Source of the DNA: Petroclostridium xylanilyticum
GTDB lineage: Bacteria > Bacillota > Clostridia > SK-Y3
Length of the DNA: 64,000 nt
Direction: 5' to 3'
NCBI RefSeq assembly: GCF_002252565.1
Contig: NZ_NPML01000002.1
Coordinates: 124,001 to 188,000, forward strand
Shown here: piece by piece, positions 1 to 64,000 of the stretch
Numbering within the stretch: the first letter of the stretch is position 1
Layout of the letters: the number at the start of each line of letters is the position of its first letter
Notes under the pieces: generated by a model
Seen by the model: only the letters and a program-made list of their open reading frames with translations
What the model was told of the DNA's origin: nothing
Databases searched by the model: none
Program-made: the position numbers and the translations under genes

Positions 1-1
1 T

Positions 2-253
2 GTCGACATGCGGAAAAAACTTACGGCAAACGGAACGAATGACAGTAAAAACAGGATTATCATTTTGAACAGGGAAGACACGCAAGTCGGGTTTATAGTT
101 GACCAGGTTATGGAGGTAATGGAATTATTGCCAGAAGATATAAAGCCTCCCATGGTAGACAGGGACTTTAATGCCGATTATGTGTATGGGGTTGCGGAAA
201 CCCAAAAAGCATTTATCATGCTCCTTGATATAAGGAAAATTTTGAATATTTGA
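2..253 (+). CDS. cheW: CheW-like chemotaxis coupling protein, 5' end outside window
   Basis: This is the C-terminal part of a CheW-domain protein, the adaptor that links chemoreceptors to the kinase CheA at the inner membrane. The reading frame is already open at base 2 and begins VDMRKKL, matching the conserved 'V-D-L-R' strand of CheW. It continues with IIILNREDTQVGFIVDQV and ends with a typical ILLDI-type strand before a TGA stop. The start lies outside the window, so the internal ATG at base 8 is not the true start. It is followed within a few bases by a CheY-like gene and then a chemoreceptor, which supports a chemotaxis role. It could instead be a CheW domain at the end of a longer protein such as CheV. 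Confidence 0.85.
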   Translation, partial: VDMRKKLTANGTNDSKNRIIILNREDTQVGFIVDQVMEVMELLPEDIKPPMVDRDFNADYVYGVAETQKAFIMLLDIRKILNI

Positions 254-266
254 CATGGTGGGCTTC

Positions 267-761
267 ATGGGTAGAAATACAACTGTTTTGGTTATTGATG
301 ATTCGGCAGTATGGCGCAAAATTATAAGGAAAAGGCTCAAGGATTTGGGATTTATCATTGTAGGCGAAGCTGCTGACGGACAGGATGGTGTTGGGAAGTA
401 TATTTCTTTGAAACCCGACCTGGTGACAATGGATATTGAAATGCCGACCATGGATGGGTTAGCGGCAACCAAGCGGATACTTGAGATTGACCCCTGCGCC
501 AGGATTATTATCGTAAGCTCAAAAGGTGATGAAAGTACCGTCAGGAAAGCCCTCCTTATCGGTGCAATTGATTTTATCGGCAAGGCGTCTATAAGCAAAG
601 TTTGGGACTCAAAACTGAAAAAATATGTAAAAAAGGCAGGGTATAGTCAGACCTTCAAGAAAATTGCCGGTTATATAAAGGATATAAAGCCAGCTAAATT
701 ATTAGCCATGATTGTGTCAAAATACTCTGCAAGAAGGAAGAAGGATGGCTATGGAGACTAA
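267..761 (+). CDS. CheY-like single-domain response regulator
   Basis: This is a receiver-domain protein of about 164 residues, probably a CheY-type output of the chemotaxis cluster. Near the N-terminus it shows [14 protein letters not shown] (acidic pair plus S/A-V motif), then [12 protein letters not shown] containing the phosphorylated aspartate, and [10 protein letters not shown] containing the conserved Ser/Thr. The usual Lys-Pro that ends the domain reads GKAS here, so the proline is missing, and the last 50 residues are lysine-rich and do not look like receiver sequence. The tail may be divergent or the product of a frameshift. I chose the ATG at 267 because GGTGGG lies just upstream; an in-frame ATG at 255 is possible. 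Its 3' end overlaps the receptor gene that follows. Confidence 0.8.
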
Positions 762-1923
762 AGTGGCAAAAGTTTTATTTGCAGCGCTGCTTCTTGCGAT
801 TGCTATAAATGGTGTAATATGTATTTTTTGGCCTTACAGGGTGTTGCTGGTTGCTTTTTTGCTCCTGCAGGCAGTTGTTGTACTGTTTGTGGCAAAGGAA
901 TTTATATATGTATTAAAAAGCTTTGAAACCGTTGAGAAAATATGGCTTGAACTTGGACTCCCAAAAGGGACAGGTTCAGCTGGAAGTCAAGGCCTGAAAC
1001 TGTTGCTGGAACATATAAGGGAACTGCAAGACTGCAGGAGTGAAATTTTAAGATGTGCCCAACAAAATGTACAGGAAATTGAAATAAAAAAGCATGAGCT
1101 TGATGATGGAATTAATAAAATCCAGGGTAAAGCATTGAGGATAGCTGAAAATTCAACAGTGCAGGCAGGCGACATGGAATTATGCTACCAAAAGGCATTG
1201 GAGCTGTCAGAAAACATTTCGGATGTTATCGCAAAAACTGACAGCCTTTTTGGGCTTTCTTTAAAAGCACAGGAGCTAAGGGACCAGGGAGTATGCGTTA
1301 TAGGCAGGTTAATAGAAAAAGAGAAAGATGCGGAAGAATCGTTTAAACAGGTTAGCGAAGCTATTGTTGCTGCCAGAAAAAAGGATATGGAGATTGCTGC
1401 TATTATGGAAGATATAGATGATATTGCAAGGAAAACCAACCTTCTAGCCCTAAATGCTGCCATTGAGGCGGCAAGGGCTGGCAATGCTGGAAAAGGCTTT
1501 ATGGTTGTAGCAGAAGAAGTCAGGAAATTAGCTGCCCAGACAACACAGTTTACAAAAGGTATAAATGGCCTAATATCCAGTATCCAAAAACAATACGAAT
1601 ATGCGGATATGGCTGTACGAGGGGCTATTTCTGTAAATTATGAACAGAGGGACATAGTAGGAAGCACAAAAGATATTTTTGACCAAATTCAAGGCATATT
1701 ATCATCGTTCATACAAGAAATTGAAACTGTAAAGTCGAGTGGAGAAGAAATGGACAAAAAGAAATGGGAGATATTATCCTTTGTAGAAAAAATAGCGCTT
1801 GCATCCCATGAGGGGATAGGTGAGGTTGAGCAGATGAACGAACTTATAAGCTCACTAAAAAATAATATTGAGCTGTTGGACATTTTGGATGGGTGCCAAA
1901 GCTTGAACAAAATACCAATATAA
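745..1923 (+). CDS. Methyl-accepting chemotaxis protein
   Basis: This is a chemoreceptor of about 392 residues. Two hydrophobic segments near residues 5-25 and 28-48 form a membrane hairpin with almost no extracellular loop, so it probably senses an intracellular or membrane-borne cue. A long coiled coil follows, with the hairpin tip [15 protein letters not shown] near residue 232 and then [13 protein letters not shown]; this tip binds CheA and CheW. It overlaps the end of the CheY-like gene. The start at 745 is preferred because GGAAGAAGG lies a few bases upstream; 751 is also possible. No HAMP or ligand-binding domain is evident, and the C-terminus is short for the family. Confidence 0.9.
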
Positions 1924-1959
1924 GAGAGGCTAACAAATTGAAGAAGAGAGTTTAATATT

Positions 1960-3351
1960 TTGAGCTTTGATTTAATATCTTTCCAAGGAGAGCGACATAC
2001 AGAAAAAATGATGAAATTTGAAGAACTATTTGATTTTGCCATACATAATAAAAGCATTTATTATGACCATATTACAGGACTTCCAAACAGGAATTGCTTA
2101 TACAAACTTTTTAGGAAATTACAGCTAAACAACAAAAAATATGGAATTACAAATTTTGCACTTATGCTTATAGAATTTGAAAATTTAAAATATATAAACG
2201 GCATATATACCGGACACAGGTTCATAGATGAATTTTCCAAATTATCTGCTGAAATCTTAAAGGGATGTATCAATGATAAGGGGATAATGTTCAAATTTGA
2301 TGGGGAGAGTTTTATTATAATTGTCCCTTATGATGAGGTGCAGGAAGAAAAAGCATCTGCACTTGCGGAAAGTATTATAAAAAAATTCAAGAACTATGTT
2401 AAGGTAAACTTTTATGAGGTTTCAAGTACAGTATATATAGGAATAGCTTTGTATCCAAAACACTCTGTAGAGCTTGACAAGCTGCTTGAATTGGCAGACA
2501 TCGCGCTTTATGAAGCAAGGTCTTGCGGAAAAAATACATATAAGTATTATGATAAGGTTTTTTATAAGAATTTTCAAAGAAAGTCAAGAATTATTTCCAA
2601 TTTAAAAAAAGCTATTGACAATCACGAGCTTTATCTGGAGTACCAACCGCAGCTTGATATAAGGAGCGGACAGATAGTCGGGGTAGAAGCGCTTACAAGA
2701 TGGAAAAACTACGAACTGGGGAGTGTTCCCCCAAGCGAATTTATTGCGGTTGCCGAAGAAACAGGGTTTATCATTGAGCTAGGGAGATGGCTTATAAAAA
2801 ACTCTTTTAACAGGTGTTCACAATGGTGCAAAAAAGGGTATCCGCTGATTACCAGTATAAATATATCGGCTGCCCAACTGCAGGACAGTTGTTTATTGAA
2901 TTTTATTGAGGATATGTTAAAGGAATATGACGTCCTTCCATCGATGATAAAATTTGAAATCACAGAAACACAGATTGTGGAATTAACAGTAAAAAATGCT
3001 GATATCATTGAAAAAATTAAGAGATTAGGAATAGGAATAGTATTGGATGATTTTGGAGTAGCCTATTCTTCCCTGAATTATATAACACTTTTCCCTATTG
3101 AGGAGATAAAAATAGACAAGTCTTTTATCGATATGATTGGGAAGAATGATAAAGTTCTTATTATTATTGATACAGTCAAGTATTTGGCAGGGAAACTGGG
3201 GGTAAAAGTTACTGCTGAAGGGGTTGAGACAGAGGAACAGTTCAGAATGTTAAAAGGTCTATCATGTGATAAAATCCAAGGTTATTATATCAGTAGGCCT
3301 TTACCTGCAAAAGGAATTGAGGATTTAATAAAACACAAATCAGTGATTTGA
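1960..3351 (+). CDS. c-di-GMP phosphodiesterase with degenerate GGDEF and intact EAL domain
   Basis: A two-domain signalling protein of about 463 residues. The GGDEF half has lost its catalytic motif: the position reads FDGESF near residue 113, so cyclase activity is unlikely. The EAL half keeps the key signatures: VEALTRW, an ITET motif, LDDFGVAYSS, EIKIDKSF, AEGVETEEQF and QGYYISRPL. It should therefore hydrolyse cyclic di-GMP, perhaps with the dead GGDEF domain as a GTP sensor. No membrane segment is seen. The start is a TTG, ten bases after AAGAAGAGAG; the first ATG, at 2008, lies about 18 bases from the next purine-rich stretch and is less likely. It follows the chemoreceptor closely. 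Confidence 0.88.
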   Translation: MSFDLISFQGERHTEKMMKFEELFDFAIHNKSIYYDHITGLPNRNCLYKLFRKLQLNNKKYGITNFALMLIEFENLKYINGIYTGHRFIDEFSKLSAEILKGCINDKGIMFKFDGESFIIIVPYDEVQEEKASALAESIIKKFKNYVKVNFYEVSSTVYIGIALYPKHSVELDKLLELADIALYEARSCGKNTYKYYDKVFYKNFQRKSRIISNLKKAIDNHELYLEYQPQLDIRSGQIVGVEALTRWKNYELGSVPPSEFIAVAEETGFIIELGRWLIKNSFNRCSQWCKKGYPLITSINISAAQLQDSCLLNFIEDMLKEYDVLPSMIKFEITETQIVELTVKNADIIEKIKRLGIGIVLDDFGVAYSSLNYITLFPIEEIKIDKSFIDMIGKNDKVLIIIDTVKYLAGKLGVKVTAEGVETEEQFRMLKGLSCDKIQGYYISRPLPAKGIEDLIKHKSVI

Positions 3352-3414
3352 AAATACCCTGCTATATTAAAATTTATAAGAAAAAATGAAAAATTAAGCA
3401 TAAATAAGCCTATC

Positions 3415-3455
3415 AAATGCAGTTTGGATTACTCCAAAATAACTGCATTTTTTTT
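3415..3455 (+). terminator. Intrinsic terminator
   Basis: AAATGCAGTT and AACTGCATTT form a 10-bp stem with a 16-base loop, directly followed by a run of T. It would end the chemotaxis/EAL transcript. Confidence 0.8.
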
Positions 3456-3480
3456 GCTTTTTTTATAAATGAGGATATGA

Positions 3481-3516
3481 TATAATTTATTAGCACTCGC
3501 AGTTAATGAGTGCTAA
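3481..3516 (+). promoter_or_regulatory. CIRCE operator (HrcA site) next to a TATAAT box
   Basis: TTAGCACTC, nine bases, then GAGTGCTAA is an exact match to the CIRCE inverted repeat bound by the heat-shock repressor HrcA. A TATAAT box lies immediately upstream at 3481-3486. CIRCE normally precedes groESL or the hrcA-grpE-dnaK operon, but here the next reading frames are remnants of a chemoreceptor. Confidence 0.92.
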
Positions 3517-3596
3517 TAAGGGTGTTGAGACTTACTCATTGATTTTATAGGTATTGTTACAGTGTACAAAAGTGAAAAATAGAGGAGAAGGTCAAA

Positions 3597-4176
3597 ATGA
3601 TTCAAAATAATGCCTTTAAACTAAAATCTATATTAAACAAAACAAAAATTACAACCCTTTTAATGACCATGGAGATGTCAGCATGGTCCAAGCCTCTGCT
3701 TTTGGCGACCTGGCACTAAATGTCCAAAAAAAATATTGATTCACTGGTAGGGATGAATGCTCAAAAAGCGGAAATTGTAGTTAACAAGGCAAATTCAGTT
3801 TTTGCAAGCCAGAAAAAAATGTTTATCCGCATTACATCCATTAAACAGGGCGCGGAAAATTTTATTGTTTCTCAAACGTCTTCTGTAGAAAATACAGTTA
3901 AATCTTTTGGGATATACTTGTATCGGTAGACAAAATAGCACCTTTAATGGACGACACATATCACGGCATGGATGGAATTGTAAAATCAAAAAAGAGATTT
4001 TAAAACATATTGAGTCTTCAAGTGCTGTTGCACAGGAAAATTCTGCAGTTTTAGAGCAAGTGGCAGCCTCGTCCCAGGAATTGTCTGCTTCTTCGGAGAA
4101 GGTGGCATTAACAGCGGAAAACTTGAGCAATATCGCTTTGAACTTGAAAGAAACAGTGGGGAAATTTAATATATGA
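3597..4176 (+). pseudogene. Frameshifted methyl-accepting chemotaxis protein
   Basis: This is a broken chemoreceptor signalling region spread over three frames. An ATG at 3597 with a good GAGGAG site opens a frame that ends after 40 codons. A parallel frame around 3690 reads GDLALN and continues, after a shift in a run of A, into KNIDSLVGMNAQKAE from 3720. A third frame near 3915 reads DKIAPLMDDTYHGMDG, and the last frame reads HIESSSAVAQENSAVLEQV and ends LKETVGKFNI, a typical receptor C-terminus. At least three single-base shifts are needed, at least two of them in runs of A. This could be true decay or homopolymer sequencing error. The pieces are too short for a full receptor, so the 5' part is also missing. 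Confidence 0.75.
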
Positions 4177-4255
4177 CTCTGCCATGAAAAGGGAAAGATA
4201 CCTTCCCTTTTCAAATGGAACTTAAACAGAAAGAAGGAAAGGGGAGGTATACACT

Positions 4256-5501
4256 ATGGAATTTATAAACACAGGCGTGTTAAAAAAGCAGGATTGCATT
4301 GACTCTCTACCAGAAACACCAGGCCGGGCATATTTATATAAATACATAGCCGAAGAAGCTGTTTCAGCAGTATTATTTATGGGTGTGGATAATTTTAAGT
4401 ATATCAATGATTGTTACGGGCATAAATTTGGAGATTGCCTGTTAAAGCATATAAGCAGCAGATTGGAGGATGAAGTTGGCAATTACGGGAAAGTATTCAG
4501 ATTTGGCGGGGATGAGTTTATTGCTGTAGTAAACCATTGCACGGAGAGTGAAATTATAAGTAAAGCCCGACAGGTTATAAAGAAATTTGAAACAACGGCA
4601 TTTTCCATTGGAGGACAAGAAGTATCGGTAACGATAAGTATAGGTGCATATATTCCAGAAAAAAGGAATGAACCAGCGGAGGATATGATAAGGAAGGCAG
4701 ATATTGCCTTATTTAAGGCAAAAAGCAATGGGAAAAGCCAATTGGCTTTTTACGATAAGCCTATGGATGACGAAATTAAGAGGAAACTTCTTTTGACTTC
4801 TGAAATGAGAAAAAGTATGAATGAGAAGGAATTTTCTGTCCATTATCAGCCGATTTTCGATATAAGCAGGGGGAAAGCAACGGAGGCAGAAGCACTTTTG
4901 AGATGGGAAAGCAGGTCTCTCGGGAGTGTTTCTCCTGCTGAATTTGTACCTGTAGCCGAAGAAAATGGTCTGATAAGTGGAATCGGCTATTTTGTGATGG
5001 AGAGTGTTTTCAGACAGTTGAAACTATGGGAAAAAGAATAGAAGTTTTATCTCGAAATTTAAGGAATTGGTGCGGAAATTTGATATTGATTATAGGAAAA
5101 TCAAGTTTGAAATTACCGAAACACAGATATTGACAGACAAAGGAGGAATTGTTAAATTTCTTGGCAGGATGCTGAAAACAGGCCTGGACATTTCCCTTGA
5201 TGACTTTGGGGTGGGCTTTTCATCAATAAAAAATATGATCCTATTTCCAATTTCAGAAATAAAAATTGATAAAAGCTTTACAGATAAGCTATTGCATGAT
5301 GAAAAAACCGAAGTGATTGTAGAATCAATTATCCATGCGGCAAAAAAATCGGGGTACAAAGTAACAGCGGAAGGGGTTGAAACCAAAAGACAATTTGAAA
5401 AATTAAGGCATATGGGTTGTGATAAAATCCAGGGTTATTACATCAGCAAGCCGATGCCACCGGAAGGTATTGTGGCCTTTGTACGGTCTTTCGGGCTTTA
5501 A
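4256..5501 (+). pseudogene. GGDEF-EAL protein disrupted within the EAL domain
   Basis: The first frame (4256-5041) has an intact diguanylate cyclase signature FRFGGDEF near residue 83, then KADIALFKAKSNG and the start of an EAL domain, EAEALLRW. It stops right after LKLWEKE. The second frame (about 5050-5501) resumes with FKELVRKFDIDYRKIKFEITET, LDDFGVGFSS, AEGVETKRQF and QGYYISKPM. Compared with the neighbour at 1960-3351, roughly 20-25 residues containing the 'I-N-I-S-A-A-Q-L' strand are missing at the join and the frame is shifted. That indicates a small deletion rather than a single-base error. The N-terminal GGDEF fragment could still be made as a truncated cyclase. Confidence 0.8.
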
Positions 5502-5571
5502 TATGCTATAAAAATGTGGTATTATTTTGTCGAAAAATCTAATGTAATGTATTTATTCAGGGGTGGTTCAG

Positions 5572-5766
5572 TTGGTTAAAGGAAAATTAGAGGAGGTAAT
5601 TAATAATTTAGCCAAATTCAAAAACCTATACGATACCGTAAGGGTGGTCGATCCAATAAAAAAGGTCAGCTTTACTACAATACAAGGCGAGACTTATGTT
5701 CTGAAGGAAGAAACCTGTTACAGTTTTTGGGAACGGGATATGTCCTGCGACAGGATTTTAGTCTGA
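5572..5766 (+). pseudogene. N-terminal fragment of a PAS-type sensory protein
   Basis: A 64-codon frame with a TTG start behind AGGGGTGG. It reads LYDTVRVVDPIKKVSF and ends CYSFWERDMSCDRILV. In clostridial PAS-GGDEF proteins I recall a similar opening ('LYD-x-IR-IVDP' followed by 'CY-x-FW...C..C'), so this is probably the first 60 residues of such a sensor, cut short by a stop. A GGDEF tail remnant lies about 800 bases downstream at 6548-6637, and the two may be the ends of one destroyed gene. The family assignment rests on memory of that motif. Confidence 0.45.
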
Positions 5767-5864
5767 AAGTTTTGTTTCCACAGGTTTATTATCGGCGATT
5801 CTTAATTTTTTTAGTTCTTTTTGTTCAATCCTGTCCCTTTTAAAATTCAAGACGATTGATAATT

Positions 5865-5886
5865 ATAAAAACTGCCACTTGGCAGC
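5865..5886 (-). terminator. Intrinsic terminator of the XRE gene
   Basis: Read on the minus strand, CTGCCA and TGGCAG form a short stem directly after the XRE stop codon, followed by TTTTT. Confidence 0.6.
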
Positions 5887-6233
5887 TAATTTGTATAAGG
5901 CAGGACTGTTTTAATAAGTTTTATTACCAGTTCCAGTTCTTTTTTGGAGCATTTCTTTAGCAATGCTTCGATTTCAGTTGTATCATGGCTTTCATGGGAA
6001 TCTTTCCCTAAAACCAGGTAATCCAAAGAAACATGAAGTTTTTCAGAAATTTTCACCAGTACGGGCAGGCTCATCTGCCTTTCTCCCCGTTCCAATTGGC
6101 CGAGGTAATAACTGGATATGCCCAAAAGCTCTGCTAACTGGTCCCGTGTAAGTTCAAGGGCTTCCCGCCCCTGCCGTATCCTGTTTCCAATAGATTCGTT
6201 ATCAAGAATCGTATCTTTTATTTCTTCTTCCAC
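5886..6233 (-). CDS. XRE-family transcriptional regulator
   Basis: A 115-residue DNA-binding protein. Residues about 16-70 form a Cro/C1-type helix-turn-helix: GNRIRQGREALELTRDQLAELLGI, then YYLGQLERGERQMSLPVLVKI and LDYLVLG. The remaining 40 residues are charged and probably mediate dimerisation. It is transcribed alone, opposite to its neighbours, with its own terminator. An inverted repeat at 6299-6331 upstream of its start could be its operator. Its targets are unknown. It sits between two fragments of sensory genes, so it may have arrived as an insertion. Confidence 0.85.
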   Translation of the reverse strand: MEEEIKDTILDNESIGNRIRQGREALELTRDQLAELLGISSYYLGQLERGERQMSLPVLVKISEKLHVSLDYLVLGKDSHESHDTTEIEALLKKCSKKELELVIKLIKTVLPYTN

Positions 6234-6298
6234 TTCTCATCCACCTCTTCTCCACCTTTTTAAATAATGGTATAGGATATTTTAAGAGGATAGAATGT

Positions 6299-6331
6299 GC
6301 ATATTGCTAATAATTAATATTTGCAATATGC
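6299..6331. promoter_or_regulatory. Inverted repeat, possible XRE operator
   Basis: GCATATTGC and GCAATATGC are perfect 9-base arms separated by 15 AT-rich bases, about 65 bases upstream of the XRE start. Its position between the XRE gene and the rightward reading frames suits an autoregulatory operator. This is inferred from symmetry only. Confidence 0.4.
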
Positions 6332-6424
6332 CAAATAAAGTAGTAAAATATAATGTGTATTTTATGGAATGTGGTGGAATAAATGGGATAAATATCAACT
6401 CTTTTCTGAAGGAGTTGTAAGGTG

Positions 6425-6541
6425 ATGATGTATTATGAACTTTTCCAGACAAGAGAAGGAAGGATTCTCTTGTCTGGATTGTTTGTGCCGGCTATTGTAC
6501 TTTTCATAATAGACAGAATATGTGAGAAGAAAAGAAGTTAA
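6425..6541 (+). CDS. Possible 38-residue membrane peptide, coincident with a perfect hairpin
   Basis: ATGATG preceded by AAGGAG and GTAAGGTG opens a 38-codon frame: a short polar start (MMYYELFQTREGR), one hydrophobic segment (LFVPAIVLFIIDR) and a basic tail. It overlaps a perfect 14-bp hairpin (TCCAGACAAGAGAA / TTCTCTTGTCTGGA, 6444-6478, 7-base loop). The hairpin may be the real functional element and the frame accidental. No family is recognised. Confidence 0.3.
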   Translation: MMYYELFQTREGRILLSGLFVPAIVLFIIDRICEKKRS

Positions 6542-6547
6542 TATAGT

Positions 6548-6637
6548 TTTACCTCTATAGAACTTGCTGATAAGAATTTGTATGAAGCTAAAAGGAGTGG
6601 CAGGAATAGGACTATTGGATGTAAAAATACGGGATAA
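6548..6637 (+). pseudogene. C-terminal remnant of a GGDEF domain
   Basis: A 29-codon open stretch reads IELADKNLYEAKRSGRNRTI before a TAA stop. This matches the last helix of diguanylate cyclases ('ADKALYxAKxxGRN'). The catalytic part is absent, so it is a relic. It may belong with the PAS fragment at 5572-5766, the intervening DNA holding the XRE gene. Confidence 0.65.
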
Positions 6638-6752
6638 TGCTCCTGCAGTTTTGCACCGACAGGTTCATTTTTCATTATCTGCTGCTTAAAAGTAATTATC
6701 TTTGTATGCGGTAAAAAGGTATTGGTTACACTATAACATGGGTGATAAAGAT

Positions 6753-8330
6753 ATGTTTGGGAAAACAAGAAAACGAAACAGGATGGTAAAACAAAACGCT
6801 GACAGCAGCATTACCATGATTGATACAAATGAACCCATACCGCAGACAATTAAAGCAGTAAGAGCACGACTCAATGAAGTGTTTTCCGAATGCAGCGATT
6901 TTTTACTTCGGGAAATTGCATGCGGAGAAGACAGCTCCATCAAAATGCTGGTGGCATATATCAACGGTTTTGTAGACAAGAGGGTGTTAAACCAGGATGT
7001 GGTCCGCCCAATCCTTGACTATTTTTCAAATGCAAAATTACAGGATAAAAGAAGCCGTACATATGAGATGCTCAAAGAATGTGTTGTCAACAACAACGAC
7101 ATTAAAAAAGCGGAAAATATGCAGCAGGCAGTGGACAATATTTTGTCAGGAGAAGCCTTGCTTTTTATTGATGGAGAAAACAGGGCATTGGTTATCGGAG
7201 TTAAAGCCCCACAGGGCAGGCAGGTAGCAGAGCCAGATACAGAGGTGTCTTTGCGTGGACCGAGGGAGGGCTTTGTCGAGAATCTGCTTATAAACACCAC
7301 ACTCTTACGAAAAAGAATTAAAAACCCTAACCTAAAGCTGGAAATGATACAACTGGGGGAGCAGACCAAAACCGATATTTGCATTTGCTATATCAAGGGG
7401 ATTGCCAATGAGGAGATTGTCAAGGAAGTGCGGGAAAGACTCAAAAAAATCAAAACCGATGCTATCCTCGACTCTGGGTATATCGAGCAGTTTATTTCCG
7501 ACAGTCGGCTATCCCTTTTCCCTACGGTGGGAAACAGCGAAAAATGTGACAAACTGGCAGGAAAGCTGTTGGAAGGACGGGTGGCAATATTCTGTGATGG
7601 GACACCGTATGTCCTTACAGCCCCTTATCTTTTTATAGAGTCTCTGCAAACTTCAGATGATTACTATGACCATGCTTTTTTTGCAACCTTTATGCGGCTG
7701 ATACGTCTGCTTGCATTGCTGGTATCGAATTTGTTGCCAGGAATGTATGTAGCGTTGGTTGGCTTCCACCATACAGTAATTCCCTTCAAGCTGATGATTA
7801 CAATAGCGGCTTCACGGCAGGGGATACCTTTTTCGCCCTTCACTGAAGCAATATTAATGATAGTGGCATTTGAACTCCTCCGTGAAGCGGGTGTCCGTAT
7901 GCCAAGGCCGATAGGCCAAGCATTGAGCGTTGTCGGTGCCATTGTACTGGGAGAGGCGTCGGTTGCAGCAGGTATTGCCAGCAACCTTATGGTGATTATA
8001 ATCGCCATTACAGCCATATGCAGTTTTGTCATTCCACCACTGATCAGGGCAACCATGTTACTACGCTTTGTGTTCCTGGCTGCGGCAAATTTTTTAGGTT
8101 TCCTTGGAATATCCTTTGTGTTTGTCGCTGTTTACATACACCTTTGCAGGCTGCGTTCCTTTGGGGTTCCTTATATGGCACCTTTTTCACCGCTTACGGC
8201 TTCCGACCTTAAAGATTCCTTGGTTGTGGTGCCCATCTGGGCGATGGTGACAAGGCCGAGGATACTGCGGCAGGAGAAAACCAAAGGTGCTGCAGGGATA
8301 AAACGCCAGGGGGTGCGGCTAAAACAGTGA
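6753..8330 (+). CDS. gerKA: Spore germination receptor subunit A
   Basis: A protein of about 525 residues of the GerA family, subunit A of a germinant receptor in the inner membrane of the spore. It has a large soluble N-terminal region with the family features ALLFIDGENRALVIGVKAPQGR and PDTEVSLRGPREGFVENL, then a membrane domain from about residue 300 with several hydrophobic helices (including FHHTVIPFKLMITIA and GIPFSPFTEAILM). The start at 6753 follows GGGTGAT by seven bases. The downstream C and B subunits overlap or abut it, so the operon order is A-C-small-B. Expression is presumably forespore-specific; I did not identify a SigG promoter. Confidence 0.93.
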   Translation: MFGKTRKRNRMVKQNADSSITMIDTNEPIPQTIKAVRARLNEVFSECSDFLLREIACGEDSSIKMLVAYINGFVDKRVLNQDVVRPILDYFSNAKLQDKRSRTYEMLKECVVNNNDIKKAENMQQAVDNILSGEALLFIDGENRALVIGVKAPQGRQVAEPDTEVSLRGPREGFVENLLINTTLLRKRIKNPNLKLEMIQLGEQTKTDICICYIKGIANEEIVKEVRERLKKIKTDAILDSGYIEQFISDSRLSLFPTVGNSEKCDKLAGKLLEGRVAIFCDGTPYVLTAPYLFIESLQTSDDYYDHAFFATFMRLIRLLALLVSNLLPGMYVALVGFHHTVIPFKLMITIAASRQGIPFSPFTEAILMIVAFELLREAGVRMPRPIGQALSVVGAIVLGEASVAAGIASNLMVIIIAITAICSFVIPPLIRATMLLRFVFLAAANFLGFLGISFVFVAVYIHLCRLRSFGVPYMAPFSPLTASDLKDSLVVVPIWAMVTRPRILRQEKTKGAAGIKRQGVRLKQ

Positions 8331-8353
8331 GATGTAGGAAAGTTAAAGATGCT

Positions 8354-9511
8354 ATGAAAATTGCTATATTTATCGTTTTATGCGTGGTACTTCTGCTCCT
8401 GACTGGTTGCTGGAACAACAGGGATTTGACGGAAATTAATATGGTTACTGCACTGGGGATAGACAAGTTGGAAGATGGGAAGGTGCTTGTGACTGTTCAG
8501 GTAGTAGAACCCGCCGCTATTCAATCAACGGCTTCAGGAAAAGGAAAAGGCGGAGGCGCACAGTCTAAACCTGTATTTGTTGAATCTTACGAAGGTGAAA
8601 CGGTTTTTGACGCTTTAAGAAGTATGCTGTCTATAGTTGATAATAGATTGTTTTTAAGTACAACTCAAGTTTTAATTATTGGAGAAAGGCTTGCAAAAGA
8701 AGGAATTACCGAAGTAATGGACTTTCTGCAGCGGGACCATGAGGTGGAATATGAAATGGATGTCCTCGTGGCAAGAGATGTCACACCAAAAGAAATTCTT
8801 GAAATGGAAACCGACATAGATCCCATACCAGCTGTGTACATAAAAAAAACAGTGGAAAACACGGTTTCACGGGCAAAAGTAAAGCGGACAATGCTGATAG
8901 ACTTAATAAAAGATATGGGAAACAGCGGTAGGCAGCTCGTCATCGGTCAGGTTGCAAAAGCAGGGGAAAAGGAGGTCAGGACGGAAGGTGCTGCAGTTTT
9001 CAGGGATGGAAAACTGGCAGGTTGGCTTGACCCATATGCAACACGAGGATATTTGTTCGCCACTGGCGAAGTGAAAAGCACTATTGTCAATATCCCTGCA
9101 GATAACGGTAAAATTTCCATGGAAGTAATACGGTCAAAAGGAAAAGTCAATGCAGAATTTGAAAATGGCGAACCAGCCATGTTAACTATCCAGGTGGGCC
9201 TTGAGGCAAATCTGGGAGAATACGAAGGGAAAGGGAAACTGGATTCGCCTGATGACTTGCACAAGTTGGAGGAAGTTTTAGTTGAGGAAGTAAAGAAAGA
9301 AATCAGAATGGCATTAGACCAGGCACAAAAGGATTATTCAAGCGACATCTTCGGTTTTGGCACACAGGTGCATAAATATCACCCGCATTACTGGAAAAAG
9401 GTAAAAGATGACTGGAATGAAATTTTCAGCAAACTGCCAGTGGACATTAAAGTGGATGCCAAAATAAGACGGACAGGGGTTATCAAAAGCCCGATGAAGA
9501 AGGGTGGATAA
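8354..9511 (+). CDS. gerKC: Spore germination receptor lipoprotein subunit C
   Basis: A GerC-type lipoprotein of 385 residues. The signal peptide ends in the lipobox LLTGC, with the lipidated cysteine at residue 19, followed by the family hallmark WNNRDLTEINMVTALGIDK. The mature protein lies outside the inner membrane of the spore and completes the germinant receptor. The C-terminal half ends with YWKKVKDDWNEIFSKLPVDI, typical of the family. I start it at 8354, which gives a compact signal peptide; a GTG at 8327 overlapping the gerKA stop is possible but would add nine polar residues ahead of it. Confidence 0.93.
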   Translation: MKIAIFIVLCVVLLLLTGCWNNRDLTEINMVTALGIDKLEDGKVLVTVQVVEPAAIQSTASGKGKGGGAQSKPVFVESYEGETVFDALRSMLSIVDNRLFLSTTQVLIIGERLAKEGITEVMDFLQRDHEVEYEMDVLVARDVTPKEILEMETDIDPIPAVYIKKTVENTVSRAKVKRTMLIDLIKDMGNSGRQLVIGQVAKAGEKEVRTEGAAVFRDGKLAGWLDPYATRGYLFATGEVKSTIVNIPADNGKISMEVIRSKGKVNAEFENGEPAMLTIQVGLEANLGEYEGKGKLDSPDDLHKLEEVLVEEVKKEIRMALDQAQKDYSSDIFGFGTQVHKYHPHYWKKVKDDWNEIFSKLPVDIKVDAKIRRTGVIKSPMKKGG

Positions 9512-9515
9512 AGCT

Positions 9516-9728
9516 ATGATAGTAATCCTGACAGTGTTTGCAGTTTTAGTCCTTTATGACCTACCCAGACTTATAAGGAGAAAAGAATCAATAAAAGTCA
9601 TTGCTATTTATGTTTCCCTGATGGCAGCAAGCCTGATTGTCAGCTTGCTCTTAGCAGCAAACAAAAGGCCTGCCAGCCCTGCTCAATGGATAAAATGGAT
9701 ATTGAAAATGATTGGAGTGGTAAAGTAA
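9516..9728 (+). CDS. Small membrane protein of the germination operon
   Basis: A 70-residue protein with two hydrophobic helices, roughly residues 1-17 and 28-48, joined by a basic loop (RLIRRKESIK), and a short tryptophan-containing tail. The start follows AAGGGTGG by nine bases, and its stop overlaps the gerKB start (TAATG). It therefore belongs to the germination operon. Some ger operons carry such small proteins, reported in Bacillus as fourth subunits that modulate receptor function, but I cannot assign this one to a named family. Confidence 0.7.
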   Translation: MIVILTVFAVLVLYDLPRLIRRKESIKVIAIYVSLMAASLIVSLLLAANKRPASPAQWIKWILKMIGVVK

Positions 9729-10813
9729 TGGAAAAATCCAGAATATCCAGCATACAATTATTCTTGCTTTTAATAGGTTTTCTTTTCGGGAGCACGGTGA
9801 TCTTAAACCCTGCATTGAGTGCAAAAAATGATGCATGGCTGGCCATCATCCTTGGAGGGGTGGGGGGGGCTTTGCTGATAGGGGTCTATGTGTCCATTGC
9901 ATTATTGAACCCTTCAAAAACGCTGGTGGAAATTTTAAGGGGCAGGTTTGGAAAGTTTATCGGGAATGCAGTTGCCATCCTGTACATATGGTACTTTATC
10001 CACCTGGCTTCTCTGGTGTTCAGGAACTTTGGGGAGTTTATAGTCACGGTGACATTTCCTGAAACCCCTATGGTAGTGGTTATTGGAATTTTTGCGGTCT
10101 TATTGGTTTACGGAGTAAACAGCGGGATAGAGGTTATGGGAAGGTTAAGTGAACTGTTTGTACCTATTATATCAATCATAGCCCTTATTATCAGCCTGTC
10201 GCTCATAACCACCCATGATTTCACAGCTTTCCTTCCTATACTGGAAAATGGCATGGCACCTGTATTAAATGCAGCTTTTATTTTTATCACATTTCCATTT
10301 GGAGAAACAATCGCATTTCTTATGCTGTTTCCACATTTGAACAAAAAAGGAAATCTGAAAAAGGTTTCAGCTTTATCGGTATTATTCATAGTTGCATTGA
10401 GCCTTTTGATTTTTATCAGAGATATAAGTGTATTGGGGAGTGATTTAATGTACAGAGCAACTTTTACGCCCCATTTAACATCACTACTTATTCCAGGTCT
10501 AAACGTAGAGCCGCTGGTTGATATCAACCTGCTGATAGGGGGTGGGACAAAGATTTCCGTCTGTATATATGCAGCGGTAAAGGCTTTAAGCCAGGTGTTG
10601 GGAATCGGTGACTGTAGGAAATTGTCTACAGCAATAACAACCTTTTGTGTGGTACTTTCAATATGGATATACGAAAATGTGCTTGAAATGCTTAGCTGGG
10701 CTGAAAAGGTCTGGCCTTACTATTCTATTCCCTTCCAGATAATAATCCCTTTGATACTCTTGGCTTTATCGCTGAAGAAGGAAAAAAGGCGCAGGATAGT
10801 AAGTAAGACCTAA
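9728..10813 (+). CDS. gerKB: Spore germination receptor subunit B
   Basis: A protein of about 361 residues with roughly ten membrane helices, in the GerB branch of the amino acid-polyamine-organocation transporter superfamily. It is the membrane subunit implicated in germinant recognition. Characteristic sequence includes ISSIQLFLLLIGFLFGS at the N-terminus, an NPAL-type motif in the first helix pair and FPFGETIAFLMLFPH in the middle. The ATG overlaps the stop of the preceding small gene. The operon ends here; about 670 bases of mostly relic DNA follow. Confidence 0.92.
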   Translation: MEKSRISSIQLFLLLIGFLFGSTVILNPALSAKNDAWLAIILGGVGGALLIGVYVSIALLNPSKTLVEILRGRFGKFIGNAVAILYIWYFIHLASLVFRNFGEFIVTVTFPETPMVVVIGIFAVLLVYGVNSGIEVMGRLSELFVPIISIIALIISLSLITTHDFTAFLPILENGMAPVLNAAFIFITFPFGETIAFLMLFPHLNKKGNLKKVSALSVLFIVALSLLIFIRDISVLGSDLMYRATFTPHLTSLLIPGLNVEPLVDINLLIGGGTKISVCIYAAVKALSQVLGIGDCRKLSTAITTFCVVLSIWIYENVLEMLSWAEKVWPYYSIPFQIIIPLILLALSLKKEKRRRIVSKT

Positions 10814-11024
10814 AAGTTGTTCAATTATAAAAGAAGCGCGAAAACCATTAACGAGAGCTTTTTGAAATTTACGAGACAGATTGGTACTGTAGTAGAGGAA
10901 ATAGCAAGCCAGTTGGAACAGTTGGAAGAAAGCAACAGGACACGTGGTGCAGGTTTCACAGGGAAACATATCTTCTACCGGAACGGGTAGCTTATGCAGC
11001 CCAGCAGAACTCAAATTTATATAT

Positions 11025-11123
11025 ATTAGCAGTATTAGAGCCAGTAAAAAGAATGTAGAGGAGATTGCAACATTTGGTCGAAAGCGTTGGAAAATTGAAA
11101 ATGAAGGGTTTGCAGTTATATGA
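11025..11123 (+). pseudogene. Transposase C-terminal remnant
   Basis: A short open stretch reads ISSIRASKKNVEEIATFGRKRWKIENEGFAVI before a stop. The core RKRWKIENEGF resembles the 'R-W-x-I-E-N-E-G-F' motif of DDE transposases near their last catalytic glutamate. Nothing else of the element is recognisable. The preceding 200 bases also hold an open stretch (NESFLKFTRQIGTVVEEIA) that may be a chemoreceptor-like relic. No intact gene is seen from 10814 to 11484. Confidence 0.5.
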
Positions 11124-11323
11124 AAGGGGCGTGATTTGCAAGATTTTTTTTTCACAATTTCAAAAATTCATATCAGGAAATTTGGTGTACTCTTGCTAGC
11201 AAAAAACAGAAAAAACAAAATGTAATAAATATGAAAATATTTAAATTATAGTTATTCAATTTTAGCTTAGAAGGGCATTATAAGAAAAATTTACTCTTCA
11301 TAGCTGTTATATTATCGACCTGG

Positions 11324-11352
11324 TTGACAGGGCAGTGTTTTTGTGCTATTTT
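11324..11352 (+). promoter_or_regulatory. Candidate promoter for the fmdE-transporter operon
   Basis: TTGACA, a 17-base spacer and TATTTT form a plausible sigma-A promoter. It would give a leader of about 125 bases that contains the strong terminator hairpin at 11418-11463 before the first gene. Confidence 0.45.
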
Positions 11353-11417
11353 ATATTTAGGAAATTAAAACCAAGAAGGTTTTAGAAAAATATAGATTTT
11401 TATTTAAACAATAACGG

Positions 11418-11463
11418 AACCACGAAGGGATGCTGTAAGGAACAGCTCTTTTTGTGGTTTTTT
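11418..11463 (+). terminator. Strong terminator hairpin in the fmdE leader, possible attenuator
   Basis: AACCAC...GCTGT pairs with ACAGC...GTGGTT along almost its whole length, with G-T pairs and one bulged T, closed by an AAGGA loop and followed by six T. It lies 21 bases before the fmdE start, between a candidate promoter and the gene, so it may switch the operon. A smaller hairpin, AAAACC/GGTTTT, lies upstream near 11368. Confidence 0.75.
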
Positions 11464-11484
11464 AATTTTCTAAGGAGGATCAGA

Positions 11485-12009
11485 ATGGATAAGGAATTAT
11501 GGAAAAAATCAGTTGAATTTCACGGACATGAGTGTCCCGGACTTGCTATAGGCTTCAAGGCCTGTGAAGCAGCTATGGAAAAGATGGGGATTAAATTTTC
11601 ATCCGATGAAGAAACTGTTTGCGTCACTGAAAACGATGCATGCGGTGTGGATGCAGTCCAGGTTATCACAGGTTGTACTTTTGGAAAAGGAAACCTGATA
11701 TACAGGGGTACGGGTAAAATGGCTTTCAGCTTTTTCAACCGGACTAGCGGCGAAAGCCTCCGGATGATTTTGAAGCCCTTTAAGGGCGAAATGGACCGCA
11801 AACAGCGACAGGAGTATATATTAAACTCACCGGTCGAGGATATTTTTGATTTTAAGAAGCCGCCCTTTGAAATACCGGAAAAGGCAAGACTGTTTACCAC
11901 CATTGTGTGTGAAAGCTGCGGAGAGGGCGCTCCCGAACACAAAATTAGAATCAGTGAAGGTAAAAAAGTCTGCCTTGACTGCTTCAAGGACTATTCGAGA
12001 GGTTGGTAG
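11485..12009 (+). CDS. FmdE-domain protein with C-terminal zinc ribbon
   Basis: A 174-residue soluble protein. The N-terminal FmdE domain has the signature HGHECPGLAIGFKA (residues 13-26), a second motif ENDACGVDAVQVITGCTFGKG, and a C-terminal ribbon with CESC and CLDC cysteine pairs. The family is named after a gene in a molybdenum formylmethanofuran dehydrogenase operon; its biochemical role is not settled, though metal or cofactor handling is commonly suggested. AAGGAGG precedes the start. It is the first gene of an apparent operon with a complete nickel/oligopeptide-type ABC transporter, which supports a link to metal or metallophore uptake. Confidence 0.85.
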   Translation: MDKELWKKSVEFHGHECPGLAIGFKACEAAMEKMGIKFSSDEETVCVTENDACGVDAVQVITGCTFGKGNLIYRGTGKMAFSFFNRTSGESLRMILKPFKGEMDRKQRQEYILNSPVEDIFDFKKPPFEIPEKARLFTTIVCESCGEGAPEHKIRISEGKKVCLDCFKDYSRGW

Positions 12010-12030
12010 GAAAGAGACAGGAGTGGAAAG

Positions 12031-13608
12031 ATGTTTTGGAGAGTTAAAAACATAATTATTGCAATAGTATTGGCAGGTTTAATGCTGACAGGGATTGCAG
12101 GATGCAGCAATTCTGAACGGACAGTTAATAAAGATAATGAGTCGAGTAAGCCAGTCGTTATTAGTCTTGAGGGAGGAGACTGGGGGTATCCGACACCGTT
12201 TAGTCATTACTCGAGAGGGCCTGGAGTATTTAAAATGACATTAATATTCGACAGCCTGCTTGAAAGAGGAGAAAAAGGATATATACCATGGCTTGCGGAG
12301 AAATGGGATATTTCCAAGGATGGACTGGAATATACGTTTACGCTTAAGGGAAATGTTAAATGGCATGACGGGGAGCCGATGACAGCAGAGGATGTAAAAT
12401 TCTCATTCGAGTATTTTGCAAAGCATCCTCCGGTATCAAACGACCTGACGGTTGACGGAAAAAGCTTTATAAAATCGGTGGAAGCGGTGGATGCAAAAAC
12501 GGTACGCATCAAGGTGGAAAAACCGCTGGCGATAATACTGGGGAAAATAGGAAATACAAGGATTATTCCTAAGCATATCTGGGAGAAGGTAGACGACCCT
12601 CGGAAATTCAATACGCCTGAGGCTGTAATAGGCACAGGGCCGTTTGTGCTTAAGGATTACAGCAAAGAACAGGGTGCATATAAATACGAGGCCTTTAAGG
12701 ATTTCTGGGGGCCGAAGCCAAAGGTAGACATACTTCAATTTATTCCGGTCAGCGACAGCGTACTTGCCTTTGACAAAGGAGAAATCGACCTTACGGGAAT
12801 TACACCCGACATTCTTTCAAAGTATGAGGGAAACAGGGAATATAAGGTGATGAAAAACCCGGCCTTCTGGGGTTACCGCCTGATTTTCAACATGGAGAAA
12901 AGGGCTGAATTGAAGGATAAGGAAATCCGCCAGGCCTTTGCCTATGCAATAGATAAAAACGAGCTTGTGGAAAAGGTGGCAAGGAAAGCGGCTGTGCCGG
13001 GAAGCGCCGGATATCTGCCGGTGGACCATATCTGGTACAACAAGGGTGTTAAAAACTACCAATTCAATATCGACAAAGCAAAGGCTTTATTGAAGGGACG
13101 GAAGCTGTCATTTAATCTTCTGACCGGAAATTCAAATGCTGAAATAAGAATAGCGGAGCTTTTAAAAATCAGTCTTGCAAAAGTCGGAATAGAAATCAAC
13201 GTGAAGAGCGTAGATATGAAAACGCGGGATGCCGCTGTCAAGAAAGGAGATTATGAAATTGTTTTGAATGGCCATGGCGGATGGGGCGGTGATGCCGACC
13301 TTTTGAGGACCATGTATGCAAAAGAAAAGACGTCCAACCAGAGCCCTTCGGCGGATGGGATACCGGGATACAGCAATGAGCAGATAAATGGGCTTTGCAG
13401 GCTCCAATTGCAGGAGATGGACCAGAGCAAAAGAAAAGATATAATATTCAAGCTTCAGGAGCTTATCGCTGAAGAAATTCCTCAAATCCCATTGTACAAT
13501 ACAACCGGGTACATTGTTTACAGACCTTCTAAATACGATGGGTGGAAGTATATGTTCGACCATCATGAAGTAACCCACAACAAACTGTCCTACCTGGATG
13601 TGAAGTAA
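12031..13608 (+). CDS. ABC transporter substrate-binding lipoprotein, family 5 (nickel/peptide)
   Basis: A 525-residue extracytoplasmic binding protein of the SBP_bac_5 class. The signal peptide ends in LTGIAGC with the lipidated cysteine at residue 25. Family motifs include KDGLEYTFTLKGNVKWHDG, MTAEDVKFSFEYF, GTGPFVLKDY and RQAFAYAIDKNELV. Proteins of this class bind di- and oligopeptides, nickel complexes or oligosaccharides, and sequence alone does not decide which. It sits 21 bases after the FmdE gene and directly before two permeases and a double ATPase, forming a complete importer. Confidence 0.92.
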   Translation: MFWRVKNIIIAIVLAGLMLTGIAGCSNSERTVNKDNESSKPVVISLEGGDWGYPTPFSHYSRGPGVFKMTLIFDSLLERGEKGYIPWLAEKWDISKDGLEYTFTLKGNVKWHDGEPMTAEDVKFSFEYFAKHPPVSNDLTVDGKSFIKSVEAVDAKTVRIKVEKPLAIILGKIGNTRIIPKHIWEKVDDPRKFNTPEAVIGTGPFVLKDYSKEQGAYKYEAFKDFWGPKPKVDILQFIPVSDSVLAFDKGEIDLTGITPDILSKYEGNREYKVMKNPAFWGYRLIFNMEKRAELKDKEIRQAFAYAIDKNELVEKVARKAAVPGSAGYLPVDHIWYNKGVKNYQFNIDKAKALLKGRKLSFNLLTGNSNAEIRIAELLKISLAKVGIEINVKSVDMKTRDAAVKKGDYEIVLNGHGGWGGDADLLRTMYAKEKTSNQSPSADGIPGYSNEQINGLCRLQLQEMDQSKRKDIIFKLQELIAEEIPQIPLYNTTGYIVYRPSKYDGWKYMFDHHEVTHNKLSYLDVK

Positions 13609-13612
13609 AGAA

Positions 13613-14590
13613 ATGGGAAAAGGATTACTGAAAAAAGCCTCCGAGTATCTCATAACTTTTTTTATCATAATAACGTTGAACTTTTTTATCCCCAGACTAA
13701 TGCCCGGGGACCCTTTCACGTTTTTATCATCAGCAGAAGGACAGATTACTGTAACCTATACTGAGGAACAAATAAACAAATACAAGGCTTATTACGGACT
13801 TGACAAGCCATTGCTTGTCCAATACGCAAGTTATATCACAAACCTTTTTAAAGGCAATCTAGGTTACAGTATTTACTATAATGACAGCGTGGTTAGAATT
13901 ATTGGCAAAAGAATACCATGGACAGTATCCATTGTTATTGCATCTATTATATTAAGCTGCCTGGTGGGCACAATACTTGGAAGCTGGTCGGCGTGGCATC
14001 GGAACGGAATACCTGACAAGGTTATTTATGCTGTAATGATTCCTATATCAGAAATACCTTCTTTTTTAATAGGAATTTTGTTTCTTTTCATACTTGCCGC
14101 AAAGCTGGGAATATTCCCTCTTTCAGGCGGTATGAGTACATTTGCAAAGTATAACAACTCTGCTGAAAAGGCAATGGATATTATCCATCATGCTGTTTTA
14201 CCTGTACTGACATTATCAATGACCCGGTTGGGAGAATTCTATCTGCTGTCACGCAACAGCATGGTTTCGGTGCTGTCTAAGGATTATATAAGAACGGCAA
14301 AAGCAAAGGGACTGAACAAGGTGCGCATTATATTCCGGCATGCGCTTAAAAATGCAATGCTGCCCATTGTAACAAGGGTATTTTTATCTCTTGGGGCTGT
14401 TTTTGGAGGGGCTATTCTGGTAGAAAATGTATTCAGCTATCCGGGACTAGGGAGGTTGATGAGGGAAGCAGTCATGGTAAGGGATTATGTATTAATCCAG
14501 GGAATATTTATTTTTATGGCAATTATGGTTCTGACCATGAATCTATTGGCAGATATCTTATACGTAAAATTAGACCCTAGGGTGAGTTGA
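13613..14590 (+). CDS. ABC transporter permease, DppB/NikB type
   Basis: A 325-residue inner-membrane permease. The N-terminal helix is followed by the family motif NFFIPRLMPGDPF, a periplasmic loop with YYGLDKPLLVQYASYI, and five more helices. The coupling motif TAKAKGLNKVRIIFRHALKN binds the ATPase. It starts five bases after the binding-protein gene and is followed without a gap by the second permease. Homologues form a heterodimer with the DppC/NikC partner. Confidence 0.92.
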   Translation: MGKGLLKKASEYLITFFIIITLNFFIPRLMPGDPFTFLSSAEGQITVTYTEEQINKYKAYYGLDKPLLVQYASYITNLFKGNLGYSIYYNDSVVRIIGKRIPWTVSIVIASIILSCLVGTILGSWSAWHRNGIPDKVIYAVMIPISEIPSFLIGILFLFILAAKLGIFPLSGGMSTFAKYNNSAEKAMDIIHHAVLPVLTLSMTRLGEFYLLSRNSMVSVLSKDYIRTAKAKGLNKVRIIFRHALKNAMLPIVTRVFLSLGAVFGGAILVENVFSYPGLGRLMREAVMVRDYVLIQGIFIFMAIMVLTMNLLADILYVKLDPRVS

Positions 14591-15487
14591 ATGGAGCATA
14601 TAAAATATAAAAGGGGACATTCCTCAGATATACAGAGGGGGACTTCCTGTAAAGGTGTGTCCAATAACATTATTAAAAAATTTTCTATCACTGGCAAAAT
14701 AGGTATAACAATTGTTTTTCTTTTTTTATTGATAGGAATATTTTCAAATTGTATATCCTTACATCCATATAACGCACCTTCAGGAAGCTCTCTAGAGTCT
14801 CCAAGCTTAGTACACTGGCTGGGTACCGATGATTTGGGAATTGATTTGTGGGCTCAAATCTGCTTTGGTGCAAGAGTCAGCATTATGGTGGGGTTTGGAA
14901 CAGCTTTGCTGGCAGGGCTCGGAGGGAGTCTTATAGGCATATTTTCAGGATATTTTGGCGGTTTGACGGATAAAGTTATTATGAGGCTTACCGATATGAT
15001 GATTGTGCTCCCTGATTTGCCCGTGCTGATTGTACTGGGAGCATTTTTCGGGCCAAGTGTCAGAAATATTATAATTGTCCTGGCCCTGTTTTCCTGGACG
15101 ATTCCGGCAAGAATCGTCCGGTCAAAGGTCATTTCTGTAAAAGAAGAAAAGTATGTAACGGCGGCAAAAAGCTACGGAGCTAACTTTTGGCATCTGACAA
15201 TAAGGCATTTTCTGCCAAACATACTTCCCATTGTCATGGTAAATGTAATCCGGCTTGTAAGCAGAGCTATTGTGGCAGAAGCAGGGCTGGCTTTTTTGGG
15301 ACTTGGAGACCCTACCTCAAAAAGCTGGGGACTGGTTTTAAACCATGCCATCAATTTCAGAGGGATATACTTTACCGACTACTGGAAATGGTGGGTGGTC
15401 AGTCCTATTGCTGCAATTACGTTTTTGGTTACTGCCACGGCATTTATCGGCAGGGATGTTGAAAAAATAGTCAATTCAAAGATATGA
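14591..15487 (+). CDS. ABC transporter permease, DppC/NikC type
   Basis: A 298-residue permease whose start immediately follows the stop of the first permease, with GGGTGAG as ribosome binding site. It has the N-terminal cytoplasmic extension and first helix typical of the C partner, the motif WLGTDDLGIDLWAQICFGARVS and the ATPase-contact loop VTAAKSYGANFWHLTIRHFLPN. Its GLAFLGLGDP segment matches DppC/NikC/GsiD proteins. It should form the membrane channel with the preceding gene. Confidence 0.92.
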   Translation: MEHIKYKRGHSSDIQRGTSCKGVSNNIIKKFSITGKIGITIVFLFLLIGIFSNCISLHPYNAPSGSSLESPSLVHWLGTDDLGIDLWAQICFGARVSIMVGFGTALLAGLGGSLIGIFSGYFGGLTDKVIMRLTDMMIVLPDLPVLIVLGAFFGPSVRNIIIVLALFSWTIPARIVRSKVISVKEEKYVTAAKSYGANFWHLTIRHFLPNILPIVMVNVIRLVSRAIVAEAGLAFLGLGDPTSKSWGLVLNHAINFRGIYFTDYWKWWVVSPIAAITFLVTATAFIGRDVEKIVNSKI

Positions 15488-15498
15488 CGAGGTGGATG

Positions 15499-17199
15499 AT
15501 GGAAAATACAATACTTAGGGTGGAGAATCTTTCAGTGTGCTACAATACGGATAAGAACGGAACTCCGGTTGTAAACGATATTAGCTTCAATCTGGAAAGG
15601 GGCGGCAGTCTCGGAGTCATCGGCGAATCGGGCAGTGGAAAAACTTCTCTTGCCATGGCTATGATGGGGCTTTTAAAGAAACCGGCCACAGTAACAGGGC
15701 AAATCCACTATGGGGATACCGATTTGAACAGGCTTTCGGAAAAGGAACGGAACTGTTACCGCTGGGGGAAGATTGCCATTGTATTTCAAAACAGTCTGGA
15801 TGTGTTAAACCCCGTCTTGACGGTATATGAGCAAATATCGGAGTGCATACATCAGCATACCGGGCTTAAATCTCAGGAAGCATATAAAAGAGTTGTCCGG
15901 CTGCTTGAAATGGTGGGGCTTGAGCCTTCATGGAGCAGCTATTATCCTCATCAGCTTTCCGGAGGCATGCGGCAGAGGGTATTGATTGCAATGGCGTTGT
16001 CCTGCCAACCGGAGGTTTTAATTGTGGATGAACCTACTACCGCGTTGGATGTGGTTGCAAAAGATGAGATTATTAAACTCTTGTTAAGGCTTTACAAGGA
16101 AAGAAAATTTGCTTTGATGGTTGTGTCTCATGAAATGCAGGTTATAGCAAGGCTTACTTCCAGAATAATAGTGATGTATTCCGGCCATATTGTCGAAGAA
16201 GGTTTTACAAAGGACGTTTTGAAGAACCCTATGCACCCTTATACAAGGGGATTGATTCATGCATCCCCGACGATAAATCCCTACCGCGACCTGTGGGGCA
16301 TACCGGGGGAAAAGGGTAATAGCAGCACAGGACAATGTCCGTTTTATAACCGCTGCAATCAAAAGGTGGAGCAATGCAGGACAAAAGTGCCGCAGCTTGA
16401 GTATGTCTCGGTTGAAAGGAGGGTTGCCTGCAACCGGAAAGGCATCGTTACTCTCCTTCGTGGAGAAGGCCTACATAAAAGCTTTGAATTTAAAGGTAAG
16501 ACAGTCAAGGCATGCGAAAGCTGCGACATTGAAATCCGTTCAGGGGAAGTAGTGGTGTTGATCGGAGAATCGGGCTCTGGTAAAACCACTCTTGCCGGTA
16601 TCCTGTCGGGAATATTGCCGGCAGATAAAGGTGAAGTATTGTTTGAAGGAGAGAAGGTTCAAGGAAATAGTGCTACATGTCGTAAAAACGGAATACAAAT
16701 TGTTTTTCAGGACCCGTTCTCGGCTACCAATGAGCATTTGACCATCAGACAGGTGATCAGTGAACCTCTGGATATATTAAAGCTTGGTACAAAGGTGGAA
16801 CGAGCGGAAAAAGTAAAACAGGCATTGAAAGATGTTCAACTTCCCTTTGATGATGAGTTTATTGCAAGAAAATGCTATAGCTTAAGCGGAGGACAGAGGC
16901 AGAGGGTGGCTCTTGCAAGGAGTCTTGTCATGGAGCCGAAGCTTCTGATTGCCGATGAAATCAGTTCGATGCTGGACCCTTCTACGCAGGCCAATGTATT
17001 GAGGCTTTTAAAGGGCTTGCAGAATACAAAAGGCTTTGCCATGCTGTATATCACCCATGATCTTGCGTTGGCTCAAAAGATAGCCGACAGGGTGTATGTA
17101 ATGTATAAAGGGAAAATTATCGAATATGGGCATGCGGCTGATATCTTTGAATCGCCAAAAGAAAGTTATACCAGCAAACTGGTACAGATGATAACTTGA
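15499..17199 (+). CDS. Fused two-domain ABC ATPase for nickel/oligopeptide-type import
   Basis: A protein of about 566 residues joining the D and F ATPases that are separate in Dpp/Nik/Opp systems. Domain 1 has GESGSGKTS (Walker A), LSGGMRQRV (signature) and VLIVDEPTTALD (Walker B). A cysteine-containing linker, CPFYNRC, is typical of the C-terminus of DppD/OppD ATPases. Domain 2 has GESGSGKTT, LSGGQRQRV and LLIADEISSMLD. Both nucleotide sites look functional. It overlaps the upstream permease end; the ATG at 15499 sits behind GAGGTGG. It completes an importer with the three genes before it. Confidence 0.93.
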   Translation: MENTILRVENLSVCYNTDKNGTPVVNDISFNLERGGSLGVIGESGSGKTSLAMAMMGLLKKPATVTGQIHYGDTDLNRLSEKERNCYRWGKIAIVFQNSLDVLNPVLTVYEQISECIHQHTGLKSQEAYKRVVRLLEMVGLEPSWSSYYPHQLSGGMRQRVLIAMALSCQPEVLIVDEPTTALDVVAKDEIIKLLLRLYKERKFALMVVSHEMQVIARLTSRIIVMYSGHIVEEGFTKDVLKNPMHPYTRGLIHASPTINPYRDLWGIPGEKGNSSTGQCPFYNRCNQKVEQCRTKVPQLEYVSVERRVACNRKGIVTLLRGEGLHKSFEFKGKTVKACESCDIEIRSGEVVVLIGESGSGKTTLAGILSGILPADKGEVLFEGEKVQGNSATCRKNGIQIVFQDPFSATNEHLTIRQVISEPLDILKLGTKVERAEKVKQALKDVQLPFDDEFIARKCYSLSGGQRQRVALARSLVMEPKLLIADEISSMLDPSTQANVLRLLKGLQNTKGFAMLYITHDLALAQKIADRVYVMYKGKIIEYGHAADIFESPKESYTSKLVQMIT

Positions 17200-17217
17200 T
17201 TGAAAGAAGGTGCTTGA

Positions 17218-17374
17218 ATGAAGACTGTTTTGATTACCGGAGCGTCAAAAGGAAAATGTATTTAAGTCTATTGATGACGCAGTTCCCATCTATACTGCTG
17301 CTGATAGAGTAAGAAAGAAGTTTGTGGGTGATGATGTCCATTTAAGAGGTTTGATTGAATATACAATTGTTTGA
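17218..17374 (+). pseudogene. Fusion scar: SDR start joined to a HydE-like fragment
   Basis: An ATG at 17218 opens MKTVLITGASKGKCI and stops after 15 residues; this is the first strand and glycine-rich loop of a short-chain dehydrogenase. From 17258, in another frame, sequence reads TAADRVRKKFVGDDVHLRGLIEY. That resembles the segment just before the radical-SAM cysteines of the [FeFe]-hydrogenase maturase HydE ('AADxVRxxYVGxxVHLRGLIEFSNYC'). Both pieces stop before any catalytic residue. The stretch to 17500 holds further open debris that I cannot assign. Confidence 0.6.
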
Positions 17375-17502
17375 AAAGATAGGCCTGGTATCAAGATTGT
17401 TGATGGAAAACTCACCAGCACGATACGAGTTGATAATATATGATAAAACAATGCACCATCATTTAATTTGCTTAAAATCAACTTTTTTACGCCGGTTATG
17501 CA

Positions 17503-17745
17503 ATGCCCGGTTTTGCCAACTATGGTGGCGTTGGATTCGGGAGAGGAATGGGCGGAGGTAGAGGATTTAGAAGAATGTTCTATCTTTCAGGAATTCCAGG
17601 ATGGGCAAGAAACGGTTATACTATGCCTATACCGAATGGACAAGTTTATGATGAAAAAGCGGCCTTGAAAAACCAGGAAGAGTTCCTTGAAAAGCAGCTT
17701 AAACAGGTAAAAGACCGTTTAAAGAGTTTTGACGAAGGAGAATAG
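17503..17745 (+). CDS. DUF5320-like glycine-rich small protein, N-terminus probably lost
   Basis: An 80-residue protein with a glycine/arginine-rich first half (GGVGFGRGMGGGRGFRR), a middle YLSGIPGWAR and a C-terminal coiled coil (EEFLEKQLKQVKDRLKSFDEGE). This matches my memory of DUF5320 proteins, found next to Fe-S and ParA/Mrp genes in anaerobes; function unknown. In that family the glycine-rich start ('MPRGDGTGPxG...') precedes the part seen here. In this sequence the frame is open only from about 17476 (Y-A-G-Y-A before the ATG), and no ribosome binding site is visible, so the N-terminus was probably removed by the same rearrangement that left debris upstream. Confidence 0.55.
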   Translation: MPGFANYGGVGFGRGMGGGRGFRRMFYLSGIPGWARNGYTMPIPNGQVYDEKAALKNQEEFLEKQLKQVKDRLKSFDEGE

Positions 17746-17767
17746 CATACCCCATTCTTTTCGGATG

Positions 17768-17803
17768 GCAGGTTCTAAAATATAGAGAACCTGCTTTCTA
17801 TTT
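17768..17803 (+). terminator. Intrinsic terminator
   Basis: GCAGGTTCT and AGAACCTGC form a perfect 9-bp stem with a 9-base AT loop, followed by a T-rich tract, just after the DUF5320-like gene. Confidence 0.75.
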
Positions 17804-17944
17804 TGCTAATTGTTATTATTGATTGAGAAAGGATATTATATAGATATACCCGAAATATGGCAAATATGCTTACCCTCTTTTTTAAAACGAGTAAAAATGA
17901 TAGAATAGTAATACAAACAAGTATATTGAAAGGGGAATAACAAA

Positions 17945-18418
17945 TTGGCTAGACCACCTAAATGGAGAAGAGTTGAATTTATTCCGAATATACAACACTT
18001 TGTGCCTTTAGACATACAGACAAATAATGTAGAAGAAAACATATTGCGAATTGAGGAAGTTGAAGCTATACGTCTTAAGGATGTAGAAAAACTGGAGCAG
18101 GAAGAATGCGCCGAAAAAATGGAAGTTTCAAGACAAACCTTCCAGAGGATTCTTAATAATGCAAGGGAAAAAATTGCCGACAGCATCATAAACGGTAAAG
18201 CTATACGTATAGAAGGTGGAAATTTTACCCGCCACATTTGTCCGGTCCGGTGCCTTGATTGTGGGAAAGAGTGGAAAGAAAGCTATGAAAACTTTGAAAA
18301 AATTATTAATGGCCAATATATATGCCCGGACTGCCAATCTAAGAAGATAGTATGTCTTAATACTAATGGCCAGAAGTTTTGCAAGCGCAATTGCTGGAGA
18401 AGGGGAAGAATGGATTGA
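17945..18418 (+). CDS. DUF134 family DNA-binding protein
   Basis: A 157-residue protein with the DUF134 N-terminus MARPPKWRRVEFIPN and a sigma-like helix-turn-helix: EEVEAIRLKDVEKLEQEECAEKM then VSRQTFQRILNNAREKIAD. It carries an added C-terminal cysteine region (CPVRCLDCGKEW, CPDC, KFCKRNC) that may bind zinc or an Fe-S cluster. The start is a TTG behind AAAGGGG. DUF134 genes often sit near DUF5320-like, Mrp and nitrogenase-cofactor-like genes, and here it lies between a DUF5320-like gene and an IscU/Mrp group. A metal- or redox-responsive regulator is plausible. Confidence 0.85.
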   Translation: MARPPKWRRVEFIPNIQHFVPLDIQTNNVEENILRIEEVEAIRLKDVEKLEQEECAEKMEVSRQTFQRILNNAREKIADSIINGKAIRIEGGNFTRHICPVRCLDCGKEWKESYENFEKIINGQYICPDCQSKKIVCLNTNGQKFCKRNCWRRGRMD

Positions 18419-18453
18419 TAGCAAGTTACCATTTGAACAAATGGAATTATATG

Positions 18454-18486
18454 AAAAAAAGAGTCGCGCCGGGGGCTCTTTTTTTT
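18454..18486 (+). terminator. Intrinsic terminator
   Basis: AAAAAAGAGTC and GGCTCTTTTTT pair around a GC-rich loop and run into a T tract, a short distance after the DUF134 stop. From 18487 to 18785 I see no gene with a credible start. Confidence 0.75.
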
Positions 18487-18785
18487 ATGTTTGTGTGTAT
18501 ATTTTCTGTTTGTCATTTATAGGTAAAATAAAAGCTGTTGATGTATGATTTTATTATATATATGCTCGAAATGAAAATAAAGAAATTATATGTGTTGACG
18601 CATTTTTAGGTATTTGAAAAAACAATTATTTTAATTAATATGTTCTATTACATAAAAATATTATGCATTGTTCTACTGCTGTAATTATTGACAGACTGGT
18701 GAAAGAGTGCTATTATTTTGATATATTAAATGGGCAAAAGCCCATAATTATTATTTGGTTTATGAAACATTGGAGTGATACAAAA

Positions 18786-19616
18786 ATGTTAAAAGTACAT
18801 ATTCTTACTGATGACAGAGTCAGAAAACGTGAGCTGCTTGCAGAACACGGGCTGTCTCTCTGGATAGAAAAAGACGACAAAGCAATATTGTTTGATACAG
18901 GCCAATCTTCAGTTTTTTCCCATAATGCAAAAGCCATGGGCATCGGTCTCGAAGCCGCTGACTATATTGTGATAAGTCACGGCCACTATGACCATTGTGG
19001 CGGATTGCAGTATTTTCCCTATAAGGATAAGGCTCCGGCAATTTATGCTCATCCCGATGCTTTTTTAAAAAAGTTTGCTTCCACTGATAAGGACGAACCG
19101 TCCATGGAAGTAGGAATACCGTTTGAAATATCCGGGCAGGATTGGATGAAAGACCGGATTGTTTATACCAGAAAGCCTTTGAAGATTGATGAAGGCATCA
19201 TGGTATCCGGAGAAATTCCTTGTTCCAGCACTTTTGAAGAAGTGCCGAAAGACTTTTACGTTGAGAAGGACGGCAGGATGATGCATGATATGATGCTGGA
19301 TGAACAGATGCTTATTATTGAGGATGATGATGAAATAGCTATTTTTCTTGGGTGCAGCCACCCGGGAGTTATCAATAGCCTCAAGTATGCGCAGAAGCTT
19401 TTTCCTGAGAAAAGTATAAAACTTCTGGTGGCCGGAATGCATCTTGAGAATGTAAGTCCCATACGGCTACAGATGACCATCCAACATATACTGGATATGA
19501 ATATCCAAAAGGTTGTTCCTTTGCATTGTACCGGGTTTGGGGCGATGTGTGAGATGAAACGCTTCCTGGGTGACCGCTGTCTTATCCTGTGTGCGGGAGA
19601 CACAATTGAATTCTGA
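18786..19616 (+). CDS. Metallo-beta-lactamase fold hydrolase
   Basis: A 276-residue protein of the metallo-beta-lactamase superfamily. The metal site SHGHYDHCGG (about residues 64-73) is intact, preceded by ILFDTGQSSVFSHNAKAMGI and followed by FLGCSHPGVINSL and PLHCTGFGA. This arrangement is typical of the branch annotated as methyl-ribofuranosyl-aminobenzene phosphate synthase-like proteins, whose bacterial function is not established. The start at 18786 follows GGAGTGAT. It lies in the DUF134-IscU-Mrp neighbourhood, where such proteins are common in anaerobes. Confidence 0.85.
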   Translation: MLKVHILTDDRVRKRELLAEHGLSLWIEKDDKAILFDTGQSSVFSHNAKAMGIGLEAADYIVISHGHYDHCGGLQYFPYKDKAPAIYAHPDAFLKKFASTDKDEPSMEVGIPFEISGQDWMKDRIVYTRKPLKIDEGIMVSGEIPCSSTFEEVPKDFYVEKDGRMMHDMMLDEQMLIIEDDDEIAIFLGCSHPGVINSLKYAQKLFPEKSIKLLVAGMHLENVSPIRLQMTIQHILDMNIQKVVPLHCTGFGAMCEMKRFLGDRCLILCAGDTIEF

Positions 19617-19639
19617 TTTTTACATAGAAGGAATAAGAT

Positions 19640-19769
19640 AAGGGGACACACGTTCTAGAGAACAGAAATAAGAACTCAGAAATCATATTTATGAAAGGCT
19701 TTGAAGCAGTTCTTAGTTCTGTTCTCCGGAGTCTGTTATCTGTTCTCTGCAGTTTCGTAATGTCCCCTT
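19640..19769. repeat. 130-bp foldback element with GGGGACA ends
   Basis: The stretch begins AAGGGGACA and ends TGTCCCCTT. Inside, AGAGAACAGAAATAAGAACT (19657-19676) is the inverse of 19708-19727 with only two mismatches. The whole can fold into one long hairpin. It resembles REP/MITE-type elements with GGGGAC termini. It lies directly in front of the IscU gene and contains no gene. Confidence 0.6.
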
Positions 19770-19789
19770 TTGAAAAGGAAGTGGGTTGT

Positions 19790-20179
19790 ATGTATGATGA
19801 GATGTATACCGATACGGTGATTGAGCATTTCATGTGCCCCAGAAATGTAGGAAGCATGAATGATGCAGATGGAGAAGGGACCATCGGTGATCCCGGTTGT
19901 GGAGATTCACTGACTATATACATTAAAGTAAGGAATGGAATTATTGAAGATATCAGTTTCCTTGTTTTCGGTTGTGCTGCTGCAATAGCGACAAGCAGTA
20001 TGACAACCGAACTGGCTAAAGGCAAGACAATAGAGGAAGCGATGAAAATAACTGAAGATGATATTGTAGAGGCGTTAGGCGGTCTGCCTGAGAACAAGAA
20101 GCACTGTTCAAATCTTGGTGTAAAAGCTTTAAGAAGCGCTATTGAAAATTACTATAGCAGAAAAGTTAACAACAAATAA
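19790..20179 (+). CDS. IscU/NifU-like iron-sulfur cluster scaffold
   Basis: A 129-residue scaffold protein on which Fe-S clusters are assembled. The three ligand cysteines are present in their usual contexts: DPGCGDS, VFGCAAAIATSS and KKHCSNLG, near residues 37, 63 and 106. The N-terminus reads MYDEMYTDTVIEHFMCPRNVG. The start is set by AAGGAAGTGGG just upstream. No cysteine desulfurase lies beside it here; the next gene is an Mrp-type ATPase, a known Fe-S carrier family, although that copy is internally deleted. Confidence 0.9.
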   Translation: MYDEMYTDTVIEHFMCPRNVGSMNDADGEGTIGDPGCGDSLTIYIKVRNGIIEDISFLVFGCAAAIATSSMTTELAKGKTIEEAMKITEDDIVEALGGLPENKKHCSNLGVKALRSAIENYYSRKVNNK

Positions 20180-20211
20180 TTTATCATTTATTAAATGAAG
20201 GAGTGGAGAAA

Positions 20212-20745
20212 ATGAAGCAAGCTTCAGAAAAGAACAGGAATAATGGATGTCCGGGAGAAGAAAAGTGTAATCCTGAGGATTTCAGATGCAAAACGCATGA
20301 ACTCAATGATATTAAGAGAACAGTGGCTGTTTTGAGCGGCAAGGGTGGAGTGGGCAAATCCCTTGTAACTTCCTTGCTGGGCGTTGTGATGAGGAGAAAA
20401 GGCTATAACATTGGCATACTGGATGCAGATATTACCGGCCCTTCTATACCAAAGGTATTCGGCGCTGATGATTACAGGGCTGATACCGGTGAATTCGGCA
20501 TATATCCTGCCAGGACGCATAATGATATCAAGATCATGTCTATCAATCTTCTGCTGGAAAAGAACGATTTTGGAGAAAGCAAGGCAGAAAAGGTCGCACA
20601 AGAAATGGACATTCCGTTTCTGGGCAGACTGCCTGTTGACCCCGACCTGGCAGCTCTTTGTGATAAAGGGGAAATTGAAAAATTCGATAAGGACTATGTG
20701 AATGGCTGCATAGAAATGCTTGAAAAAAGGTTGGGCGGTGATTGA
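20212..20745 (+). CDS. Mrp/NBP35-type P-loop ATPase with a large internal deletion
   Basis: A 177-residue frame with the Mrp N-terminus (CKTHELNDIKRTVAV), Walker A LSGKGGVGKS, DADITGPSIPKVFG and IKIMSINLLLE. It then jumps directly to FGESKAEKVAQEMDIPFLGRLPVDPDLA, the C-terminal part. Full-length Mrp proteins have about 100 further residues at this point, including the PPGTGD motif and the CxxC cluster ligand, all missing here. The deletion keeps the frame, so a stable but probably inactive protein could be made. AAGGAG precedes the ATG at 20212. It sits between IscU and a thioesterase. Confidence 0.85.
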   Translation: MKQASEKNRNNGCPGEEKCNPEDFRCKTHELNDIKRTVAVLSGKGGVGKSLVTSLLGVVMRRKGYNIGILDADITGPSIPKVFGADDYRADTGEFGIYPARTHNDIKIMSINLLLEKNDFGESKAEKVAQEMDIPFLGRLPVDPDLAALCDKGEIEKFDKDYVNGCIEMLEKRLGGD

Positions 20746-21162
20746 TTGTTTATTTCAGAGACAAAATTTACAGTAAGATATGCTGAAACGGATCAAATGG
20801 GAATCGTGCATCACTCTAATTATCCCGTTTGGTTTGAAGCTGCAAGAACCGGTTTTTTCAAGAAACTCGGATTTCCATATTCAAAAATTGAAGGTGAGGG
20901 TATTTTACTCCCTTTAACAGACATAAAGTGCTGCTTTAAAAACCCTGCCAGGTATGAGGATGAAATTGAAATCAGGGTCAAGGTTATAAAACTTACCTGT
21001 GTAAGGATTATGTTTTTTTATGAGGTTTACAACGACCTTGATAAAAACCTGATAGCCACCGGGGAAACAGCTCATGCATGGACGGATAAAAGCTTGAAAC
21101 CTCTAAATCTTGAGAAAAGACTGCCGGGATTGTATGAAGTATTAAAGAGGGTAGTATTCTGA
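20746..21162 (+). CDS. 4-hydroxybenzoyl-CoA thioesterase family (hot-dog) acyl-CoA thioesterase
   Basis: A 138-residue single hot-dog domain with the active-site stretch RYAETDQMGIVHHSNY (catalytic Asp) followed by WFEAARTGFFKKLG, as in YbgC-type thioesterases that hydrolyse short-chain acyl-CoA. The start is a TTG immediately after the stop of the Mrp gene, behind GGGCGGTGA, so the genes are probably cotranscribed. The physiological substrate cannot be read from sequence. It is directly followed by a decarboxylase remnant. Confidence 0.85.
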   Translation: MFISETKFTVRYAETDQMGIVHHSNYPVWFEAARTGFFKKLGFPYSKIEGEGILLPLTDIKCCFKNPARYEDEIEIRVKVIKLTCVRIMFFYEVYNDLDKNLIATGETAHAWTDKSLKPLNLEKRLPGLYEVLKRVVF

Positions 21163-21296
21163 GCAAAGGTCAATGCTTTGGCATGATTAAATTTGGTTCA
21201 GGAACAGAGATCATTATGCCTGATAGTGCAGAAATAAATGTAAAACCCGGAGATAGGGGCAAAGTGGGTGAATCAGTTATTGGAATAGTAAAATAA
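21162..21296 (+). pseudogene. C-terminal remnant of phosphatidylserine decarboxylase
   Basis: A 44-codon open stretch without a start reads KGQCFGMIKFGSGTEIIMP, then AEINVKPGDRGKVGESVIG, before TAA. This matches the pyruvoyl-forming end of short phosphatidylserine decarboxylases, where cleavage at G-S in 'FGS' makes the alpha chain. All upstream sequence is gone and replaced by the thioesterase gene, indicating a deletion join. From 21297 to 21519 no gene is seen. Confidence 0.65.
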
Positions 21297-21519
21297 TATG
21301 AATATTTCAAAAGTAATTAATAGGTATTAGCAAGAAAGAAAGGAGTTTGATGAGAGTTTCATAAATCAACATGGTATAATTTGCATGTCAAAAATTCATT
21401 GACGCCCTATTTTTCACAAAAGTCGTTGATGAACTTAAAAATTATTTATAAAAAAACAAATATTTTACATGACAAAAGATAGTTTATAGGATATAGTGAG
21501 TATGAAAACTAAATATAAA

Positions 21520-21698
21520 AAAACAGGTGCTAATTATGGTTCTGATGAACAGAATCATGAATTGGTGAAAAGGGAAGTCGGGTGAAAGTCCCGCGCGGTC
21601 CCGCCGCTGTAAAAGAGGAGCCCTCCTAGATAACCACTGGGAAACCGGGAAGGTTGAGAGGATGATGATACTTGAGCCAGAAGACCTGCCTGTTTTAG
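21520..21698 (+). promoter_or_regulatory. Cobalamin (adenosylcobalamin-type) riboswitch
   Basis: The conserved elements occur in order: AACAGGTGC, AAAAGGGAA, GTGAAAGTCCCGCGCGGTCC, the B12-box GCCGCTGTAA, ACTGGGAAACCGGGAAGG and GAGCCAGAAGACCTGCCTGTT. This is a textbook cobalamin riboswitch aptamer. It is followed by a terminator at 21773-21803 and then a BtuF-like binding-protein gene, so it should repress uptake when B12 is abundant. Confidence 0.97.
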
Positions 21699-21772
21699 TA
21701 CACCGTTAACTCTACGAGCGATAGGGGGTGTTTTTGCAGTGCTGTACAAATATAACTGCGTTTATTATGGGA

Positions 21773-21803
21773 CCTCTTAACGATTTGCGTTGAGAGGTTT
21801 TTT
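21773..21803 (+). terminator. Riboswitch expression-platform terminator
   Basis: CCTCTTAACG and CGTTGAGAGG form a 10-bp stem (one G-T pair) with an ATTTG loop, followed by six T. Its position between the B12 aptamer and the gene fits transcriptional control by ligand binding. Confidence 0.88.
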
Positions 21804-21869
21804 AGATTTGTACAGGTTTAATAGTGATTCTATGAAATTTGCAAGATTAAATTGAAGGAGATGTTTGAT

Positions 21870-22460
21870 ATGCTAAAAATAAATAAATTTATAGCTTTAT
21901 TAATTGCAGTATTTATGATTATAGCAGTTTTTGCAGGATGCGGCGCTAAAGACGGCAATACAGCAAAGGATAACTCCGTGGCAGCAGTACAGGAGACACC
22001 GGCGCAAGCGCAGCAAGAAGCACAGGCAAAGGCGCAGGAAGACAAAAAGGACGCTGAAGTTTATCCTTTAAAAGTCAAGGACTTTAATGGATTTGAAATA
22101 ACAATTGAAAAGAAACCCGAAAGTATTGTGTCTTTGACTCTCGGGACAGATGAAATGCTTTTATCCCTTGTAGACAAAAGCAGGATCAAGGCACTGTCGG
22201 GGAAAATTGCAGAGGATGAAGGAATTTCAAACGTTGCTGATAAAGCAAAGGAATTTCCGAAAGCAGAACAAAATGTCGAGACGGTAATATCCTTAAAGCC
22301 CGACATTGTTTTTGCGGCAAGCTGGATGAAAAAAGAAGCGATTCAGCAGATGAGAGACGCAAAAATACCCGTTTACTGCTACGGGACAGCTACAAATGTG
22401 GAACGCAAGCAGCGAGTACCTGGAAAAGCTGAAGCAGCTGTACCTGGATATAGAGGGTAA
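21870..22460 (+). pseudogene. Truncated BtuF-like cobalamin-binding lipoprotein
   Basis: The frame encodes a lipoprotein signal peptide ending VFAGC (Cys24), a charged alanine/glutamine-rich linker, then the first lobe of a periplasmic binding protein of the BtuF/FepB class (YPLKVKDFNGFEITIEKKPE, IVSLTLGTDEMLL, ETVISLKPDIVFAA). It breaks after IPVYCYGTATN. The last 25 codons are unrelated, and in another frame the same bases read EYLEKLKQLYLDIEGNIEESI, the tail of a different protein. Families of this class need two lobes (about 300 residues), so it is non-functional. AAGGAG precedes the ATG at 21870. It lies under a B12 riboswitch. Confidence 0.85.
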
Positions 22461-22493
22461 TATTGAAGAAAGCATTTAAGGGGGGACAGACGA

Positions 22494-23333
22494 TTGCTGG
22501 TTTTTAAGAATCTAACAAAAAAGTATGGAAACATTACTGCCGTGGACAACCTTAACCTTGAAATAGAAAAGGGGGAATTTTTTGGGCTTTTAGGCCCGAA
22601 CGGGGCAGGTAAAACCACAACAATAAGAATGCTCAGTACTCTTACAGCCCCAACTTCAGGGTCGATCTCCATTGACGGCAGGAGTATGGACAGGAACCTG
22701 TCTGAAGTGAAAGTTAAAATTGGCGTTGTACCCCAGCATACCAACCTGGAGGGGGAAATGACGGCATGGCAAAACCTTGAACTCCACGGGTGCCTGTACA
22801 GGATGCCTAAAGATGCAAGGAGGAAAAGGATTGATGAACTTTTAGAATTTACAGAACTGTCCGGGCGGGCAAATGACCTGGTAAAAAACTTTTCCGGAGG
22901 CATGAAAAGAAAACTGATGATTGCAAGAGCGCTCATGCATAAGCCGGATATACTCCTTATGGATGAGCCGACTGTAGGCCTTGATGCTGCTGCAAGGAGA
23001 AAAATGTGGGACCTGATGAAAAGCTTGAACAAAAACGGGCTGACCGTACTGCTGACTACACATTACATCGAAGAGGCTGAAATTTTGTGCAATAGAGTGG
23101 GACTCATGAATGAAGGCAGGCTTATAGAACTTGACACACCGAAAAAGCTGGTGGAAAAGGTGGGCAGGTTTGTGGCGGAATGTTTTGAAAACGGTGAGAC
23201 CAGCAGCAGTTTTTTTGATACACGGCAGGAGGCGGTCAGCTATGCTTCACAAATCCAGGGCAGCGTCAATATCCGTCCATCCAACCTTGAGGATGTATTT
23301 ATAAAATTGACAAACAGAAGGGTAGGTGCCTGA
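22494..23333 (+). CDS. ABC transporter ATPase, ABC-2/DrrA exporter type, permease missing
   Basis: A 279-residue ATPase with LLGPNGAGKTT (Walker A), NFSGGMKRKLMIARAL (signature), ILLMDEPTVGLD (Walker B) and a switch histidine in LLTTHYIEEAE. The C-terminal NLEDVFIKLTNR is typical of DrrA/NodI-type exporters of drugs, lipids or polysaccharide. The start is a TTG behind GGGGGGA. Such ATPases need an ABC-2 permease, normally the next gene; here the gene ends at a junction with ribbon-helix-helix and IS sequence, so its partner has been lost. It may be a non-functional orphan. Confidence 0.88.
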   Translation: MLVFKNLTKKYGNITAVDNLNLEIEKGEFFGLLGPNGAGKTTTIRMLSTLTAPTSGSISIDGRSMDRNLSEVKVKIGVVPQHTNLEGEMTAWQNLELHGCLYRMPKDARRKRIDELLEFTELSGRANDLVKNFSGGMKRKLMIARALMHKPDILLMDEPTVGLDAAARRKMWDLMKSLNKNGLTVLLTTHYIEEAEILCNRVGLMNEGRLIELDTPKKLVEKVGRFVAECFENGETSSSFFDTRQEAVSYASQIQGSVNIRPSNLEDVFIKLTNRRVGA

Positions 23334-23336
23334 TAA

Positions 23337-23418
23337 TTGACTTTTAATTTAATAGCCAATATTTTAATTTCAGTATATAAATCTTCATCTATTGTTGTAT
23401 TAATATTTTTTCTTGCCA
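23337..23418 (-). pseudogene. N-terminal fragment of a ribbon-helix-helix (antitoxin-like) protein
   Basis: On the minus strand, AGGAGGTGC precedes an ATG that opens MARKNINTTIDEDLYTEIKI then LAIKLKVN. This is the strand-helix start of a ribbon-helix-helix protein such as a toxin-antitoxin antidote. A good promoter lies upstream on the same strand (TTGATA, 17 bases, TAAAAT). After about 28 residues the frame runs into the 3' end of the ABC ATPase gene, so the second helix and any toxin partner are gone. This marks a deletion junction near 23335. Confidence 0.6.
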
Positions 23419-23508
23419 TTTTAAGCACCTCCTAAATAGTATAAATTAATTTTACCACATAGTTGACCATGTATCAATGACATGTTAAAATAAATACATA
23501 GATAAAAA

Positions 23509-24958
23509 GAAGGTAATCGAAAAGCAGCTGGAAATTAAAGAAACAGAGAATTTTAACAGTAAAATATCCATTAATTTGAATTCAATATACTTGCCCCTTG
23601 AAAACCGCAAAGGCCTCAGAATCCCGAGGGACTTTAGGAAACATTCTTGGATCAAAATCAGGTTTGATGTAGACGACGTTGCCGTAATTGCTGTCCGAGC
23701 ATTTACACTCCTTTGGGGGTTCCAAGCCTTTTGTCGCAAACCAGCAACGATATTTAACGCCTTTAGGTTCAACAAAGCCCCAGTTGACCATAGGGATTCC
23801 TCCATGACAAATGGGATGGCCATGGTCATCAAAGCAGAGGATATCCGGGTGGGGATAGTTGAATTTGGCTTTAGTCCTGGAATCCAGAGAGATAAAAGGT
23901 GTAATACCGTAATGCTTTAAAAGCTCATAGATAGGATAGTTGTCCATGGCGCCATCCGCTACAAAGCTTTTAAAATTAAGATATGGATATAGTTTATGGA
24001 TATCCTGGAGGGCGAAGACGGTGGTAATACTATCATGGCGGCTTGCCTGAACCATCTTGATGTAAATGGGAAGGTCATAGGGGCTGTCTGAAGCGGTGAC
24101 ATTGAAAAGAGTATTGCCAAAGAACCACTGTTCGCGGTAACTATCCCATCCCCATTTTGCATCCGGGTCGGAGAACCTTCTGGGGCATTGGCAATTAAAG
24201 ATTCCCTTTGAGCGGCAGTCGCAGACCTTAACACCATAGTGACTGGCGCCAGAATAAAAGGGTGAGCCGTCGAATTTGGCTTAAGCTTTTCGCCAGCCTT
24301 CAGTTTTAACCTTGGCTTGCTGGTAAACTTTTTGACTTTCTTTTTCCGATTCAGGTGAAGCTTACGGTCTGCTCTCCAAAATCGGATTAGGAAATCATAG
24401 TAGGAGGCAGCAGCCGGAGCTTTGACGACAAAACCGCAAATATCAAAAAGCAAAGGATCAGAGGCTACCTTTAAAGCCCAATTTGTGATAGAATAAACCT
24501 GTTGGTCAAGCATTAATACGAGTGAGCGTATTATACCTTGCTGATTTTTGGCGGGTCGGCCAGAATCAGGGTATAAAGGCTTGACTACGGGAAGCAGGTT
24601 ATCCAGGTTGAGTAGATAGAGCTTTGAAATGCTTTTATCCAGTGCAACCAGCCTGCTTCTTTGCGTTTCATAATACAGGAGCATTTTCAGGCGAAGCTTT
24701 TCCTGGTAATTGCAATGTGGTGTCCAATCTCGTAACATAAAAAACCTCCAAAACAGAAGATATGGTAATAAATACCATCCACTTCCATTTTGGGGCGAAC
24801 GTGTGTTTGACAAGATAGATAAGAGCCATTTATGGGTATATATGGGAATATAACTGGAAATTTAGAAAAAATTTTTCATTAAAAAGTAGGGGTGAAGCAG
24901 AAATGCTGAACCTTGAAAATCTATAAAATTAAAGCTCTCTGAGTTTTCGAGAGCGTAC
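23509..24958 (-). mobile_element. Insertion sequence copy 1 (1450 bp), DDE transposase, defective
   Basis: This stretch is nearly identical to 56589-58038: I count five base differences. The match starts at GAAGGTAATCG and ends at GAGAGCGTAC on both sides, which defines the element. The ends share only a weak inverted match (TCGAAAA, eight bases in). No target duplication flanks this copy. The transposase is frameshifted. It lies between the decayed ABC/ribbon-helix-helix genes and the response regulator gene, whose original upstream DNA it probably displaced. Confidence 0.9.
23582..24738 (-). pseudogene. Frameshifted, C-terminally short transposase (copy 1)
   Basis: The start is an ATG behind GGAGG on the minus strand (MLRDWTPHCNYQEKLRLKM). 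The first frame runs through GRPAKNQQGIIRSLVLM and LLFDICGFVVKAP to about 24278. One missing base there shifts the frame; the continuation reads AKFDGSPFYSGASHYGVKV, then FVADGAMDNYPIYELLKHYG (probable catalytic Asp region) and IYIKPDFDPRMFP-like sequence near the end. It stops before the 'RTSVERVN' motif with the last catalytic glutamate that ends related transposases such as the one at 31031. It is therefore doubly defective. The family is IS1182/IS4-like at most; I cannot fix it. Confidence 0.8.
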
Positions 24959-24981
24959 GACGAATAAAAAGAGGTGTGTTT

Positions 24982-25677
24982 ATGGATAAAGAAAGAGTTT
25001 TGATAGTTGACGATGAAGAGCGTATAAGGGATATGATAAAGGAATATGTCAGTCTTGAGGGATATATTATTGATGAAGCTTCAGATGGAGTTGATGCGTT
25101 AAACCTGTTTAAACAAAATAAATACTCTCTTGTTGTGCTTGATGTTATGATGCCGAAAATGGACGGCTGGAGTGTGTGCAGGGAAATCCGGAAAACCTCT
25201 CATGTGCCTGTAATCATGCTGACAGCAAGGGGAGAAGAATACGATAAATTGTTCGGGTTTGAGCTGGGGGTGGACGACTATATTGTAAAGCCTTTCAGCC
25301 CGAAGGAGCTGCTTGCCCGTATAAAAGCGATTATAAGAAGAAGCACTTTACCGTTTCAAGACGCTCAAAAGGAGAATAAAGCTGTCTTTGAAGGTCTTGT
25401 CATTGAATTTGATTCACGTAATGTATATGTCGATGGGAATATCGTCAGCCTAACACCAAAAGAGTATGAACTGCTGAATTTCTTTGTCAGGAATCCCAAT
25501 AGGGTATTTTCGAGAGAGCAGCTTCTCACAGAGGTCTGGGGCTATGATTTTACCGGAGATGATAGAACTGTGGATACCCATGTAAAAATGCTCCGCGAAA
25601 GCCTGGGCCATTACAGGAAATTTATTGTGACTGTTTGGGGAACAGGATATAAGTTTGAAGCTGGAGGCAGAAAATGA
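24982..25677 (+). CDS. OmpR/PhoB-family response regulator
   Basis: A 231-residue regulator. The receiver domain has IVDDEERIRDMI, the phosphorylated aspartate in VVLDVMMPKMDG and the LTARG and VKPFSP motifs. The C-terminal winged helix has SLTPKEYELLNFFVRNP, RVFSREQLLTEVWG and RTVDTHVKMLRESLG. The start at 24982 follows GAGGTG. It overlaps the following kinase gene by four bases (ATGA). IS copy 1 ends only 24 bases upstream, so its native promoter has probably been replaced or displaced. A likely target is the DUF2680 gene after the kinase. Confidence 0.93.
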   Translation: MDKERVLIVDDEERIRDMIKEYVSLEGYIIDEASDGVDALNLFKQNKYSLVVLDVMMPKMDGWSVCREIRKTSHVPVIMLTARGEEYDKLFGFELGVDDYIVKPFSPKELLARIKAIIRRSTLPFQDAQKENKAVFEGLVIEFDSRNVYVDGNIVSLTPKEYELLNFFVRNPNRVFSREQLLTEVWGYDFTGDDRTVDTHVKMLRESLGHYRKFIVTVWGTGYKFEAGGRK

Positions 25678-27071
25678 GAAGTATAGGTTTAAAGCTCTGG
25701 ACTGGAATGATGGTGCTTGTTATGATTGTACTGGCACTTTTATGGCTTTTCCAGATTGTATTTCTTGAAAGCTTTTATACCGGCATGAGAGTATCGGATA
25801 TAAAAAATGAAGGTGCTTCCATAGCAAAATTACTTGATGAGGGAAGTAAAGCCGAGTTTGAAAATAAGGCGGATGCTTTTGCATTTAATAACAACTTGAG
25901 CATCGAGCTTGTAGACTTGGGTGGGAATATTGTATATACGACAGGATCGACAGGCTTCGGCGGACAAATGCCCATGATGAGAAACAGAGAAAGGGTTGAG
26001 GCTTTTAAGGAAGTTCTTTCCGGAAAGGAAGTAACCGTCCCCTTATCTCATCCTCGCTTTGGGAACAAGTTCATGCTGATCGGCCTCCCGGTAAAAAAAT
26101 CCGGAGAATTAACGGGCGTGCTTTTTATAAACATGCCGTTGGCTCCAGTTGAGGATACTGTCTCAATATTAAAAAAACAGCTTATATTTATAACATTGAT
26201 TTTGCTTGTTGCAGCAGTGATGATTTCATACATGATTTCCAGAACATTTACAAAGCCGATACTTGAGATTAAGAAGGTATCTGAGAAGATGGCTTCCGGC
26301 GATTTTTCAGACAGGATAAAATCCGGGAGCAAGGATGAAATCGGCAAACTTGCAGAAACAATCAATTATATGGGACAGGAGCTTTCTAAAATCGAGCAGC
26401 TTCGCAAAGACTTGATTGCCAACGTATCTCATGAGCTTCGGACACCGTTAAGCCTGATCCGCGGCTATGCCGAGACCATAAGGGATGTCAGCGGAAACGT
26501 TCCCGAAAAACGTGAAAGACAGCTTGATATTATTATTGAAGAATCAGAACGGCTAAGTAAGATTGTGGATGATATTCTCAACCTTTCACAGATGCAGGCA
26601 GGATACCTGAATTTAAACCCAGGACGGTTTATGATCAACAAAACAATAGAGGATGTAGTTAAAAGATATGATATTTTAAGTGAGAAGACAGGTATTAAGA
26701 TTATATTCGAAAATACCGGGGACATAATGGTAACAGCTGATGAGCAGAGAATAGAACAGGTATTGTATAATCTTATCAATAACGCTTTCAACCACACACC
26801 CGAAGGAGGAAGCATAACGGTTAAAGTAATTGACGGTCAACACACTGTTAAAGTCGAGGTGTCGGATACCGGAACGGGCATCTCGGATGAGGACATCAAG
26901 CATGTGTGGGACAGGTATTATAAAGCAGACAAAACAAGTGGAAGGAAGATGGTGGGTACAGGACTTGGACTTGCTATCGTAAAAAGCATACTTGAGGCCC
27001 ATAAGGCTTTATATGGTGTTGAAAGCAAAAAAGGAGCCGGAACTACATTTTGGTTTGAGCTCCAGAAATAG
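25674..27071 (+). CDS. Membrane sensor histidine kinase
   Basis: A 465-residue kinase paired with the preceding regulator. It has a first membrane helix (about residues 8-31), an extracytoplasmic sensing domain of about 140 residues, a second helix (about 166-185), a HAMP linker, the phosphoacceptor box NVSHELRTPLSLIRGYAETI, and an ATPase domain with NLINNAFNHTPEGG, VSDTGTGISDED and GTGLGLAIVKSI. All catalytic boxes are intact. The sensed signal is unknown; its link to a small glycine-rich secreted protein suggests envelope or metal stress. Confidence 0.93.
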   Translation: MRSIGLKLWTGMMVLVMIVLALLWLFQIVFLESFYTGMRVSDIKNEGASIAKLLDEGSKAEFENKADAFAFNNNLSIELVDLGGNIVYTTGSTGFGGQMPMMRNRERVEAFKEVLSGKEVTVPLSHPRFGNKFMLIGLPVKKSGELTGVLFINMPLAPVEDTVSILKKQLIFITLILLVAAVMISYMISRTFTKPILEIKKVSEKMASGDFSDRIKSGSKDEIGKLAETINYMGQELSKIEQLRKDLIANVSHELRTPLSLIRGYAETIRDVSGNVPEKRERQLDIIIEESERLSKIVDDILNLSQMQAGYLNLNPGRFMINKTIEDVVKRYDILSEKTGIKIIFENTGDIMVTADEQRIEQVLYNLINNAFNHTPEGGSITVKVIDGQHTVKVEVSDTGTGISDEDIKHVWDRYYKADKTSGRKMVGTGLGLAIVKSILEAHKALYGVESKKGAGTTFWFELQK

Positions 27072-27118
27072 ATCAGTGTTTACATTGTTTTAATCAATAT
27101 TTCACCATTCTTTTAATG

Positions 27119-27154
27119 TTCTATCATACTTCTATCACAATTGCTCCTTATAAT
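27119..27154 (+). promoter_or_regulatory. Promoter of the DUF2680 gene with tandem OmpR-type half-sites
   Basis: TTCTATCA occurs twice, at 27119 and 27130, an 11-base spacing as in tandem sites of OmpR/PhoB regulators. The second copy covers the position where a -35 box would sit, 17 bases before a TATAAT at 27149, and no good -35 box is present. This is the layout of an activator-dependent promoter, probably used by the regulator at 24982. Confidence 0.6.
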
Positions 27155-27205
27155 GAAAACATAATCTAAATCAAACAAAACAAAATTATAAGGAGTGTGG
27201 ATTTT

Positions 27206-27691
27206 ATGAAAAACTTAAAGAAAATGATTGCAGCAGTAACAGTAGTAGGTATGCTTGGAGCAGCCGGTGCTGCTTATGCAGCAACAGTAAAGACACCTGC
27301 AGAAATTGCATCCGAATTGACAGGGAAAACCGTTGAGGACCTCTACAAGGAGCGTGCTTCAGGAAAGACATACGGTACCATTGCAAAAGATGCCGGAAAA
27401 CTTGAAGAATTCAAGGCACAAATGCTGGAACAAAAGAAAGCTATCCTTGACCAGCGTGTAAAGGATGGAAAGCTTACTCAGGAACAGGCCGACGAAATAT
27501 ACAATTCTATCAAAGACAACCAGGCTGCATGTGATGGAACCGGAAGTGCCGGAATTGGTAAAAAATATGGAGCAGGTTTCGGCCAGGGTAATGGTATGGG
27601 CAGAGGACAAGTAATAAGCAGAGGTGCAGGAATGTACAATGGCGGTGGATTTGGTGGCGGAATGAGAGCCGGTAGAGGCTTGAACAGGTAG
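27206..27691 (+). CDS. DUF2680 family secreted protein
   Basis: A 161-residue protein with a signal peptide (MKNLKKMIAAVTVVGMLG, cleavage likely after AYA near residue 27). The DUF2680-like core includes TVEDLYKERASGKTYGTIAKDAG, AILDQRVKDGKLTQEQADEI and a helical repeat. The C-terminal tail is rich in glycine, arginine and methionine (GQGNGMGRGQ, GGGFGGGMRAGRG). Function is unknown; similar proteins often lie beside two-component systems in Clostridia, as here. AAGGAGTGTGG precedes the start. The promoter appears activator-controlled. Confidence 0.85.
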   Translation: MKNLKKMIAAVTVVGMLGAAGAAYAATVKTPAEIASELTGKTVEDLYKERASGKTYGTIAKDAGKLEEFKAQMLEQKKAILDQRVKDGKLTQEQADEIYNSIKDNQAACDGTGSAGIGKKYGAGFGQGNGMGRGQVISRGAGMYNGGGFGGGMRAGRGLNR

Positions 27692-27704
27692 CCCCCTCTA
27701 CAAG

Positions 27705-27754
27705 ATACCCATTATCAGAAGGGTTAATATAAAGACTCTCCTGGTAATGGGTAT
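27705..27754 (+). terminator. Hairpin after the DUF2680 gene
   Basis: ATACCCATTATCAG and CTGGTAATGGGTAT pair over 14 positions with one G-T pair, around a 22-base loop. No proper T tract follows, so it is a weak terminator or an mRNA-stabilising end. Confidence 0.45.
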
Positions 27755-27895
27755 TTATGAGTATCAGGGGATAATCATATAAGAATTGTTCCTGAAGTAA
27801 AGATTGAAAATTATAGAAAGACCTGTTTATGCATCATGCGGCACAGAAGTAAAGCAATGCCTGGATCCGATTCTGGCTAAAGTATAACACGAGTT

Positions 27896-28285
27896 TTGGA
27901 GTGTGGTTCAAATTACGAATTGAAGAGGCGAAAACAATCATTTGATGTGGATTCTCGTTTATGCTATAATTACGTTGTATGGGGCGTATATTTTTTGGGC
28001 GGTTCTGCGTGCATTTTAGGAAAATACACTGATAGGGCGATCAGGCTGGAACAGTTTCAGTATTTACAAATATACGTTCTATCCAGGGAAGATATCATTG
28101 TTAGCAAGATTATTCGAATGGAGCCTAAGGATATTGAAGACATGGATCTGCTTATAAAGCATAGTGACTTAAATCTTATTTCGCAAATTATTGATGAAAC
28201 ATTACAACGTAATGACCTTTATGAATCTAAACGTGAAACTTTTTTAGGCAAACTGCCGTTTTTTAGGGAGAGATACAATGTTTAG
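27896..28285 (+). pseudogene. DUF6036-like nucleotidyltransferase-type protein, N-terminus replaced
   Basis: The second half reads LQIYVLSREDIIVSKIIRME, then KDIEDMDLLIKHSDL and FFRERYNV. This resembles the end of DUF6036/AbiEii-like nucleotidyltransferase-fold proteins, where 'LSPEDLIxxKL' and 'KDxxDI' are conserved. The first 45 residues do not match; only GGSACILGKYTDRA hints at the 'GGxAL' strand of the fold, and the metal-binding acidic pair is absent. It overlaps a second broken frame that starts with ATG at 28278. Probably a remnant of a two-gene, perhaps toxin-antitoxin-like, module. Confidence 0.5.
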
Positions 28286-28382
28286 AATTTTTTGCGAAAG
28301 TTACGATAATTACATTTCTCAGTACAATAATGTAATGTTACAGGATGAATACCGTTATAGAATTGCAAAACCTCTTATCTAA
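28278..28382 (+). pseudogene. Truncated partner gene of the DUF6036-like remnant
   Basis: The ATG overlaps the end of the preceding gene (ATG inside AATGTTTAG) and opens a 34-residue frame, MFRIFCESYDNYISQYNNVM and onward, ending IAKPLI. Tight overlap indicates a former cotranscribed partner. It stops at TAA close to a terminator hairpin. I do not recognise the family. Confidence 0.35.
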
Positions 28383-28424
28383 CGGACGGTATGACGGATG
28401 GACCGATTGGAGGCCCGGACTGCT

Positions 28425-28464
28425 AGCAGGACAGCAGTTAAACCGTCCTGCTTGTATTTTATTA
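28425..28464 (+). terminator. Intrinsic terminator
   Basis: AGCAGGAC and GTCCTGCT form an 8-bp stem, followed by TGTATTTTATT. It closes the DUF6036-like remnant transcript. Confidence 0.6.
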
Positions 28465-28501
28465 TGCCGATACACAGTTTTCAATTTCAGTCTTGGTTAT
28501 G

Positions 28502-29491
28502 CTATTTTAATATTTCTTCAATCAAAGACAATTCTTCACTGCTGAACTCAAGATTATTTACTGCTCTTACACAATCTTCTATCTGTTCTGGTTTACTCGC
28601 TCCTATTAGAGCTGAAGTAACTGTTTTGTTTCTTAGAACCCATGCCAGAGCCATTTGTGCCAGTGATTGTCCGCGTTTGCAGGCTAAATCATTTAACCGG
28701 AGAATCTTGGTGAGTTTGTCTTCGGTGATGTCTTGAGGGGTGAGAAACTGGCTTTGACTCGCAGCTCTTGAGTCCGTGGGAATACCATTTAAATATCGAT
28801 TTGTGAGCAGACCTTTTGCAAGAGGTGAAAAAGCAATACATCCGATTCCCTCTTCCTCCAGCAAGTCAAGGAGGCCCTCTTCAACCCAGCGGTCAAACAT
28901 TGAGTACCTTGCCTGGTGAATTAAACATGGAGTTCCCAATTTTTTTAATATGTTTATAGCTTGCCTTGCTTCATCCGGTTTATAATTAGATATTCCGACA
29001 TAAAGTGCCTTACCCTGGCGTACAATGAGGTCAAGTGCCGACATAGTTTCTTCAAGTGGAGTTTCCGGGTCAAATCTGTGGGAATAGAAAATATCTACAT
29101 ATTCCAATCCCATACGTTTTAAACTTTGGTCCAAACTGGCGATGAGGTACTTTTTCGAACCCCACTCGCCATAAGGGCCGGGCCACATGTGATAACCGGC
29201 TTTAGTGGAGATTACCATTTCATCCCTATATCCCGAAAAATCAAGTTTAAGTATTCTACCGAAATTTTCTTCTGCAGACCCTGGTGGAGGACCGTAGTTA
29301 TTTGCAAGGTCAAAATGTGTTATGCCTAAATCAAAAGCTTTTCTTATCATTTCTCTACTATTTTCAAAAACTGTTATTCCACCAAAATTGTGCCAGAGCC
29401 CCAGGGAAATTGCCGGCAATTTTAATCCGCTTTTGCCGCAGCGGTTATATTTCATGGTGCTGTATCTGCTGGCATTCGGTTGATAAGTCAT
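28502..29491 (-). CDS. Aldo/keto reductase, YghZ/glyceraldehyde-3-phosphate reductase type
   Basis: A 329-residue NAD(P)H-dependent reductase with the TIM-barrel catalytic set: Asp and Tyr in HFDLANNYGPPPGSAEENFG, Lys in VISTKAGYHMWPGPYGEWG and His in IFYSHRFDPETP. The long WPGPYG loop and SMFDRWVEEGLLDLLEEEGI are typical of the YghZ/YajO branch, which reduces L-glyceraldehyde 3-phosphate, methylglyoxal and similar aldehydes. AGGAGG precedes the start. It is transcribed alone and faces the upstream remnants. The physiological substrate is not fixed by sequence. Confidence 0.9.
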   Translation of the reverse strand: MTYQPNASRYSTMKYNRCGKSGLKLPAISLGLWHNFGGITVFENSREMIRKAFDLGITHFDLANNYGPPPGSAEENFGRILKLDFSGYRDEMVISTKAGYHMWPGPYGEWGSKKYLIASLDQSLKRMGLEYVDIFYSHRFDPETPLEETMSALDLIVRQGKALYVGISNYKPDEARQAINILKKLGTPCLIHQARYSMFDRWVEEGLLDLLEEEGIGCIAFSPLAKGLLTNRYLNGIPTDSRAASQSQFLTPQDITEDKLTKILRLNDLACKRGQSLAQMALAWVLRNKTVTSALIGASKPEQIEDCVRAVNNLEFSSEELSLIEEILK

Positions 29492-29516
29492 TATAAGAAA
29501 TCCTCCTTTGGTAATG

Positions 29517-29870
29517 TATAAGAATGTTTACTACCTATATCATACTAATTTCAAAGCGAAATGTCCAATAAATTAAGGGCGTATTTAAATGTCAAAAATC
29601 CTCTCTGATTTTTCAGGCAAAATAATTTGATAAGAAAATATAATGCTACGATAATATGCAAAAATAATGTCACAATGGGGTAGCATTTTGAAATAATCTG
29701 TTATACTTATACCTGATATTATCATAGAACAAAATCAAGACATTATCAGTTATATAAATATGCTAGGTTTGTCAAATTCTACAGCTTTGCATAATCATAT
29801 GGTCAATATGGTAACAAGCATAATTTTGACCGAAGGTAAAAAAAACTATCTCTGCTATTTACAATAAACT
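29517..29870. other. Intergenic stretch without recognised genes
   Basis: This AT-rich stretch between the aldo/keto reductase and the GntR gene holds no frame with a credible start and no clear regulatory element apart from the hairpin that follows. Confidence 0.5.
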
Positions 29871-29912
29871 CACTTGTAACAGGGACAGATGAAATCTGCC
29901 CTGTTACAGTGG
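29871..29912. terminator. Strong hairpin downstream of the GntR gene
   Basis: TGTAACAGGG and CCCTGTTACA, extended by AGAT/ATCT inside and CAC/GTG outside, form a long stem with a GAA loop. No T tract follows on either side, so its use as a terminator for the leftward GntR gene is uncertain. Confidence 0.5.
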
Positions 29913-29948
29913 GAGACGTCACATATTACTGTACAAGTCTAGTTATAC

Positions 29949-30638
29949 TTATTTAAAATAATTTGGGTATTTTTCCATAAGGTCTTTTGTATAAAATTTA
30001 ACTCTTGTGAGATGTATCTTCATTGTATCTTCAGCTTTTTGGGGGTTTCTTTCTTTTATAGCATTCAAGATTGCCAGGTGATCTTGATAAAATGTATCCC
30101 ACATGGAGACGTCGATAGAAGATAAACGCAATATTCTAGTTCTGCTGAACTGTGCGCTTATATACTGTATGCTTTCCCATACCCTTTCTTTCTTTGTACC
30201 TCTGAATAAGAGTTCGTGAAAAGTATCATCATATTTAACGAATTGGCTGTAATTCTTTTCCTTGATACAAAAGTTTTGCATATTTAAATTTTTATCAAGG
30301 TCAAAAAAAACATCCGAAGACAGTTTTTCTGCGGCCAGTTTGACAACTGCGGTTTCCAAAGTTTCTCTCATGAACCTGGATTGTTCTACTAAATCCATGT
30401 CAATTAAAGAGACATAGCTGCCTTTTTGCGGATATGTTTCAATCAAATCTTGATGTGTAAGTTGTATAAATGCTTCTCGGACAGGTGTTCTACTAACATG
30501 TAACAGATCCGCAATATCCTTTTCCGATATGGTAGCGCCCGGTTTGAGGTTAAGATTAATAATATTTTCTTTTAAGATATTATATATATATGTCCTAGTA
30601 GATTCACCTCGGTTTCTAGGCTTTATATTTAAATTCAT
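29949..30638 (-). CDS. GntR-family regulator (FadR/FCD subfamily) of the TRAP-uronate operon
   Basis: A 229-residue repressor-type regulator. The N-terminal winged helix (about residues 10-75) reads YIYNILKENIINLNLKPG, ISEKDIADLLHVSRTPVREAF and LIETYPQKGSYVS. The C-terminal FCD domain has histidine and aspartate ligands for a metal and a small organic acid. The family commonly senses uronates, aldonates or other carboxylic acids. It is divergent from the dctPQM-uxu operon, with an operator-like sequence at both promoters, so it probably controls that operon and itself. The start at 30638 sits behind GAGAGG. Confidence 0.92.
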   Translation of the reverse strand: MNLNIKPRNRGESTRTYIYNILKENIINLNLKPGATISEKDIADLLHVSRTPVREAFIQLTHQDLIETYPQKGSYVSLIDMDLVEQSRFMRETLETAVVKLAAEKLSSDVFFDLDKNLNMQNFCIKEKNYSQFVKYDDTFHELLFRGTKKERVWESIQYISAQFSRTRILRLSSIDVSMWDTFYQDHLAILNAIKERNPQKAEDTMKIHLTRVKFYTKDLMEKYPNYFK

Positions 30639-30675
30639 TTTATATCCTCTCATTTCATTCAGTAATTCTCAGTTT

Positions 30676-30738
30676 GTATACTAATATATTTAAGTATTAG
30701 TATGCTTATATTTTAAATTCTTTTAACGTTATTGTCAA
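30676..30738 (-). promoter_or_regulatory. GntR promoter and operator-like inverted repeat
   Basis: On the minus strand TTGACA (30733-30738), 17 bases and TAAAAT form a good promoter. Just downstream, GTATACTAATA and TATTAGTATGC (30676-30705) form an inverted repeat. The same GTATACTAATATA sequence sits on the promoter of the TRAP operon at 32596, which points to a shared regulator. Confidence 0.65.
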
Positions 30739-30807
30739 TGTATTTCTATAGGTAGTATTTCTCACGGTAAAAGCATGAAAAATCAATTTTCCAATGGAGT
30801 AATTTGC

Positions 30808-30848
30808 GATGTCTGGGAACACGCTGAAACAGCATGTTCCCAGACATC
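30808..30848. repeat. Perfect hairpin near the IS left flank
   Basis: GATGTCTGGGAACA and TGTTCCCAGACATC are exact 14-base arms, with a second small stem GCTG/CAGC inside. It lies between the GntR promoter and the insertion sequence. No T tract follows. It may be a terminator blocking transcription toward the IS or a small repeat; I cannot tell. Confidence 0.5.
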
Positions 30849-30956
30849 AATAAAATAATTTTACCCCAGGAAAACGTAAAGAAATGCAGCTTTGAAGCGC
30901 ATGCAAAATATAAAATGTAAAAACTACACCCAGGAATAAAAAAATCCTAAAAAAGC

Positions 30957-32216
30957 GTGAAACCCGCTTTACTGTAGTGTATAATGGTAATTGACGATCA
31001 CAAAAACACTAAAGAAAAGGGGTTTCACATATGGCTATTATACCACAACAAACACTATTTGTGTGGAGTGAAATTGAAAATTTAGGAGATTTGGAAAGAT
31101 TAAGACTTGTCATTGAATATATGCCCGATGAAGAATTAATGGATAAACTTGAAAGAGAACGGAAGAACGGTCGTGATGATTACCCTGTAAGGGCCATGTG
31201 GAATTCAATATTGGCAGGAGTTGTATTTGGGCATATATCAATAGAAAGCTTAAGGCGTGAGCTTTCGAGGAATGGGCAGCTAAGAGAAATCCTCCCGGAC
31301 TTTGGGAAAGATCTGGCGATAGACAGCAAGGCTATATCTTCTCTTTCAAAGCGTGAGAACAAAAACGCCAAAGCAGACGGGAGAAGAGATAAGGATGCAG
31401 ACTGGGGCAAAAAGGAGTACCGTGGAGTAAGGGAAGACGGGACAGCGTGGGAGAAAATAGTAAAATGGTTTGGATATAAACTGCATCTGATAGTTGATGC
31501 CAATTATGAACTTCCTGTAGCATTCAGTGTAACTAAGGCTTCAGAAGCTGATATCAACGAAGCACACCGAATGATAGACAAACTTGATGCCCAAAGGCCT
31601 GAAATATTGGAAAGTTGTGAAACAATGGAAGCAGACCGGGGCTATGATGACAGTAAGCTATTAGTAAAGCTTTATGATGAATATGAGATAAAACCGGTAA
31701 TAGATATTCGGAATATGTGGAAGGATCCTGACGGGACACGAATGTTAGAAGAATACGAAAATGTAGTATACAACTACAAGGGAAACGTATACTGCTATTG
31801 TCTTGAGACAGGAAAAAAGAGAGAAATGGCCTGTGGTGGGTTTGAGAAGGACAGAAAGACATTAAAGAAGTTGTGCCCGGCAAAGCAGTACGGGCTTGAG
31901 TGCGAATGCACTGATAAATGTTGTGTAAAGCATGGCATAAGGATATCGATTGAAACGGACCGTAGGATATTTACACCGATAGACCGGGCAAGCTATAAAT
32001 GGGAAAGATATTATAACAAGAGGACATCCGTAGAGAGGGTAAACAGCAGGCTGGACGAATCATTTGGGTTTGAGAAGCATTATATCCGCGGTAAAACAAA
32101 AATGACAGTACGCTGCGGAATTGCTTTATGTGTAATGCTTGCAATGGCAGTAGGAAGGATAAAAGAAAAACAGCAGGATAAAATAAGAAGCCTTGTAAAA
32201 CCTGCTTAAGATAACG
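30957..32216 (+). mobile_element. Insertion sequence with intact DDE transposase; ends not defined
   Basis: The transposase gene and its leader lie between the GntR gene and the TRAP operon it probably controls. GTGAAACCC (30957) and GGGTTTCAC (31020-31028) can pair and would hide the transposase ribosome binding site AAAAGGGG, a common way for IS elements to avoid expression from outside transcripts. I found no clear terminal inverted repeats or target duplication, so the limits given are minimal. Confidence 0.65.
31031..32209 (+). CDS. DDE transposase, apparently full length
   Basis: A 392-residue transposase of the DDE_Tnp_1 type (IS1182/IS4-like). It shows an N-terminal helix-turn-helix region (YPVRAMWNSILAGVVFGHIS, ESLRRELSRN), the first catalytic aspartate in FGYKLHLIVDAN, the second in EADRGYDDSKLL, and the glutamate in KRTSVERVNSRLDESFGFEKHY. 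All three catalytic residues are present, so the enzyme could be active. AAAGGGG precedes the start within a potential hairpin. It differs from the transposase of the two 1450-bp copies elsewhere in the window. Confidence 0.9.
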   Translation: MAIIPQQTLFVWSEIENLGDLERLRLVIEYMPDEELMDKLERERKNGRDDYPVRAMWNSILAGVVFGHISIESLRRELSRNGQLREILPDFGKDLAIDSKAISSLSKRENKNAKADGRRDKDADWGKKEYRGVREDGTAWEKIVKWFGYKLHLIVDANYELPVAFSVTKASEADINEAHRMIDKLDAQRPEILESCETMEADRGYDDSKLLVKLYDEYEIKPVIDIRNMWKDPDGTRMLEEYENVVYNYKGNVYCYCLETGKKREMACGGFEKDRKTLKKLCPAKQYGLECECTDKCCVKHGIRISIETDRRIFTPIDRASYKWERYYNKRTSVERVNSRLDESFGFEKHYIRGKTKMTVRCGIALCVMLAMAVGRIKEKQQDKIRSLVKPA

Positions 32217-32460
32217 AGGTGCAGGAGACATCCTGCGGGATGCAATGGGACATTGACGGGGCGGCGGGGTATCTCCGCCTGTTAACTCTCTTCCCCGCCC
32301 TTTGAGGGCGTGGATACAGAGGGGAGGGTGGTTGTTGTCTTTTCTGAAGGTAGGGGGTCACATCCGCAGAGTTAGGGGTATTCCTTTCAAGGAGGAAATG
32401 TTCCCGGATGATAAATTTAAAGAGGCTTCGCCCCTTAAACCCCATAAGCTGGTAATTTTT
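32217..32460. other. GC-rich structured stretch after the transposase
   Basis: This gene-free stretch is much richer in G and C than its surroundings and holds several inverted repeats: GCAGGA/TCCTGC around GACA at about 32220, and a GGGGCGG/CCCCGCCC pair between 32258 and 32302. It could be the right end of the IS or a structured RNA. No coding signal is seen. Confidence 0.4.
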
Positions 32461-32573
32461 TTAGTATTTTTTTTATAAAAAAGTGCTACAAAGCAAAAAG
32501 CTTCAATGAAAGATTTATTGACATTTTTCTCAAAAAACATACACAAAGCAAAAAATTTTTTTATGTAGTCTTA

Positions 32574-32609
32574 TTGACAAATAATTTATAAACAGGTATA
32601 CTAATATAC
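32574..32609 (+). promoter_or_regulatory. Promoter of the TRAP-uronate operon with overlapping GntR operator
   Basis: TTGACA, exactly 17 bases and TATACT form a near-consensus promoter. The palindrome-like GTATACTAATATAC (32596-32609) covers the -10 box and matches the repeat in front of the GntR gene. A repressor bound here would block polymerase. Confidence 0.75.
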
Positions 32610-32635
32610 AAGTAAAAAAAGGAGGTTGTAAAGTT

Positions 32636-33682
32636 ATGAAAAAATTATTGATCTTGGTTTTAGCGTCATTACTAATCTTATCTGCAGTTGGATGTGGTAA
32701 GCAGTCAGCGAACACACCGCCTGTGGCAGGTTCTGACGGCTCAACCGGAGGAACTGGTACTCCTCAAGACGTAAAAAAAGGCGAATATGTATTGAAGGTA
32801 GGAACAGTTCTTACAGAAGCAGATCCTCTCTATAAAGGACTCGAAAAATTCAAACAGAACGTTGAAGAAAGAACAAAGGGTGCTGTTGAAGTACAGCTCT
32901 TTGCAAGCTCACAGCTAGGTAGCGACGAAGATATTCTTGAACAAGCTAAAGTCGGTGCGGGTGTCGGTGTTATCACTGATCCAGGACGACTGAGCTCATA
33001 TATAAAGGAATTCGGAATTCTTGGTGGTCCGTACCTTGTTGATAGCTATGAGGAAAGTCTGAAGCTGCTTGATACATCCGTGTATAAAGATTTTGTAGAA
33101 CAGTTTGCGGATGACGGACTCAGAATACTTTCTTTCAATTACTTCCAAGGAACAAGACAACTTTTCACAAAAAACCCAGTATCTAAGCCTGAAGACTTAA
33201 AGGGTCAACGGATAAGAAGCTCTGGTTCTGATATTGTTACTCTTACAGTACAGAACATGGGAGCAAATCCGACAGTTCTCGCGTGGTCTGAGGCATATCC
33301 TGGCCTTCAGCAGAAGGTTATTGACGGTGTAGAGGTTCATTACTCTGCGGCTGTAGGGTCCAGTATATTTGAAGTGACGAATTACCTTTCTAAGACAGCG
33401 CACTTCCAACTGCTCACAGGACTTGTTATTTCAAACTCCTGGTTTGAAAAACTACCTGCCGAATATCAGCAGATTCTTACCGAAGAATCCTATAACGCTG
33501 GGAAATATGCGTCAGAGCAAGTTATAGCGAAGAATGCCGAATATGAGAAAACGCTTTTGGATAAAGGTCTGAAGATGGTTGATGTTGATATTGACGCTTT
33601 CAAAAAGGCTACCGAGCCTGTTTATGACAAGCTTGGCTACAGAAAACTTAAGGATAAAATAGATGCTGAATTGGGTAAATAA
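32636..33682 (+). CDS. dctP: TRAP transporter solute-binding lipoprotein
   Basis: A 348-residue DctP-type binding protein. The signal peptide ends SAVGC with a lipidated cysteine at residue 20. Typical motifs include KGLEKFKQNVEERTKGAVEVQLF, QLGSDEDILEQ and the ligand-binding arginine region GQRIRSSGSDI. TRAP transporters import carboxylates, here probably an aldonate or uronate judging from the downstream enzymes. AAAGGAGG precedes the start. It is the first gene of the operon. Confidence 0.95.
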   Translation: MKKLLILVLASLLILSAVGCGKQSANTPPVAGSDGSTGGTGTPQDVKKGEYVLKVGTVLTEADPLYKGLEKFKQNVEERTKGAVEVQLFASSQLGSDEDILEQAKVGAGVGVITDPGRLSSYIKEFGILGGPYLVDSYEESLKLLDTSVYKDFVEQFADDGLRILSFNYFQGTRQLFTKNPVSKPEDLKGQRIRSSGSDIVTLTVQNMGANPTVLAWSEAYPGLQQKVIDGVEVHYSAAVGSSIFEVTNYLSKTAHFQLLTGLVISNSWFEKLPAEYQQILTEESYNAGKYASEQVIAKNAEYEKTLLDKGLKMVDVDIDAFKKATEPVYDKLGYRKLKDKIDAELGK

Positions 33683-33734
33683 GGATTTTTGAACAGTATC
33701 ATATTTCTAAGGTTTTGATGTAGCATTTGGTTTT

Positions 33735-33803
33735 TCAAACTATATATTTTGCAAAAAGTTATTTCAAACTTCAGATGTCAGTTTTGCAAAGTATATAGTT
33801 TGA
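33735..33803 (+). promoter_or_regulatory. Intercistronic hairpin between dctP and dctQ
   Basis: TCAAACTATATATTTTGCAA at 33735, and two more bases, is repeated inverted at 33782-33803 with one mismatch over 22 positions. With no T tract it is more likely an mRNA-stabilising or partial-termination element that raises expression of the binding protein over the membrane subunits. Confidence 0.65.
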
Positions 33804-33925
33804 TTTATGTTATGAATCAATATTGCATCATTATCTGTTTTCAGGGAACAATAATAGTTAATTTTTTGAAAATAATGCAAATAATAAAAAACTGATAAAG
33901 ATTGGAAAATACGAGGTGGATTTGA

Positions 33926-34432
33926 ATGCGTTTAATTAAAATAGAGGAAGTGGTCGTAGTTACGCTCCTGTCAGCGGTAGTTTTATTGGTATTCATAGCC
34001 GCTCTGCTCAGATGGTTTGGTTTATCTGTAGCATGGTCGATAGATATGGCGCAGCTTTTGTTTGTATGGGTTTGTTTTATCGGTGCGGACCTCTCTCTGA
34101 GAATCGACAAGCATATCGGTATAGATATGTTGACAAAAAAATTCCCTTTAAAGGTTCAAAATATAATAGCATTGCTCAACAATATTTTGATTATGGCCTT
34201 TGTGTTGTTGATATTCTATTATGGAACAAAACTCGGTATCAAAAATTATAAACGTCATTTTAACACAATGCCCATAAGCTATTCTTATGTTACATTTAGT
34301 GCACCTTTTGGTTGCCTTTTGATGGCTCTTACTGTCATTGGCAGAATAAAAAAGAATATAATGAACTTCATTAAGAATGATTATTCAAGTCTGGTGAAAG
34401 AAGAGAAGTTAGAGGGGGGGCAGATTATATGA
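33926..34432 (+). CDS. dctQ: TRAP transporter small membrane subunit
   Basis: A 168-residue protein with four membrane helices. The hallmark stretch AWSIDMAQLLFVWVCFIGAD followed by RIDKHIGID is diagnostic of DctQ subunits. It partners the large DctM subunit and accepts the binding protein. Its stop overlaps the dctM start (ATGA). Confidence 0.93.
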   Translation: MRLIKIEEVVVVTLLSAVVLLVFIAALLRWFGLSVAWSIDMAQLLFVWVCFIGADLSLRIDKHIGIDMLTKKFPLKVQNIIALLNNILIMAFVLLIFYYGTKLGIKNYKRHFNTMPISYSYVTFSAPFGCLLMALTVIGRIKKNIMNFIKNDYSSLVKEEKLEGGQII

Positions 34433-35709
34433 TTTATGTTGCAATAGCGTTTCTGGTTCTTCTGGCATTGAATCTTCCACTGGCGTTTACGATAGGTATT
34501 TCCAGTTTGCTTTACTTTTTTGCAAGTGGTTTGCCTCTTGAAATTGCTACACAGAGAATGGTCACCAGTACACAATCCTTTCCCTTACTTGCTGTGCCGT
34601 TTTTTGTGTTGGCGGGAAACCTGATGAATGAGACAGGTATTACAAGAAGGCTTATAAGTTTTTCTAAGGTTATAACAGGACATATGCGAGGTGGTTTGGC
34701 ACAGGTAAGTATTGTGCTTAGTGCCCTTATGGGAGGTATTTCCGGTTCTGCCACAGCCGATGCCGCTATGGAGAGTCGTGTACTTGGTCCTTCAATGATC
34801 CAGAGAGGTTATTCCAAGGGATTTATTGCCGCTGTCCTTGCGATGGGTGGACTTATTACAGCCACTATTCCTCCCAGTATAGGACTTATTCTTTACGGAT
34901 TTGTAGGAGAAGTTTCCATAGGAAAATTGTTTCTCGCAGGAATTATTCCCGGAGTGCTTCTGACAATAGCTTTTATGGTCGCAACTGCCATTATTTCAAA
35001 AAAAAGAAACTATGTGGTTGAGAGACCGAACCCCCCTTCACTAGGAGAAGTGTTTCATGAGCTTCGCTCAAACATTCTTGCATTGATATTTCCGCTTATA
35101 CTTATCGTTGGTATAAGATTCGGTATATTTACCGCATCCGAAGCGGGAGCGTTTGCTGTAGTGTATGCCTTTGTAATAGGCAAATTCGTATACAAAGAAC
35201 TAACGTATAAAAAGTTGATAGAGGTATTGAAACAAACGTCGCTTGATATTGGTATTATCATGTTTATTATTATATGTTCGGCCATCTTCGGATATATAAT
35301 GGTTTCTGACCAGGTGCCTCAGCATCTGGCAGGCTTTATTACCGGAATTTCCAGCCAGCCCGTAATTATTCTGTTTATTATTCTGGCGTTCTTGTTTGTA
35401 ATCGGAATGTTTATGGAAGCTACTGTTAATGTACTGATTTTGACACCGATATTCCTGCCCATCATCAAGTCTGTAGGCTATGATCCGGTGCATTTCGGAA
35501 TATTATTTATGATAATCAATACAATGGGAGGTATGACTCCGCCAGTTGGTGTTACAATGTACACCACGTGCTCACTGCTTGAATGTCCGACAGAGGTTTA
35601 TGTCAAAGAATCGTTACCTTTTATCGCAGCGGTATTGCTGTTGATTGTAATATTGGCATTGTTTCCTCAGATAGTTTTATTTATACCTAATATGGTATTT
35701 GGAGTATAA
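34429..35709 (+). CDS. dctM: TRAP transporter large membrane subunit
   Basis: A 426-residue sodium-coupled transporter subunit with about twelve helices. DctM signatures are present: LAVPFFVLAGNLMNETGIT, LMGGISGSATADAA, ITATIPPSIGLILYG and NTMGGMTPPVGVTMY. It overlaps dctQ by four bases, giving a complete DctPQM system. The transported substrate is inferred from the next genes. Confidence 0.95.
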   Translation: MIYVAIAFLVLLALNLPLAFTIGISSLLYFFASGLPLEIATQRMVTSTQSFPLLAVPFFVLAGNLMNETGITRRLISFSKVITGHMRGGLAQVSIVLSALMGGISGSATADAAMESRVLGPSMIQRGYSKGFIAAVLAMGGLITATIPPSIGLILYGFVGEVSIGKLFLAGIIPGVLLTIAFMVATAIISKKRNYVVERPNPPSLGEVFHELRSNILALIFPLILIVGIRFGIFTASEAGAFAVVYAFVIGKFVYKELTYKKLIEVLKQTSLDIGIIMFIIICSAIFGYIMVSDQVPQHLAGFITGISSQPVIILFIILAFLFVIGMFMEATVNVLILTPIFLPIIKSVGYDPVHFGILFMIINTMGGMTPPVGVTMYTTCSLLECPTEVYVKESLPFIAAVLLLIVILALFPQIVLFIPNMVFGV

Positions 35710-35728
35710 AAGAAAGGATGAGAATATT

Positions 35729-36733
35729 ATGAGAGTTAAATTCGAAGAAATGAAAAATGAAATTAAAAGAGTTTTTATGAAGTATGGTATGGAAGAAGCA
35801 AAAGCTGATATATGTGCACAGATTCATACCGAGAGTAGTTGTGACGGTATTTATTCACACGGTTTAAACAGGGTCGCGCGATTTGTAGATTATGTTAATA
35901 AGGGTTGGGTTGATGTCAACGCAGAGCCTTCACTTGAAAAAGCTTTTGGAGCAATTGAGGTATATAACGGTAATATGGGTCCCGGTGTACTTAATGCTAT
36001 GTTTGCTACGAATAAGGCAATTGAATTGGCAGATAAGTACGGTATAGGTATGGTTGGTTTTAAAAATACCACTCACTGGATGCGAGGAGGGACATACGGA
36101 TTGTATGCTGCCAGAAAAGGTTATGTAGCATTGATGTGGACAAATACCGAATCAGTTATGCCGCCTTGGGGTGGAAAAGAAGTCAAATTGGGCAATAATC
36201 CTTTTATTATGGCAGTACCGACAAAAGGTGAACCTGTTGCAGTGGATATGGCTATATCCCAATATTCATACGGCAAGCTGCAGGTTACCAGACTTGCAGG
36301 GAAGAAACTACCATATCCCGGCGGATTTGATAAAGACGGCAATCTCACGGATGTTCCCGGTCTGATTGAGGAATCAATGAGAATATTGCCTATGGGTTAC
36401 TGGAAGGGCGCAAGTTTTTCATTTATGCTTGATGTTCTTGGAGCTATACTTTCTGACGGTATAGGAGCGGTGGATATAGATAAAGTCGGAAAGGGTAGTT
36501 GTGGCGGCGCATCACAAATATTTATCATAATAGATCCGAAGAAAATATGCAGTGAAGATAAAATAGAGGATACTATTAATAAAGCGATAGGACATCTGAA
36601 GAGCTCCGAGCTTGCAGAAGGTTTTAACGAAATTTACTATCCTGGAGAAGATTTTATTAGATTTAGAAAAGATAACCTTGAAAATGGCATTCCGGTGGAT
36701 GAGGGTATCTGGAAAGAAATCAAAGAATTATAA
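35729..36733 (+). CDS. Malate/L-lactate dehydrogenase-family oxidoreductase, YiaK-like
   Basis: A 334-residue NAD(P)H-dependent enzyme of the Ldh2/YiaK family, which includes 2,3-diketo-L-gulonate reductase. Motifs include DGIYSHGLNRVARFVDYV (catalytic His), NTTHWMRGGTYGLYAARKGY and LGNNPFIMAVP, and SYGKLQVTRLAGKKLPYPGG. AAAGGATG precedes the ATG at 35729. Its place after a TRAP transporter mirrors the E. coli yiaKLMNO cluster for diketogulonate uptake, so reduction of a sugar-acid ketone is likely. The exact substrate is not determined. Confidence 0.88.
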   Translation: MRVKFEEMKNEIKRVFMKYGMEEAKADICAQIHTESSCDGIYSHGLNRVARFVDYVNKGWVDVNAEPSLEKAFGAIEVYNGNMGPGVLNAMFATNKAIELADKYGIGMVGFKNTTHWMRGGTYGLYAARKGYVALMWTNTESVMPPWGGKEVKLGNNPFIMAVPTKGEPVAVDMAISQYSYGKLQVTRLAGKKLPYPGGFDKDGNLTDVPGLIEESMRILPMGYWKGASFSFMLDVLGAILSDGIGAVDIDKVGKGSCGGASQIFIIIDPKKICSEDKIEDTINKAIGHLKSSELAEGFNEIYYPGEDFIRFRKDNLENGIPVDEGIWKEIKEL

Positions 36734-36744
36734 TTAGTATATAA

Positions 36745-36788
36745 AGGCTACTTCAAAAGTATTTTTTTAAAATGCTTTTGAATAGCCT
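36745..36788 (+). terminator. Hairpin between the YiaK-like gene and uxuB
   Basis: AGGCTA...TTCAAAAG pairs with CTTTTGAA...TAGCCT, with ATTTT/AAAAT inside and one unpaired C. It may partially terminate or stabilise the transporter part of the transcript. Confidence 0.55.
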
Positions 36789-36924
36789 CTTTAAGATTTT
36801 CAAGCATTTTATTTCATCTATAAGTTTATCTATAAAGAGCCAGAGCTGCTCCTATTTTGTGATTAAGGGAATTTTTGGTAAACCTAATAGGTGTGAAATA
36901 TTATCAAAGGAAGGATTAATTCAG

Positions 36925-38541
36925 ATGTTAAACTTAAGCATTGCAAGCATAAAAAATAAAAAAGTCTGGCAGGAGGCTAAAATAGAACTTCCAGAATTCG
37001 ACTATGATAAAATTGCGGCGAATACCAGGGAAAACCCGACCTGGGTGCACTTTGGAGCCGGAAACATATTTAGAGGTTTTATTGCTGTACTACAGCAAAA
37101 ACTTCTGGATTTGGGTAAAGCCGATACCGGAATTATAGCAGTAGAGACCTTTGATTTTGAAATAATAGACAAGATTTATGCTCCGTATGATAACTTAAGT
37201 CTTCTGGTTATTATGAATCCTGACGGAAGCTTGGAAAAAAAGGTAGTAGCAAGTATAACTGAGGGATTGGTTGGAGATGTATCAAGAGAGAAAGACTGGA
37301 ATCGATTGAAGGAAATTTTCACAAAACCTAGCCTGCAAATGGCTAGTTTCACTATCACGGAAAAAGGATATAGTCTTAAGAAGATTTCGGGTGAATACTT
37401 TGATAATGTTTTGGCGGATATGCAAAACGGGCCTGAAAAACCAACACATGCTATGTCCAAGGTTGCTGCGCTGGCATACACCAGATATAAAAGCGGCGAG
37501 CTGCCTATTGCTTTTGTGAGTATGGATAACTGTGCTCATAACGGAGAAAAGCTTCATGAATCTGTAGAAATGATTGTAAAGAAATGGGTGGAAAACGGAC
37601 TGGTGGAGAGTGAGTTTTTGACATATATCAATAACCCGAGTAAAGTTTCTTTCCCATGGTCTATGATTGATAAAATCACTCCAAGACCTTCTGAGGCGGT
37701 AAAAGATTCGTTGAACTCAGCAGGTTTTGAAAACACCGAAATAGTGTACACCTCTAAAAATACCTATATTGCTCCTTTTGTTAATGCAGAAGGTCCTCAG
37801 TATTTGGTTATTGAAGATGCTTTTCCTAATGGACGTATGCCCCTTGATTTAGCAGGAGTGTTGTTTGTTGATAGAGAGACAGTGGATAAGGTTGAGAAAA
37901 TGAAGGTTTGTACATGCTTAAATCCGCTGCATACAGCACTTGCTGTATATGGATGTCTTCTTGGATATACCTTGATTGCCGATGAAATGAAAGACAGCAC
38001 TTTGAAAAAATTGGTTGAAAAGATAGGATATGAAGAAGGTCTGCCTGTAGTTATAAATCCTGGTGTAATAAATCCGCAAGATTTCATTCGAGAAGTGATA
38101 GAACAAAGACTTCCTAATCCCTATATACCCGATTCGCCACAAAGGATTGCTACCGATACTTCACAAAAGGTGGGTATCAGATTTGGAGAGACTATTAAAG
38201 CTTATGTGAAAAGAGAGGACTTGAATCCTATGACCCTTATATTTATTCCCTTGGCCATCGCCGGTTGGTGCAGGTACTTATTAGGAGTAGATGATAATGG
38301 GAAAGCAATGCCATTAAGTCCCGACCCGATGCTGGATACGCTGAGATCATACCTTGCAGATGTAAAGTTAGGTGACAGCGAATCTGTGGGGGATAGCTTG
38401 AAACCTATCCTATCTAATGGGAGTCTGTTTGGCTTAAACCTATATGATGTGGGACTGGGAGAAAAGATTGAGGGGTATTTCAAGGAACTGGTATCAGGAA
38501 ATAATGCTGTAAGAACAACGTTGCAAAAATATTTAGGCTGA
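36925..38541 (+). CDS. uxuB: D-mannonate oxidoreductase (fructuronate reductase)
   Basis: A 538-residue member of the long-chain mannitol dehydrogenase family, which interconverts D-fructuronate and D-mannonate with NADH. It has the Rossmann start VHFGAGNIFRGFIAVLQQ, the substrate-site segment FVSMDNCAHNG and PWSMIDKITPRP, and CLNPLHTALAVYGCLLG in the C-terminal domain. The start at 36925 sits behind AAGGAAGG; the open frame extends further upstream but without a plausible start. UxuA, the next enzyme of the pathway, lies two genes downstream. Confidence 0.9.
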   Translation: MLNLSIASIKNKKVWQEAKIELPEFDYDKIAANTRENPTWVHFGAGNIFRGFIAVLQQKLLDLGKADTGIIAVETFDFEIIDKIYAPYDNLSLLVIMNPDGSLEKKVVASITEGLVGDVSREKDWNRLKEIFTKPSLQMASFTITEKGYSLKKISGEYFDNVLADMQNGPEKPTHAMSKVAALAYTRYKSGELPIAFVSMDNCAHNGEKLHESVEMIVKKWVENGLVESEFLTYINNPSKVSFPWSMIDKITPRPSEAVKDSLNSAGFENTEIVYTSKNTYIAPFVNAEGPQYLVIEDAFPNGRMPLDLAGVLFVDRETVDKVEKMKVCTCLNPLHTALAVYGCLLGYTLIADEMKDSTLKKLVEKIGYEEGLPVVINPGVINPQDFIREVIEQRLPNPYIPDSPQRIATDTSQKVGIRFGETIKAYVKREDLNPMTLIFIPLAIAGWCRYLLGVDDNGKAMPLSPDPMLDTLRSYLADVKLGDSESVGDSLKPILSNGSLFGLNLYDVGLGEKIEGYFKELVSGNNAVRTTLQKYLG

Positions 38542-38573
38542 GGTTCTGTAGAAGCTAGGAGGGGGGTAACGTT

Positions 38574-39593
38574 ATGAAAGCAGCTAGGGTTATTTCACCA
38601 AAGAATCTGGAAATATGTGAAGTTCCAATGCCTGAAATAACCAATGAAGATGAGATTTTAATAAAAGTTAAGGCAGCAGGTATATGTGGCTCTGATATTC
38701 ATATATATCATGGGACATCTCCTGTAGCAACATATCCAAGGATTATTGGCCATGAAGTTGTAGGAAAAGTAATAAAAGTTGGAGATAAAGTAAAAAAATT
38801 TGACGTTGGTGATCATGTTATAGTGGACCCTGTTATTGGGTGTGGTGAATGTTATCCATGTTCGGTGGGAAGACCCAATGTATGTTCATATCTTAAAGTA
38901 CGTGGAGTGCATGAGGATGGGGGATACCGGGAATATATGGTACTGCCTCAAAACAGTATCCACAAGATCCCGAAAGAACTAAGCTGGGAAGAAGCTGTTC
39001 TTATTGAGCCGTTTACCATAGCTGCTCAGATTGTTTCACGTGCAGAAGTAACCAAAAGGGATACGGTATTTATCATGGGTGCAGGTCCGGCAGGGCTTTG
39101 CGCAGTACAGGCAATTAAGAGAATCGGTGCAAAATGTATCATCTCGGACCTGGTTGAGTCCAGGCTCGAGTTGGCTAAAAAAATGGGTGCGGATATTACC
39201 ATCAATCCTTCAAAACAAGATGTAGAAGAAGTAATTATGAATGAAAGCAACGGTTTGGGCGTTTCGGTTATTATTGATGCGGTATGCATACCGCAAACAT
39301 TTGAGCAGGCGGTAAAACTGGCTTCTTCAGCCGGAAGGGTTATTCTTCTTGGTTTTACGGATAAGCCTTCACAGATAGCTCAGCTTGAGATTACCAAAAA
39401 AGAATTGGATGTGAGGGGATCAAGACTTCATAGCAATAAATTTCCACAGGTAATTGAGTGGTTTAATAATAAGGAAGTAGACCCAAAGCCGCTTATATCG
39501 AATGTATATCCATTTACAGATATTAAAAAGGCTATTGAGCAGGTAGAAAATAATCCTATTGAAACATTTAAGGTTATTTTAAAATTTGACTAA
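38574..39593 (+). CDS. Zinc-dependent alcohol dehydrogenase, L-gulonate/idonate 5-dehydrogenase-like
   Basis: A 339-residue medium-chain dehydrogenase. The catalytic zinc site is AGICGSDIHIY and IIGHEVVGKV with GDHV; the structural zinc has four cysteines in GCGECYPCSVGRPNVC. The NAD site is IMGAGPAGLCAVQAI. RspB/YjjN-type enzymes of this group oxidise L-gulonate or L-galactonate to fructuronate or tagaturonate. Between UxuB and UxuA, that role would feed the fructuronate-mannonate route. AGGAGGGGGG precedes the start. Confidence 0.85.
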   Translation: MKAARVISPKNLEICEVPMPEITNEDEILIKVKAAGICGSDIHIYHGTSPVATYPRIIGHEVVGKVIKVGDKVKKFDVGDHVIVDPVIGCGECYPCSVGRPNVCSYLKVRGVHEDGGYREYMVLPQNSIHKIPKELSWEEAVLIEPFTIAAQIVSRAEVTKRDTVFIMGAGPAGLCAVQAIKRIGAKCIISDLVESRLELAKKMGADITINPSKQDVEEVIMNESNGLGVSVIIDAVCIPQTFEQAVKLASSAGRVILLGFTDKPSQIAQLEITKKELDVRGSRLHSNKFPQVIEWFNNKEVDPKPLISNVYPFTDIKKAIEQVENNPIETFKVILKFD

Positions 39594-39617
39594 TATTTAA
39601 TATAAGGATGTGAAATT

Positions 39618-40697
39618 ATGAAAATGACATTTAGATGGTTTGGAGAAAACTATGATAGTATTTCTCTGGACAAAATAAGGCAGATACCTGGTTCACCGGG
39701 TATAGTAAGTGCTATTTACGATGTACCTGTAGGGGAAGTATGGCCGGTGGAAAAAATAAAGAACTTAAAAGACACTGTAGAAAGAAGCGGTCTGGAATTA
39801 GAAGTAATTGAAAGCGTAAATGTCCATGAAGACATTAAACTGGGACTTCCGACTAGAGATAGGTATATAGAAAATTATAAAGAAACGTTAAGGAATCTGT
39901 CCAAATTCGGCATTAAAGTAGTATGTTATAATTTTATGCCTGTATTTGACTGGACCCGATCGGACTTAGCAAAGGTTTTGCCTGATGGATCTAACGCTTT
40001 ATCTTATGAAGAAGAAAAAGTGCAAAAAGTAGACCCTAACAAGCTGGTAGAAGAAATGGAAGCGAATTCAAACGGCTTTGAATTGCCAGGTTGGGAGCCA
40101 GAAAGACTAAAAGTGCTAAAAGACCTTTTTGAACAATATAAGGATGTAGATGAAGAAAAGCTGTTTGAAAATCTTGGATACTTTCTGAAAGAAATTATTC
40201 CTGTCGCTGAAGAATGTGATATCAAGATGGCAATACATCCGGATGATCCGCCGTGGTCAATTTTTGGATTGCCAAGAATTACCACATGCAAGAAAAATCT
40301 AGAAAGAATCATTAATTTGGTAGACAGTCCATATAATGGATTGACATTGTGCAGTGGCTGTTTGGGTGCAAATCCAGAGAACAACATTCCTGAAATGATT
40401 CGTTACTTTGGTGGAAAAGGAAGAATACATTTTGGACATGTAAGAAATATAAAGATACATTCATATAGAAACTTTGATGAGGCATCCCATCTATCCTCAG
40501 ATGGATCATTAGATATGTTTGAAATCATGAAAGCATACCATGATATTGATTATAAGGGATATATAAGACCAGACCATGGAAGAATGATTTGGGGAGAAGT
40601 AGGAAGACCAGGTTATGGTTTATATGATAGAGCACTTGGAATCACATATTTAAACGGACTGTGGGAAGCGATAGATAAGATGAAAAAGATAGGCTAA
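39618..40697 (+). CDS. uxuA: D-mannonate dehydratase
   Basis: A 359-residue enzyme converting D-mannonate to 2-keto-3-deoxygluconate in the hexuronate pathway. Family motifs include [37 protein letters not shown], the metal-site segment [32 protein letters not shown] and GYIRPDHGR. Length fits the family. It ends the operon and is followed by a strong terminator. The KDG kinase and aldolase that would complete the pathway are not in the window. Confidence 0.96.
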
Positions 40698-40713
40698 AAG
40701 TGCAGAGCCACCG

Positions 40714-40750
40714 AAAACCGTTGAAACCATTAGGCTTCAACGGTTTTTAT
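40714..40750 (+). terminator. Intrinsic terminator of the TRAP-uronate operon
   Basis: AAAACCGTTGAA and TTCAACGGTTTT form a perfect 12-bp stem with a 10-base loop ending in a T tract. Confidence 0.88.
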
Positions 40751-40994
40751 TGTATTAACGAATACCACCTGCAGGACAATAAGAGATTTTGATTTTATTG
40801 CTCTTAATTATTCAGCAAGGTTGTAAAATTAACTGTAATTTGACTTTTCTTTTTGGTTATGCTATTTTAGTATATGAAAAATTGAGCAATCAGTCCATGT
40901 CAAGGAAAAAAATAAGGTTAAAAAGGAAAACAGCAAAGCAACGAGGGAATAAAAACAAAAATAAAATCTAATGATAAATAAAGAGAGGTAACTT

Positions 40995-42026
40995 ATGTAT
41001 CCAAAAGACTTGAACTATAGGATGCCTGCCGAATGGACAAAACACCAGAGAACATTCATCTCTTGGCCGATTCAGGAGTCCATGTGTTATCCGGAAGATT
41101 ACGGTAATGTTTGCCGCGGTTATGGAGAACTTGTCAAGGCAATCGCAGAATTTGAACCGGTTACGGTTATTGTTAATCCTAAAGAGCTTCAAAAGGTACG
41201 TACCATATGCGATGGTAAAAACATTGAATTTCTTGAAATAGAGCATAATGATGCATGGATTCGAGACAACGGACCTACTTTTGTGGTAGATGATGAAGGA
41301 AATATAGCTGCAGTGAATTGGATGTTTAACTCCTGGGGAGGCAAATACGCCCCTTGGGATCTTGACGATCAAGTAGCACCAAAAATTCTTGAATATTATG
41401 GCATTCCTTATTTTAATGCACCCCTTGTAATGGAAGGTGGTTCCATCCACGTCGATGGAGAAGGTACCCTGATAACAACGGAAGAATGCCTGTTAAATCC
41501 CAATAGGAATCCAGAACTTAACCGGGAGCAGATTGAAAACTATCTTAAGCAGTATTTGAATGTTGAAAAAATTATCTGGTTGAAACGGGGTTTATTCGGT
41601 GACGAGACGGATGGACACGTGGATAATATTGCCTGTTTTGCAGCACCTGGGAAGATTCTTATGCAGGTATGTGAAGACCCCGAAGATGAGAACTATGAGA
41701 TTACCCGGGAGAACCTGGAAGTTTTGCAGAATGCAACAGATGCAAGAGGAAGAAAATTTGAAGTCATTCCCATAAAGCAGCCACCGAAACGTATTTGCGA
41801 AAACAAACGATTAACCCTGAGTTATATTAACTTTTATTTCGTCAATGGTGGTATCATTTTACCTCAGTTTGGTGGAAAGGCAGAAGAGACGGATAAATTG
41901 GCAGAAGAAGTGCTGCAGAAAACCTTCCCGGAAAGACGGATTCGTAAAGTTGACGGTATGGCAATCATCAAAGAGGGCGGCAATGTGCATTGTACAACCC
42001 AGCAGATGATAGCAGGCAAAAAATAA
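40995..42026 (+). CDS. aguA: Agmatine deiminase
   Basis: A 343-residue enzyme of the guanidino-modifying family that converts agmatine to N-carbamoylputrescine. It shows MPAEWTKHQRTFISWP, NDAWIRDNGPTFVV, WMFNSWGGKYAPWDLDD, the catalytic-site GDETDGHVDN and the C-terminal nucleophile in EGGNVHCTTQQ. AGAGAGG precedes the start. It pairs with aguB downstream, giving a two-step route to putrescine. Confidence 0.96.
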   Translation: MYPKDLNYRMPAEWTKHQRTFISWPIQESMCYPEDYGNVCRGYGELVKAIAEFEPVTVIVNPKELQKVRTICDGKNIEFLEIEHNDAWIRDNGPTFVVDDEGNIAAVNWMFNSWGGKYAPWDLDDQVAPKILEYYGIPYFNAPLVMEGGSIHVDGEGTLITTEECLLNPNRNPELNREQIENYLKQYLNVEKIIWLKRGLFGDETDGHVDNIACFAAPGKILMQVCEDPEDENYEITRENLEVLQNATDARGRKFEVIPIKQPPKRICENKRLTLSYINFYFVNGGIILPQFGGKAEETDKLAEEVLQKTFPERRIRKVDGMAIIKEGGNVHCTTQQMIAGKK

Positions 42027-42100
42027 TCATAGAGGACAACAAGGCTAGGGCTTATATTTTATAGAGGATTGTAATTCCATTGAATAAGAGGTGATATAGA

Positions 42101-42979
42101 ATGCGAAAAGTCAAAGTGGCAGCAACACAAATGAGTTGCTCCTGCAACATCGAAGAAAACATTGCCAAAGCAGATTCACTGGTCCGGGAGGCAGCTGAAA
42201 AGGGTGCTCAAATCATCCTGCTGCAAGAACTGTTTGAGACACCTTACTTTTGCCAAAAGGAAAAATCCGATTATTATAAATATGCTACAGAACTGGAAAC
42301 AAACAAAGCAGTCAATCATTTTAAACATGTTGCAAAAGAACTTGGTGTTGTGTTGCCCATTAGCTTTTATGAAAAGAAAAACTGGGCCAGATATAACTCA
42401 TTGGCAGTTATCGATGCCAATGGAGAAATTCTGGGACAATACCGCAAGAGTCATATTCCCGACGGTCCCGGTTATGAAGAGAAGTTCTACTTTAATCCGG
42501 GGGATACTGGGTTTCGCGTCTGGAACACCCGATATGGTAAAATCGGTGTTGGAATCTGCTGGGATCAGTGGTTTCCGGAAGCGGCCAGGTGCATGACACT
42601 CTTGGGCGCAGAGATGCTTTTTTATCCTACTGCCATCGGGTCTGAGCCCCAGGATGCGTCCATTGACTCCAAGGATCACTGGCAGGCCTGTATGTTGGGA
42701 CATGCTGCGGCCAACTTGGTGCCGGTTATTGCATCAAACCGAGTCGGGGTTGAAGAGGATGATGATTCGAAAATTACCTTTTACGGTTCATCCTTTATTG
42801 CAGGTCCCCAGGGAAACAAAATCGTGGAAGCGGACCGTACCCAAGAAACAGTCCTCTTAGCAGAGTTTGATCTGGATCAGTTAGAGATACAACGCATCGA
42901 GTGGGGAATCTTTCGAGATCGTCGTCCTGACTTGTATAAAATTATCACGTCCTACGACGGCGATTTGGTAATTAAATGA
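42101..42979 (+). CDS. aguB: N-carbamoylputrescine amidase
   Basis: A 292-residue nitrilase-superfamily amidase. The Glu-Lys-Cys triad is visible in LLQELFETPYFC, GQYRKSHIPDGPGYEEKFYF and IGVGICWDQWFPEAAR. The closing EWGIFRDRRPDLY is characteristic of AguB. It converts N-carbamoylputrescine to putrescine, CO2 and ammonia, following AguA 74 bases upstream. GAGGTGAT precedes the start. A terminator follows. Confidence 0.95.
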   Translation: MRKVKVAATQMSCSCNIEENIAKADSLVREAAEKGAQIILLQELFETPYFCQKEKSDYYKYATELETNKAVNHFKHVAKELGVVLPISFYEKKNWARYNSLAVIDANGEILGQYRKSHIPDGPGYEEKFYFNPGDTGFRVWNTRYGKIGVGICWDQWFPEAARCMTLLGAEMLFYPTAIGSEPQDASIDSKDHWQACMLGHAAANLVPVIASNRVGVEEDDDSKITFYGSSFIAGPQGNKIVEADRTQETVLLAEFDLDQLEIQRIEWGIFRDRRPDLYKIITSYDGDLVIK

Positions 42980-43034
42980 AGTATATGAGTCGCATTATTA
43001 ATAAAGCGCATCGTTTGATACTTAAGACAAAATT

Positions 43035-43066
43035 AAGGACTATCTGCTGGTTAGGTAGTCCTTTGT
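43035..43066 (+). terminator. Intrinsic terminator of aguAB
   Basis: AAGGACTATCT and AGGTAGTCCTT pair around a 7-base loop, followed by a short T-rich tract. From here to 43299 I see no gene. Confidence 0.7.
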
Positions 43067-43299
43067 TATTGTTATTAAAGAAAGTTAAATGCGGGGATTA
43101 GGGTTATGGATTCGACGGAAGAGTCTTATGAAATAATTATGGAGTAAAGATATATGTTTTAAGCCTAATTATAACAGGTATGGTGCAAGCTGTGTACTCA
43201 AAAATACATATTGTAGTTTTGGTTAATCTATGTAATATTAGCGGCCGGGATGGTAAAATTAATAAAATCTATAAAGATAACGACTTAGGAGTGATTGAA

Positions 43300-45960
43300 A
43301 TGTTAAAAGCTGTTAAACTGAAATGCGAATACCTCGAAAATCCCATTGGTATCGGGGAGACCAAACCCCGTTTCGGATGGATGATCGAATCGGACGGGCA
43401 AAACGTAATGCAGGAGACCTTCCGTGTGCAGGTCGCCACCGATGCCGGTTTTGACACCGTGATGTGGGATACGGGAACTGTCAATTCGTCCGAATCAGTC
43501 CACGTAGAATACGCCGGTCCCGCTCTTGCACCGTCCACAAGGTATTTCTACAGGGTTAAGATAACCGACAACCATGGACAGGAAAGCCCGTGGAGCGACA
43601 CGGGATATTTTGAAACCGCAATGTTTGACGTCTCGCAGTGGAAGGCCCGGTTTATCTCGCCTGAGGACAATGACGCCGGCGCATCCTCCAAGGGCAGGCT
43701 GCTGCGCAAGGAATTCACTTTGGACGGTGAAGTTGCTTTTGCACGAATCTATGCTACTGCCCTCGGCATGTATGAGCTGTTCATCAACGGCAGCCGTGTA
43801 GGTGATGCCCTGTTGACTCCCGGATGGACAGCTTACAAAAAGCGGCTTCAATACCAGACCTACGACGTCACTGATATGCTCAAGAAGGGTGCCAACGTCG
43901 TTGGCGCGTCAGTCGGATGCGGATGGTATAAGGGAGAGCTCGCCGGATGGCTGGGGCGGCGCAACATATACGGCAGTCGCACTGCACTGCTGTTCCAAAT
44001 GCTTGTCCGCTACACCGACGGTCGTGAACAGCTTGTGATATCAGACCAAAGCTGGAAGGCCGCAGACAGTCCAATCCTGTATTCCGAGATCTACCACGGA
44101 GAGACCTATGATGCCCGTCTTGAGCAGTGGGGCTGGGACTTGCCCGGCTTCGATGATTCACTTTGGGAGTCGGTACAGGTTATTGAACAAGACATGTCGG
44201 TGCTTACCGCGCAGGACGGCCTACCGGTCAGACGGCAGGAGACCTTCAAGCCGGTATCCATGTTCACAACGCCCAAGGGCGAGCGAGTCATTGACTTTGG
44301 CCAGAATATGGCCGGTTGGGTAAAATTCATTGTCAAGGGTAAGGCAGGTGACAGAGTAGTGCTAAAGCACGCCGAGGTGCTCGACGCCGCCGGCAACTTC
44401 TACACCGAAAACCTCCGCAGTGCAAAGGCACGCATTGAATACATCCTCAAGGGTGGTGAAGCCGAAATCTTTGAGCCTCATTTCACATTCCAGGGTTTCC
44501 GGTACGTAATGATAGAGGAATTCCCCGGCGAGCCGACGGTCGATGCCTTTACCGCCGTGGTCATCCATTCCGACATGGAACAGACTGGAAGTTTTTCTTG
44601 TTCCAATCAACTTGTCAACCAATTGCAGCACAACATCCTCTGGGGCCTGAAGGGTAATTTTGTCGATGTACCCACCGACTGTCCGCAGCGTGACGAGCGC
44701 CTTGGCTGGACAGGTGATGCGCAGGTGTTTATACGTACTGCTTGTTATCTCATGGGCACCGAGCCATTCTTCAAGAAGTGGCTGCGGGATTTAAAGGCTG
44801 AGCAGCTTGAAAACGGCGGTGTTCCATTTGTCATCCCTGACGTGTTGACGGGTGCCATGAAAAATGACAAGATGGTACATGACGACCATTCATCCACCGG
44901 TTGGGGCGATGCGGCTGTCATCTGCCCGTGGACGGTATACCAGTGTTACGGCGACCGGCGCATCCTGGAGGAGCAGTACAGCAGTATGAAGGGATGGGTA
45001 GAATACATACGTAGCCATGCGCAGAACGGTGTTCTATGGAATACCGGTTTCCACTTTGGCGACTGGCTTGCTCTTGATGCCAAGGAAGGAAGCTATTTTG
45101 GAGCAACACCAAACGACCTGGTTGCCACCGCCTTTTACGCCTATTCCACGGAATTGCTTGCAAAATCGGCGGCCGTGTTGGGCAACAAGCCCGATGCGGA
45201 GGAATATTCACAACTCCATGCCGCCATTGTTAAGGCTTTTCAGGACGAATTTTTCACTCCTTCCGGCCGTCTTGCGGTGCGGACACAGACAGCCCACATC
45301 CTCGTACTCATGTTCGGACTTGTGCCGGAGGAACATCGCGCCCGAACCGTCGACACGCTGATAGCCCTATTGGATGAGAACGGCGGCCACCTAATGACCG
45401 GCTTCTTGGGCACGCCGTATTTCTGTCATGTTCTGAGCCGGAACGGCAAGCTCGATGCGGCATACAGCCTGCTGTTGAAGGACGATTACCCGTCATGGCT
45501 ATATCAGGTCAAAAAGGGTGCTACAACCATCTGGGAGCACTGGGACGGTATCAAGCCCGACGGCTCAATGTGGAGTGCCGACATGAACTCATTTAACCAT
45601 TATGCCTACGGTGCCATTGGTGATTGGCTCTACCGTGTGGTTGCCGGCCTTGATACAGACCCTGATGTGCCGGGCTACAAGCGTATCCTCATGCGACCGC
45701 AGCCCGGCGGCGAACTGACACACGCACAAGCTGAATATATGAGTGTTTACGGCAAGGCGGCCATCAAGTGGAGTATCAAGGGTAGTAATATGATCGTTGA
45801 CGTCATCGTGCCCCACAACACGACGGCGCATGTCACCCTTCCCGGCGCCTCGCCAGAGACCGTCAGTGCCGAGGGTGTGTCCTTCACAGCCTGTCCCGGC
45901 GGCGCTGAGGCTGAAATAGGTTCCGGAATCTACCGGTTTAGCTATCCATATGTGAAATAA
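43300..45960 (+). CDS. Alpha-L-rhamnosidase, glycoside hydrolase family 78
   Basis: An 886-residue enzyme without a signal peptide, so it should act in the cytoplasm on imported rhamnosyl oligosaccharides. N-terminal fibronectin-like domains start KLKCEYLENPIGI. The catalytic barrel has the family signatures VDVPTDCPQRDERLGWTGDAQVF, GWGDAAVICPWTVYQCYGD, FGDWLALD and the conserved acid region TTIWEHWDGIKPDG. The start at 43300 sits behind TAGGAGTG. The gene is visibly richer in G and C, with many GGC, GCC and CTC codons, than the flanking operons, suggesting separate ancestry. It lies upstream of the YesM/YesN pair that probably controls it. Confidence 0.93.
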   Translation: MLKAVKLKCEYLENPIGIGETKPRFGWMIESDGQNVMQETFRVQVATDAGFDTVMWDTGTVNSSESVHVEYAGPALAPSTRYFYRVKITDNHGQESPWSDTGYFETAMFDVSQWKARFISPEDNDAGASSKGRLLRKEFTLDGEVAFARIYATALGMYELFINGSRVGDALLTPGWTAYKKRLQYQTYDVTDMLKKGANVVGASVGCGWYKGELAGWLGRRNIYGSRTALLFQMLVRYTDGREQLVISDQSWKAADSPILYSEIYHGETYDARLEQWGWDLPGFDDSLWESVQVIEQDMSVLTAQDGLPVRRQETFKPVSMFTTPKGERVIDFGQNMAGWVKFIVKGKAGDRVVLKHAEVLDAAGNFYTENLRSAKARIEYILKGGEAEIFEPHFTFQGFRYVMIEEFPGEPTVDAFTAVVIHSDMEQTGSFSCSNQLVNQLQHNILWGLKGNFVDVPTDCPQRDERLGWTGDAQVFIRTACYLMGTEPFFKKWLRDLKAEQLENGGVPFVIPDVLTGAMKNDKMVHDDHSSTGWGDAAVICPWTVYQCYGDRRILEEQYSSMKGWVEYIRSHAQNGVLWNTGFHFGDWLALDAKEGSYFGATPNDLVATAFYAYSTELLAKSAAVLGNKPDAEEYSQLHAAIVKAFQDEFFTPSGRLAVRTQTAHILVLMFGLVPEEHRARTVDTLIALLDENGGHLMTGFLGTPYFCHVLSRNGKLDAAYSLLLKDDYPSWLYQVKKGATTIWEHWDGIKPDGSMWSADMNSFNHYAYGAIGDWLYRVVAGLDTDPDVPGYKRILMRPQPGGELTHAQAEYMSVYGKAAIKWSIKGSNMIVDVIVPHNTTAHVTLPGASPETVSAEGVSFTACPGGAEAEIGSGIYRFSYPYVK

Positions 45961-45972
45961 AACCATATGGCA

Positions 45973-46012
45973 CAGGAGCGGAATTTAATGTTCCGTTCCT
46001 GCTTTGTTTTTG
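45973..46012 (+). terminator. Intrinsic terminator of the rhamnosidase gene
   Basis: CAGGAGCGGAA and TTCCGTTCCTG form an 11-position stem with one G-T pair, followed by CTTTGTTTTTG. Confidence 0.8.
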
Positions 46013-46114
46013 TTCGGGAAAGTATAATATGAAAATGCACTCATTTTCCATTGGTTTATTGGAATCTTGCTGCTATAATAATAGTAAAGTTCTGATGGGA
46101 AGGACGGAAAATCT

Positions 46115-47932
46115 ATGAGTTTTCAAACGAAGCTATTGCTGACCTATTCTCTATTAATCATACTACTTGTTGTTACCCTTGGAGTAAGTTTTTATCAATA
46201 CAGTGCCGGGGTATTTGAAGCCAATGCCTATTCAAACCTCGCGGTTATTTCGGAAAAGATGTCACAACAGCTCGACAACCTTATTCGCCCAATGGACTTT
46301 ATCATGACCTATCTGCTTTCCAGCGGCAGTTTTATGTCATCTATGGCAAGTATTGCCAATCTTGATAGGGACAATCCCGAAAACCTAGTCTATATCAACG
46401 AGGGTATACAAACCATTAAGGGCACTTTGCTCAGTTACTCGATGGACAAAAACTTTTACAGAGTAAGCGTTTTCAACAACAAAGGGGATTTTTTATCCAG
46501 CAACTTCAGGACACACAACGTGAGCCATAATTTGCTGGAACTGATCCATGGTCTCGGATGGACGGCGCGGGCCGATAGTTCCATGGGAAAAGTGGTAATT
46601 CTTCCGCCGTATGCCGACCCATGGGCATTGTCCGACAACATCAAGGTTTTCGGATTGGCGCGCTCGGTACAGGGACCGAATGGCGGGATGGGTTATATCG
46701 AGGTGCAGAACCCATATCGGGAGCTTGAAAAAATTTTCGCCGTACCTGACCAGGAAAATATTAAGGTGGTTGCTGTCACAAGCGCAGGTGAAATATTTTA
46801 TAACAGCGGTATAACGGACAGTACGTTGCTCGATTATTATTCCAAGCTTCCCGTCGAGGTTAATAAACCTGTGTCCGTTGAAAGGAATTTGGTTACCGGA
46901 AAGGATGAAATATTGGCAAGAACAGGTTCAGGTTACACGGGAATAAAGATTATCCTTGTGCAGGATAAGGACGCCCTGCTCAAGCCGCTTCTATTCACAG
47001 GCAATATCACCATTATCGTTGGTATTCTCGTAATTATCATTTCGTTTATATATATATACATTTTTTCAAAGCAGCTGGCCAGGCCGATACGGCAGCTCAA
47101 GCAAAAAATGGAGTGTATCGAATTGGGGAACCTGCCGGAGAAAATCATCATTAAAAGCTCAAACAATGAAATAGAGGCGCTAAACAACGCATTTCAGCGC
47201 CTGCGTGAAAGGCTTAATGAAGCGGTAAGCCGCGAAATCAAGTCCCAGTCGCTGCAAATGCAGGCCAGCTTTGATTCGCTTCAGGCACAGGTAAACCCCC
47301 ACTTTATCTACAACATCCTTAATGTGCTTTCCAATAAGGGTATTGTAAACGGCGATGATGAGATTTGTGAGATATGCGACAGTATTGCGGCTATGCTGCG
47401 CTACTCAACCTCCACCTTAAAACGTTCAGCCACCATTGGCGAGGAACTGGAACATGTCCGTAATTACCTGCTGCTGATGAAAAAGCGTTTTGAACACCGG
47501 CTGGAATTCAATATTGACGTAGATCCGGCCATTTGCGGACAAGCAATACCTAAAATCGTATTGCAGCAAATTGTTGAAAATTCAATAAACCACGGCTTTG
47601 AAAAATTACAGAAAATCATGAAAATAGGAATCAGAGGCTATGTGTCTGACGGGTGGTGGTATATTGAAATTACCGACAACGGACAGGGATTTGACCAAAA
47701 GGTGCTTTGTGAACTGGAGGAAAGGATAAAGTTAATGGAAAAGGAACTTTTCGGTGTAGAAACCCACACCGGGTTTGCAATTGGTGGAATGGGAATTATC
47801 AACACATATGCAAGGTTGGCACTGTTTTACAATGGCAGATTTGTTTTTACGCTTAAAAACACCGAAACCGGAGGCGCACAAGTGACAATAGGCGGTGCTG
47901 TTGAGTTTGCAAAGGGGAGTGATGAAAAATGA
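46115..47932 (+). CDS. yesM: YesM-type sensor histidine kinase
   Basis: A 605-residue membrane kinase of the LytS/YesM class. A first helix near residues 8-28 and a second near 294-318 flank an extracellular Cache-like domain of about 265 residues. A HAMP segment follows (KQLARPIRQLKQKMECIELG). The phosphoacceptor box is QVNPHFIYNILNVLSNKG, and the ATPase domain has IVLQQIVENSINHGF, ITDNGQGFD and GGMGIINTYARL. This class typically senses oligosaccharide import together with a YesN regulator. Its stop overlaps the regulator start. Confidence 0.93.
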   Translation: MSFQTKLLLTYSLLIILLVVTLGVSFYQYSAGVFEANAYSNLAVISEKMSQQLDNLIRPMDFIMTYLLSSGSFMSSMASIANLDRDNPENLVYINEGIQTIKGTLLSYSMDKNFYRVSVFNNKGDFLSSNFRTHNVSHNLLELIHGLGWTARADSSMGKVVILPPYADPWALSDNIKVFGLARSVQGPNGGMGYIEVQNPYRELEKIFAVPDQENIKVVAVTSAGEIFYNSGITDSTLLDYYSKLPVEVNKPVSVERNLVTGKDEILARTGSGYTGIKIILVQDKDALLKPLLFTGNITIIVGILVIIISFIYIYIFSKQLARPIRQLKQKMECIELGNLPEKIIIKSSNNEIEALNNAFQRLRERLNEAVSREIKSQSLQMQASFDSLQAQVNPHFIYNILNVLSNKGIVNGDDEICEICDSIAAMLRYSTSTLKRSATIGEELEHVRNYLLLMKKRFEHRLEFNIDVDPAICGQAIPKIVLQQIVENSINHGFEKLQKIMKIGIRGYVSDGWWYIEITDNGQGFDQKVLCELEERIKLMEKELFGVETHTGFAIGGMGIINTYARLALFYNGRFVFTLKNTETGGAQVTIGGAVEFAKGSDEK

Positions 47933-49464
47933 TGAGGATTGTGCTGGTCGAAGATGAGCCGTCAGCTATGCGCTATATCAAATCAATTATAGAATTGCGG
48001 TGCAGCGGTTTTAAAATAGTCGATACGGCGGAAAACGGTGCCGAGGGGCTTGAAAAGGTCCGGTTGTTAAAGCCTGATGTAGTTATTACCGACATAAAAA
48101 TGCCGGTCATGGACGGTATCGAACTTGTTTCCCACATCAAGGAGGAGTTCCCGTTTATCTATTCGGTAATTGTAAGCGGATATCAGGATTTTGAATATGC
48201 CAAAGGTGCAATACAGTCCGGCGTTGTTGATTATCTGCTGAAGCCGGTTAACGCCGGCCAGTTGAAAAAACTGCTTGATTCAATACGGCAAAAGCTCGAA
48301 ACAGAATACTATATAAAGCGTGTCGGATTGCTGAAACATATTTTGATCGGCGCGCCGGCGGAGACGTGGCAGGTCGAAAAATACCTGCCATTCAAGTGCT
48401 ATTCGGCGGCCATTCTGCGGGAAAACGGGTTACCCTCGAGATTTTCCTCGAAACATACCGCAGCCGCATATAATCCTGCTGTAGAAGCTTACGCGGTGTC
48501 ATGCACCACAGGTGATAACAGCATATGGGTTCTGACGGGCAGAGATGAACGGGAACTGCTCTTTTTCTGCACTCCGGAACTTACTGATAGGAACGCTTTT
48601 GAGTCGTTGGTTGCAGGAACGGCTGAAAAGCTGACCGGCGGCTACCATACCACAATCTTTGCCTCGGAATTTTTCGGGCTGCTGGAGTGTAAGAATATGG
48701 TTTCCAACCTTTACCGGACTCTGGACAATAATATTGTCATCGGGCTTTCCCAGACAATTTATGAGCTTACCGAAGTCCGGTCCGCTGTAGAAAACCGGGC
48801 CAGTATGGACGGGTCGCTGGGCAACAAGATAGCTTTCCTTGTTTCAAACGCAATGTATGATGGGTTAAAACAGGAATTAATAAAACTTTTTGGCACATGG
48901 GAAAAAGAACGGCGCACCCAACTGTGGGTGGAGAGCAATCTGCGGCAGATACTCCATCATGTCGAAAAACATTCTGCGGTAGCCCGGGGAGGGCAAAGTT
49001 ACGACATTGAATTTTTGCTTGATGAAGCCCTGTACTACTCAACAACCTTCGGTGAACTTATGGCCAATATATGGGAGCTGGTGGAGAAAATTGTACAGTG
49101 TGTTGAAAAAAAGGACCACAAAGTGGATACCCCAGCCTTTTTCAACTCCATTGAGCAATACCTGGAGCAAAATCTTTCGGAGCCGCTTTCGCTTCAATCG
49201 GTCTGTTCAGTATTCGGCATATCCCAGACCTATTTGAGCAGGCTGTTCCGCAAATATAAAAATATGTCCTTTAACGAGTACCTGACAGCCATAAGGATCG
49301 ATGAGGCAAAACGGCTTATTATAGAAAATCCGAATATACCGCTAAAGGATGTAGCCATGCTAGTCGGTTATAACGACCAGTTCTATTTCAGCCGCGTATT
49401 TCGGTCGGTAACCGGTGTGCCACCATCTGAATACATCTTAAAAAGTCCTTCGTCCAAATCATAA
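47929..49464 (+). CDS. yesN: YesN-type response regulator with AraC DNA-binding domain
   Basis: A 511-residue regulator. The receiver domain has VLVEDEPSAMRYIK, the phosphorylated aspartate in VVITDIKMPVMDG and LLKPVNAGQLKK. A long middle domain of unknown ligand follows, then two AraC helix-turn-helix motifs: LSLQSVCSVFGISQTYLSRLF and LKDVAMLVGYNDQFYFSRVFR. It overlaps yesM by four bases. YesMN pairs usually activate adjacent glycan-uptake genes; here the sugar ABC transporter is found only at 60.9 kb, beyond the maltodextrin block. Bases 49176-49301 recur exactly at 60534-60659. Confidence 0.94.
   Translation: MMRIVLVEDEPSAMRYIKSIIELRCSGFKIVDTAENGAEGLEKVRLLKPDVVITDIKMPVMDGIELVSHIKEEFPFIYSVIVSGYQDFEYAKGAIQSGVVDYLLKPVNAGQLKKLLDSIRQKLETEYYIKRVGLLKHILIGAPAETWQVEKYLPFKCYSAAILRENGLPSRFSSKHTAAAYNPAVEAYAVSCTTGDNSIWVLTGRDERELLFFCTPELTDRNAFESLVAGTAEKLTGGYHTTIFASEFFGLLECKNMVSNLYRTLDNNIVIGLSQTIYELTEVRSAVENRASMDGSLGNKIAFLVSNAMYDGLKQELIKLFGTWEKERRTQLWVESNLRQILHHVEKHSAVARGGQSYDIEFLLDEALYYSTTFGELMANIWELVEKIVQCVEKKDHKVDTPAFFNSIEQYLEQNLSEPLSLQSVCSVFGISQTYLSRLFRKYKNMSFNEYLTAIRIDEAKRLIIENPNIPLKDVAMLVGYNDQFYFSRVFRSVTGVPPSEYILKSPSSKS
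49176..49301 (+). repeat. Direct repeat, copy 1 (inside yesN)
   Basis: These 126 bases, coding for the first AraC helix-turn-helix of YesN, are identical in sequence and orientation to 60534-60659. The match begins TTCGGAGCC and ends AAGGATCGA in both places. Confidence 0.95.
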
Positions 49465-49497
49465 CAGAGATATGAATGAGCGCATTTATATAAATAA

Positions 49498-49549
49498 CAC
49501 TAAAACCACTCCCTACACTGAAAGTGTAGGGAGTGGTTTTAGTGATTTT
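49498..49549 (+). terminator. Very strong intrinsic terminator of yesMN
   Basis: A perfect 22-bp stem with a GAA loop: the left arm ends CCACTCCCTACACT, the right arm begins AGTGTAGGGAGTGG, and ATTTTG follows. It lies 34 bases after the yesN stop. Confidence 0.88.
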
Positions 49550-49695
49550 GTTAAGAACTTCAATAGAAGAAAAAGAAAGCTGTTTGTTATTCAGATAAAA
49601 GTTGCTGATATCAATTTTGAAATTCTTATATCTGGAAGAGGAACGGAAATCTGGGCATATTTAACGGTTATAAAAGACATGTTCAATTCCAGCTT

Positions 49696-49935
49696 GTGAA
49701 AGCACATATTCCTTTAAAGGGAGAAGAATTTATTACAATATGCATTATGAGTGCGATAGTATGTGCTATAATATTTGCCCTGGTTTCACAAAGCATTATT
49801 ACCGGTATACTTTTTGGTGGTATCGGATGGTATATACCTATGCTTTTTGTGCAATCAAAAAAGAAAAAAAGAATCAAACATATGAATTTACCATATAATA
49901 AGCGTAATAAAATTGCAAAGCGGACGTACTCCTAA
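49696..49935 (+). pseudogene. Possible fragment of a type II/IV secretion (TadB-like) membrane protein
   Basis: A 79-codon frame with two hydrophobic helices (FITICIMSAIVCAIIFALV and ITGILFGGIGWYIPMLFV) followed by SKKKKRIKHMNLPYNKRNK. The pattern 'helix-GxxIPxxxxxxxxKKRIKxxxxQLP' resembles the segment before the second cytoplasmic domain of TadB/GspF-like proteins. Only that segment is present. The preceding frame from 49550 (KLFVIQIKVADINFEILI) may be part of the same relic. From 49936 to 50210 the DNA is very AT-rich without a credible gene. Confidence 0.3.
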
Positions 49936-50211
49936 TAAAATATTAAGTCTGATTTTTTTTATCACAAAATATAAAGAATAAAAGAGATAATTATCAATAT
50001 AGTAAGATAATTGCAGATATTTAAAAAGAATACAAATATTAAACTATTGCATTTATTAAAAATAAATGTTAATATGATTATAAATAATAAATACATAATT
50101 TTTTTGTTTGTATTAATTAAACCGGTTGCATTATTGATACAAAATATATATAAATTTCTTTTTTTGATAGCTATTAATTTAGAATTAATTAAGTATTTTT
50201 TTTAAGGTGCA

Positions 50212-50227
50212 ATGCAACTGGTTGCAT
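50212..50227. promoter_or_regulatory. LacI-type operator in front of the regulator gene
   Basis: ATGCAACTGGTTGCAT is symmetric except at its centre, as expected for a LacI-family site. It lies 19 bases before the regulator start. A related half-symmetric site, AAACCGGTTGCAT, occurs near 50118. Autoregulation is the simplest reading. Confidence 0.65.
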
Positions 50228-50245
50228 AAAATAAGGGGGTAAGAA

Positions 50246-51280
50246 ATGGCTGTAACAATAAAAGACGTAGCGAAAATGGCAGGAGTATCCACATCAACTG
50301 TATCAAGAGTTTTAAATAACAGTCCACTTATATCACCTGAAACTGTCATAAGAGTAAAAAAAGCAATGCAAGAATTAAATTACTTTCCTAATAGCATGGC
50401 CAGAAGTTTTGCAAATCAAAGCACTTATACTATTGCACTTATTGTTGATATAGACAATTCAAAAGCATTTGCCAACCCATTTTTTTATCAGGTACAGTAT
50501 GGTATTGAAAAAGTTCTTTGTAAACGAGGCTATTATTTAATGATTGCTAATGAAAAAACAATGATTGATCGTGAAGCTGCTTTAAGTAAGTTTGTTTTCG
50601 AGAAAAGGGTTGACGGTATTATACTTCCGGCATCTTTATTAAAAAAAAGTTTTGTAAAAAAAATGGAGGAACAGAAATTTCCTTTCGTTGTTTTAGGAGA
50701 GCCTAATTTTCATTTTGATGTTAATTGGGTGGATATCGATAACCAAATGGCCGGAAAGGTCGCTGCAAATCATTTAATTGACAACGGATATAGAAAAATT
50801 GCATTTATTGCCGGTAGTTTTGAAGATAAATTTAATAGGCATAGATTAGATGGATATAAAAAAGCTCTTGAAGAACATAATATGGAGTTGAATGAAGAGC
50901 TGATAAGTGAAGGTGGATGCACGAAAGAAGATGGATATCGACTTATGAAAAATTTAATTGAAACTAAGGATTTTCTAGATGCAGTGATATTTACAAATAA
51001 TATAGCTGCTTTTGGAGCACTAACAGCTATAAAGGAAAAAGGATATAAGATTCCTGAAGAATTTGGACTTGTTAGTTTTGACAATTATCCTGTTGCCGAA
51101 TTTTCTGATCCTAAGATGACTACCGTAGATATTGATGTTGTTGATTTAGGCATGCAAGCTGCTACAATGCTTTTAAAGGAAATAGAAACGCCGTCTACAA
51201 GTAAGCAGCATAGCCTTCTATCTGTAGAGCTGGTGAGCAGAGGAACAAGCAAAAAATTAAGATTAAGAGGTAATAGCTAA
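50246..51280 (+). CDS. LacI-family regulator of maltodextrin genes (MalR-like)
   Basis: A 344-residue regulator. The N-terminal helix-turn-helix and hinge helix read TIKDVAKMAGVSTSTVSRVLNN and YFPNSMARSFANQSTYTIALI. The sugar-binding core has FANPFFYQVQYGIEKVL, KRVDGIILPAS, GYRKIAFIAGS and FGLVSFDNYPVAEFSDPKMTTVDID. It precedes GH13 and MalEFG genes in the same direction, so a maltose/maltodextrin-responsive repressor is likely. AAGGGGG precedes the start. Confidence 0.92.
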   Translation: MAVTIKDVAKMAGVSTSTVSRVLNNSPLISPETVIRVKKAMQELNYFPNSMARSFANQSTYTIALIVDIDNSKAFANPFFYQVQYGIEKVLCKRGYYLMIANEKTMIDREAALSKFVFEKRVDGIILPASLLKKSFVKKMEEQKFPFVVLGEPNFHFDVNWVDIDNQMAGKVAANHLIDNGYRKIAFIAGSFEDKFNRHRLDGYKKALEEHNMELNEELISEGGCTKEDGYRLMKNLIETKDFLDAVIFTNNIAAFGALTAIKEKGYKIPEEFGLVSFDNYPVAEFSDPKMTTVDIDVVDLGMQAATMLLKEIETPSTSKQHSLLSVELVSRGTSKKLRLRGNS

Positions 51281-51333
51281 TTATTTCAAGGGTGACATGA
51301 AATTAAAATACTAATTAAAAAGGAATGGTAACA

Positions 51334-53124
51334 ATGTTTTGGGAAGCTATTATTCATGAACAAACAAGAGATTATGTTTATCCAATAGAAAGGAATAAAT
51401 TGGCGATAAGACTGAAAATAAAGAGAAAAGATGCAAAATCTTGTACCTTGATTTATTGGAACAGACATAAAAGAGAACGAACAGGAGAACAACATTCTGA
51501 AATGAAATGTTATGCCAGAGATAAAATGTTTGATTACTATGAAACAATTATAAATACAAAGGAGGTTACAAGGTATATTAAATATTTTTTTCAAATTAAT
51601 GATGGCATTAATACATTTTTCCTAAATTATCATGGTATAAGCAGTTCGGTTCCTAAAGATGGCTTTTTTGAATACTTATATACTAATGAAAATGATGTTT
51701 TTAAAGTGCCTGATTGGGTAAAAGGCTCTATATTTTATCAAATTTTCCCTGAAAGGTTTTGCAACGGAGATAAAAATAATGATCCTAAAAGTACAGAACA
51801 ATGGGGTAGTAAACCCACTAGAGAGAATTTTATGGGGGGGGATTTAAAAGGAATAATTCAAAAAATACATTATCTTAAAGATCTGGGTATAAACGCTTTA
51901 TATCTTAATCCTATCTTTGAAGCCTCTGCTAACCATAAGTATGATACTATAAATTATTTTAAAATTGATCCGCATTTTGGAGACTTAAACGATTTTAAAA
52001 CATTAATACATAAGTGTCATTCATATGGGATAAAGGTTATACTTGATGGTGTTTTTAATCACTGTGGATATTTTTCAGACCAATTCCAGGATGTAGTAAA
52101 AAATGGTCAAAATTCAAAATACAAGGATTGGTTTTATATTGAAAGTTTTCCGGTTGATAAAGAAAAATTAAACTATGAGTGCGTTGGCTATTATAAGTGG
52201 ATGCCCAAGCTAAGGATGAGCAATCCGGAAGTTAGAAGTTTTATACTTAAGATTGCAAAGTACTGGATTGAAGAAGGAAATATTGATGGATGGCGTCTGG
52301 ATGTAGCCGATGAAATTGATTTTACATTCTGGCAGGAGTTCAGAAAACTGGTTAAGTCTATAAAGCCTGAATGCTTTATTTTAGCTGAGACATGGAAGGA
52401 AAATAGAGATATGCTCCGTGGAGATCAGATGGATTCAGTAATGAATTATCTTTTTAGAGATGCAGTAGTTGACTTCTTTGCAAAAAAATGTATTAATAGT
52501 TTAGAGTTTGATTCAAGGATTAACAAATTTTTAGGCGTTTATCCTTCGTCTGTACATCATTCACTATTTAATCTTATTGGAAGCCATGATACAGAAAGGT
52601 TCCTGACACTTAGTAATGGTGATAGTAGGAGACTGAAGGCAGCTGCAGCATTTCAATTATGTTTCCCGGGTATTTCTTCCATATATTATGGGGATGAAGT
52701 AGGGTTGGATGGAGAAAATGACCCTGATTGCAGGAAGGCAATGGAATGGGATGAAAAGAAACAAGATCAAAAACTTCTGGAATGGTATAAGAAACTTATA
52801 AGGATTAGAAAATCAAAGTCCGCATTAAAGTTAGGAATTTTCAAATGTAATTACTGCAACTCAGAAGATAACGTGTATGCATTTTTCAGGGAAATAAATA
52901 ATGAAAGAGTCTATATTGTCATAAATAATGCTGATTCAACTATTCAAGTCATACTTCCAGTCAAAGAGCAAAGTTGTGGTTTTCTAACAGATGAAATTTC
53001 AGGAAAAATTTATAGAATAGAACAGCTGGATAACAGCATTTATTACAATGACGATATCATTGATTATTCAGGTACTTTACATATTCAACTTAAGCCATAT
53101 CAAGTATGTATTTTATGCAAGTAA
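51334..53124 (+). CDS. Intracellular GH13 neopullulanase/cyclomaltodextrinase-type enzyme
   Basis: A 596-residue amylase-family enzyme without a signal peptide. Residues 1-110 form an N-terminal CBM34-like beta domain. The barrel shows SIFYQIFPERFCNGD and the catalytic set: nucleophile Asp in GWRLDVADEIDF, acid/base Glu in FILAETWKENRD and stabilising Asp in IGSHDTERFL. The N-terminal domain and the MGGDLKGIIQKIHYLKDLG stretch fit subfamily 20 enzymes that cut cyclodextrins, pullulan or maltodextrins in the cytoplasm. The start at 51334 is preferred because AAAAAGG abuts the earlier ATG at 51325. Confidence 0.9.
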   Translation: MFWEAIIHEQTRDYVYPIERNKLAIRLKIKRKDAKSCTLIYWNRHKRERTGEQHSEMKCYARDKMFDYYETIINTKEVTRYIKYFFQINDGINTFFLNYHGISSSVPKDGFFEYLYTNENDVFKVPDWVKGSIFYQIFPERFCNGDKNNDPKSTEQWGSKPTRENFMGGDLKGIIQKIHYLKDLGINALYLNPIFEASANHKYDTINYFKIDPHFGDLNDFKTLIHKCHSYGIKVILDGVFNHCGYFSDQFQDVVKNGQNSKYKDWFYIESFPVDKEKLNYECVGYYKWMPKLRMSNPEVRSFILKIAKYWIEEGNIDGWRLDVADEIDFTFWQEFRKLVKSIKPECFILAETWKENRDMLRGDQMDSVMNYLFRDAVVDFFAKKCINSLEFDSRINKFLGVYPSSVHHSLFNLIGSHDTERFLTLSNGDSRRLKAAAAFQLCFPGISSIYYGDEVGLDGENDPDCRKAMEWDEKKQDQKLLEWYKKLIRIRKSKSALKLGIFKCNYCNSEDNVYAFFREINNERVYIVINNADSTIQVILPVKEQSCGFLTDEISGKIYRIEQLDNSIYYNDDIIDYSGTLHIQLKPYQVCILCK

Positions 53125-53156
53125 AATATTAAAAATATAGAAATGGAGGGGTTTTT

Positions 53157-54479
53157 ATGAAAAAACGTTTATTTAGAAAGATTATAGGTATTGCTTTAAT
53201 TTTTGTAATGATGGTGTCTATGGCTGTGGGATGTAGCAATCAGGTGCCTAGTGAATCCAAAGATAAAAATTTAAAAAGTACGGAGAGCACTTCACAGGAA
53301 AAAGAAAAGGAAAAAGTAACAATTAGTTTTTGGCACCATTACAATGCACAATCTCCGGAAAACAAAACATTAAATGAAGTGATTATACCAGCGTTTGAGG
53401 AAAAATTTCCTCACATAAAAGTTAAAGCAGTTTCTCATGAATGGGCCCAGTTACATAAAAAAATATTGGTAAGTGCAAGTGCCAATCAACTACCCGATGT
53501 TGCAAGATCTGATATAGCATGGGTTCCGGAATTTCAGAAATTAAACATACTTGTGGCTTTAGATAAGGAAATGAAAGACTTTCAGAACGTAGCAAATAAC
53601 ATTTTAGAAGGTCCGATGAATACAGCAAAGGTTAAAGGAAATTATTATGGATTAGGATTAAATACCAATACCAAAATATTGTTTTACAATAAAGAAATGT
53701 TTGATAAAGCACAAGTAGCAGTTCCTAAAACAATGGATGAATTCTTTGAAGCAGCGAGGAAGCTTACAAAGGAAGAGAATGGACAAAAGATTTGGGGTTA
53801 TGCAGAGCCGGCACTTTCAGGATGGAATATATGCCCATTTATATGGAGTAACGGAGGGGATATAACAGACCCTGAGTATAAAGTTGCTACTGGATACCTT
53901 AATAGTCCTGAAACCATAGAAATAATTCAAAAGCTCGCTGATCTTTATAAAGATGGCGCAATGATAGGATTTAACAAAGGTGACATTCCTCTTACAGACG
54001 GGTATGGACGAGGCAGATATGCTATGATTATTGAAGGGCCATGGAAATTTGCAGAATTAGCTGGTTCGTATCCTGACTTTAAGCCTGAAACCGCTCAGAT
54101 GCCTGCTGGAAAAGGTGGTTCAGCGCAGGTTCTTGGAGGAGAAGATATTATCATGTTCAGTACTGCTAATAAAGAAGCTGCATGGGAATTTATGAAGTTT
54201 ATGACTGGTGAATTTGCTCAAATAGAGATGGCTAAAGTTGGGCAAATTCCAGTAAACAAAACCGCTATTGAATCTGATGCTGTTAAGGGTATTAAAAACT
54301 TCGCTCCATTCCTTAAAGCAATAAAAACTGCTAAACCAAGACCGCCTGTATCAACTTGGCCGGAAATTGATAAAGAGTTAACAACTGCAGTAACATTAGC
54401 AATAACGGGAGAAAAGCCAGTTAAAGCTGCTCTTGATGATGCAGCTAAAAAAATTGATGAATTATTGAAAAAGCAGTAA
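53157..54479 (+). CDS. Maltodextrin ABC transporter binding lipoprotein (MalE-like)
   Basis: A 440-residue family 1 binding protein. The signal peptide ends SMAVGC with the lipid cysteine at residue 26, followed by a charged serine/lysine linker. Motifs include VTISFWHHYNAQSPENKTL, LPDVARSDIAWVPEF, NTKILFYNKEMFDKA and GRYAMIIEGPWKFAEL. The position between a cytoplasmic maltodextrin hydrolase and MalFG permeases supports maltodextrin binding. GGAGGGG precedes the start. An ATPase is not encoded here, so a shared MsmX-type ATPase elsewhere is expected. Confidence 0.92.
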   Translation: MKKRLFRKIIGIALIFVMMVSMAVGCSNQVPSESKDKNLKSTESTSQEKEKEKVTISFWHHYNAQSPENKTLNEVIIPAFEEKFPHIKVKAVSHEWAQLHKKILVSASANQLPDVARSDIAWVPEFQKLNILVALDKEMKDFQNVANNILEGPMNTAKVKGNYYGLGLNTNTKILFYNKEMFDKAQVAVPKTMDEFFEAARKLTKEENGQKIWGYAEPALSGWNICPFIWSNGGDITDPEYKVATGYLNSPETIEIIQKLADLYKDGAMIGFNKGDIPLTDGYGRGRYAMIIEGPWKFAELAGSYPDFKPETAQMPAGKGGSAQVLGGEDIIMFSTANKEAAWEFMKFMTGEFAQIEMAKVGQIPVNKTAIESDAVKGIKNFAPFLKAIKTAKPRPPVSTWPEIDKELTTAVTLAITGEKPVKAALDDAAKKIDELLKKQ

Positions 54480-54488
54480 AATTATGTA

Positions 54489-54530
54489 ATTAGCGTAATG
54501 GTAAGTAACGTTACTTACCATTACGCTAAT
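54489..54530 (+). promoter_or_regulatory. 42-bp perfect palindrome between malE-like and malF-like genes
   Basis: The sequence is fully symmetric about 54509/54510; one half reads ATTAGCGTAATGGTAAGTAA, closing on a central CG. In RNA it folds into a hairpin of roughly 19 base pairs with a tiny loop. It lacks a T tract, so a processing or stabilising element that favours the binding protein is likely. Confidence 0.8.
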
Positions 54531-54564
54531 ATTATAAAATTAATTAAAGTTTGGGGTGGAAGAA

Positions 54565-55500
54565 ATGACTCAGGTAAAGCAAGGTACTATAGATATGTTT
54601 TTGCAAAACAAATTCAGATTTAACAAAATAAGTATTAAAGGATTACAAATATTTTTGCTTCTTTTACCCGGTTTAATAACTTTTGGTTTATTTACTATAT
54701 ATCCTATTGTAAAGTTGTTTGTAATGAGCTTTTTTGATTGGAAAATAGGGCTAAATCAGGCATCACCATTTGTAGGGATGGGTAATTATATAGAGGTATT
54801 TAAAGACCCTGTATTTAGAATTTCTATTACCAATACGCTTATGTATGCTATTATCACGGTTCCTAGCCAGATTGTTATAGGGCTATTAATTGCTGTTTTA
54901 ATACATAATATTTCAAAATTTAAAGTTGGTTTTAGAGTTTTATATTACTTACCGGTAATAACATCATGGGTAATTGTTTCATTGGTATTTAGATATATTT
55001 TTAATAATGAAGGATTTTTAAATTACTTTTTAAAGGACATTATAAATATTGTAAGTGATAACATAAGATGGCTCGATAAGCCCATGACAGGTATGTTTGT
55101 AGCAGAGTTATTAGGGATTTGGAAAGGTATTGGATGGAATATGGTAGTATTCCTTGCTGCATTGCAATGCATACCAAAAGAGTTATATGAAGTTGCTGAT
55201 ATAGATGGATGCAATAGATTGAAAAAGTTTTTTTATATAACTCTTCCGTCTATAAAAAATACCATACTATTTGCGGTGGTTATGCTTAGTATTGGTGCGT
55301 TTAATGTATTTACGTCAATACAACTAATGACTGGCGGACAGCCTGCGCATCAAACGGAAGTGGTATTGACTTGGATGTATTATAAGGCATTTGAAGCTAG
55401 AGATTTTGGGTATGCTGCTGCACTATCATATATTGTTGCCTTAGTAATTGCAGTTATTACCATTATTCAATTTAAATTTTTTAAGAGATTTAATGATTAG
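54565..55500 (+). CDS. Sugar ABC transporter permease, MalF/UgpA type
   Basis: A 311-residue permease with six predicted helices. The first helix region reads LQIFLLLLPGLITFGLFTIYPI, and the ATPase-contact loop is YEVADIDGCNRLKKFFYITLPSI (the 'EAA' motif). The start at 54565 follows GGGGTGG. It is immediately followed by the second permease. Confidence 0.93.
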   Translation: MTQVKQGTIDMFLQNKFRFNKISIKGLQIFLLLLPGLITFGLFTIYPIVKLFVMSFFDWKIGLNQASPFVGMGNYIEVFKDPVFRISITNTLMYAIITVPSQIVIGLLIAVLIHNISKFKVGFRVLYYLPVITSWVIVSLVFRYIFNNEGFLNYFLKDIINIVSDNIRWLDKPMTGMFVAELLGIWKGIGWNMVVFLAALQCIPKELYEVADIDGCNRLKKFFYITLPSIKNTILFAVVMLSIGAFNVFTSIQLMTGGQPAHQTEVVLTWMYYKAFEARDFGYAAALSYIVALVIAVITIIQFKFFKRFND

Positions 55501-55515
55501 ATGGGGGGATTGCGA

Positions 55516-56352
55516 GTGGAAAAGCAAAATAGAGTTTACAGTTTGTTGATATATTTTATATTAACATTAGGAGTAATAATAACAACAACACCAATGCTAT
55601 ATATGTTAAGTACTTCTTTTAGACCTAATGGTGCATTATATGAATATCCCCCAAAATTAATACCCGATGTTTTTACACTGGAAAATTATAAATATGTTCT
55701 TTTTAAAGTAAACTTTTACAAAAACTTTTTAAACAGTCTGATTGTAGCGCTGTGTACAGTTTTATTAGCAGCTTTTGTTTCATCTACTCTTGCGTATTGT
55801 ATAGCGAGGTTTGATTTTATAGGAAAAAAATTATTGTTCGGACTTATAATGACTACTATGATTATTCCAGGAATGACACTTATTATACCGCAATTTGAGC
55901 TTATTGTATGGTTAAAGCTTATTAATAAATTATTTGGACTAATTCCTGTATATGTATCCTGGGTGGTTCCGTTCTCAACATTTATGATAAAAGGATTTAT
56001 TGAAGATATACCAAAGGATTTTGATGATGCAATTTATATTGATGGGGGAACAGTGTTTACCGTATATAATAAAATAATGTTGCCGCTTGCAAGCCCAGCG
56101 GTTGCAGCAGTAAGTATTTTTAACTTTTTGATTGCATGGGAGGAATATCCCTGGGCTTTAACAGTTATAAATGATGTTGAAAAAAGAACATTACCAATAG
56201 CTATTTCAGGATTTTTCGGACAACATAATTTTACTCAATGGGGTTATGTATTTGCAATGTCAGTTATATCGTTAATACCTGTTATTGTAATATTTATTGC
56301 CTGTCAAAAGTTTTTTGTAACAGGTTTATCTGCAGGAGCGATAAAGGGATAA
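55516..56352 (+). CDS. Sugar ABC transporter permease, MalG/UgpE type
   Basis: A 278-residue permease with six helices, partner of the preceding gene. It shows TTPMLYMLSTSFRPNGALYEYPP, NFLNSLIVALCTVLL and the EAA loop DFDDAIYIDGGTVFTVYNKIMLP. The GTG start at 55516 sits behind GGGGGGATT. IS copy 2 follows after about 235 bases that contain no gene. Confidence 0.92.
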   Translation: MEKQNRVYSLLIYFILTLGVIITTTPMLYMLSTSFRPNGALYEYPPKLIPDVFTLENYKYVLFKVNFYKNFLNSLIVALCTVLLAAFVSSTLAYCIARFDFIGKKLLFGLIMTTMIIPGMTLIIPQFELIVWLKLINKLFGLIPVYVSWVVPFSTFMIKGFIEDIPKDFDDAIYIDGGTVFTVYNKIMLPLASPAVAAVSIFNFLIAWEEYPWALTVINDVEKRTLPIAISGFFGQHNFTQWGYVFAMSVISLIPVIVIFIACQKFFVTGLSAGAIKG

Positions 56353-56588
56353 GTAGTGTCTATCTATAGATGATTCTTAAAAACGTTCATAGCATATACT
56401 AGCGGAGATGTTAAAAAGATTCAAGATGAGGTTATTTTGGATTTATAGAGAAAAATATTATCATAATGAAAATTTGTTATGTGCGGATAACATATATCGA
56501 CAATTTGGAGGAAATTATTAAGAATTTCAGGTTAAAACCCTTGAAATAAAAGGTGTTGTAGAGTATACAACTGCCTAATCAATTTTTT

Positions 56589-58038
56589 GAAGGTAATCGA
56601 AAAGCAGCTGGAAATTAAAGAAACAGAGAATTTTAACAGTAAAATATCCATTAATTTGAATTCAATATACTTGCCCCTTGAAAACCGCAAAGGCCTCAGA
56701 ATCCCGAGGGACTTTAGGAAACATTCTTGGATCAAAATCAGGTTTGATGTAGACGACGTTGCCGTAATTGCTGTCCGAGCATTTACACTCCTTTGGGGGT
56801 TCCAAGCCTTTTGTCGCAAACCAGCAACGATATTTAACGCCTTTAGGTTCAACAAAGCCCCAGTTGACCATAGGGATTCCTCCATGACAAATGGGATGGC
56901 CATGGTCATCAAAGCAGAGGATATCCGGGTGGGGATAGTTGAATTTGGCTTTAGTCCTGGAATCCAGAGAGATAAAAGGTGCAATGCCGTAATGCTTTAA
57001 AAGCTCATAGATAGGATAGTTGTCCATGGCGCCATCCGCTACAAAGCTTTTAAAATTAAGATATGGATATAGTTTATGGATATCCTGGAGGGCGAAGACG
57101 GTGGTAATACTGTCATGGCGGCTTGCCTGAACCATCTTGATGTAAATGGGAAGGTCATAGGGGCTGTCTGAAGCGGTGACATTGAAAAGAGTATTGCCAA
57201 AGAACCACTGTTCGCGGTAACTATCCCATCCCCATTTTGCATCCGGGTCGGAGAACCTTCTGGGGCATTGGCAATTAAAGATTCCCTTTGAGCGGCAGTC
57301 GCAAACCTTAACACCATAGTGACTGGCGCCAGAATAAAAGGGTGAGCCGTCGAATTTGGCTTAAGCTTTTCGCCAGCCTTCAGTTTTAACCTTGGCTTGC
57401 TGGTAAACTTTTTGACTTTCTTTTTCCGATTCAGGTGAAGCTTACGGTCTGCTCTCCAAAATCGGATTAGGAAATCATAGTAGGAGGCAGCAGCCGGAGC
57501 TTTGACGACAAAACCGCAAATATCAAAAAGCAAAGGATCAGAGGCTACCTTTAAAGCCCAATTTGTGATAGAATAAACCTGTTGGTCAAGCATTAATACG
57601 AGTGAGCGTATTATACCTTGCTGATTTTTGGCGGGTCGGCCAGAATCAGGGTATAAAGGCTTGACTACGGGAAGCAGGTTATCCAGGTTGAGTAGATAGA
57701 GCTTTGAAATGCTTTTATCCAGTGCAACCAGCCTGCTTCTTTGCGTTTCATAATACAGGAGCATTTTCAGGCGAAGCTTTTCCTGGTAATTGCAATGTGG
57801 TGTCCAATCTCGTAACATAAAAAACCTCCAAAACAGAAGATATGGTAATAAATACCATCCACTTCCATTTTGGGGCGAACGTGTGTTTGTCAAGATAGAT
57901 AAGAGCCATTTATGGGTATATATGGGAATATAACTGGAAATTTAGAAAAAATTTTTCATTAAAAAGTAGGGGTGAAGCAGAAATGCTGAACCTTGAAAAT
58001 CTATAAAATTAAAGCTCTCTGAGTTTTCGAGAGCGTAC
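56589..58038 (-). mobile_element. Insertion sequence copy 2 (1450 bp)
   Basis: Same element and orientation as copy 1 at 23509-24958, with five base differences. Here the element is flanked by TTTTTT on both sides, a possible target duplication that copy 1 lacks, so this may be the more recent insertion. It lies between the MalG-like permease and the secreted amylase gene. Confidence 0.9.
56662..57818 (-). pseudogene. Frameshifted, C-terminally short transposase (copy 2)
   Basis: Identical in structure to copy 1: start MLRDWTPHCNYQEKLRL behind GGAGG, the same one-base frameshift near 57358, and the same early stop after FPKVPRDSEAFAVFKGQVY. Sharing both defects means they existed before duplication, so movement must have relied on a transposase supplied elsewhere. 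Confidence 0.8.
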
Positions 58039-58160
58039 TTTTTTGATAAAGGAGGGGATACCAATGGTTACTTAAGAATCAAGGGTAGACAATAGGTTGA
58101 TCGGTTTTTAGTTTTTAATTTTTACTAAAAAACAAAAGATAAAAGAAAGGGGAACATAGA

Positions 58161-59984
58161 ATGAAAAGATTTAGAAAATTATCTTTAATTGTTACATTTA
58201 TTTTTATACTTACAGTAGTAAGTGGAAATTTCTCAATAGCAAATGCAGCAAGATTAGGATTCGATAATAATGATATAGTATATATGATATTAACTGACCG
58301 CTATCCTGATGGTGATCCTTCAAATAATGGTATATTAGGTCAAGAATATAGGCCGGGAGAGCTCAAATATCATCAAGGTGGAGACTGGCAGGGTATTATT
58401 GACAAGATACCATACATTAAAGATTTAGGAGTAACAGCAATATGGATTTCTCCTCCTTCAGAAAATGAGCTATTTAGTAGAGATGGTAGCGAATCAGGAT
58501 ACCATGGATATTTTACTCATGATTATTATAGTGCAGACCCTCATTTTGGAACTAAAGCTAAACTAAAAGAATTGGTAGATACTGCTCATGCAAATGGTAT
58601 AAAGGTAATTCTTGATGTGGTACCAAATCATACAGCAGATTATTTAGATCCATATGCGACTGAGTACAGTTCAGCTGATTATCAACCAGCTTATCCATTT
58701 AATAATCCTAATTGGTATCATCATAATGGAGATATTCAGGACTGGAATGATCAATGGCAAGTGGAAAATTGTGATTTAGGTGGATTAGATGATATTGCTC
58801 AAGAAAATACGGCAGCAAGAAATGAAATCAAAAAGGTTTACAAAATGTGGGTTGATGATTTTGATATTGATGCTGTTCGTGTAGATGCAGCTCGTTCGAT
58901 ACCTAAAGACTTTTTACAAGAATTTGAATCTTATCTCGGGGTACCGTCATTTGGGGAAATATTTTACGGTGATGTTGATTATGTAAGTGATTATCAGAAC
59001 TATGAATGGGGTGTTTTAGATTTTCCATTATTTTTCAAAGCTAGAGAAGTATTTGCCCATGATGCTAGTTTTTATGATGTAAAAAATATACTAGACCAAG
59101 ATTATAAATATAAAGATCCTAATAAGCTAGTAACATTCCTTGATAATCATGATAGAGATCGTTTCTTATGCCTTGCAGATGATAATTATGCTAAGTTAAG
59201 ATTGGGAATGACATTTTTATTTACCGTAAGAGGAATTCCAGATGTATATTACGGAACTGAGCAAGCATTTTATGGTGGTGGAAGACCAACAGAATGGCAA
59301 GGAATTGCTAATAAAGAAAATCGTGAAGTAATGAATGTATTTGACCAGAATAATATTATATATAAACATATCAAGCGACTTGCACAAATACGAAAAGATT
59401 ATGAACCTTTAAGAAATGGTACACAACGTGAAATGTGGGTTGATGACAAAGTATTTTCATATTCACGTAGAAATGATACCACAGGGGATGAAGTAATAAC
59501 CATACTCAACAATGATTGGAATATTGTAACAAGAACTATTCCATTAAGAACAGAAAGTTCTATTCCTGTAGGAACTATATTAACGAATCTTTTAGATACT
59601 TCACAAACAGTTGAGGTTACTTCTGGTGGAGTAACTGGAAAACAGATAACAGTAACTATTCCTAAGAATAATGCTATGATACTGGTTCCAGGAACACCTG
59701 CAAGTTATATTCCTTCAGCGCCTACAGTAACTACAATAAGAGTACATTATGATGTTGGCTGGGGTAACACAATGTATTTAAGAGGAGATACTTATCCATT
59801 ATGGTGGGATCAAGGAAGAAAAATGAGAAATGTTGCGCCGGATATTTGGGAATTTGAGATAGAACGTATTCCAGCAGGTACTACTTTTGAATTTAAGCCT
59901 CTTATAAATGATACTACATGGTCATCAGGGAATAACTTCATAGGAGTAGGTGGTGAAACCATAGACATATATCCGACTTTCTAA
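58161..59984 (+). CDS. Secreted GH13 alpha-amylase-type enzyme with C-terminal starch-binding-like domain
   Basis: A 607-residue secreted enzyme. The signal peptide ends near SIANAA (residue 30). The catalytic barrel begins NDIVYMILTDRYPDGDPSNN and has VILDVVPNHTADY, nucleophile Asp in IDAVRVDAARS, acid Glu in PSFGEIFYGD and Asp in FLDNHDRDRFL. The opening and the GYHGYFTHDYYSADPHFG stretch resemble cyclodextrin glucanotransferase/maltogenic amylase relatives. The last 80 residues (TIRVHYDVGWGNTMYLRGD and onward) form a carbohydrate-binding-like beta domain. AAAGGGG precedes the start. Outside the cell it should release maltodextrins for the MalEFG-type importer. Confidence 0.92.
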   Translation: MKRFRKLSLIVTFIFILTVVSGNFSIANAARLGFDNNDIVYMILTDRYPDGDPSNNGILGQEYRPGELKYHQGGDWQGIIDKIPYIKDLGVTAIWISPPSENELFSRDGSESGYHGYFTHDYYSADPHFGTKAKLKELVDTAHANGIKVILDVVPNHTADYLDPYATEYSSADYQPAYPFNNPNWYHHNGDIQDWNDQWQVENCDLGGLDDIAQENTAARNEIKKVYKMWVDDFDIDAVRVDAARSIPKDFLQEFESYLGVPSFGEIFYGDVDYVSDYQNYEWGVLDFPLFFKAREVFAHDASFYDVKNILDQDYKYKDPNKLVTFLDNHDRDRFLCLADDNYAKLRLGMTFLFTVRGIPDVYYGTEQAFYGGGRPTEWQGIANKENREVMNVFDQNNIIYKHIKRLAQIRKDYEPLRNGTQREMWVDDKVFSYSRRNDTTGDEVITILNNDWNIVTRTIPLRTESSIPVGTILTNLLDTSQTVEVTSGGVTGKQITVTIPKNNAMILVPGTPASYIPSAPTVTTIRVHYDVGWGNTMYLRGDTYPLWWDQGRKMRNVAPDIWEFEIERIPAGTTFEFKPLINDTTWSSGNNFIGVGGETIDIYPTF

Positions 59985-60103
59985 TTTTTCTATTAGCATA
60001 GCTTATTAACTCTGAACCATGAAAATGATAATAAACGTGTGGCGAGGGAGTAGTATCCCGTAAGGAAAAACAAAATAGCTGATGTAATAAAAAAGAAAAG
60101 CAG

Positions 60104-60132
60104 GAAGAGCAGGATTATTCCTGCTCTTCTTT
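60104..60132. terminator. Intrinsic terminator
   Basis: GAAGAGCAGGA and TCCTGCTCTTC form a perfect 11-bp stem with a TTAT loop, followed by TTTATAT. It serves the amylase gene and may work in both directions. Confidence 0.8.
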
Positions 60133-60531
60133 ATATGGAAATATTTTTATCAATAATCTAATGTTTGTGTCAAGTAGAAGTTTGCAATTTTTTATCCCTT
60201 CCGGAGGTTCCGGCAGCTCAAGGTTGTCCCTCTCATGGTACAGTATTAATCCATCAAGATTGCTTTTTAGGCATTCTTCAAGATTTTGAAGCTTTTCTAC
60301 CTTATCGCACTCTCCTCCACACTCATATTTGAGTTCTTCTATACGCGCTAAAGCTTTTTGTACATTTCCGGATTTAATCAGTCGTGCTATCTTTTTTGCT
60401 TCTTTCTTATCGTATACCTGCCACAGAATTGCCTTGAATATATGAAACCTGTCCAGTTGGCAGTGTTTTTCAGCTGTATTTGTACATTCACTAATCCATT
60501 TTGCTCCGTCACCGTTTAATACTCTTACCTT
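60115..60531 (-). pseudogene. ISLre2-family transposase fragment
   Basis: Minus-strand sequence reads KVRVLNGDGAKWISECTNT and CQLDRFHIFKAI, then LELPEPPEGIKNCKLL. These are diagnostic of ISLre2 (UPF0236) transposases. The N-terminal half is missing: the frame runs into the 126-base yesN repeat at 60534. The C-terminal part is lost into a terminator hairpin. It marks a rearrangement junction. Confidence 0.85.
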
Positions 60532-60533
60532 AA

Positions 60534-60659
60534 TTCGGAGCCGCTTTCGCTTCAATCGGTCTGTTCAGTATTCGGCATATCCCAGACCTATTTGAGCAGG
60601 CTGTTCCGCAAATATAAAAATATGTCCTTTAACGAGTACCTGACAGCCATAAGGATCGA
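60534..60659 (+). repeat. Direct repeat, copy 2 (isolated yesN fragment)
   Basis: An exact 126-base copy of 49176-49301, here without the rest of yesN. It is bounded by an ISLre2 fragment on the left and the hairpin element on the right. It encodes only the first AraC helix-turn-helix and cannot be functional. Confidence 0.95.
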
Positions 60660-60760
60660 GGTATTAGGACTTCTTGGCGCAGTGAGATATGCAGGCGCAC
60701 TGTTTGAGCGAAGCGAGTTTGCGCCTGCCTGACACAAGCCTTGGAAGTCCTATGCCTCGA
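60656..60760. other. Nested hairpin element of unknown type
   Basis: Outer arms TCGAGG..AGGACTTC (60656-60673) and GAAGTCC..CCTCGA (60744-60760) pair with small mismatches. Inside, GCAGGCGCA (60691) pairs with TGCGCCTGC (60720), with GCGAAGCGAG in the loop. The element is GC-rich in an AT-rich setting and non-coding. It lies about 160 bases before the sugar-binding protein gene, so it could be a structured leader RNA or a repeat. I do not recognise it. Confidence 0.5.
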
Positions 60761-60920
60761 ATCTCTGCGGGTGAAACAATGCACCTTTATACAGTGGCTG
60801 TGCGGTGATTGTGTTGGATTTTACATCAAAATGTACTGTTTACTCTATGTATTATTACAGCTAACAATGGTACAATCGTATCGTAGTTCTAATAAAACAA
60901 TTTATAAGGAGGATGCATGT

Positions 60921-62288
60921 ATGAGTAAAACAAGAAAGAAAATTAAAAAAATGGTTGCGCTGATATCCTGTGTCGCAATGCTTATAGCGGTATTTCCAGG
61001 CTGCGCAAACCAGAAAACGGCAGCACCGGACAAAAACGCCCCGGCACAGTCGGACGGTACGCAAAACCAGACCCCGGCTGCTCCCGATAAGAAGGTTACC
61101 CTTACATTACTGATTGGTAATCAAACCACACTGGATGGCCTGAAGGGTGTAATGGAAGCCATTGAAAAAAAGTACAACATTGCAACCGAGATTGAGCTTC
61201 GGCCGGGCGGTGCGGAGGGGGATAACGTTGTAAAGACCCGCCTTGCCACCGGCGATATGGCCGACCTGTGCTTTTACAACTCGGGTTCGCTCTTCCAAGT
61301 CCTAAATCCCGAGCAAAACTTCGTTGATCTTACAAACGAGCCGTTTATGAGCAACGTATTAGATTTCTTTAAATCTACCGTCAGCGCAAACGAGAAAGTA
61401 TACGGAATCCCTGCCAACACTGTTATGAGTGGAGGATGGTTATATAATAAAAAGGTGTATGCCGAGTTAGGACTTTCGGTTCCCAAGACATGGGATGAAC
61501 TCTTGGCCAACTGCGAAAAGATTAAGGGTGCCGGTAAAACTGCGGTAATTGGGTCATACAAGGATGACTGGACCTCACAGCTTATCCTGCTTGCCGATTA
61601 TTTTAATGTGCAGGCGCAGGTTCCCAACTTTGCTGCGGACTATACTGCCAACAAGGCCAAATTTGCCACTACCCCCGCCGCCCTCCGTGGCTTTGAAAAA
61701 CTGTATGAGATCAATAAGAAGGGTTACATGAACAAGGATTTTCTTGCCACCACCTATGATGCTGCTCTAAAAATGCTGGCTGAAGGTACCGGGGTGCATT
61801 ATCCGATGCTTTCCACCAGTGTTAGTAATATAGAGGCTAATTTCCCTGATAAGGTAAATGATATCGGTTTTTTTGCACAACCCGGCGACAGTGCGGATAA
61901 AAACGGACTTACTGTATGGACGCCCGAAGGTATTTATATAAGCAAGAACAGCAAAAACATTGAAGCTGCTAAAAAGTGGGCAGAATTCTTTGTTTCCCAG
62001 GAGGGTATTGCTGCCTATGTATCAAAGCAAAAACCTGGAGGACCGTTTGCTATAAAGGGGGCAACACTTCCCGACGATGTCTTCCCTGCCGTTAAGGATG
62101 TGATCCAATACTTTGATGCAGGCAATACTGCTCCTGCGCTTGAATTCCTTTCACCCATCAAGGGTCCGAACCTGCCGCAGATTTGCGTTGAGGTTGGCAG
62201 CGGCCTTAAGGCGCCGTCAGTGGCTGCTCAGGAGTATGACAGGGATGTTGAGAAGCAGGCCAAGCAGCTTGGCTTTCCCGGCTGGTAA
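60921..62288 (+). CDS. Sugar ABC transporter binding lipoprotein
   Basis: A 455-residue family 1 binding protein. The signal peptide ends AVFPGC with the lipid cysteine at residue 28, then an alanine/proline-rich linker. The core shows VTLTLLIGNQTTLDGLKGVM, ATGDMADLCFYNSGS, VYAELGLSVPKTWDELLANC and a C-terminal helical lobe. AAGGAGG precedes the start at 60921. Base composition and style match the rhamnosidase-YesMN genes rather than the starch block, so it probably imports rhamnosyl or pectin-derived oligosaccharides. The substrate is inferred only. Confidence 0.9.
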   Translation: MSKTRKKIKKMVALISCVAMLIAVFPGCANQKTAAPDKNAPAQSDGTQNQTPAAPDKKVTLTLLIGNQTTLDGLKGVMEAIEKKYNIATEIELRPGGAEGDNVVKTRLATGDMADLCFYNSGSLFQVLNPEQNFVDLTNEPFMSNVLDFFKSTVSANEKVYGIPANTVMSGGWLYNKKVYAELGLSVPKTWDELLANCEKIKGAGKTAVIGSYKDDWTSQLILLADYFNVQAQVPNFAADYTANKAKFATTPAALRGFEKLYEINKKGYMNKDFLATTYDAALKMLAEGTGVHYPMLSTSVSNIEANFPDKVNDIGFFAQPGDSADKNGLTVWTPEGIYISKNSKNIEAAKKWAEFFVSQEGIAAYVSKQKPGGPFAIKGATLPDDVFPAVKDVIQYFDAGNTAPALEFLSPIKGPNLPQICVEVGSGLKAPSVAAQEYDRDVEKQAKQLGFPGW

Positions 62289-62373
62289 GCCGATAATCTT
62301 AGTTGATTTTGAATGAATAATGCATGGCCCTGCAATTTTCATGTAGGGCCAATTTTCTAAAGGAGAGATGACT

Positions 62374-63240
62374 ATGACCCAAATATCAAAAAAAATGTAC
62401 TCGTATGCTTTTCTTTTACCTGCCGGCATCATTTATTGCGGATTGTTTTTGCTGCCAACCGTGATGTCGTTCTTTTTCAGCATGACAAGGTGGACACTTA
62501 CCGATTGGCAGTTTATAGGATTTGAAAACTATATCACTTTTTTATCGGAGCCATCGTTGAATATCGGTTTTAGGAACACAATTATTTACGCTGTGCTGAC
62601 CTGCGGCTTGAAAGTGATATTTGGGTTCCTGCTTGGTACATTCCTTTGTACAAATATCAAGACAAAAGATTACCTCCGCTCGGTGGTTTTTTTTCCAAAT
62701 CTTTTGAGTACCATAGCAGTTGGGGTTGCCTTCGGCAGCATGATGCACCCGTCTCAGGGACTTATTAACAAGGCTCTTGCCGCAGTTGGAATTATAGGGC
62801 CGGACTGGCTGGGCAACACCAAACTTGCCCTTTTATCGGTTATTTTTGTAGACGTTTGGAAGGGCGTAGGCGTGGCTACCGTCATCTTCATAGCCGGGAT
62901 CATGTCAATTCCCCAGCAGTATTATGAGGCGCTTATGATCGATGGGGGCGGCTCTTTTGAAAAGTTTTGGCATATCACTCTGCCTCTTAGCCGTCCGGCC
63001 ATGAATTCGGTCATCATCCTGGCATTGATTGGCGGTTTGCGTTCCTTCGACCTGATATGGACAATGACAAAGGGAGGACCGGGTTTCACCACCGACCTCA
63101 TTGCTTCGATTATTTACAAACAGTATGCTGCGGGATTTTATGGCCTCTCAACGGCAGGTAATGTCATATTGTTCATAATAGTGTCGATTATAGCCTTCCC
63201 ATTATATAGATTTCTTACCAAAAGCGAGGTGGATTTATGA
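62374..63240 (+). CDS. Sugar ABC transporter permease, MalF/UgpA type
   Basis: A 288-residue permease with six helices: SYAFLLPAGIIYCGLFLLPT opens it, and the ATPase-contact loop YEALMIDGGGSFEKFWHITLPL is intact. The start at 62374 follows AAAGGAGAG; an ATG at 62368 abuts it. It follows the binding-protein gene and overlaps the next permease by four bases. Confidence 0.93.
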   Translation: MTQISKKMYSYAFLLPAGIIYCGLFLLPTVMSFFFSMTRWTLTDWQFIGFENYITFLSEPSLNIGFRNTIIYAVLTCGLKVIFGFLLGTFLCTNIKTKDYLRSVVFFPNLLSTIAVGVAFGSMMHPSQGLINKALAAVGIIGPDWLGNTKLALLSVIFVDVWKGVGVATVIFIAGIMSIPQQYYEALMIDGGGSFEKFWHITLPLSRPAMNSVIILALIGGLRSFDLIWTMTKGGPGFTTDLIASIIYKQYAAGFYGLSTAGNVILFIIVSIIAFPLYRFLTKSEVDL

Positions 63241-64000
63241 GCAGGGGTGTAAAAAAGTTTGTAGTGGAGGCCGTTGCTGTCCTGCTGTCCATATTGATCT
63301 TCTGGGTGCCATTTTACTTCGTCATTTTAAACTCTTTCAAAACCAAAGCAGAAGCAGCCGAAATGAGCATTGTCTGGCCTAAAACCTTTCAGATTATTGA
63401 AAACTATACATCGGTATTAACGGCTGAAAATGGAATAGTAATTCGTGCTTTCTACAACAGCACAATAATTACTGTTTTGTCTATTGTAGTACTAATAATA
63501 GTTTGCTCAATGGCAGGGTTTGTCATGCAGCGGAGGACAGACAAAGCTTCAACGCTGATCAATTTCATTGTCCTTGCAGGGCTGATGATTCCGCCTTCAA
63601 TAGTACCCACCATATGGGTTCTTAATAGGATGGGGCTTTTTAAAACCTTAATGGGATTAATACTGGTTGAGGTTGCATTGGCATTTCCGTTTTCATCCAT
63701 ACTTTATAAAGGTTTTATGGTGTCCATACCGCGTGAAATCGACGAGAGCGCTGTTGTGGACGGGTGTAGCGGATTTAGAATGTTTTTTCAGATTATTTTC
63801 CCGCTTTTAAAGCCTGTTACGTCTACAATTATAGTTTTATCGGCAGTAACTATTTTTAATGATTTTGCCAATCCGCTGTACTTTCTTCCCGGTGCAAAAA
63901 ATGCAACGGTACAGCTCACTCTTTATAATTTTATGAGCAGGTATATAACTTCCTGGAATTTGCTTTTTGCCGACGTTGTACTTATATCCATTCCGCCGCT
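63237..64000 (+). CDS. Sugar ABC transporter permease, MalG/UgpE type, 3' end outside window
   Basis: The ATG overlaps the previous stop (ATGA) and the frame stays open to the window end, giving at least 254 residues. It reads FWVPFYFVILNSFKTKAEAAE at the first helix, RAFYNSTIITVLSIVVLIIV and the EAA loop EIDESAVVDGCSGFRMFFQIIFP. Family length is about 275, so only the last helix end is missing. It completes the membrane part of the importer; no ATPase gene is visible. Confidence 0.92.
   Translation, partial: MSRGVKKFVVEAVAVLLSILIFWVPFYFVILNSFKTKAEAAEMSIVWPKTFQIIENYTSVLTAENGIVIRAFYNSTIITVLSIVVLIIVCSMAGFVMQRRTDKASTLINFIVLAGLMIPPSIVPTIWVLNRMGLFKTLMGLILVEVALAFPFSSILYKGFMVSIPREIDESAVVDGCSGFRMFFQIIFPLLKPVTSTIIVLSAVTIFNDFANPLYFLPGAKNATVQLTLYNFMSRYITSWNLLFADVVLISIPP

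Follow-up and report, generated by a model that had tools for sequence, protein, structure and literature searches.

Transcriptional regulators of the FadR subfamily of GntR proteins are described as binding A/T-rich palindromes in which TKGT and ACMA boxes lie 2 or 3 nt apart, and the GT-N2-AC core within this consensus is of the UxuR type (PMC4494728). GntR operators are known to include weaker additional half-sites at 7–12 nt, and in FadR-subfamily divergons the sites come in pairs, one for each operon (PMC4494728). The 2015 survey that sets out these patterns includes a single clostridial protein (PMC4494728). Several described systems combine such a regulator with sugar-acid genes. UxuR of gamma-proteobacteria belongs to the FadR subfamily (PMC4494728), and in Haemophilus influenzae the gulPQM-gulD-uxuAB-uxuR gene set combines a TRAP transporter, a gulonate dehydrogenase and uxuAB and serves the L-gulonate pathway (PMC5788505). 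In Thermotoga maritima the GntR-family protein UxaR (TM0439, PDB 3SXY) has a site upstream of kdgAK-uxuBA, binding to which was demonstrated by fluorescence polarisation (PMC3750489). Escherichia coli NanR, also of the GntR type, recognizes GGTATA or TGGTATAW direct repeats with several cooperating dimers (PMC8012715, PMC4494728), and this cooperativity depends on a 32-residue N-terminal extension (PMC8012715). In the literature searched we found no published clostridial GntR operator of uxu genes, although RegPrecise may list such a regulon.

The locus described here lies in a 64-kb stretch of DNA (the window) and resembles each of these systems in part. It shares the GT-N2-AC operator core with UxuR and the combination of TRAP transporter, dehydrogenase and uxuAB-type genes with H. 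influenzae. It differs from UxuR in the regulator itself and in an operator that adds flanking units on an 8-bp lattice, and from UxaR in that the two proteins give only a 52-bit phmmer match and the UxaR genes serve pectin and galacturonate. Between its two divergent promoters now sits an insertion sequence (IS), and each promoter carries an array of what is very probably the operator of the adjoining regulator.

The regulator and the sugar-acid operon

The regulator gene (29949..30638, minus strand) encodes 229 aa from an ATG behind a ribosome-binding-like GAGAGG; with an alternative start at the ATG at 30653, the protein would have 234 aa. Both the N-terminal winged helix and the C-terminal FCD domain exceed their Pfam cut-offs (GntR 57.3 bits against 27, FCD 75 bits against 24.3), as expected of the GntR/FadR subfamily. 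Given that the protein scores only 30 bits against a cut-off of 442 for the NCBIfam UxuR equivalog (PRK10225, Uxu operon regulator), we call it UxuR-like in role and not UxuR.

Diverging from it on the plus strand is an operon that starts with the TRAP solute-binding protein DctP (32636..33682), DctQ (33926..34432) and DctM (34429..35709), all assigned by profile match. These are followed by a YiaK-like dehydrogenase of the 3-dehydro-L-gulonate 2-dehydrogenase family (35732..36733; 385.7 bits against a cut-off of 316), a UxuB-like member of the mannitol/fructuronate dehydrogenase family (36772..38541; below the NCBIfam cut-offs and with an uncertain start, 36916 being possible), a Zn-dependent dehydrogenase (38574..39593; PRK10083, 378.9 bits against 376) that is possibly an L-gulonate 5-dehydrogenase, and the D-mannonate dehydratase UxuA (39618..40697; profile match). 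A search that picked up UxaC in 7 of 14 control genomes detected none in this genome, and hence there is no apparent route by which UxaC would supply fructuronate from glucuronate. Because of this, and because the gene set is like that of the H. influenzae L-gulonate pathway, we infer that the substrate is gulonate or mannonate rather than a hexuronate.

At E ≤ 1e-30, a class-wide search detected the regulator in 28 of 391 genomes, a count that takes in the genome of the window itself; within the window's family the same threshold was passed by 2 of the 6 genomes compared. Each of the 27 other genomes contributed one locus, with a second match in one of them (G318, 31% identity) left out. A scan of the GntR protein against genome contigs gave one distant spirochaete as its sole match. 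The orthologues at these 27 loci are 33–46% identical to the window regulator, and in a tree of 55 proteins all 28 orthologues fall on one side of a branch, albeit one of low support (66/53). At 19 of the 27 loci uxuA and/or uxuB lies within the fetched stretch, a conserved linkage of the kind expected for a local uronate/gulonate regulator, and one of the loci outside those 19 has kdgA-kdgK beside the regulator.

Operator motif and its 8-bp lattice

The two top-scoring sites in a sigma-A-like promoter scan of 30600-32700, which returned 7 sites where shuffles predict 5.8, match 11 of 12 positions each and are the promoters of the regulator (TTGACA-17-TAAAAT, 30738-30710, minus strand) and of dctP (TTGACA-17-TATACT, 32574-32602, plus strand). 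The sequence GTATACTAATATA, which the initial annotation had reported at both promoters, indeed occurs exactly and on the plus strand twice, at 30676-30688, a short way downstream of the GntR/FCD promoter, and at 32596-32608, where it covers the -10 box (TATACT) of the dctPQM-uxu promoter. The 14-bp palindrome GTATAYTARTATAC has its single exact occurrence in the genome (G000, 3.86 Mb in 41 contigs) at 32596, and the 30676 site is the same palindrome with one mismatch. Across the whole genome, matches with up to two mismatches are found 108 times per strand and those of a reversed-pattern control 129 times; hence the motif is not widespread, and pattern scans point to no further regulon members in the genome. 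A shared 13-mer was reached in 39 of 5,000 Markov simulations of two such flanks and in 10 of 4,964 random segment pairs from the window, and taken alone it is evidence short of overwhelming.

The operator question is settled instead by a motif that was learned from other genomes and picks out both promoters. The training set comprised 55 upstream stretches of at most 260 bases each from the 27 orthologue loci, window excluded, with some divergent regions counted twice and several loci near-copies of one another. The top enriched 8-mers, ACTAGTAT, CTAGTATA and GTATACTA, occur at 14–15 of the 27 loci against 0.6–0.7 expected from random stretches. Scanned across the 64-kb window, the palindromic 18-bp matrix derived from the upstream stretches places 32598-32615 at the top (17.4 bits), 30670-30687 third (12.6 bits), 32590-32607 fourth and 30694-30711 fifth (10.0 bits). 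The second-ranked site, at 51672, lies within an amylase-like coding frame and is regarded as a chance match. Leaving out one locus at a time, the best score is at least 12 bits at 23 of 27 orthologue loci, and the other four reach 11.1 (L085), 10.5 (L099), 6.4 (L106) and 4.5 (L093); L093 does carry a site with two mismatches upstream of dctP, outside the tested stretches. None of 27 upstream regions of paralogous FCD regulators scores 12 or more, with these regions positioned from the match start and the start codons unrefined. Of 60 versions of the window simulated with a first-order Markov model, 3 contain a site that scores as high as the top one, so position at the two promoters outweighs the score itself. 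Together, these comparisons give good support to reading the site as the operator of the local GntR/FCD regulator.

The operator unit proper is a 10-bp dyad, TWGTATACWA, that repeats every 8 bp. The reported 13-mer is thereby refined to two overlapping units of this kind, and further units at 30698-30715 had been overlooked. At the GntR promoter the array (30674-30715) lies directly downstream of the -10 box and has core units at 30674-30683 (12.5 bits), 30682-30691 (2.8), 30698-30707 (7.6) and 30706-30715 (1.9), all on a single 8-bp lattice, the last and weakest overlapping the -10 box. The array on the dctP -10 box (32594-32611) has two cores, 32594-32603 (5.2 bits) and 32602-32611 (9.7 bits), with centres 8 bp apart. 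Both arrays consist of A/T-rich palindromes with the boxes of the FadR/FCD operator 2 nt apart, and the K of TKGT is kept in part only, the second letter here being A or T.

The same lattice recurs in the orthologue loci. In the 34 regions that remained once repeats had been removed, another core scoring 4 bits or more was present at 31% of the sites offset by 8 bp from the top-scoring core. The corresponding figure for a consensus core placed in random flanks is 1.2%, a control that allows for the preference for 8-bp overlap that the TA ends of the dyad create. Of 26 loci, 18 carry another core, scoring 2 bits or more, exactly 8 bp away, none carries one at 6, 7, 9 or 10 bp, and one each is found at 11 and 12 bp; the matrix behind these counts was trained on 18-bp sites and near-copy loci inflate the numbers. 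The control region is otherwise fairly ordinary, with a binding code common to related bacteria, and the strict lattice is its one unusual point, which suggests cooperative assembly of the NanR kind. The fixed short spacing is a NanR-type feature, but the units here are dyads, and because the winged helix begins after only about 12 residues (229-aa form), in place of the roughly 32-residue extension of NanR, the likeness is one of working principle and not of membership. As a tentative extension, a group of clostridial FCD regulators might use a strict 8-bp lattice of overlapping dyads with two to four dimers side by side, cooperating as NanR does but without its N-terminal extension, and array length might tune each promoter separately, so that a split by an IS would be tolerated. 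The motif offers a usable operator code for this group of sugar-acid catabolism regulators in the class (read as Clostridia), and with the lattice there is a second group in which NanR-like assembly can be tested.

The insertion sequence and the earlier layout

The element between the promoters, an IS as the initial annotation had proposed, is identified by homology and spans about 1.7 kb (30797..32504, plus strand), with ends good to a few bases. Homology to a copy in another genome (L125, G021:C14) covers 30797-32501, and a 144-bp right-end remnant on contig C3, 99% identical, stops at about 32504. The ends, GAGTAATTTGC and GCAAAAAGCTTC, form an imperfect inverted repeat, and they are flanked by AATG on the left (30793..30796, seen in the sequence and placed by the homology ends) and on the right (32505..32508, seen in the sequence), which we treat only as a candidate target-site duplication because 4-base repeats can arise by chance. 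The IS stops 58 bp short of the -35 box of the GntR promoter and 69 bp short of that of dctP.

Its transposase frame (31031..32209, plus strand, 392 aa) is open, yet 42–45 residues that all three aligned relatives retain are missing right after R85 (about 31285), and the transposase is thus probably defective. The protein is of the DDE type, and we name the element IS1182-like only, since its best NCBIfam match, IS1182, gives 97.1 bits against a cut-off of 270. The initial annotation had called the transposase intact, a part of its reading that is not borne out; the shared operator, the divergent genes and the survival of both promoters, which the IS misses, all hold, as does the compact region that it placed before the insertion. 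No second full copy of the IS was found in the genome, where it is otherwise represented by fragments. The remnant on contig C3 (L056, about 7153-7296) has a PfkB-type kinase frame on one side and a small downstream gene on the other, and no transposase frame is listed beside it. The L125 copy has a large internal deletion and stands directly behind a conjugation-type-ATPase-like frame. Inside the left end of the window's element, 30808-30848 forms a 41-base near-perfect hairpin (19-nt arms, 95% complementary, 3 nt apart), and a similar, slightly diverged hairpin occurs in the L125 copy.

With the IS removed and the flanks joined, 270 bp separate the starts at 30653 and 32636 (285 bp from 30638), and the array centres, now 1,920 bp apart, come to lie 208 bp apart. 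Relatives offer compact divergent versions of this region with other gene orders. In a genome of the same family (G001, L050), dctPQM-gntR diverges from uxuA-uxuB, the aligned ends of the genes lying about 296 bp apart, with one array on each side of the intergenic stretch. At L109 (G119), gntR diverges over about 150 bp from a Zn-dehydrogenase-dctPQM operon, with the array just behind a TTGACA-17-TATTCT promoter, and at L098 (G137) a strong array occupies the space between gntR and the divergent kdgA-kdgK. From these three loci it follows that a compact divergent region with these operators is real in relatives; the window's exact gene order without the IS was seen in none of those compared. 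The promoter pair at 208 bp or 1.9 kb amounts to a natural experiment on whether the operators work alone.

Proposed regulation and other sites in the genome

We propose ordinary local repression with autoregulation. The GntR/FCD protein would repress the gulonate/mannonate operon and its own gene by occupying the 8-bp-phased TWGTATACWA arrays over the dctP -10 box and over the beginning of its own transcript, and a sugar-acid intermediate (gulonate, fructuronate or mannonate) would release it. Repression fits because one array lies on a -10 box (dctP) and the other just after one (GntR). The IS1182-like element would have inserted between the two promoters, which lie back to back, without reaching either -35 box or either array; as an operator remains at each promoter, the two sides are probably still controlled independently of each other. 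The IS is then most likely a bystander that leaves both control units whole, and we hold this account as a whole with high confidence.

The arrays could instead once have formed a looped pair, with the IS abolishing or weakening cooperative repression and leaving dctP partly derepressed. Two separate arrays, with 208 bp between them once the flanks are joined and 1,920 bp now, would suit such a loop, and some GntR proteins are reported to bind several adjacent sites cooperatively (PMC4494728). Against this, an array on each promoter is the published pattern of operon-specific double sites in FadR-subfamily divergons (PMC4494728), and the preservation of both arrays is what would be expected if each acts alone; the helical phase (208 bp, or 19.8 turns at 10.5 bp) is not decisive. 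We regard looping as unlikely. Less probable still is that the IS drives the operon through transcription that reads from the transposase promoter into dctP: the two genes are on the same strand with no terminator-like plus-strand site between them, but the native dctP promoter is intact at 11 of 12 positions, and between it and the transposase there is no dctP-facing promoter-like site.

It strikes us as very improbable that the motif is that of a different regulator, or that it arises from an AT-rich promoter in which a TATACT -10 box is extended by chance. The 13-mer does include a -10 box, and the simulations show that a match of its length can arise between such flanks; yet the motif was found de novo next to orthologues of the window regulator, is absent at the 27 paralogues, and matches the FadR-subfamily consensus as published (PMC4494728).

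Beyond the window, the best matrix site among the scanned loci of the genome (14.4 bits, L003/L139) lies between two frames, which we take to be uppS and frr, and is regarded as chance. A weak 12-bit site at L159 (7363-7380) stands upstream of a kdgA-kdgK pair with an adjoining IclR-type gene. Between that gene and kdgA are repeated GTGAACCGTGAACTGTGAAC-like sequences (7390-7480), and CTCAATTCTCAATTCTCAATT-like runs come immediately before kdgA. Contig C19 carries two near-identical KDPG/KHG aldolase genes (L159 and L160) separated by about 62 kb, with a third near 632 kb. Within the window, two overlapping minus-strand frames at 23582-24813 resemble pieces of one broken transposase-like gene.

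Follow-up and report, generated by a model that had tools for sequence, protein, structure and literature searches.

One known route of rearrangement begins with a tandem duplication across a short joint, which a deletion then remodels. Short-patch double illegitimate recombination (SPDIR) is a second system with a bearing on the present case, and was described in Acinetobacter (Harms et al. 2016, cited in PMC7192050 and PMC8116780). A third is provided by the insertion sequences IS1549 and IS1634, whose repeats range from 8 to 514 bp and had, according to PMC2266710, not been given a mechanistic model; in G. kaustophilus, IS elements that include IS1634 and ISLre2 members have repeats of 4-9 bp only. 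Searches for literature on bacterial templated insertions returned mostly eukaryotic papers. Here I will discuss a locus of Petroclostridium xylanilyticum in which an exact 126-bp piece of the regulatory gene yesN stands on both sides of a block of starch genes, and will argue that when an exact repeat brackets an acquired gene block it is not necessarily the footprint of the block's insertion. The window, meaning the whole stretch of 64,000 nucleotides that was analysed, is C2:124001-188000 of a 3.86-Mb draft assembly in 41 contigs, and all positions below are those of the window unless a contig is named.

The starch block and its host locus

The rhamnosyl-glycan locus, the starch/maltodextrin block within it and the debris at the block's left border comprise the following features:

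43180..45960, plus strand: GH78 alpha-L-rhamnosidase, whose gene opens the interrupted locus (Pfam Bac_rhamnosid6H, 7e-128; GC 53%)
46115..47932, plus strand: yesM-type sensor kinase (His_kinase and HAMP)
47929..49464, plus strand: yesN-type response regulator, intact, 511 aa, source of the patch (Pfam Response_reg and HTH_AraC)
49498..49544, no strand assigned: near-perfect hairpin 3' of yesN, terminator-like on both strands (20 pairs)
49539..49630, minus strand: border debris, 92-bp fragment that matches an IS-bearing stretch of contig C23 at 83% identity
49631..49877, plus strand: border debris, piece of a pilus-assembly gene (tadB-like on inspection) that matches the genome's own copy on contig C11 at 71% identity
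50246..51280, plus strand: LacI-family regulator, block start
51325..53124, plus strand: GH13 enzyme of the cyclomaltodextrinase/neopullulanase type
53157..54479, plus strand: MalE-type binding protein
54556..55500, plus strand: putative MalF-type permease (from its translation and operon position)
55501..56352, plus strand: putative MalG-type permease (from its translation and operon position)
56589..58038, minus strand: 1450-bp IS within the block, with a weak IS1182-type match and a broken transposase frame
58161..59984, plus strand: secreted GH13 amylase, last block gene
60921..62288, plus strand: sugar-binding protein belonging to the rhamnosyl-glycan transporter, its gene ancestrally next to yesN
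62368..63240, plus strand: first permease of the rhamnosyl-glycan transporter, 65-79% identical to relatives

Judged by gene order and composition, the starch block is an insertion between yesN and its former neighbour, the binding-protein gene, because the ancestral order in which these two genes adjoin is found elsewhere and the composition breaks where the block begins and ends. The initial annotation had proposed looking among relatives for yesN directly before the binding protein, and this is what was found: in a Clostridiaceae MAG (L071) a single strand carries GH78, yesM, yesN (full-length, 45%), the binding protein and two permeases in succession; starch genes are absent there, and a gap of 99 bp separates yesN from the binding protein. 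Across related loci a yesN-like regulator stands immediately 5' of the binding protein in 28 of 43. The relatives of the binding protein come from Bacilli and the one Clostridiaceae MAG (49-68%), the ancestral gene order was recovered solely outside the taxonomic order of the source organism, and among relatives within that order neither an orthologous locus nor a pre-event state of the stretch at the block's right border, where relics of an ISLre2 element and a hairpin MITE now lie, was found. GC content is 53, 44 and 46% in GH78, yesM and yesN, 30-37% in the starch genes and 48 and 44% in the binding protein and permease, GC3 drops from about 0.5 to about 0.2 on entering the starch genes, and composition thus shifts sharply at both block borders. 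The order lacI-nplT-malE is also present elsewhere (L204, 44-52%). The gap between yesN and lacI is filled by the two abutting fragments listed above, of 92 bp and 247 bp. Taken over both borders, the debris differs from its closest genomic matches by 7-29%.

The initial annotation had thus read this part of the window well, since the LacI, GH13, MalE-F-G-type ABC transporter and amylase content is right, the strong terminator that it noted between the two copies is the 20-pair hairpin after yesN, and the starch locus does lie within a rhamnosyl-glycan locus; it missed the 1450-bp IS in the block, the debris at the left border and a hairpin MITE at 60658 to about 60798. A starch block in a conserved yesMN transporter locus makes a clean case of locus mosaicism. 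The rhamnosyl-glycan locus (43180-49464 and 60921-63240) has a GC content of 44-53%, against 37% in the sampled contigs, and its high GC and a transporter closest to those of Bacilli suggest that it may itself have been acquired.

Several other elements were observed in the window. Just two full copies of the 1450-bp IS exist genome-wide, both of them in the window (23509-24958 and 56589-58038), in the same orientation and 99.66% identical, and the second separates malG from the amylase gene and does not lie at the block borders. A further transposase gene, distantly IS1182/IS5-like, occupies 31031-32209, and a cobalamin riboswitch lies at 21513-21707 (106 bits, Rfam); at the locus itself Rfam gave no match.

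The repeated piece of yesN

At the right border of the block a copy of the yesN piece, hereafter the patch, lies between the relics of two mobile elements:

49176..49301, plus strand: 126-bp yesN piece, native (donor) copy
60115..60533, minus strand: ISLre2-family transposase fragment, truncated (NCBIfam transpos_ISLre2, 6e-12, profile positions 171-277 of 382; PF06782)
60534..60659, plus strand: 126-bp patch, a copy of yesN 49176-49301
60658..60798 (end approximate), plus strand: hairpin MITE-like element without its left terminal arm, with matches at seven other genome sites

The two pieces were first noticed as identical and in the same orientation, the one inside an intact yesN and the other beside an ISLre2 remnant, and all of this was borne out: the match is 126/126 in direct orientation, with a start-to-start distance of 11,358 bp, the first copy lies within the 511-aa response-regulator/AraC gene, and the second adjoins the truncated transposase fragment. 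The origin of such an exact match by chance is far beyond expectation, the next-best repeats across the 14.5-kb region being of 28 and 26 nt at 75-77% identity. Throughout the assembly the piece occurs only twice, at the two sites in the window (3.86 Mb searched, in which a copy would be invisible on C8-C10, C16, C20, C21, C24, C30 and C32-C41, whose fetched ends were all N).

Both edges of the patch are chimeric, and the neighbour at each edge is truncated there. On the left, the donor reads ...AAAATCT|TTCGG and the patch ...CCTTAA|TTCGG, with the ISLre2 fragment ending at 60533/60534 and lacking its N-terminal part at this edge; on the right, the donor reads ...GGATCGA|TGAGG and the patch ...GGATCGA|GGTATTAGG, a joint at which two bases (GA) are common to the donor and the native MITE, near chance expectation. 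The donor copy continues uninterrupted into native yesN coding sequence (49302-49464), of which no trace follows the patch, where MITE sequence stands instead. These edges dispose of two simple candidates. A transposon target-site duplication is rejected, the left copy running into native yesN and not into inserted DNA, and neither copy having element ends, the right one adjoining the truncated ISLre2 and MITE; and a single-crossover (Campbell) integration is rejected, as had already been held at the outset, the right copy continuing as the MITE and not as yesN.

Whether the second copy exists at all deserves consideration, since an assembler, or gap filling between repetitive elements, might have produced it. 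The assembly is a 41-contig draft, a length of 126 is k-1 at the commonly used k of 127, and mobile-element sequence lies on both sides of the copy; however, contig-end overlaps range from 31 to 317 bp with no fixed length of 126 or 127 bp, unique sequence flanks the patch within a single 252-kb contig, the assembly resolved both the near-identical 1450-bp IS pair and many exact repeats of 40-270 bp, and an artefact would take two separate chimeric joints. I therefore regard an assembly artefact as improbable.

The reading with which the analysis began was that the repeat is the footprint of an insertion or duplication event that placed the starch locus. Of the two routes to the scar proposed below, one retains duplication, but the footprint of a block insertion is unsupported, and in no simple form does the repeat mark the placement of the block: the left copy is seamless into yesN and the right copy lies between truncated older elements. 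A fuller version of the footprint would have the block enter by recombination or duplication, leaving a longer copy of the yesN 3' part that a MITE insertion and deletions later trimmed to 126 bp. The copy does sit exactly at the boundary between the block and the ancestral locus, the ancestral adjacency of yesN and the binding protein is well supported, and the composition breaks match the borders, yet yesN 49302-49464 leaves no trace after the copy, and several extra events would have to fit within the time set by 0/126 differences while the debris nearby is much older. This history is accordingly unlikely, though not negligible. The repeat is best read as an ordinary scar left by a recent rearrangement where the inserted block ends. 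The absence of any difference between the copies (0/126) places the upper bound of their divergence at ~2.3%, and because the debris is diverged by 7-29% the copy is probably younger than the borders, a comparison to be read in the knowledge that debris can arrive already diverged.

Hairpin elements and IS1634-family duplications

The right joint of the patch falls at the base of the strong inner stem of the MITE, a stem that folds much more stably than shuffled sequences do, with z = -5.2 (RNA) and -4.8 (DNA parameters). The seven matches elsewhere in the genome are 81-93% identical, and an alignment of the copies reveals an inner hairpin enclosed by long terminal inverted repeats. The left arm is kept in four copies (L007, L008, L009 and L015) and is entirely missing from the window copy, and two further copies (L004 and L006) have likewise lost it near the window copy's breakpoint. 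As a family (window 60658-60798; L004, L006-L009, L013 and L015), these MITE-like elements have an estimated full length of about 230 bp and have often lost one arm or half the hairpin; no transposase associated with them was identified, and no long direct repeats were found around their copies or those of the 1450-bp IS.

The hairpin also invites an RNA-mediated reading, in which a reverse transcriptase copies a transcript of the hairpin, switches to yesN mRNA, and the chimera integrates. The yesN piece is in sense orientation and 5' of the hairpin element, as such a template switch would give, but the chimera has no target duplication and the terminal inverted repeats of the MITE-like element are of the DNA-transposon type, making this reading very improbable.

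When 388 kb were surveyed for other gene-fragment copies of this kind, most short repeats were seen to belong to element families, and at rnr an 86-bp repeat was traced to a 280-bp IS1634-related MITE, whose target duplication it is. IS1634-type elements and MITEs were sampled at C2:85656-85935 (L191:5656-5935), L229-L236 and L242-L248, all in the same genome and outside the window; separately, C2:214900-226800 and C3:14500-17550 (L195 and L197) hold clustered repeats of 100-315 bp, 80-100% identical and common to both contigs. Nine near-identical 280-bp MITEs are flanked by exact direct repeats of 86, 43, 67, 125, 139, 82, 66, 142 and 18 bp, and their autonomous relatives of ~2 kb, which encode IS1634-family transposases (365-373 bits against a cut-off of 100 in the three scanned), by repeats of 82, 144, 121, 113, 271 and (offset) 42 bp, with one copy lacking a repeat. 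Of 16 cases examined, 12 have the CCC end of the element directly behind a perfect TATAAT, and the number rises to 14 when one mismatch is allowed; a -35-like hexamer 16-18 bp upstream has a mean score of 4.6 of 6, against 2.6 at 631 background TATAAT sites. From these sequences, it seems that in IS1634-type insertion one cut is fixed just after a promoter's -10 box and the other is variable, and with one fixed and one variable cut the duplication would usually rebuild the promoter of the downstream gene. That these elements land just behind -10 boxes and make long exact duplications is relevant to duplication lengths for which, according to PMC2266710, a mechanistic model had not been proposed.

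Such elements naturally raise the question of whether the yesN repeat is itself a long target-site duplication of an IS1634-family element. Long exact direct repeats accompany 15 of the 16 elements and MITEs examined, and 126 bp falls within their range of 18-271 bp; against this, neither IS1634 nor its MITE lies near either copy or anywhere in the window, the left copy continues as native yesN and not as an element, and the edges are GGATCGA|TGAGG and TTCGG and not TATAAT|CCC, which refutes the simple form of the idea and leaves any other form scarcely credible.

A probable rearrangement scar and its relatives

I consider it rather likely, though a fair distance short of certain, that a recent rearrangement produced the right copy as a scar, and that it did so at the edge of a starch block which by then was probably already resident in the rhamnose-use cluster. 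Where the block ends on the right, DNA synthesis or a joining reaction would have left the ISLre2 relic at 60533, jumped 11.36 kb backward into yesN at 49176, copied yesN in the same orientation as far as 49301, and joined forward at about 60658-60660, where the MITE hairpin has its base, with loss of the DNA between the ISLre2 relic and the MITE, the left arm of the MITE included. This might have happened in one step, as a single templated patch made by template switching or short-patch double illegitimate recombination, or in two, with tandem duplication of the 11.36-kb unit creating the joint ISLre2|yesN and a non-homologous deletion then removing the second copy up to the MITE. The two routes predict an identical final structure. 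The window holds no other block-derived repeats, as expected had a second-copy deletion been complete. The order of events, the breakage provoked by the hairpin and the mechanism are what I infer from this structure.

Direct orientation, with donor and acceptor on opposite sides of the block, agrees with either a backward jump or a tandem duplication, and capture of a random genomic donor would make the shared orientation and the block-flanking positions a coincidence. Capture by classical NHEJ is unlikely because no Ku homologue was found (no PF02735 match in this 99%-complete genome, the B. subtilis control being positive). A wider proposal, that hairpin mobile elements here are recurrent break points healed with copies of nearby genes, is a long shot; if true, gene-fragment patches would mark the borders of acquired loci, and the patches in question would be the 126-bp yesN piece and the older pilus-gene piece at 49631-49877.

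How, then, does the scar compare with the known systems? The repeats of IS1634 and IS1549 (8-514 bp; PMC2266710) resemble it in that exact direct repeats of similar length occur in this genome, and differ in that the yesN repeat has no element, element ends or target sequence. Sugar-use blocks inserted by mobile elements offer a parallel in the IS/MITE and gene-fragment debris that borders the block within another sugar locus, although no complete element brackets the starch block. Tandem duplication followed by deletion shares the direct orientation and the joining of the copy to the far end of the flanked unit, the joint from ISLre2 60533 to yesN 49176 running from end of unit to start; the difference is that the second copy is otherwise gone, which leaves the duplication itself a supposition. 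Of a templated patch of the SPDIR kind one would expect microhomology at both joints and a RecA-independent origin at replication forks. SPDIR, in the form in which the citing papers summarize it, differs from a patch of 126 bp with neighbouring DNA lost and a microhomology figure from the right joint only, but it shares with the patch the ectopic placement of a short intragenomic segment between two non-homologous joints, as in any templated patch, and the yesN scar exemplifies a patch of this intragenomic kind, set at a hairpin element, in a bacterium in which no Ku was detected.
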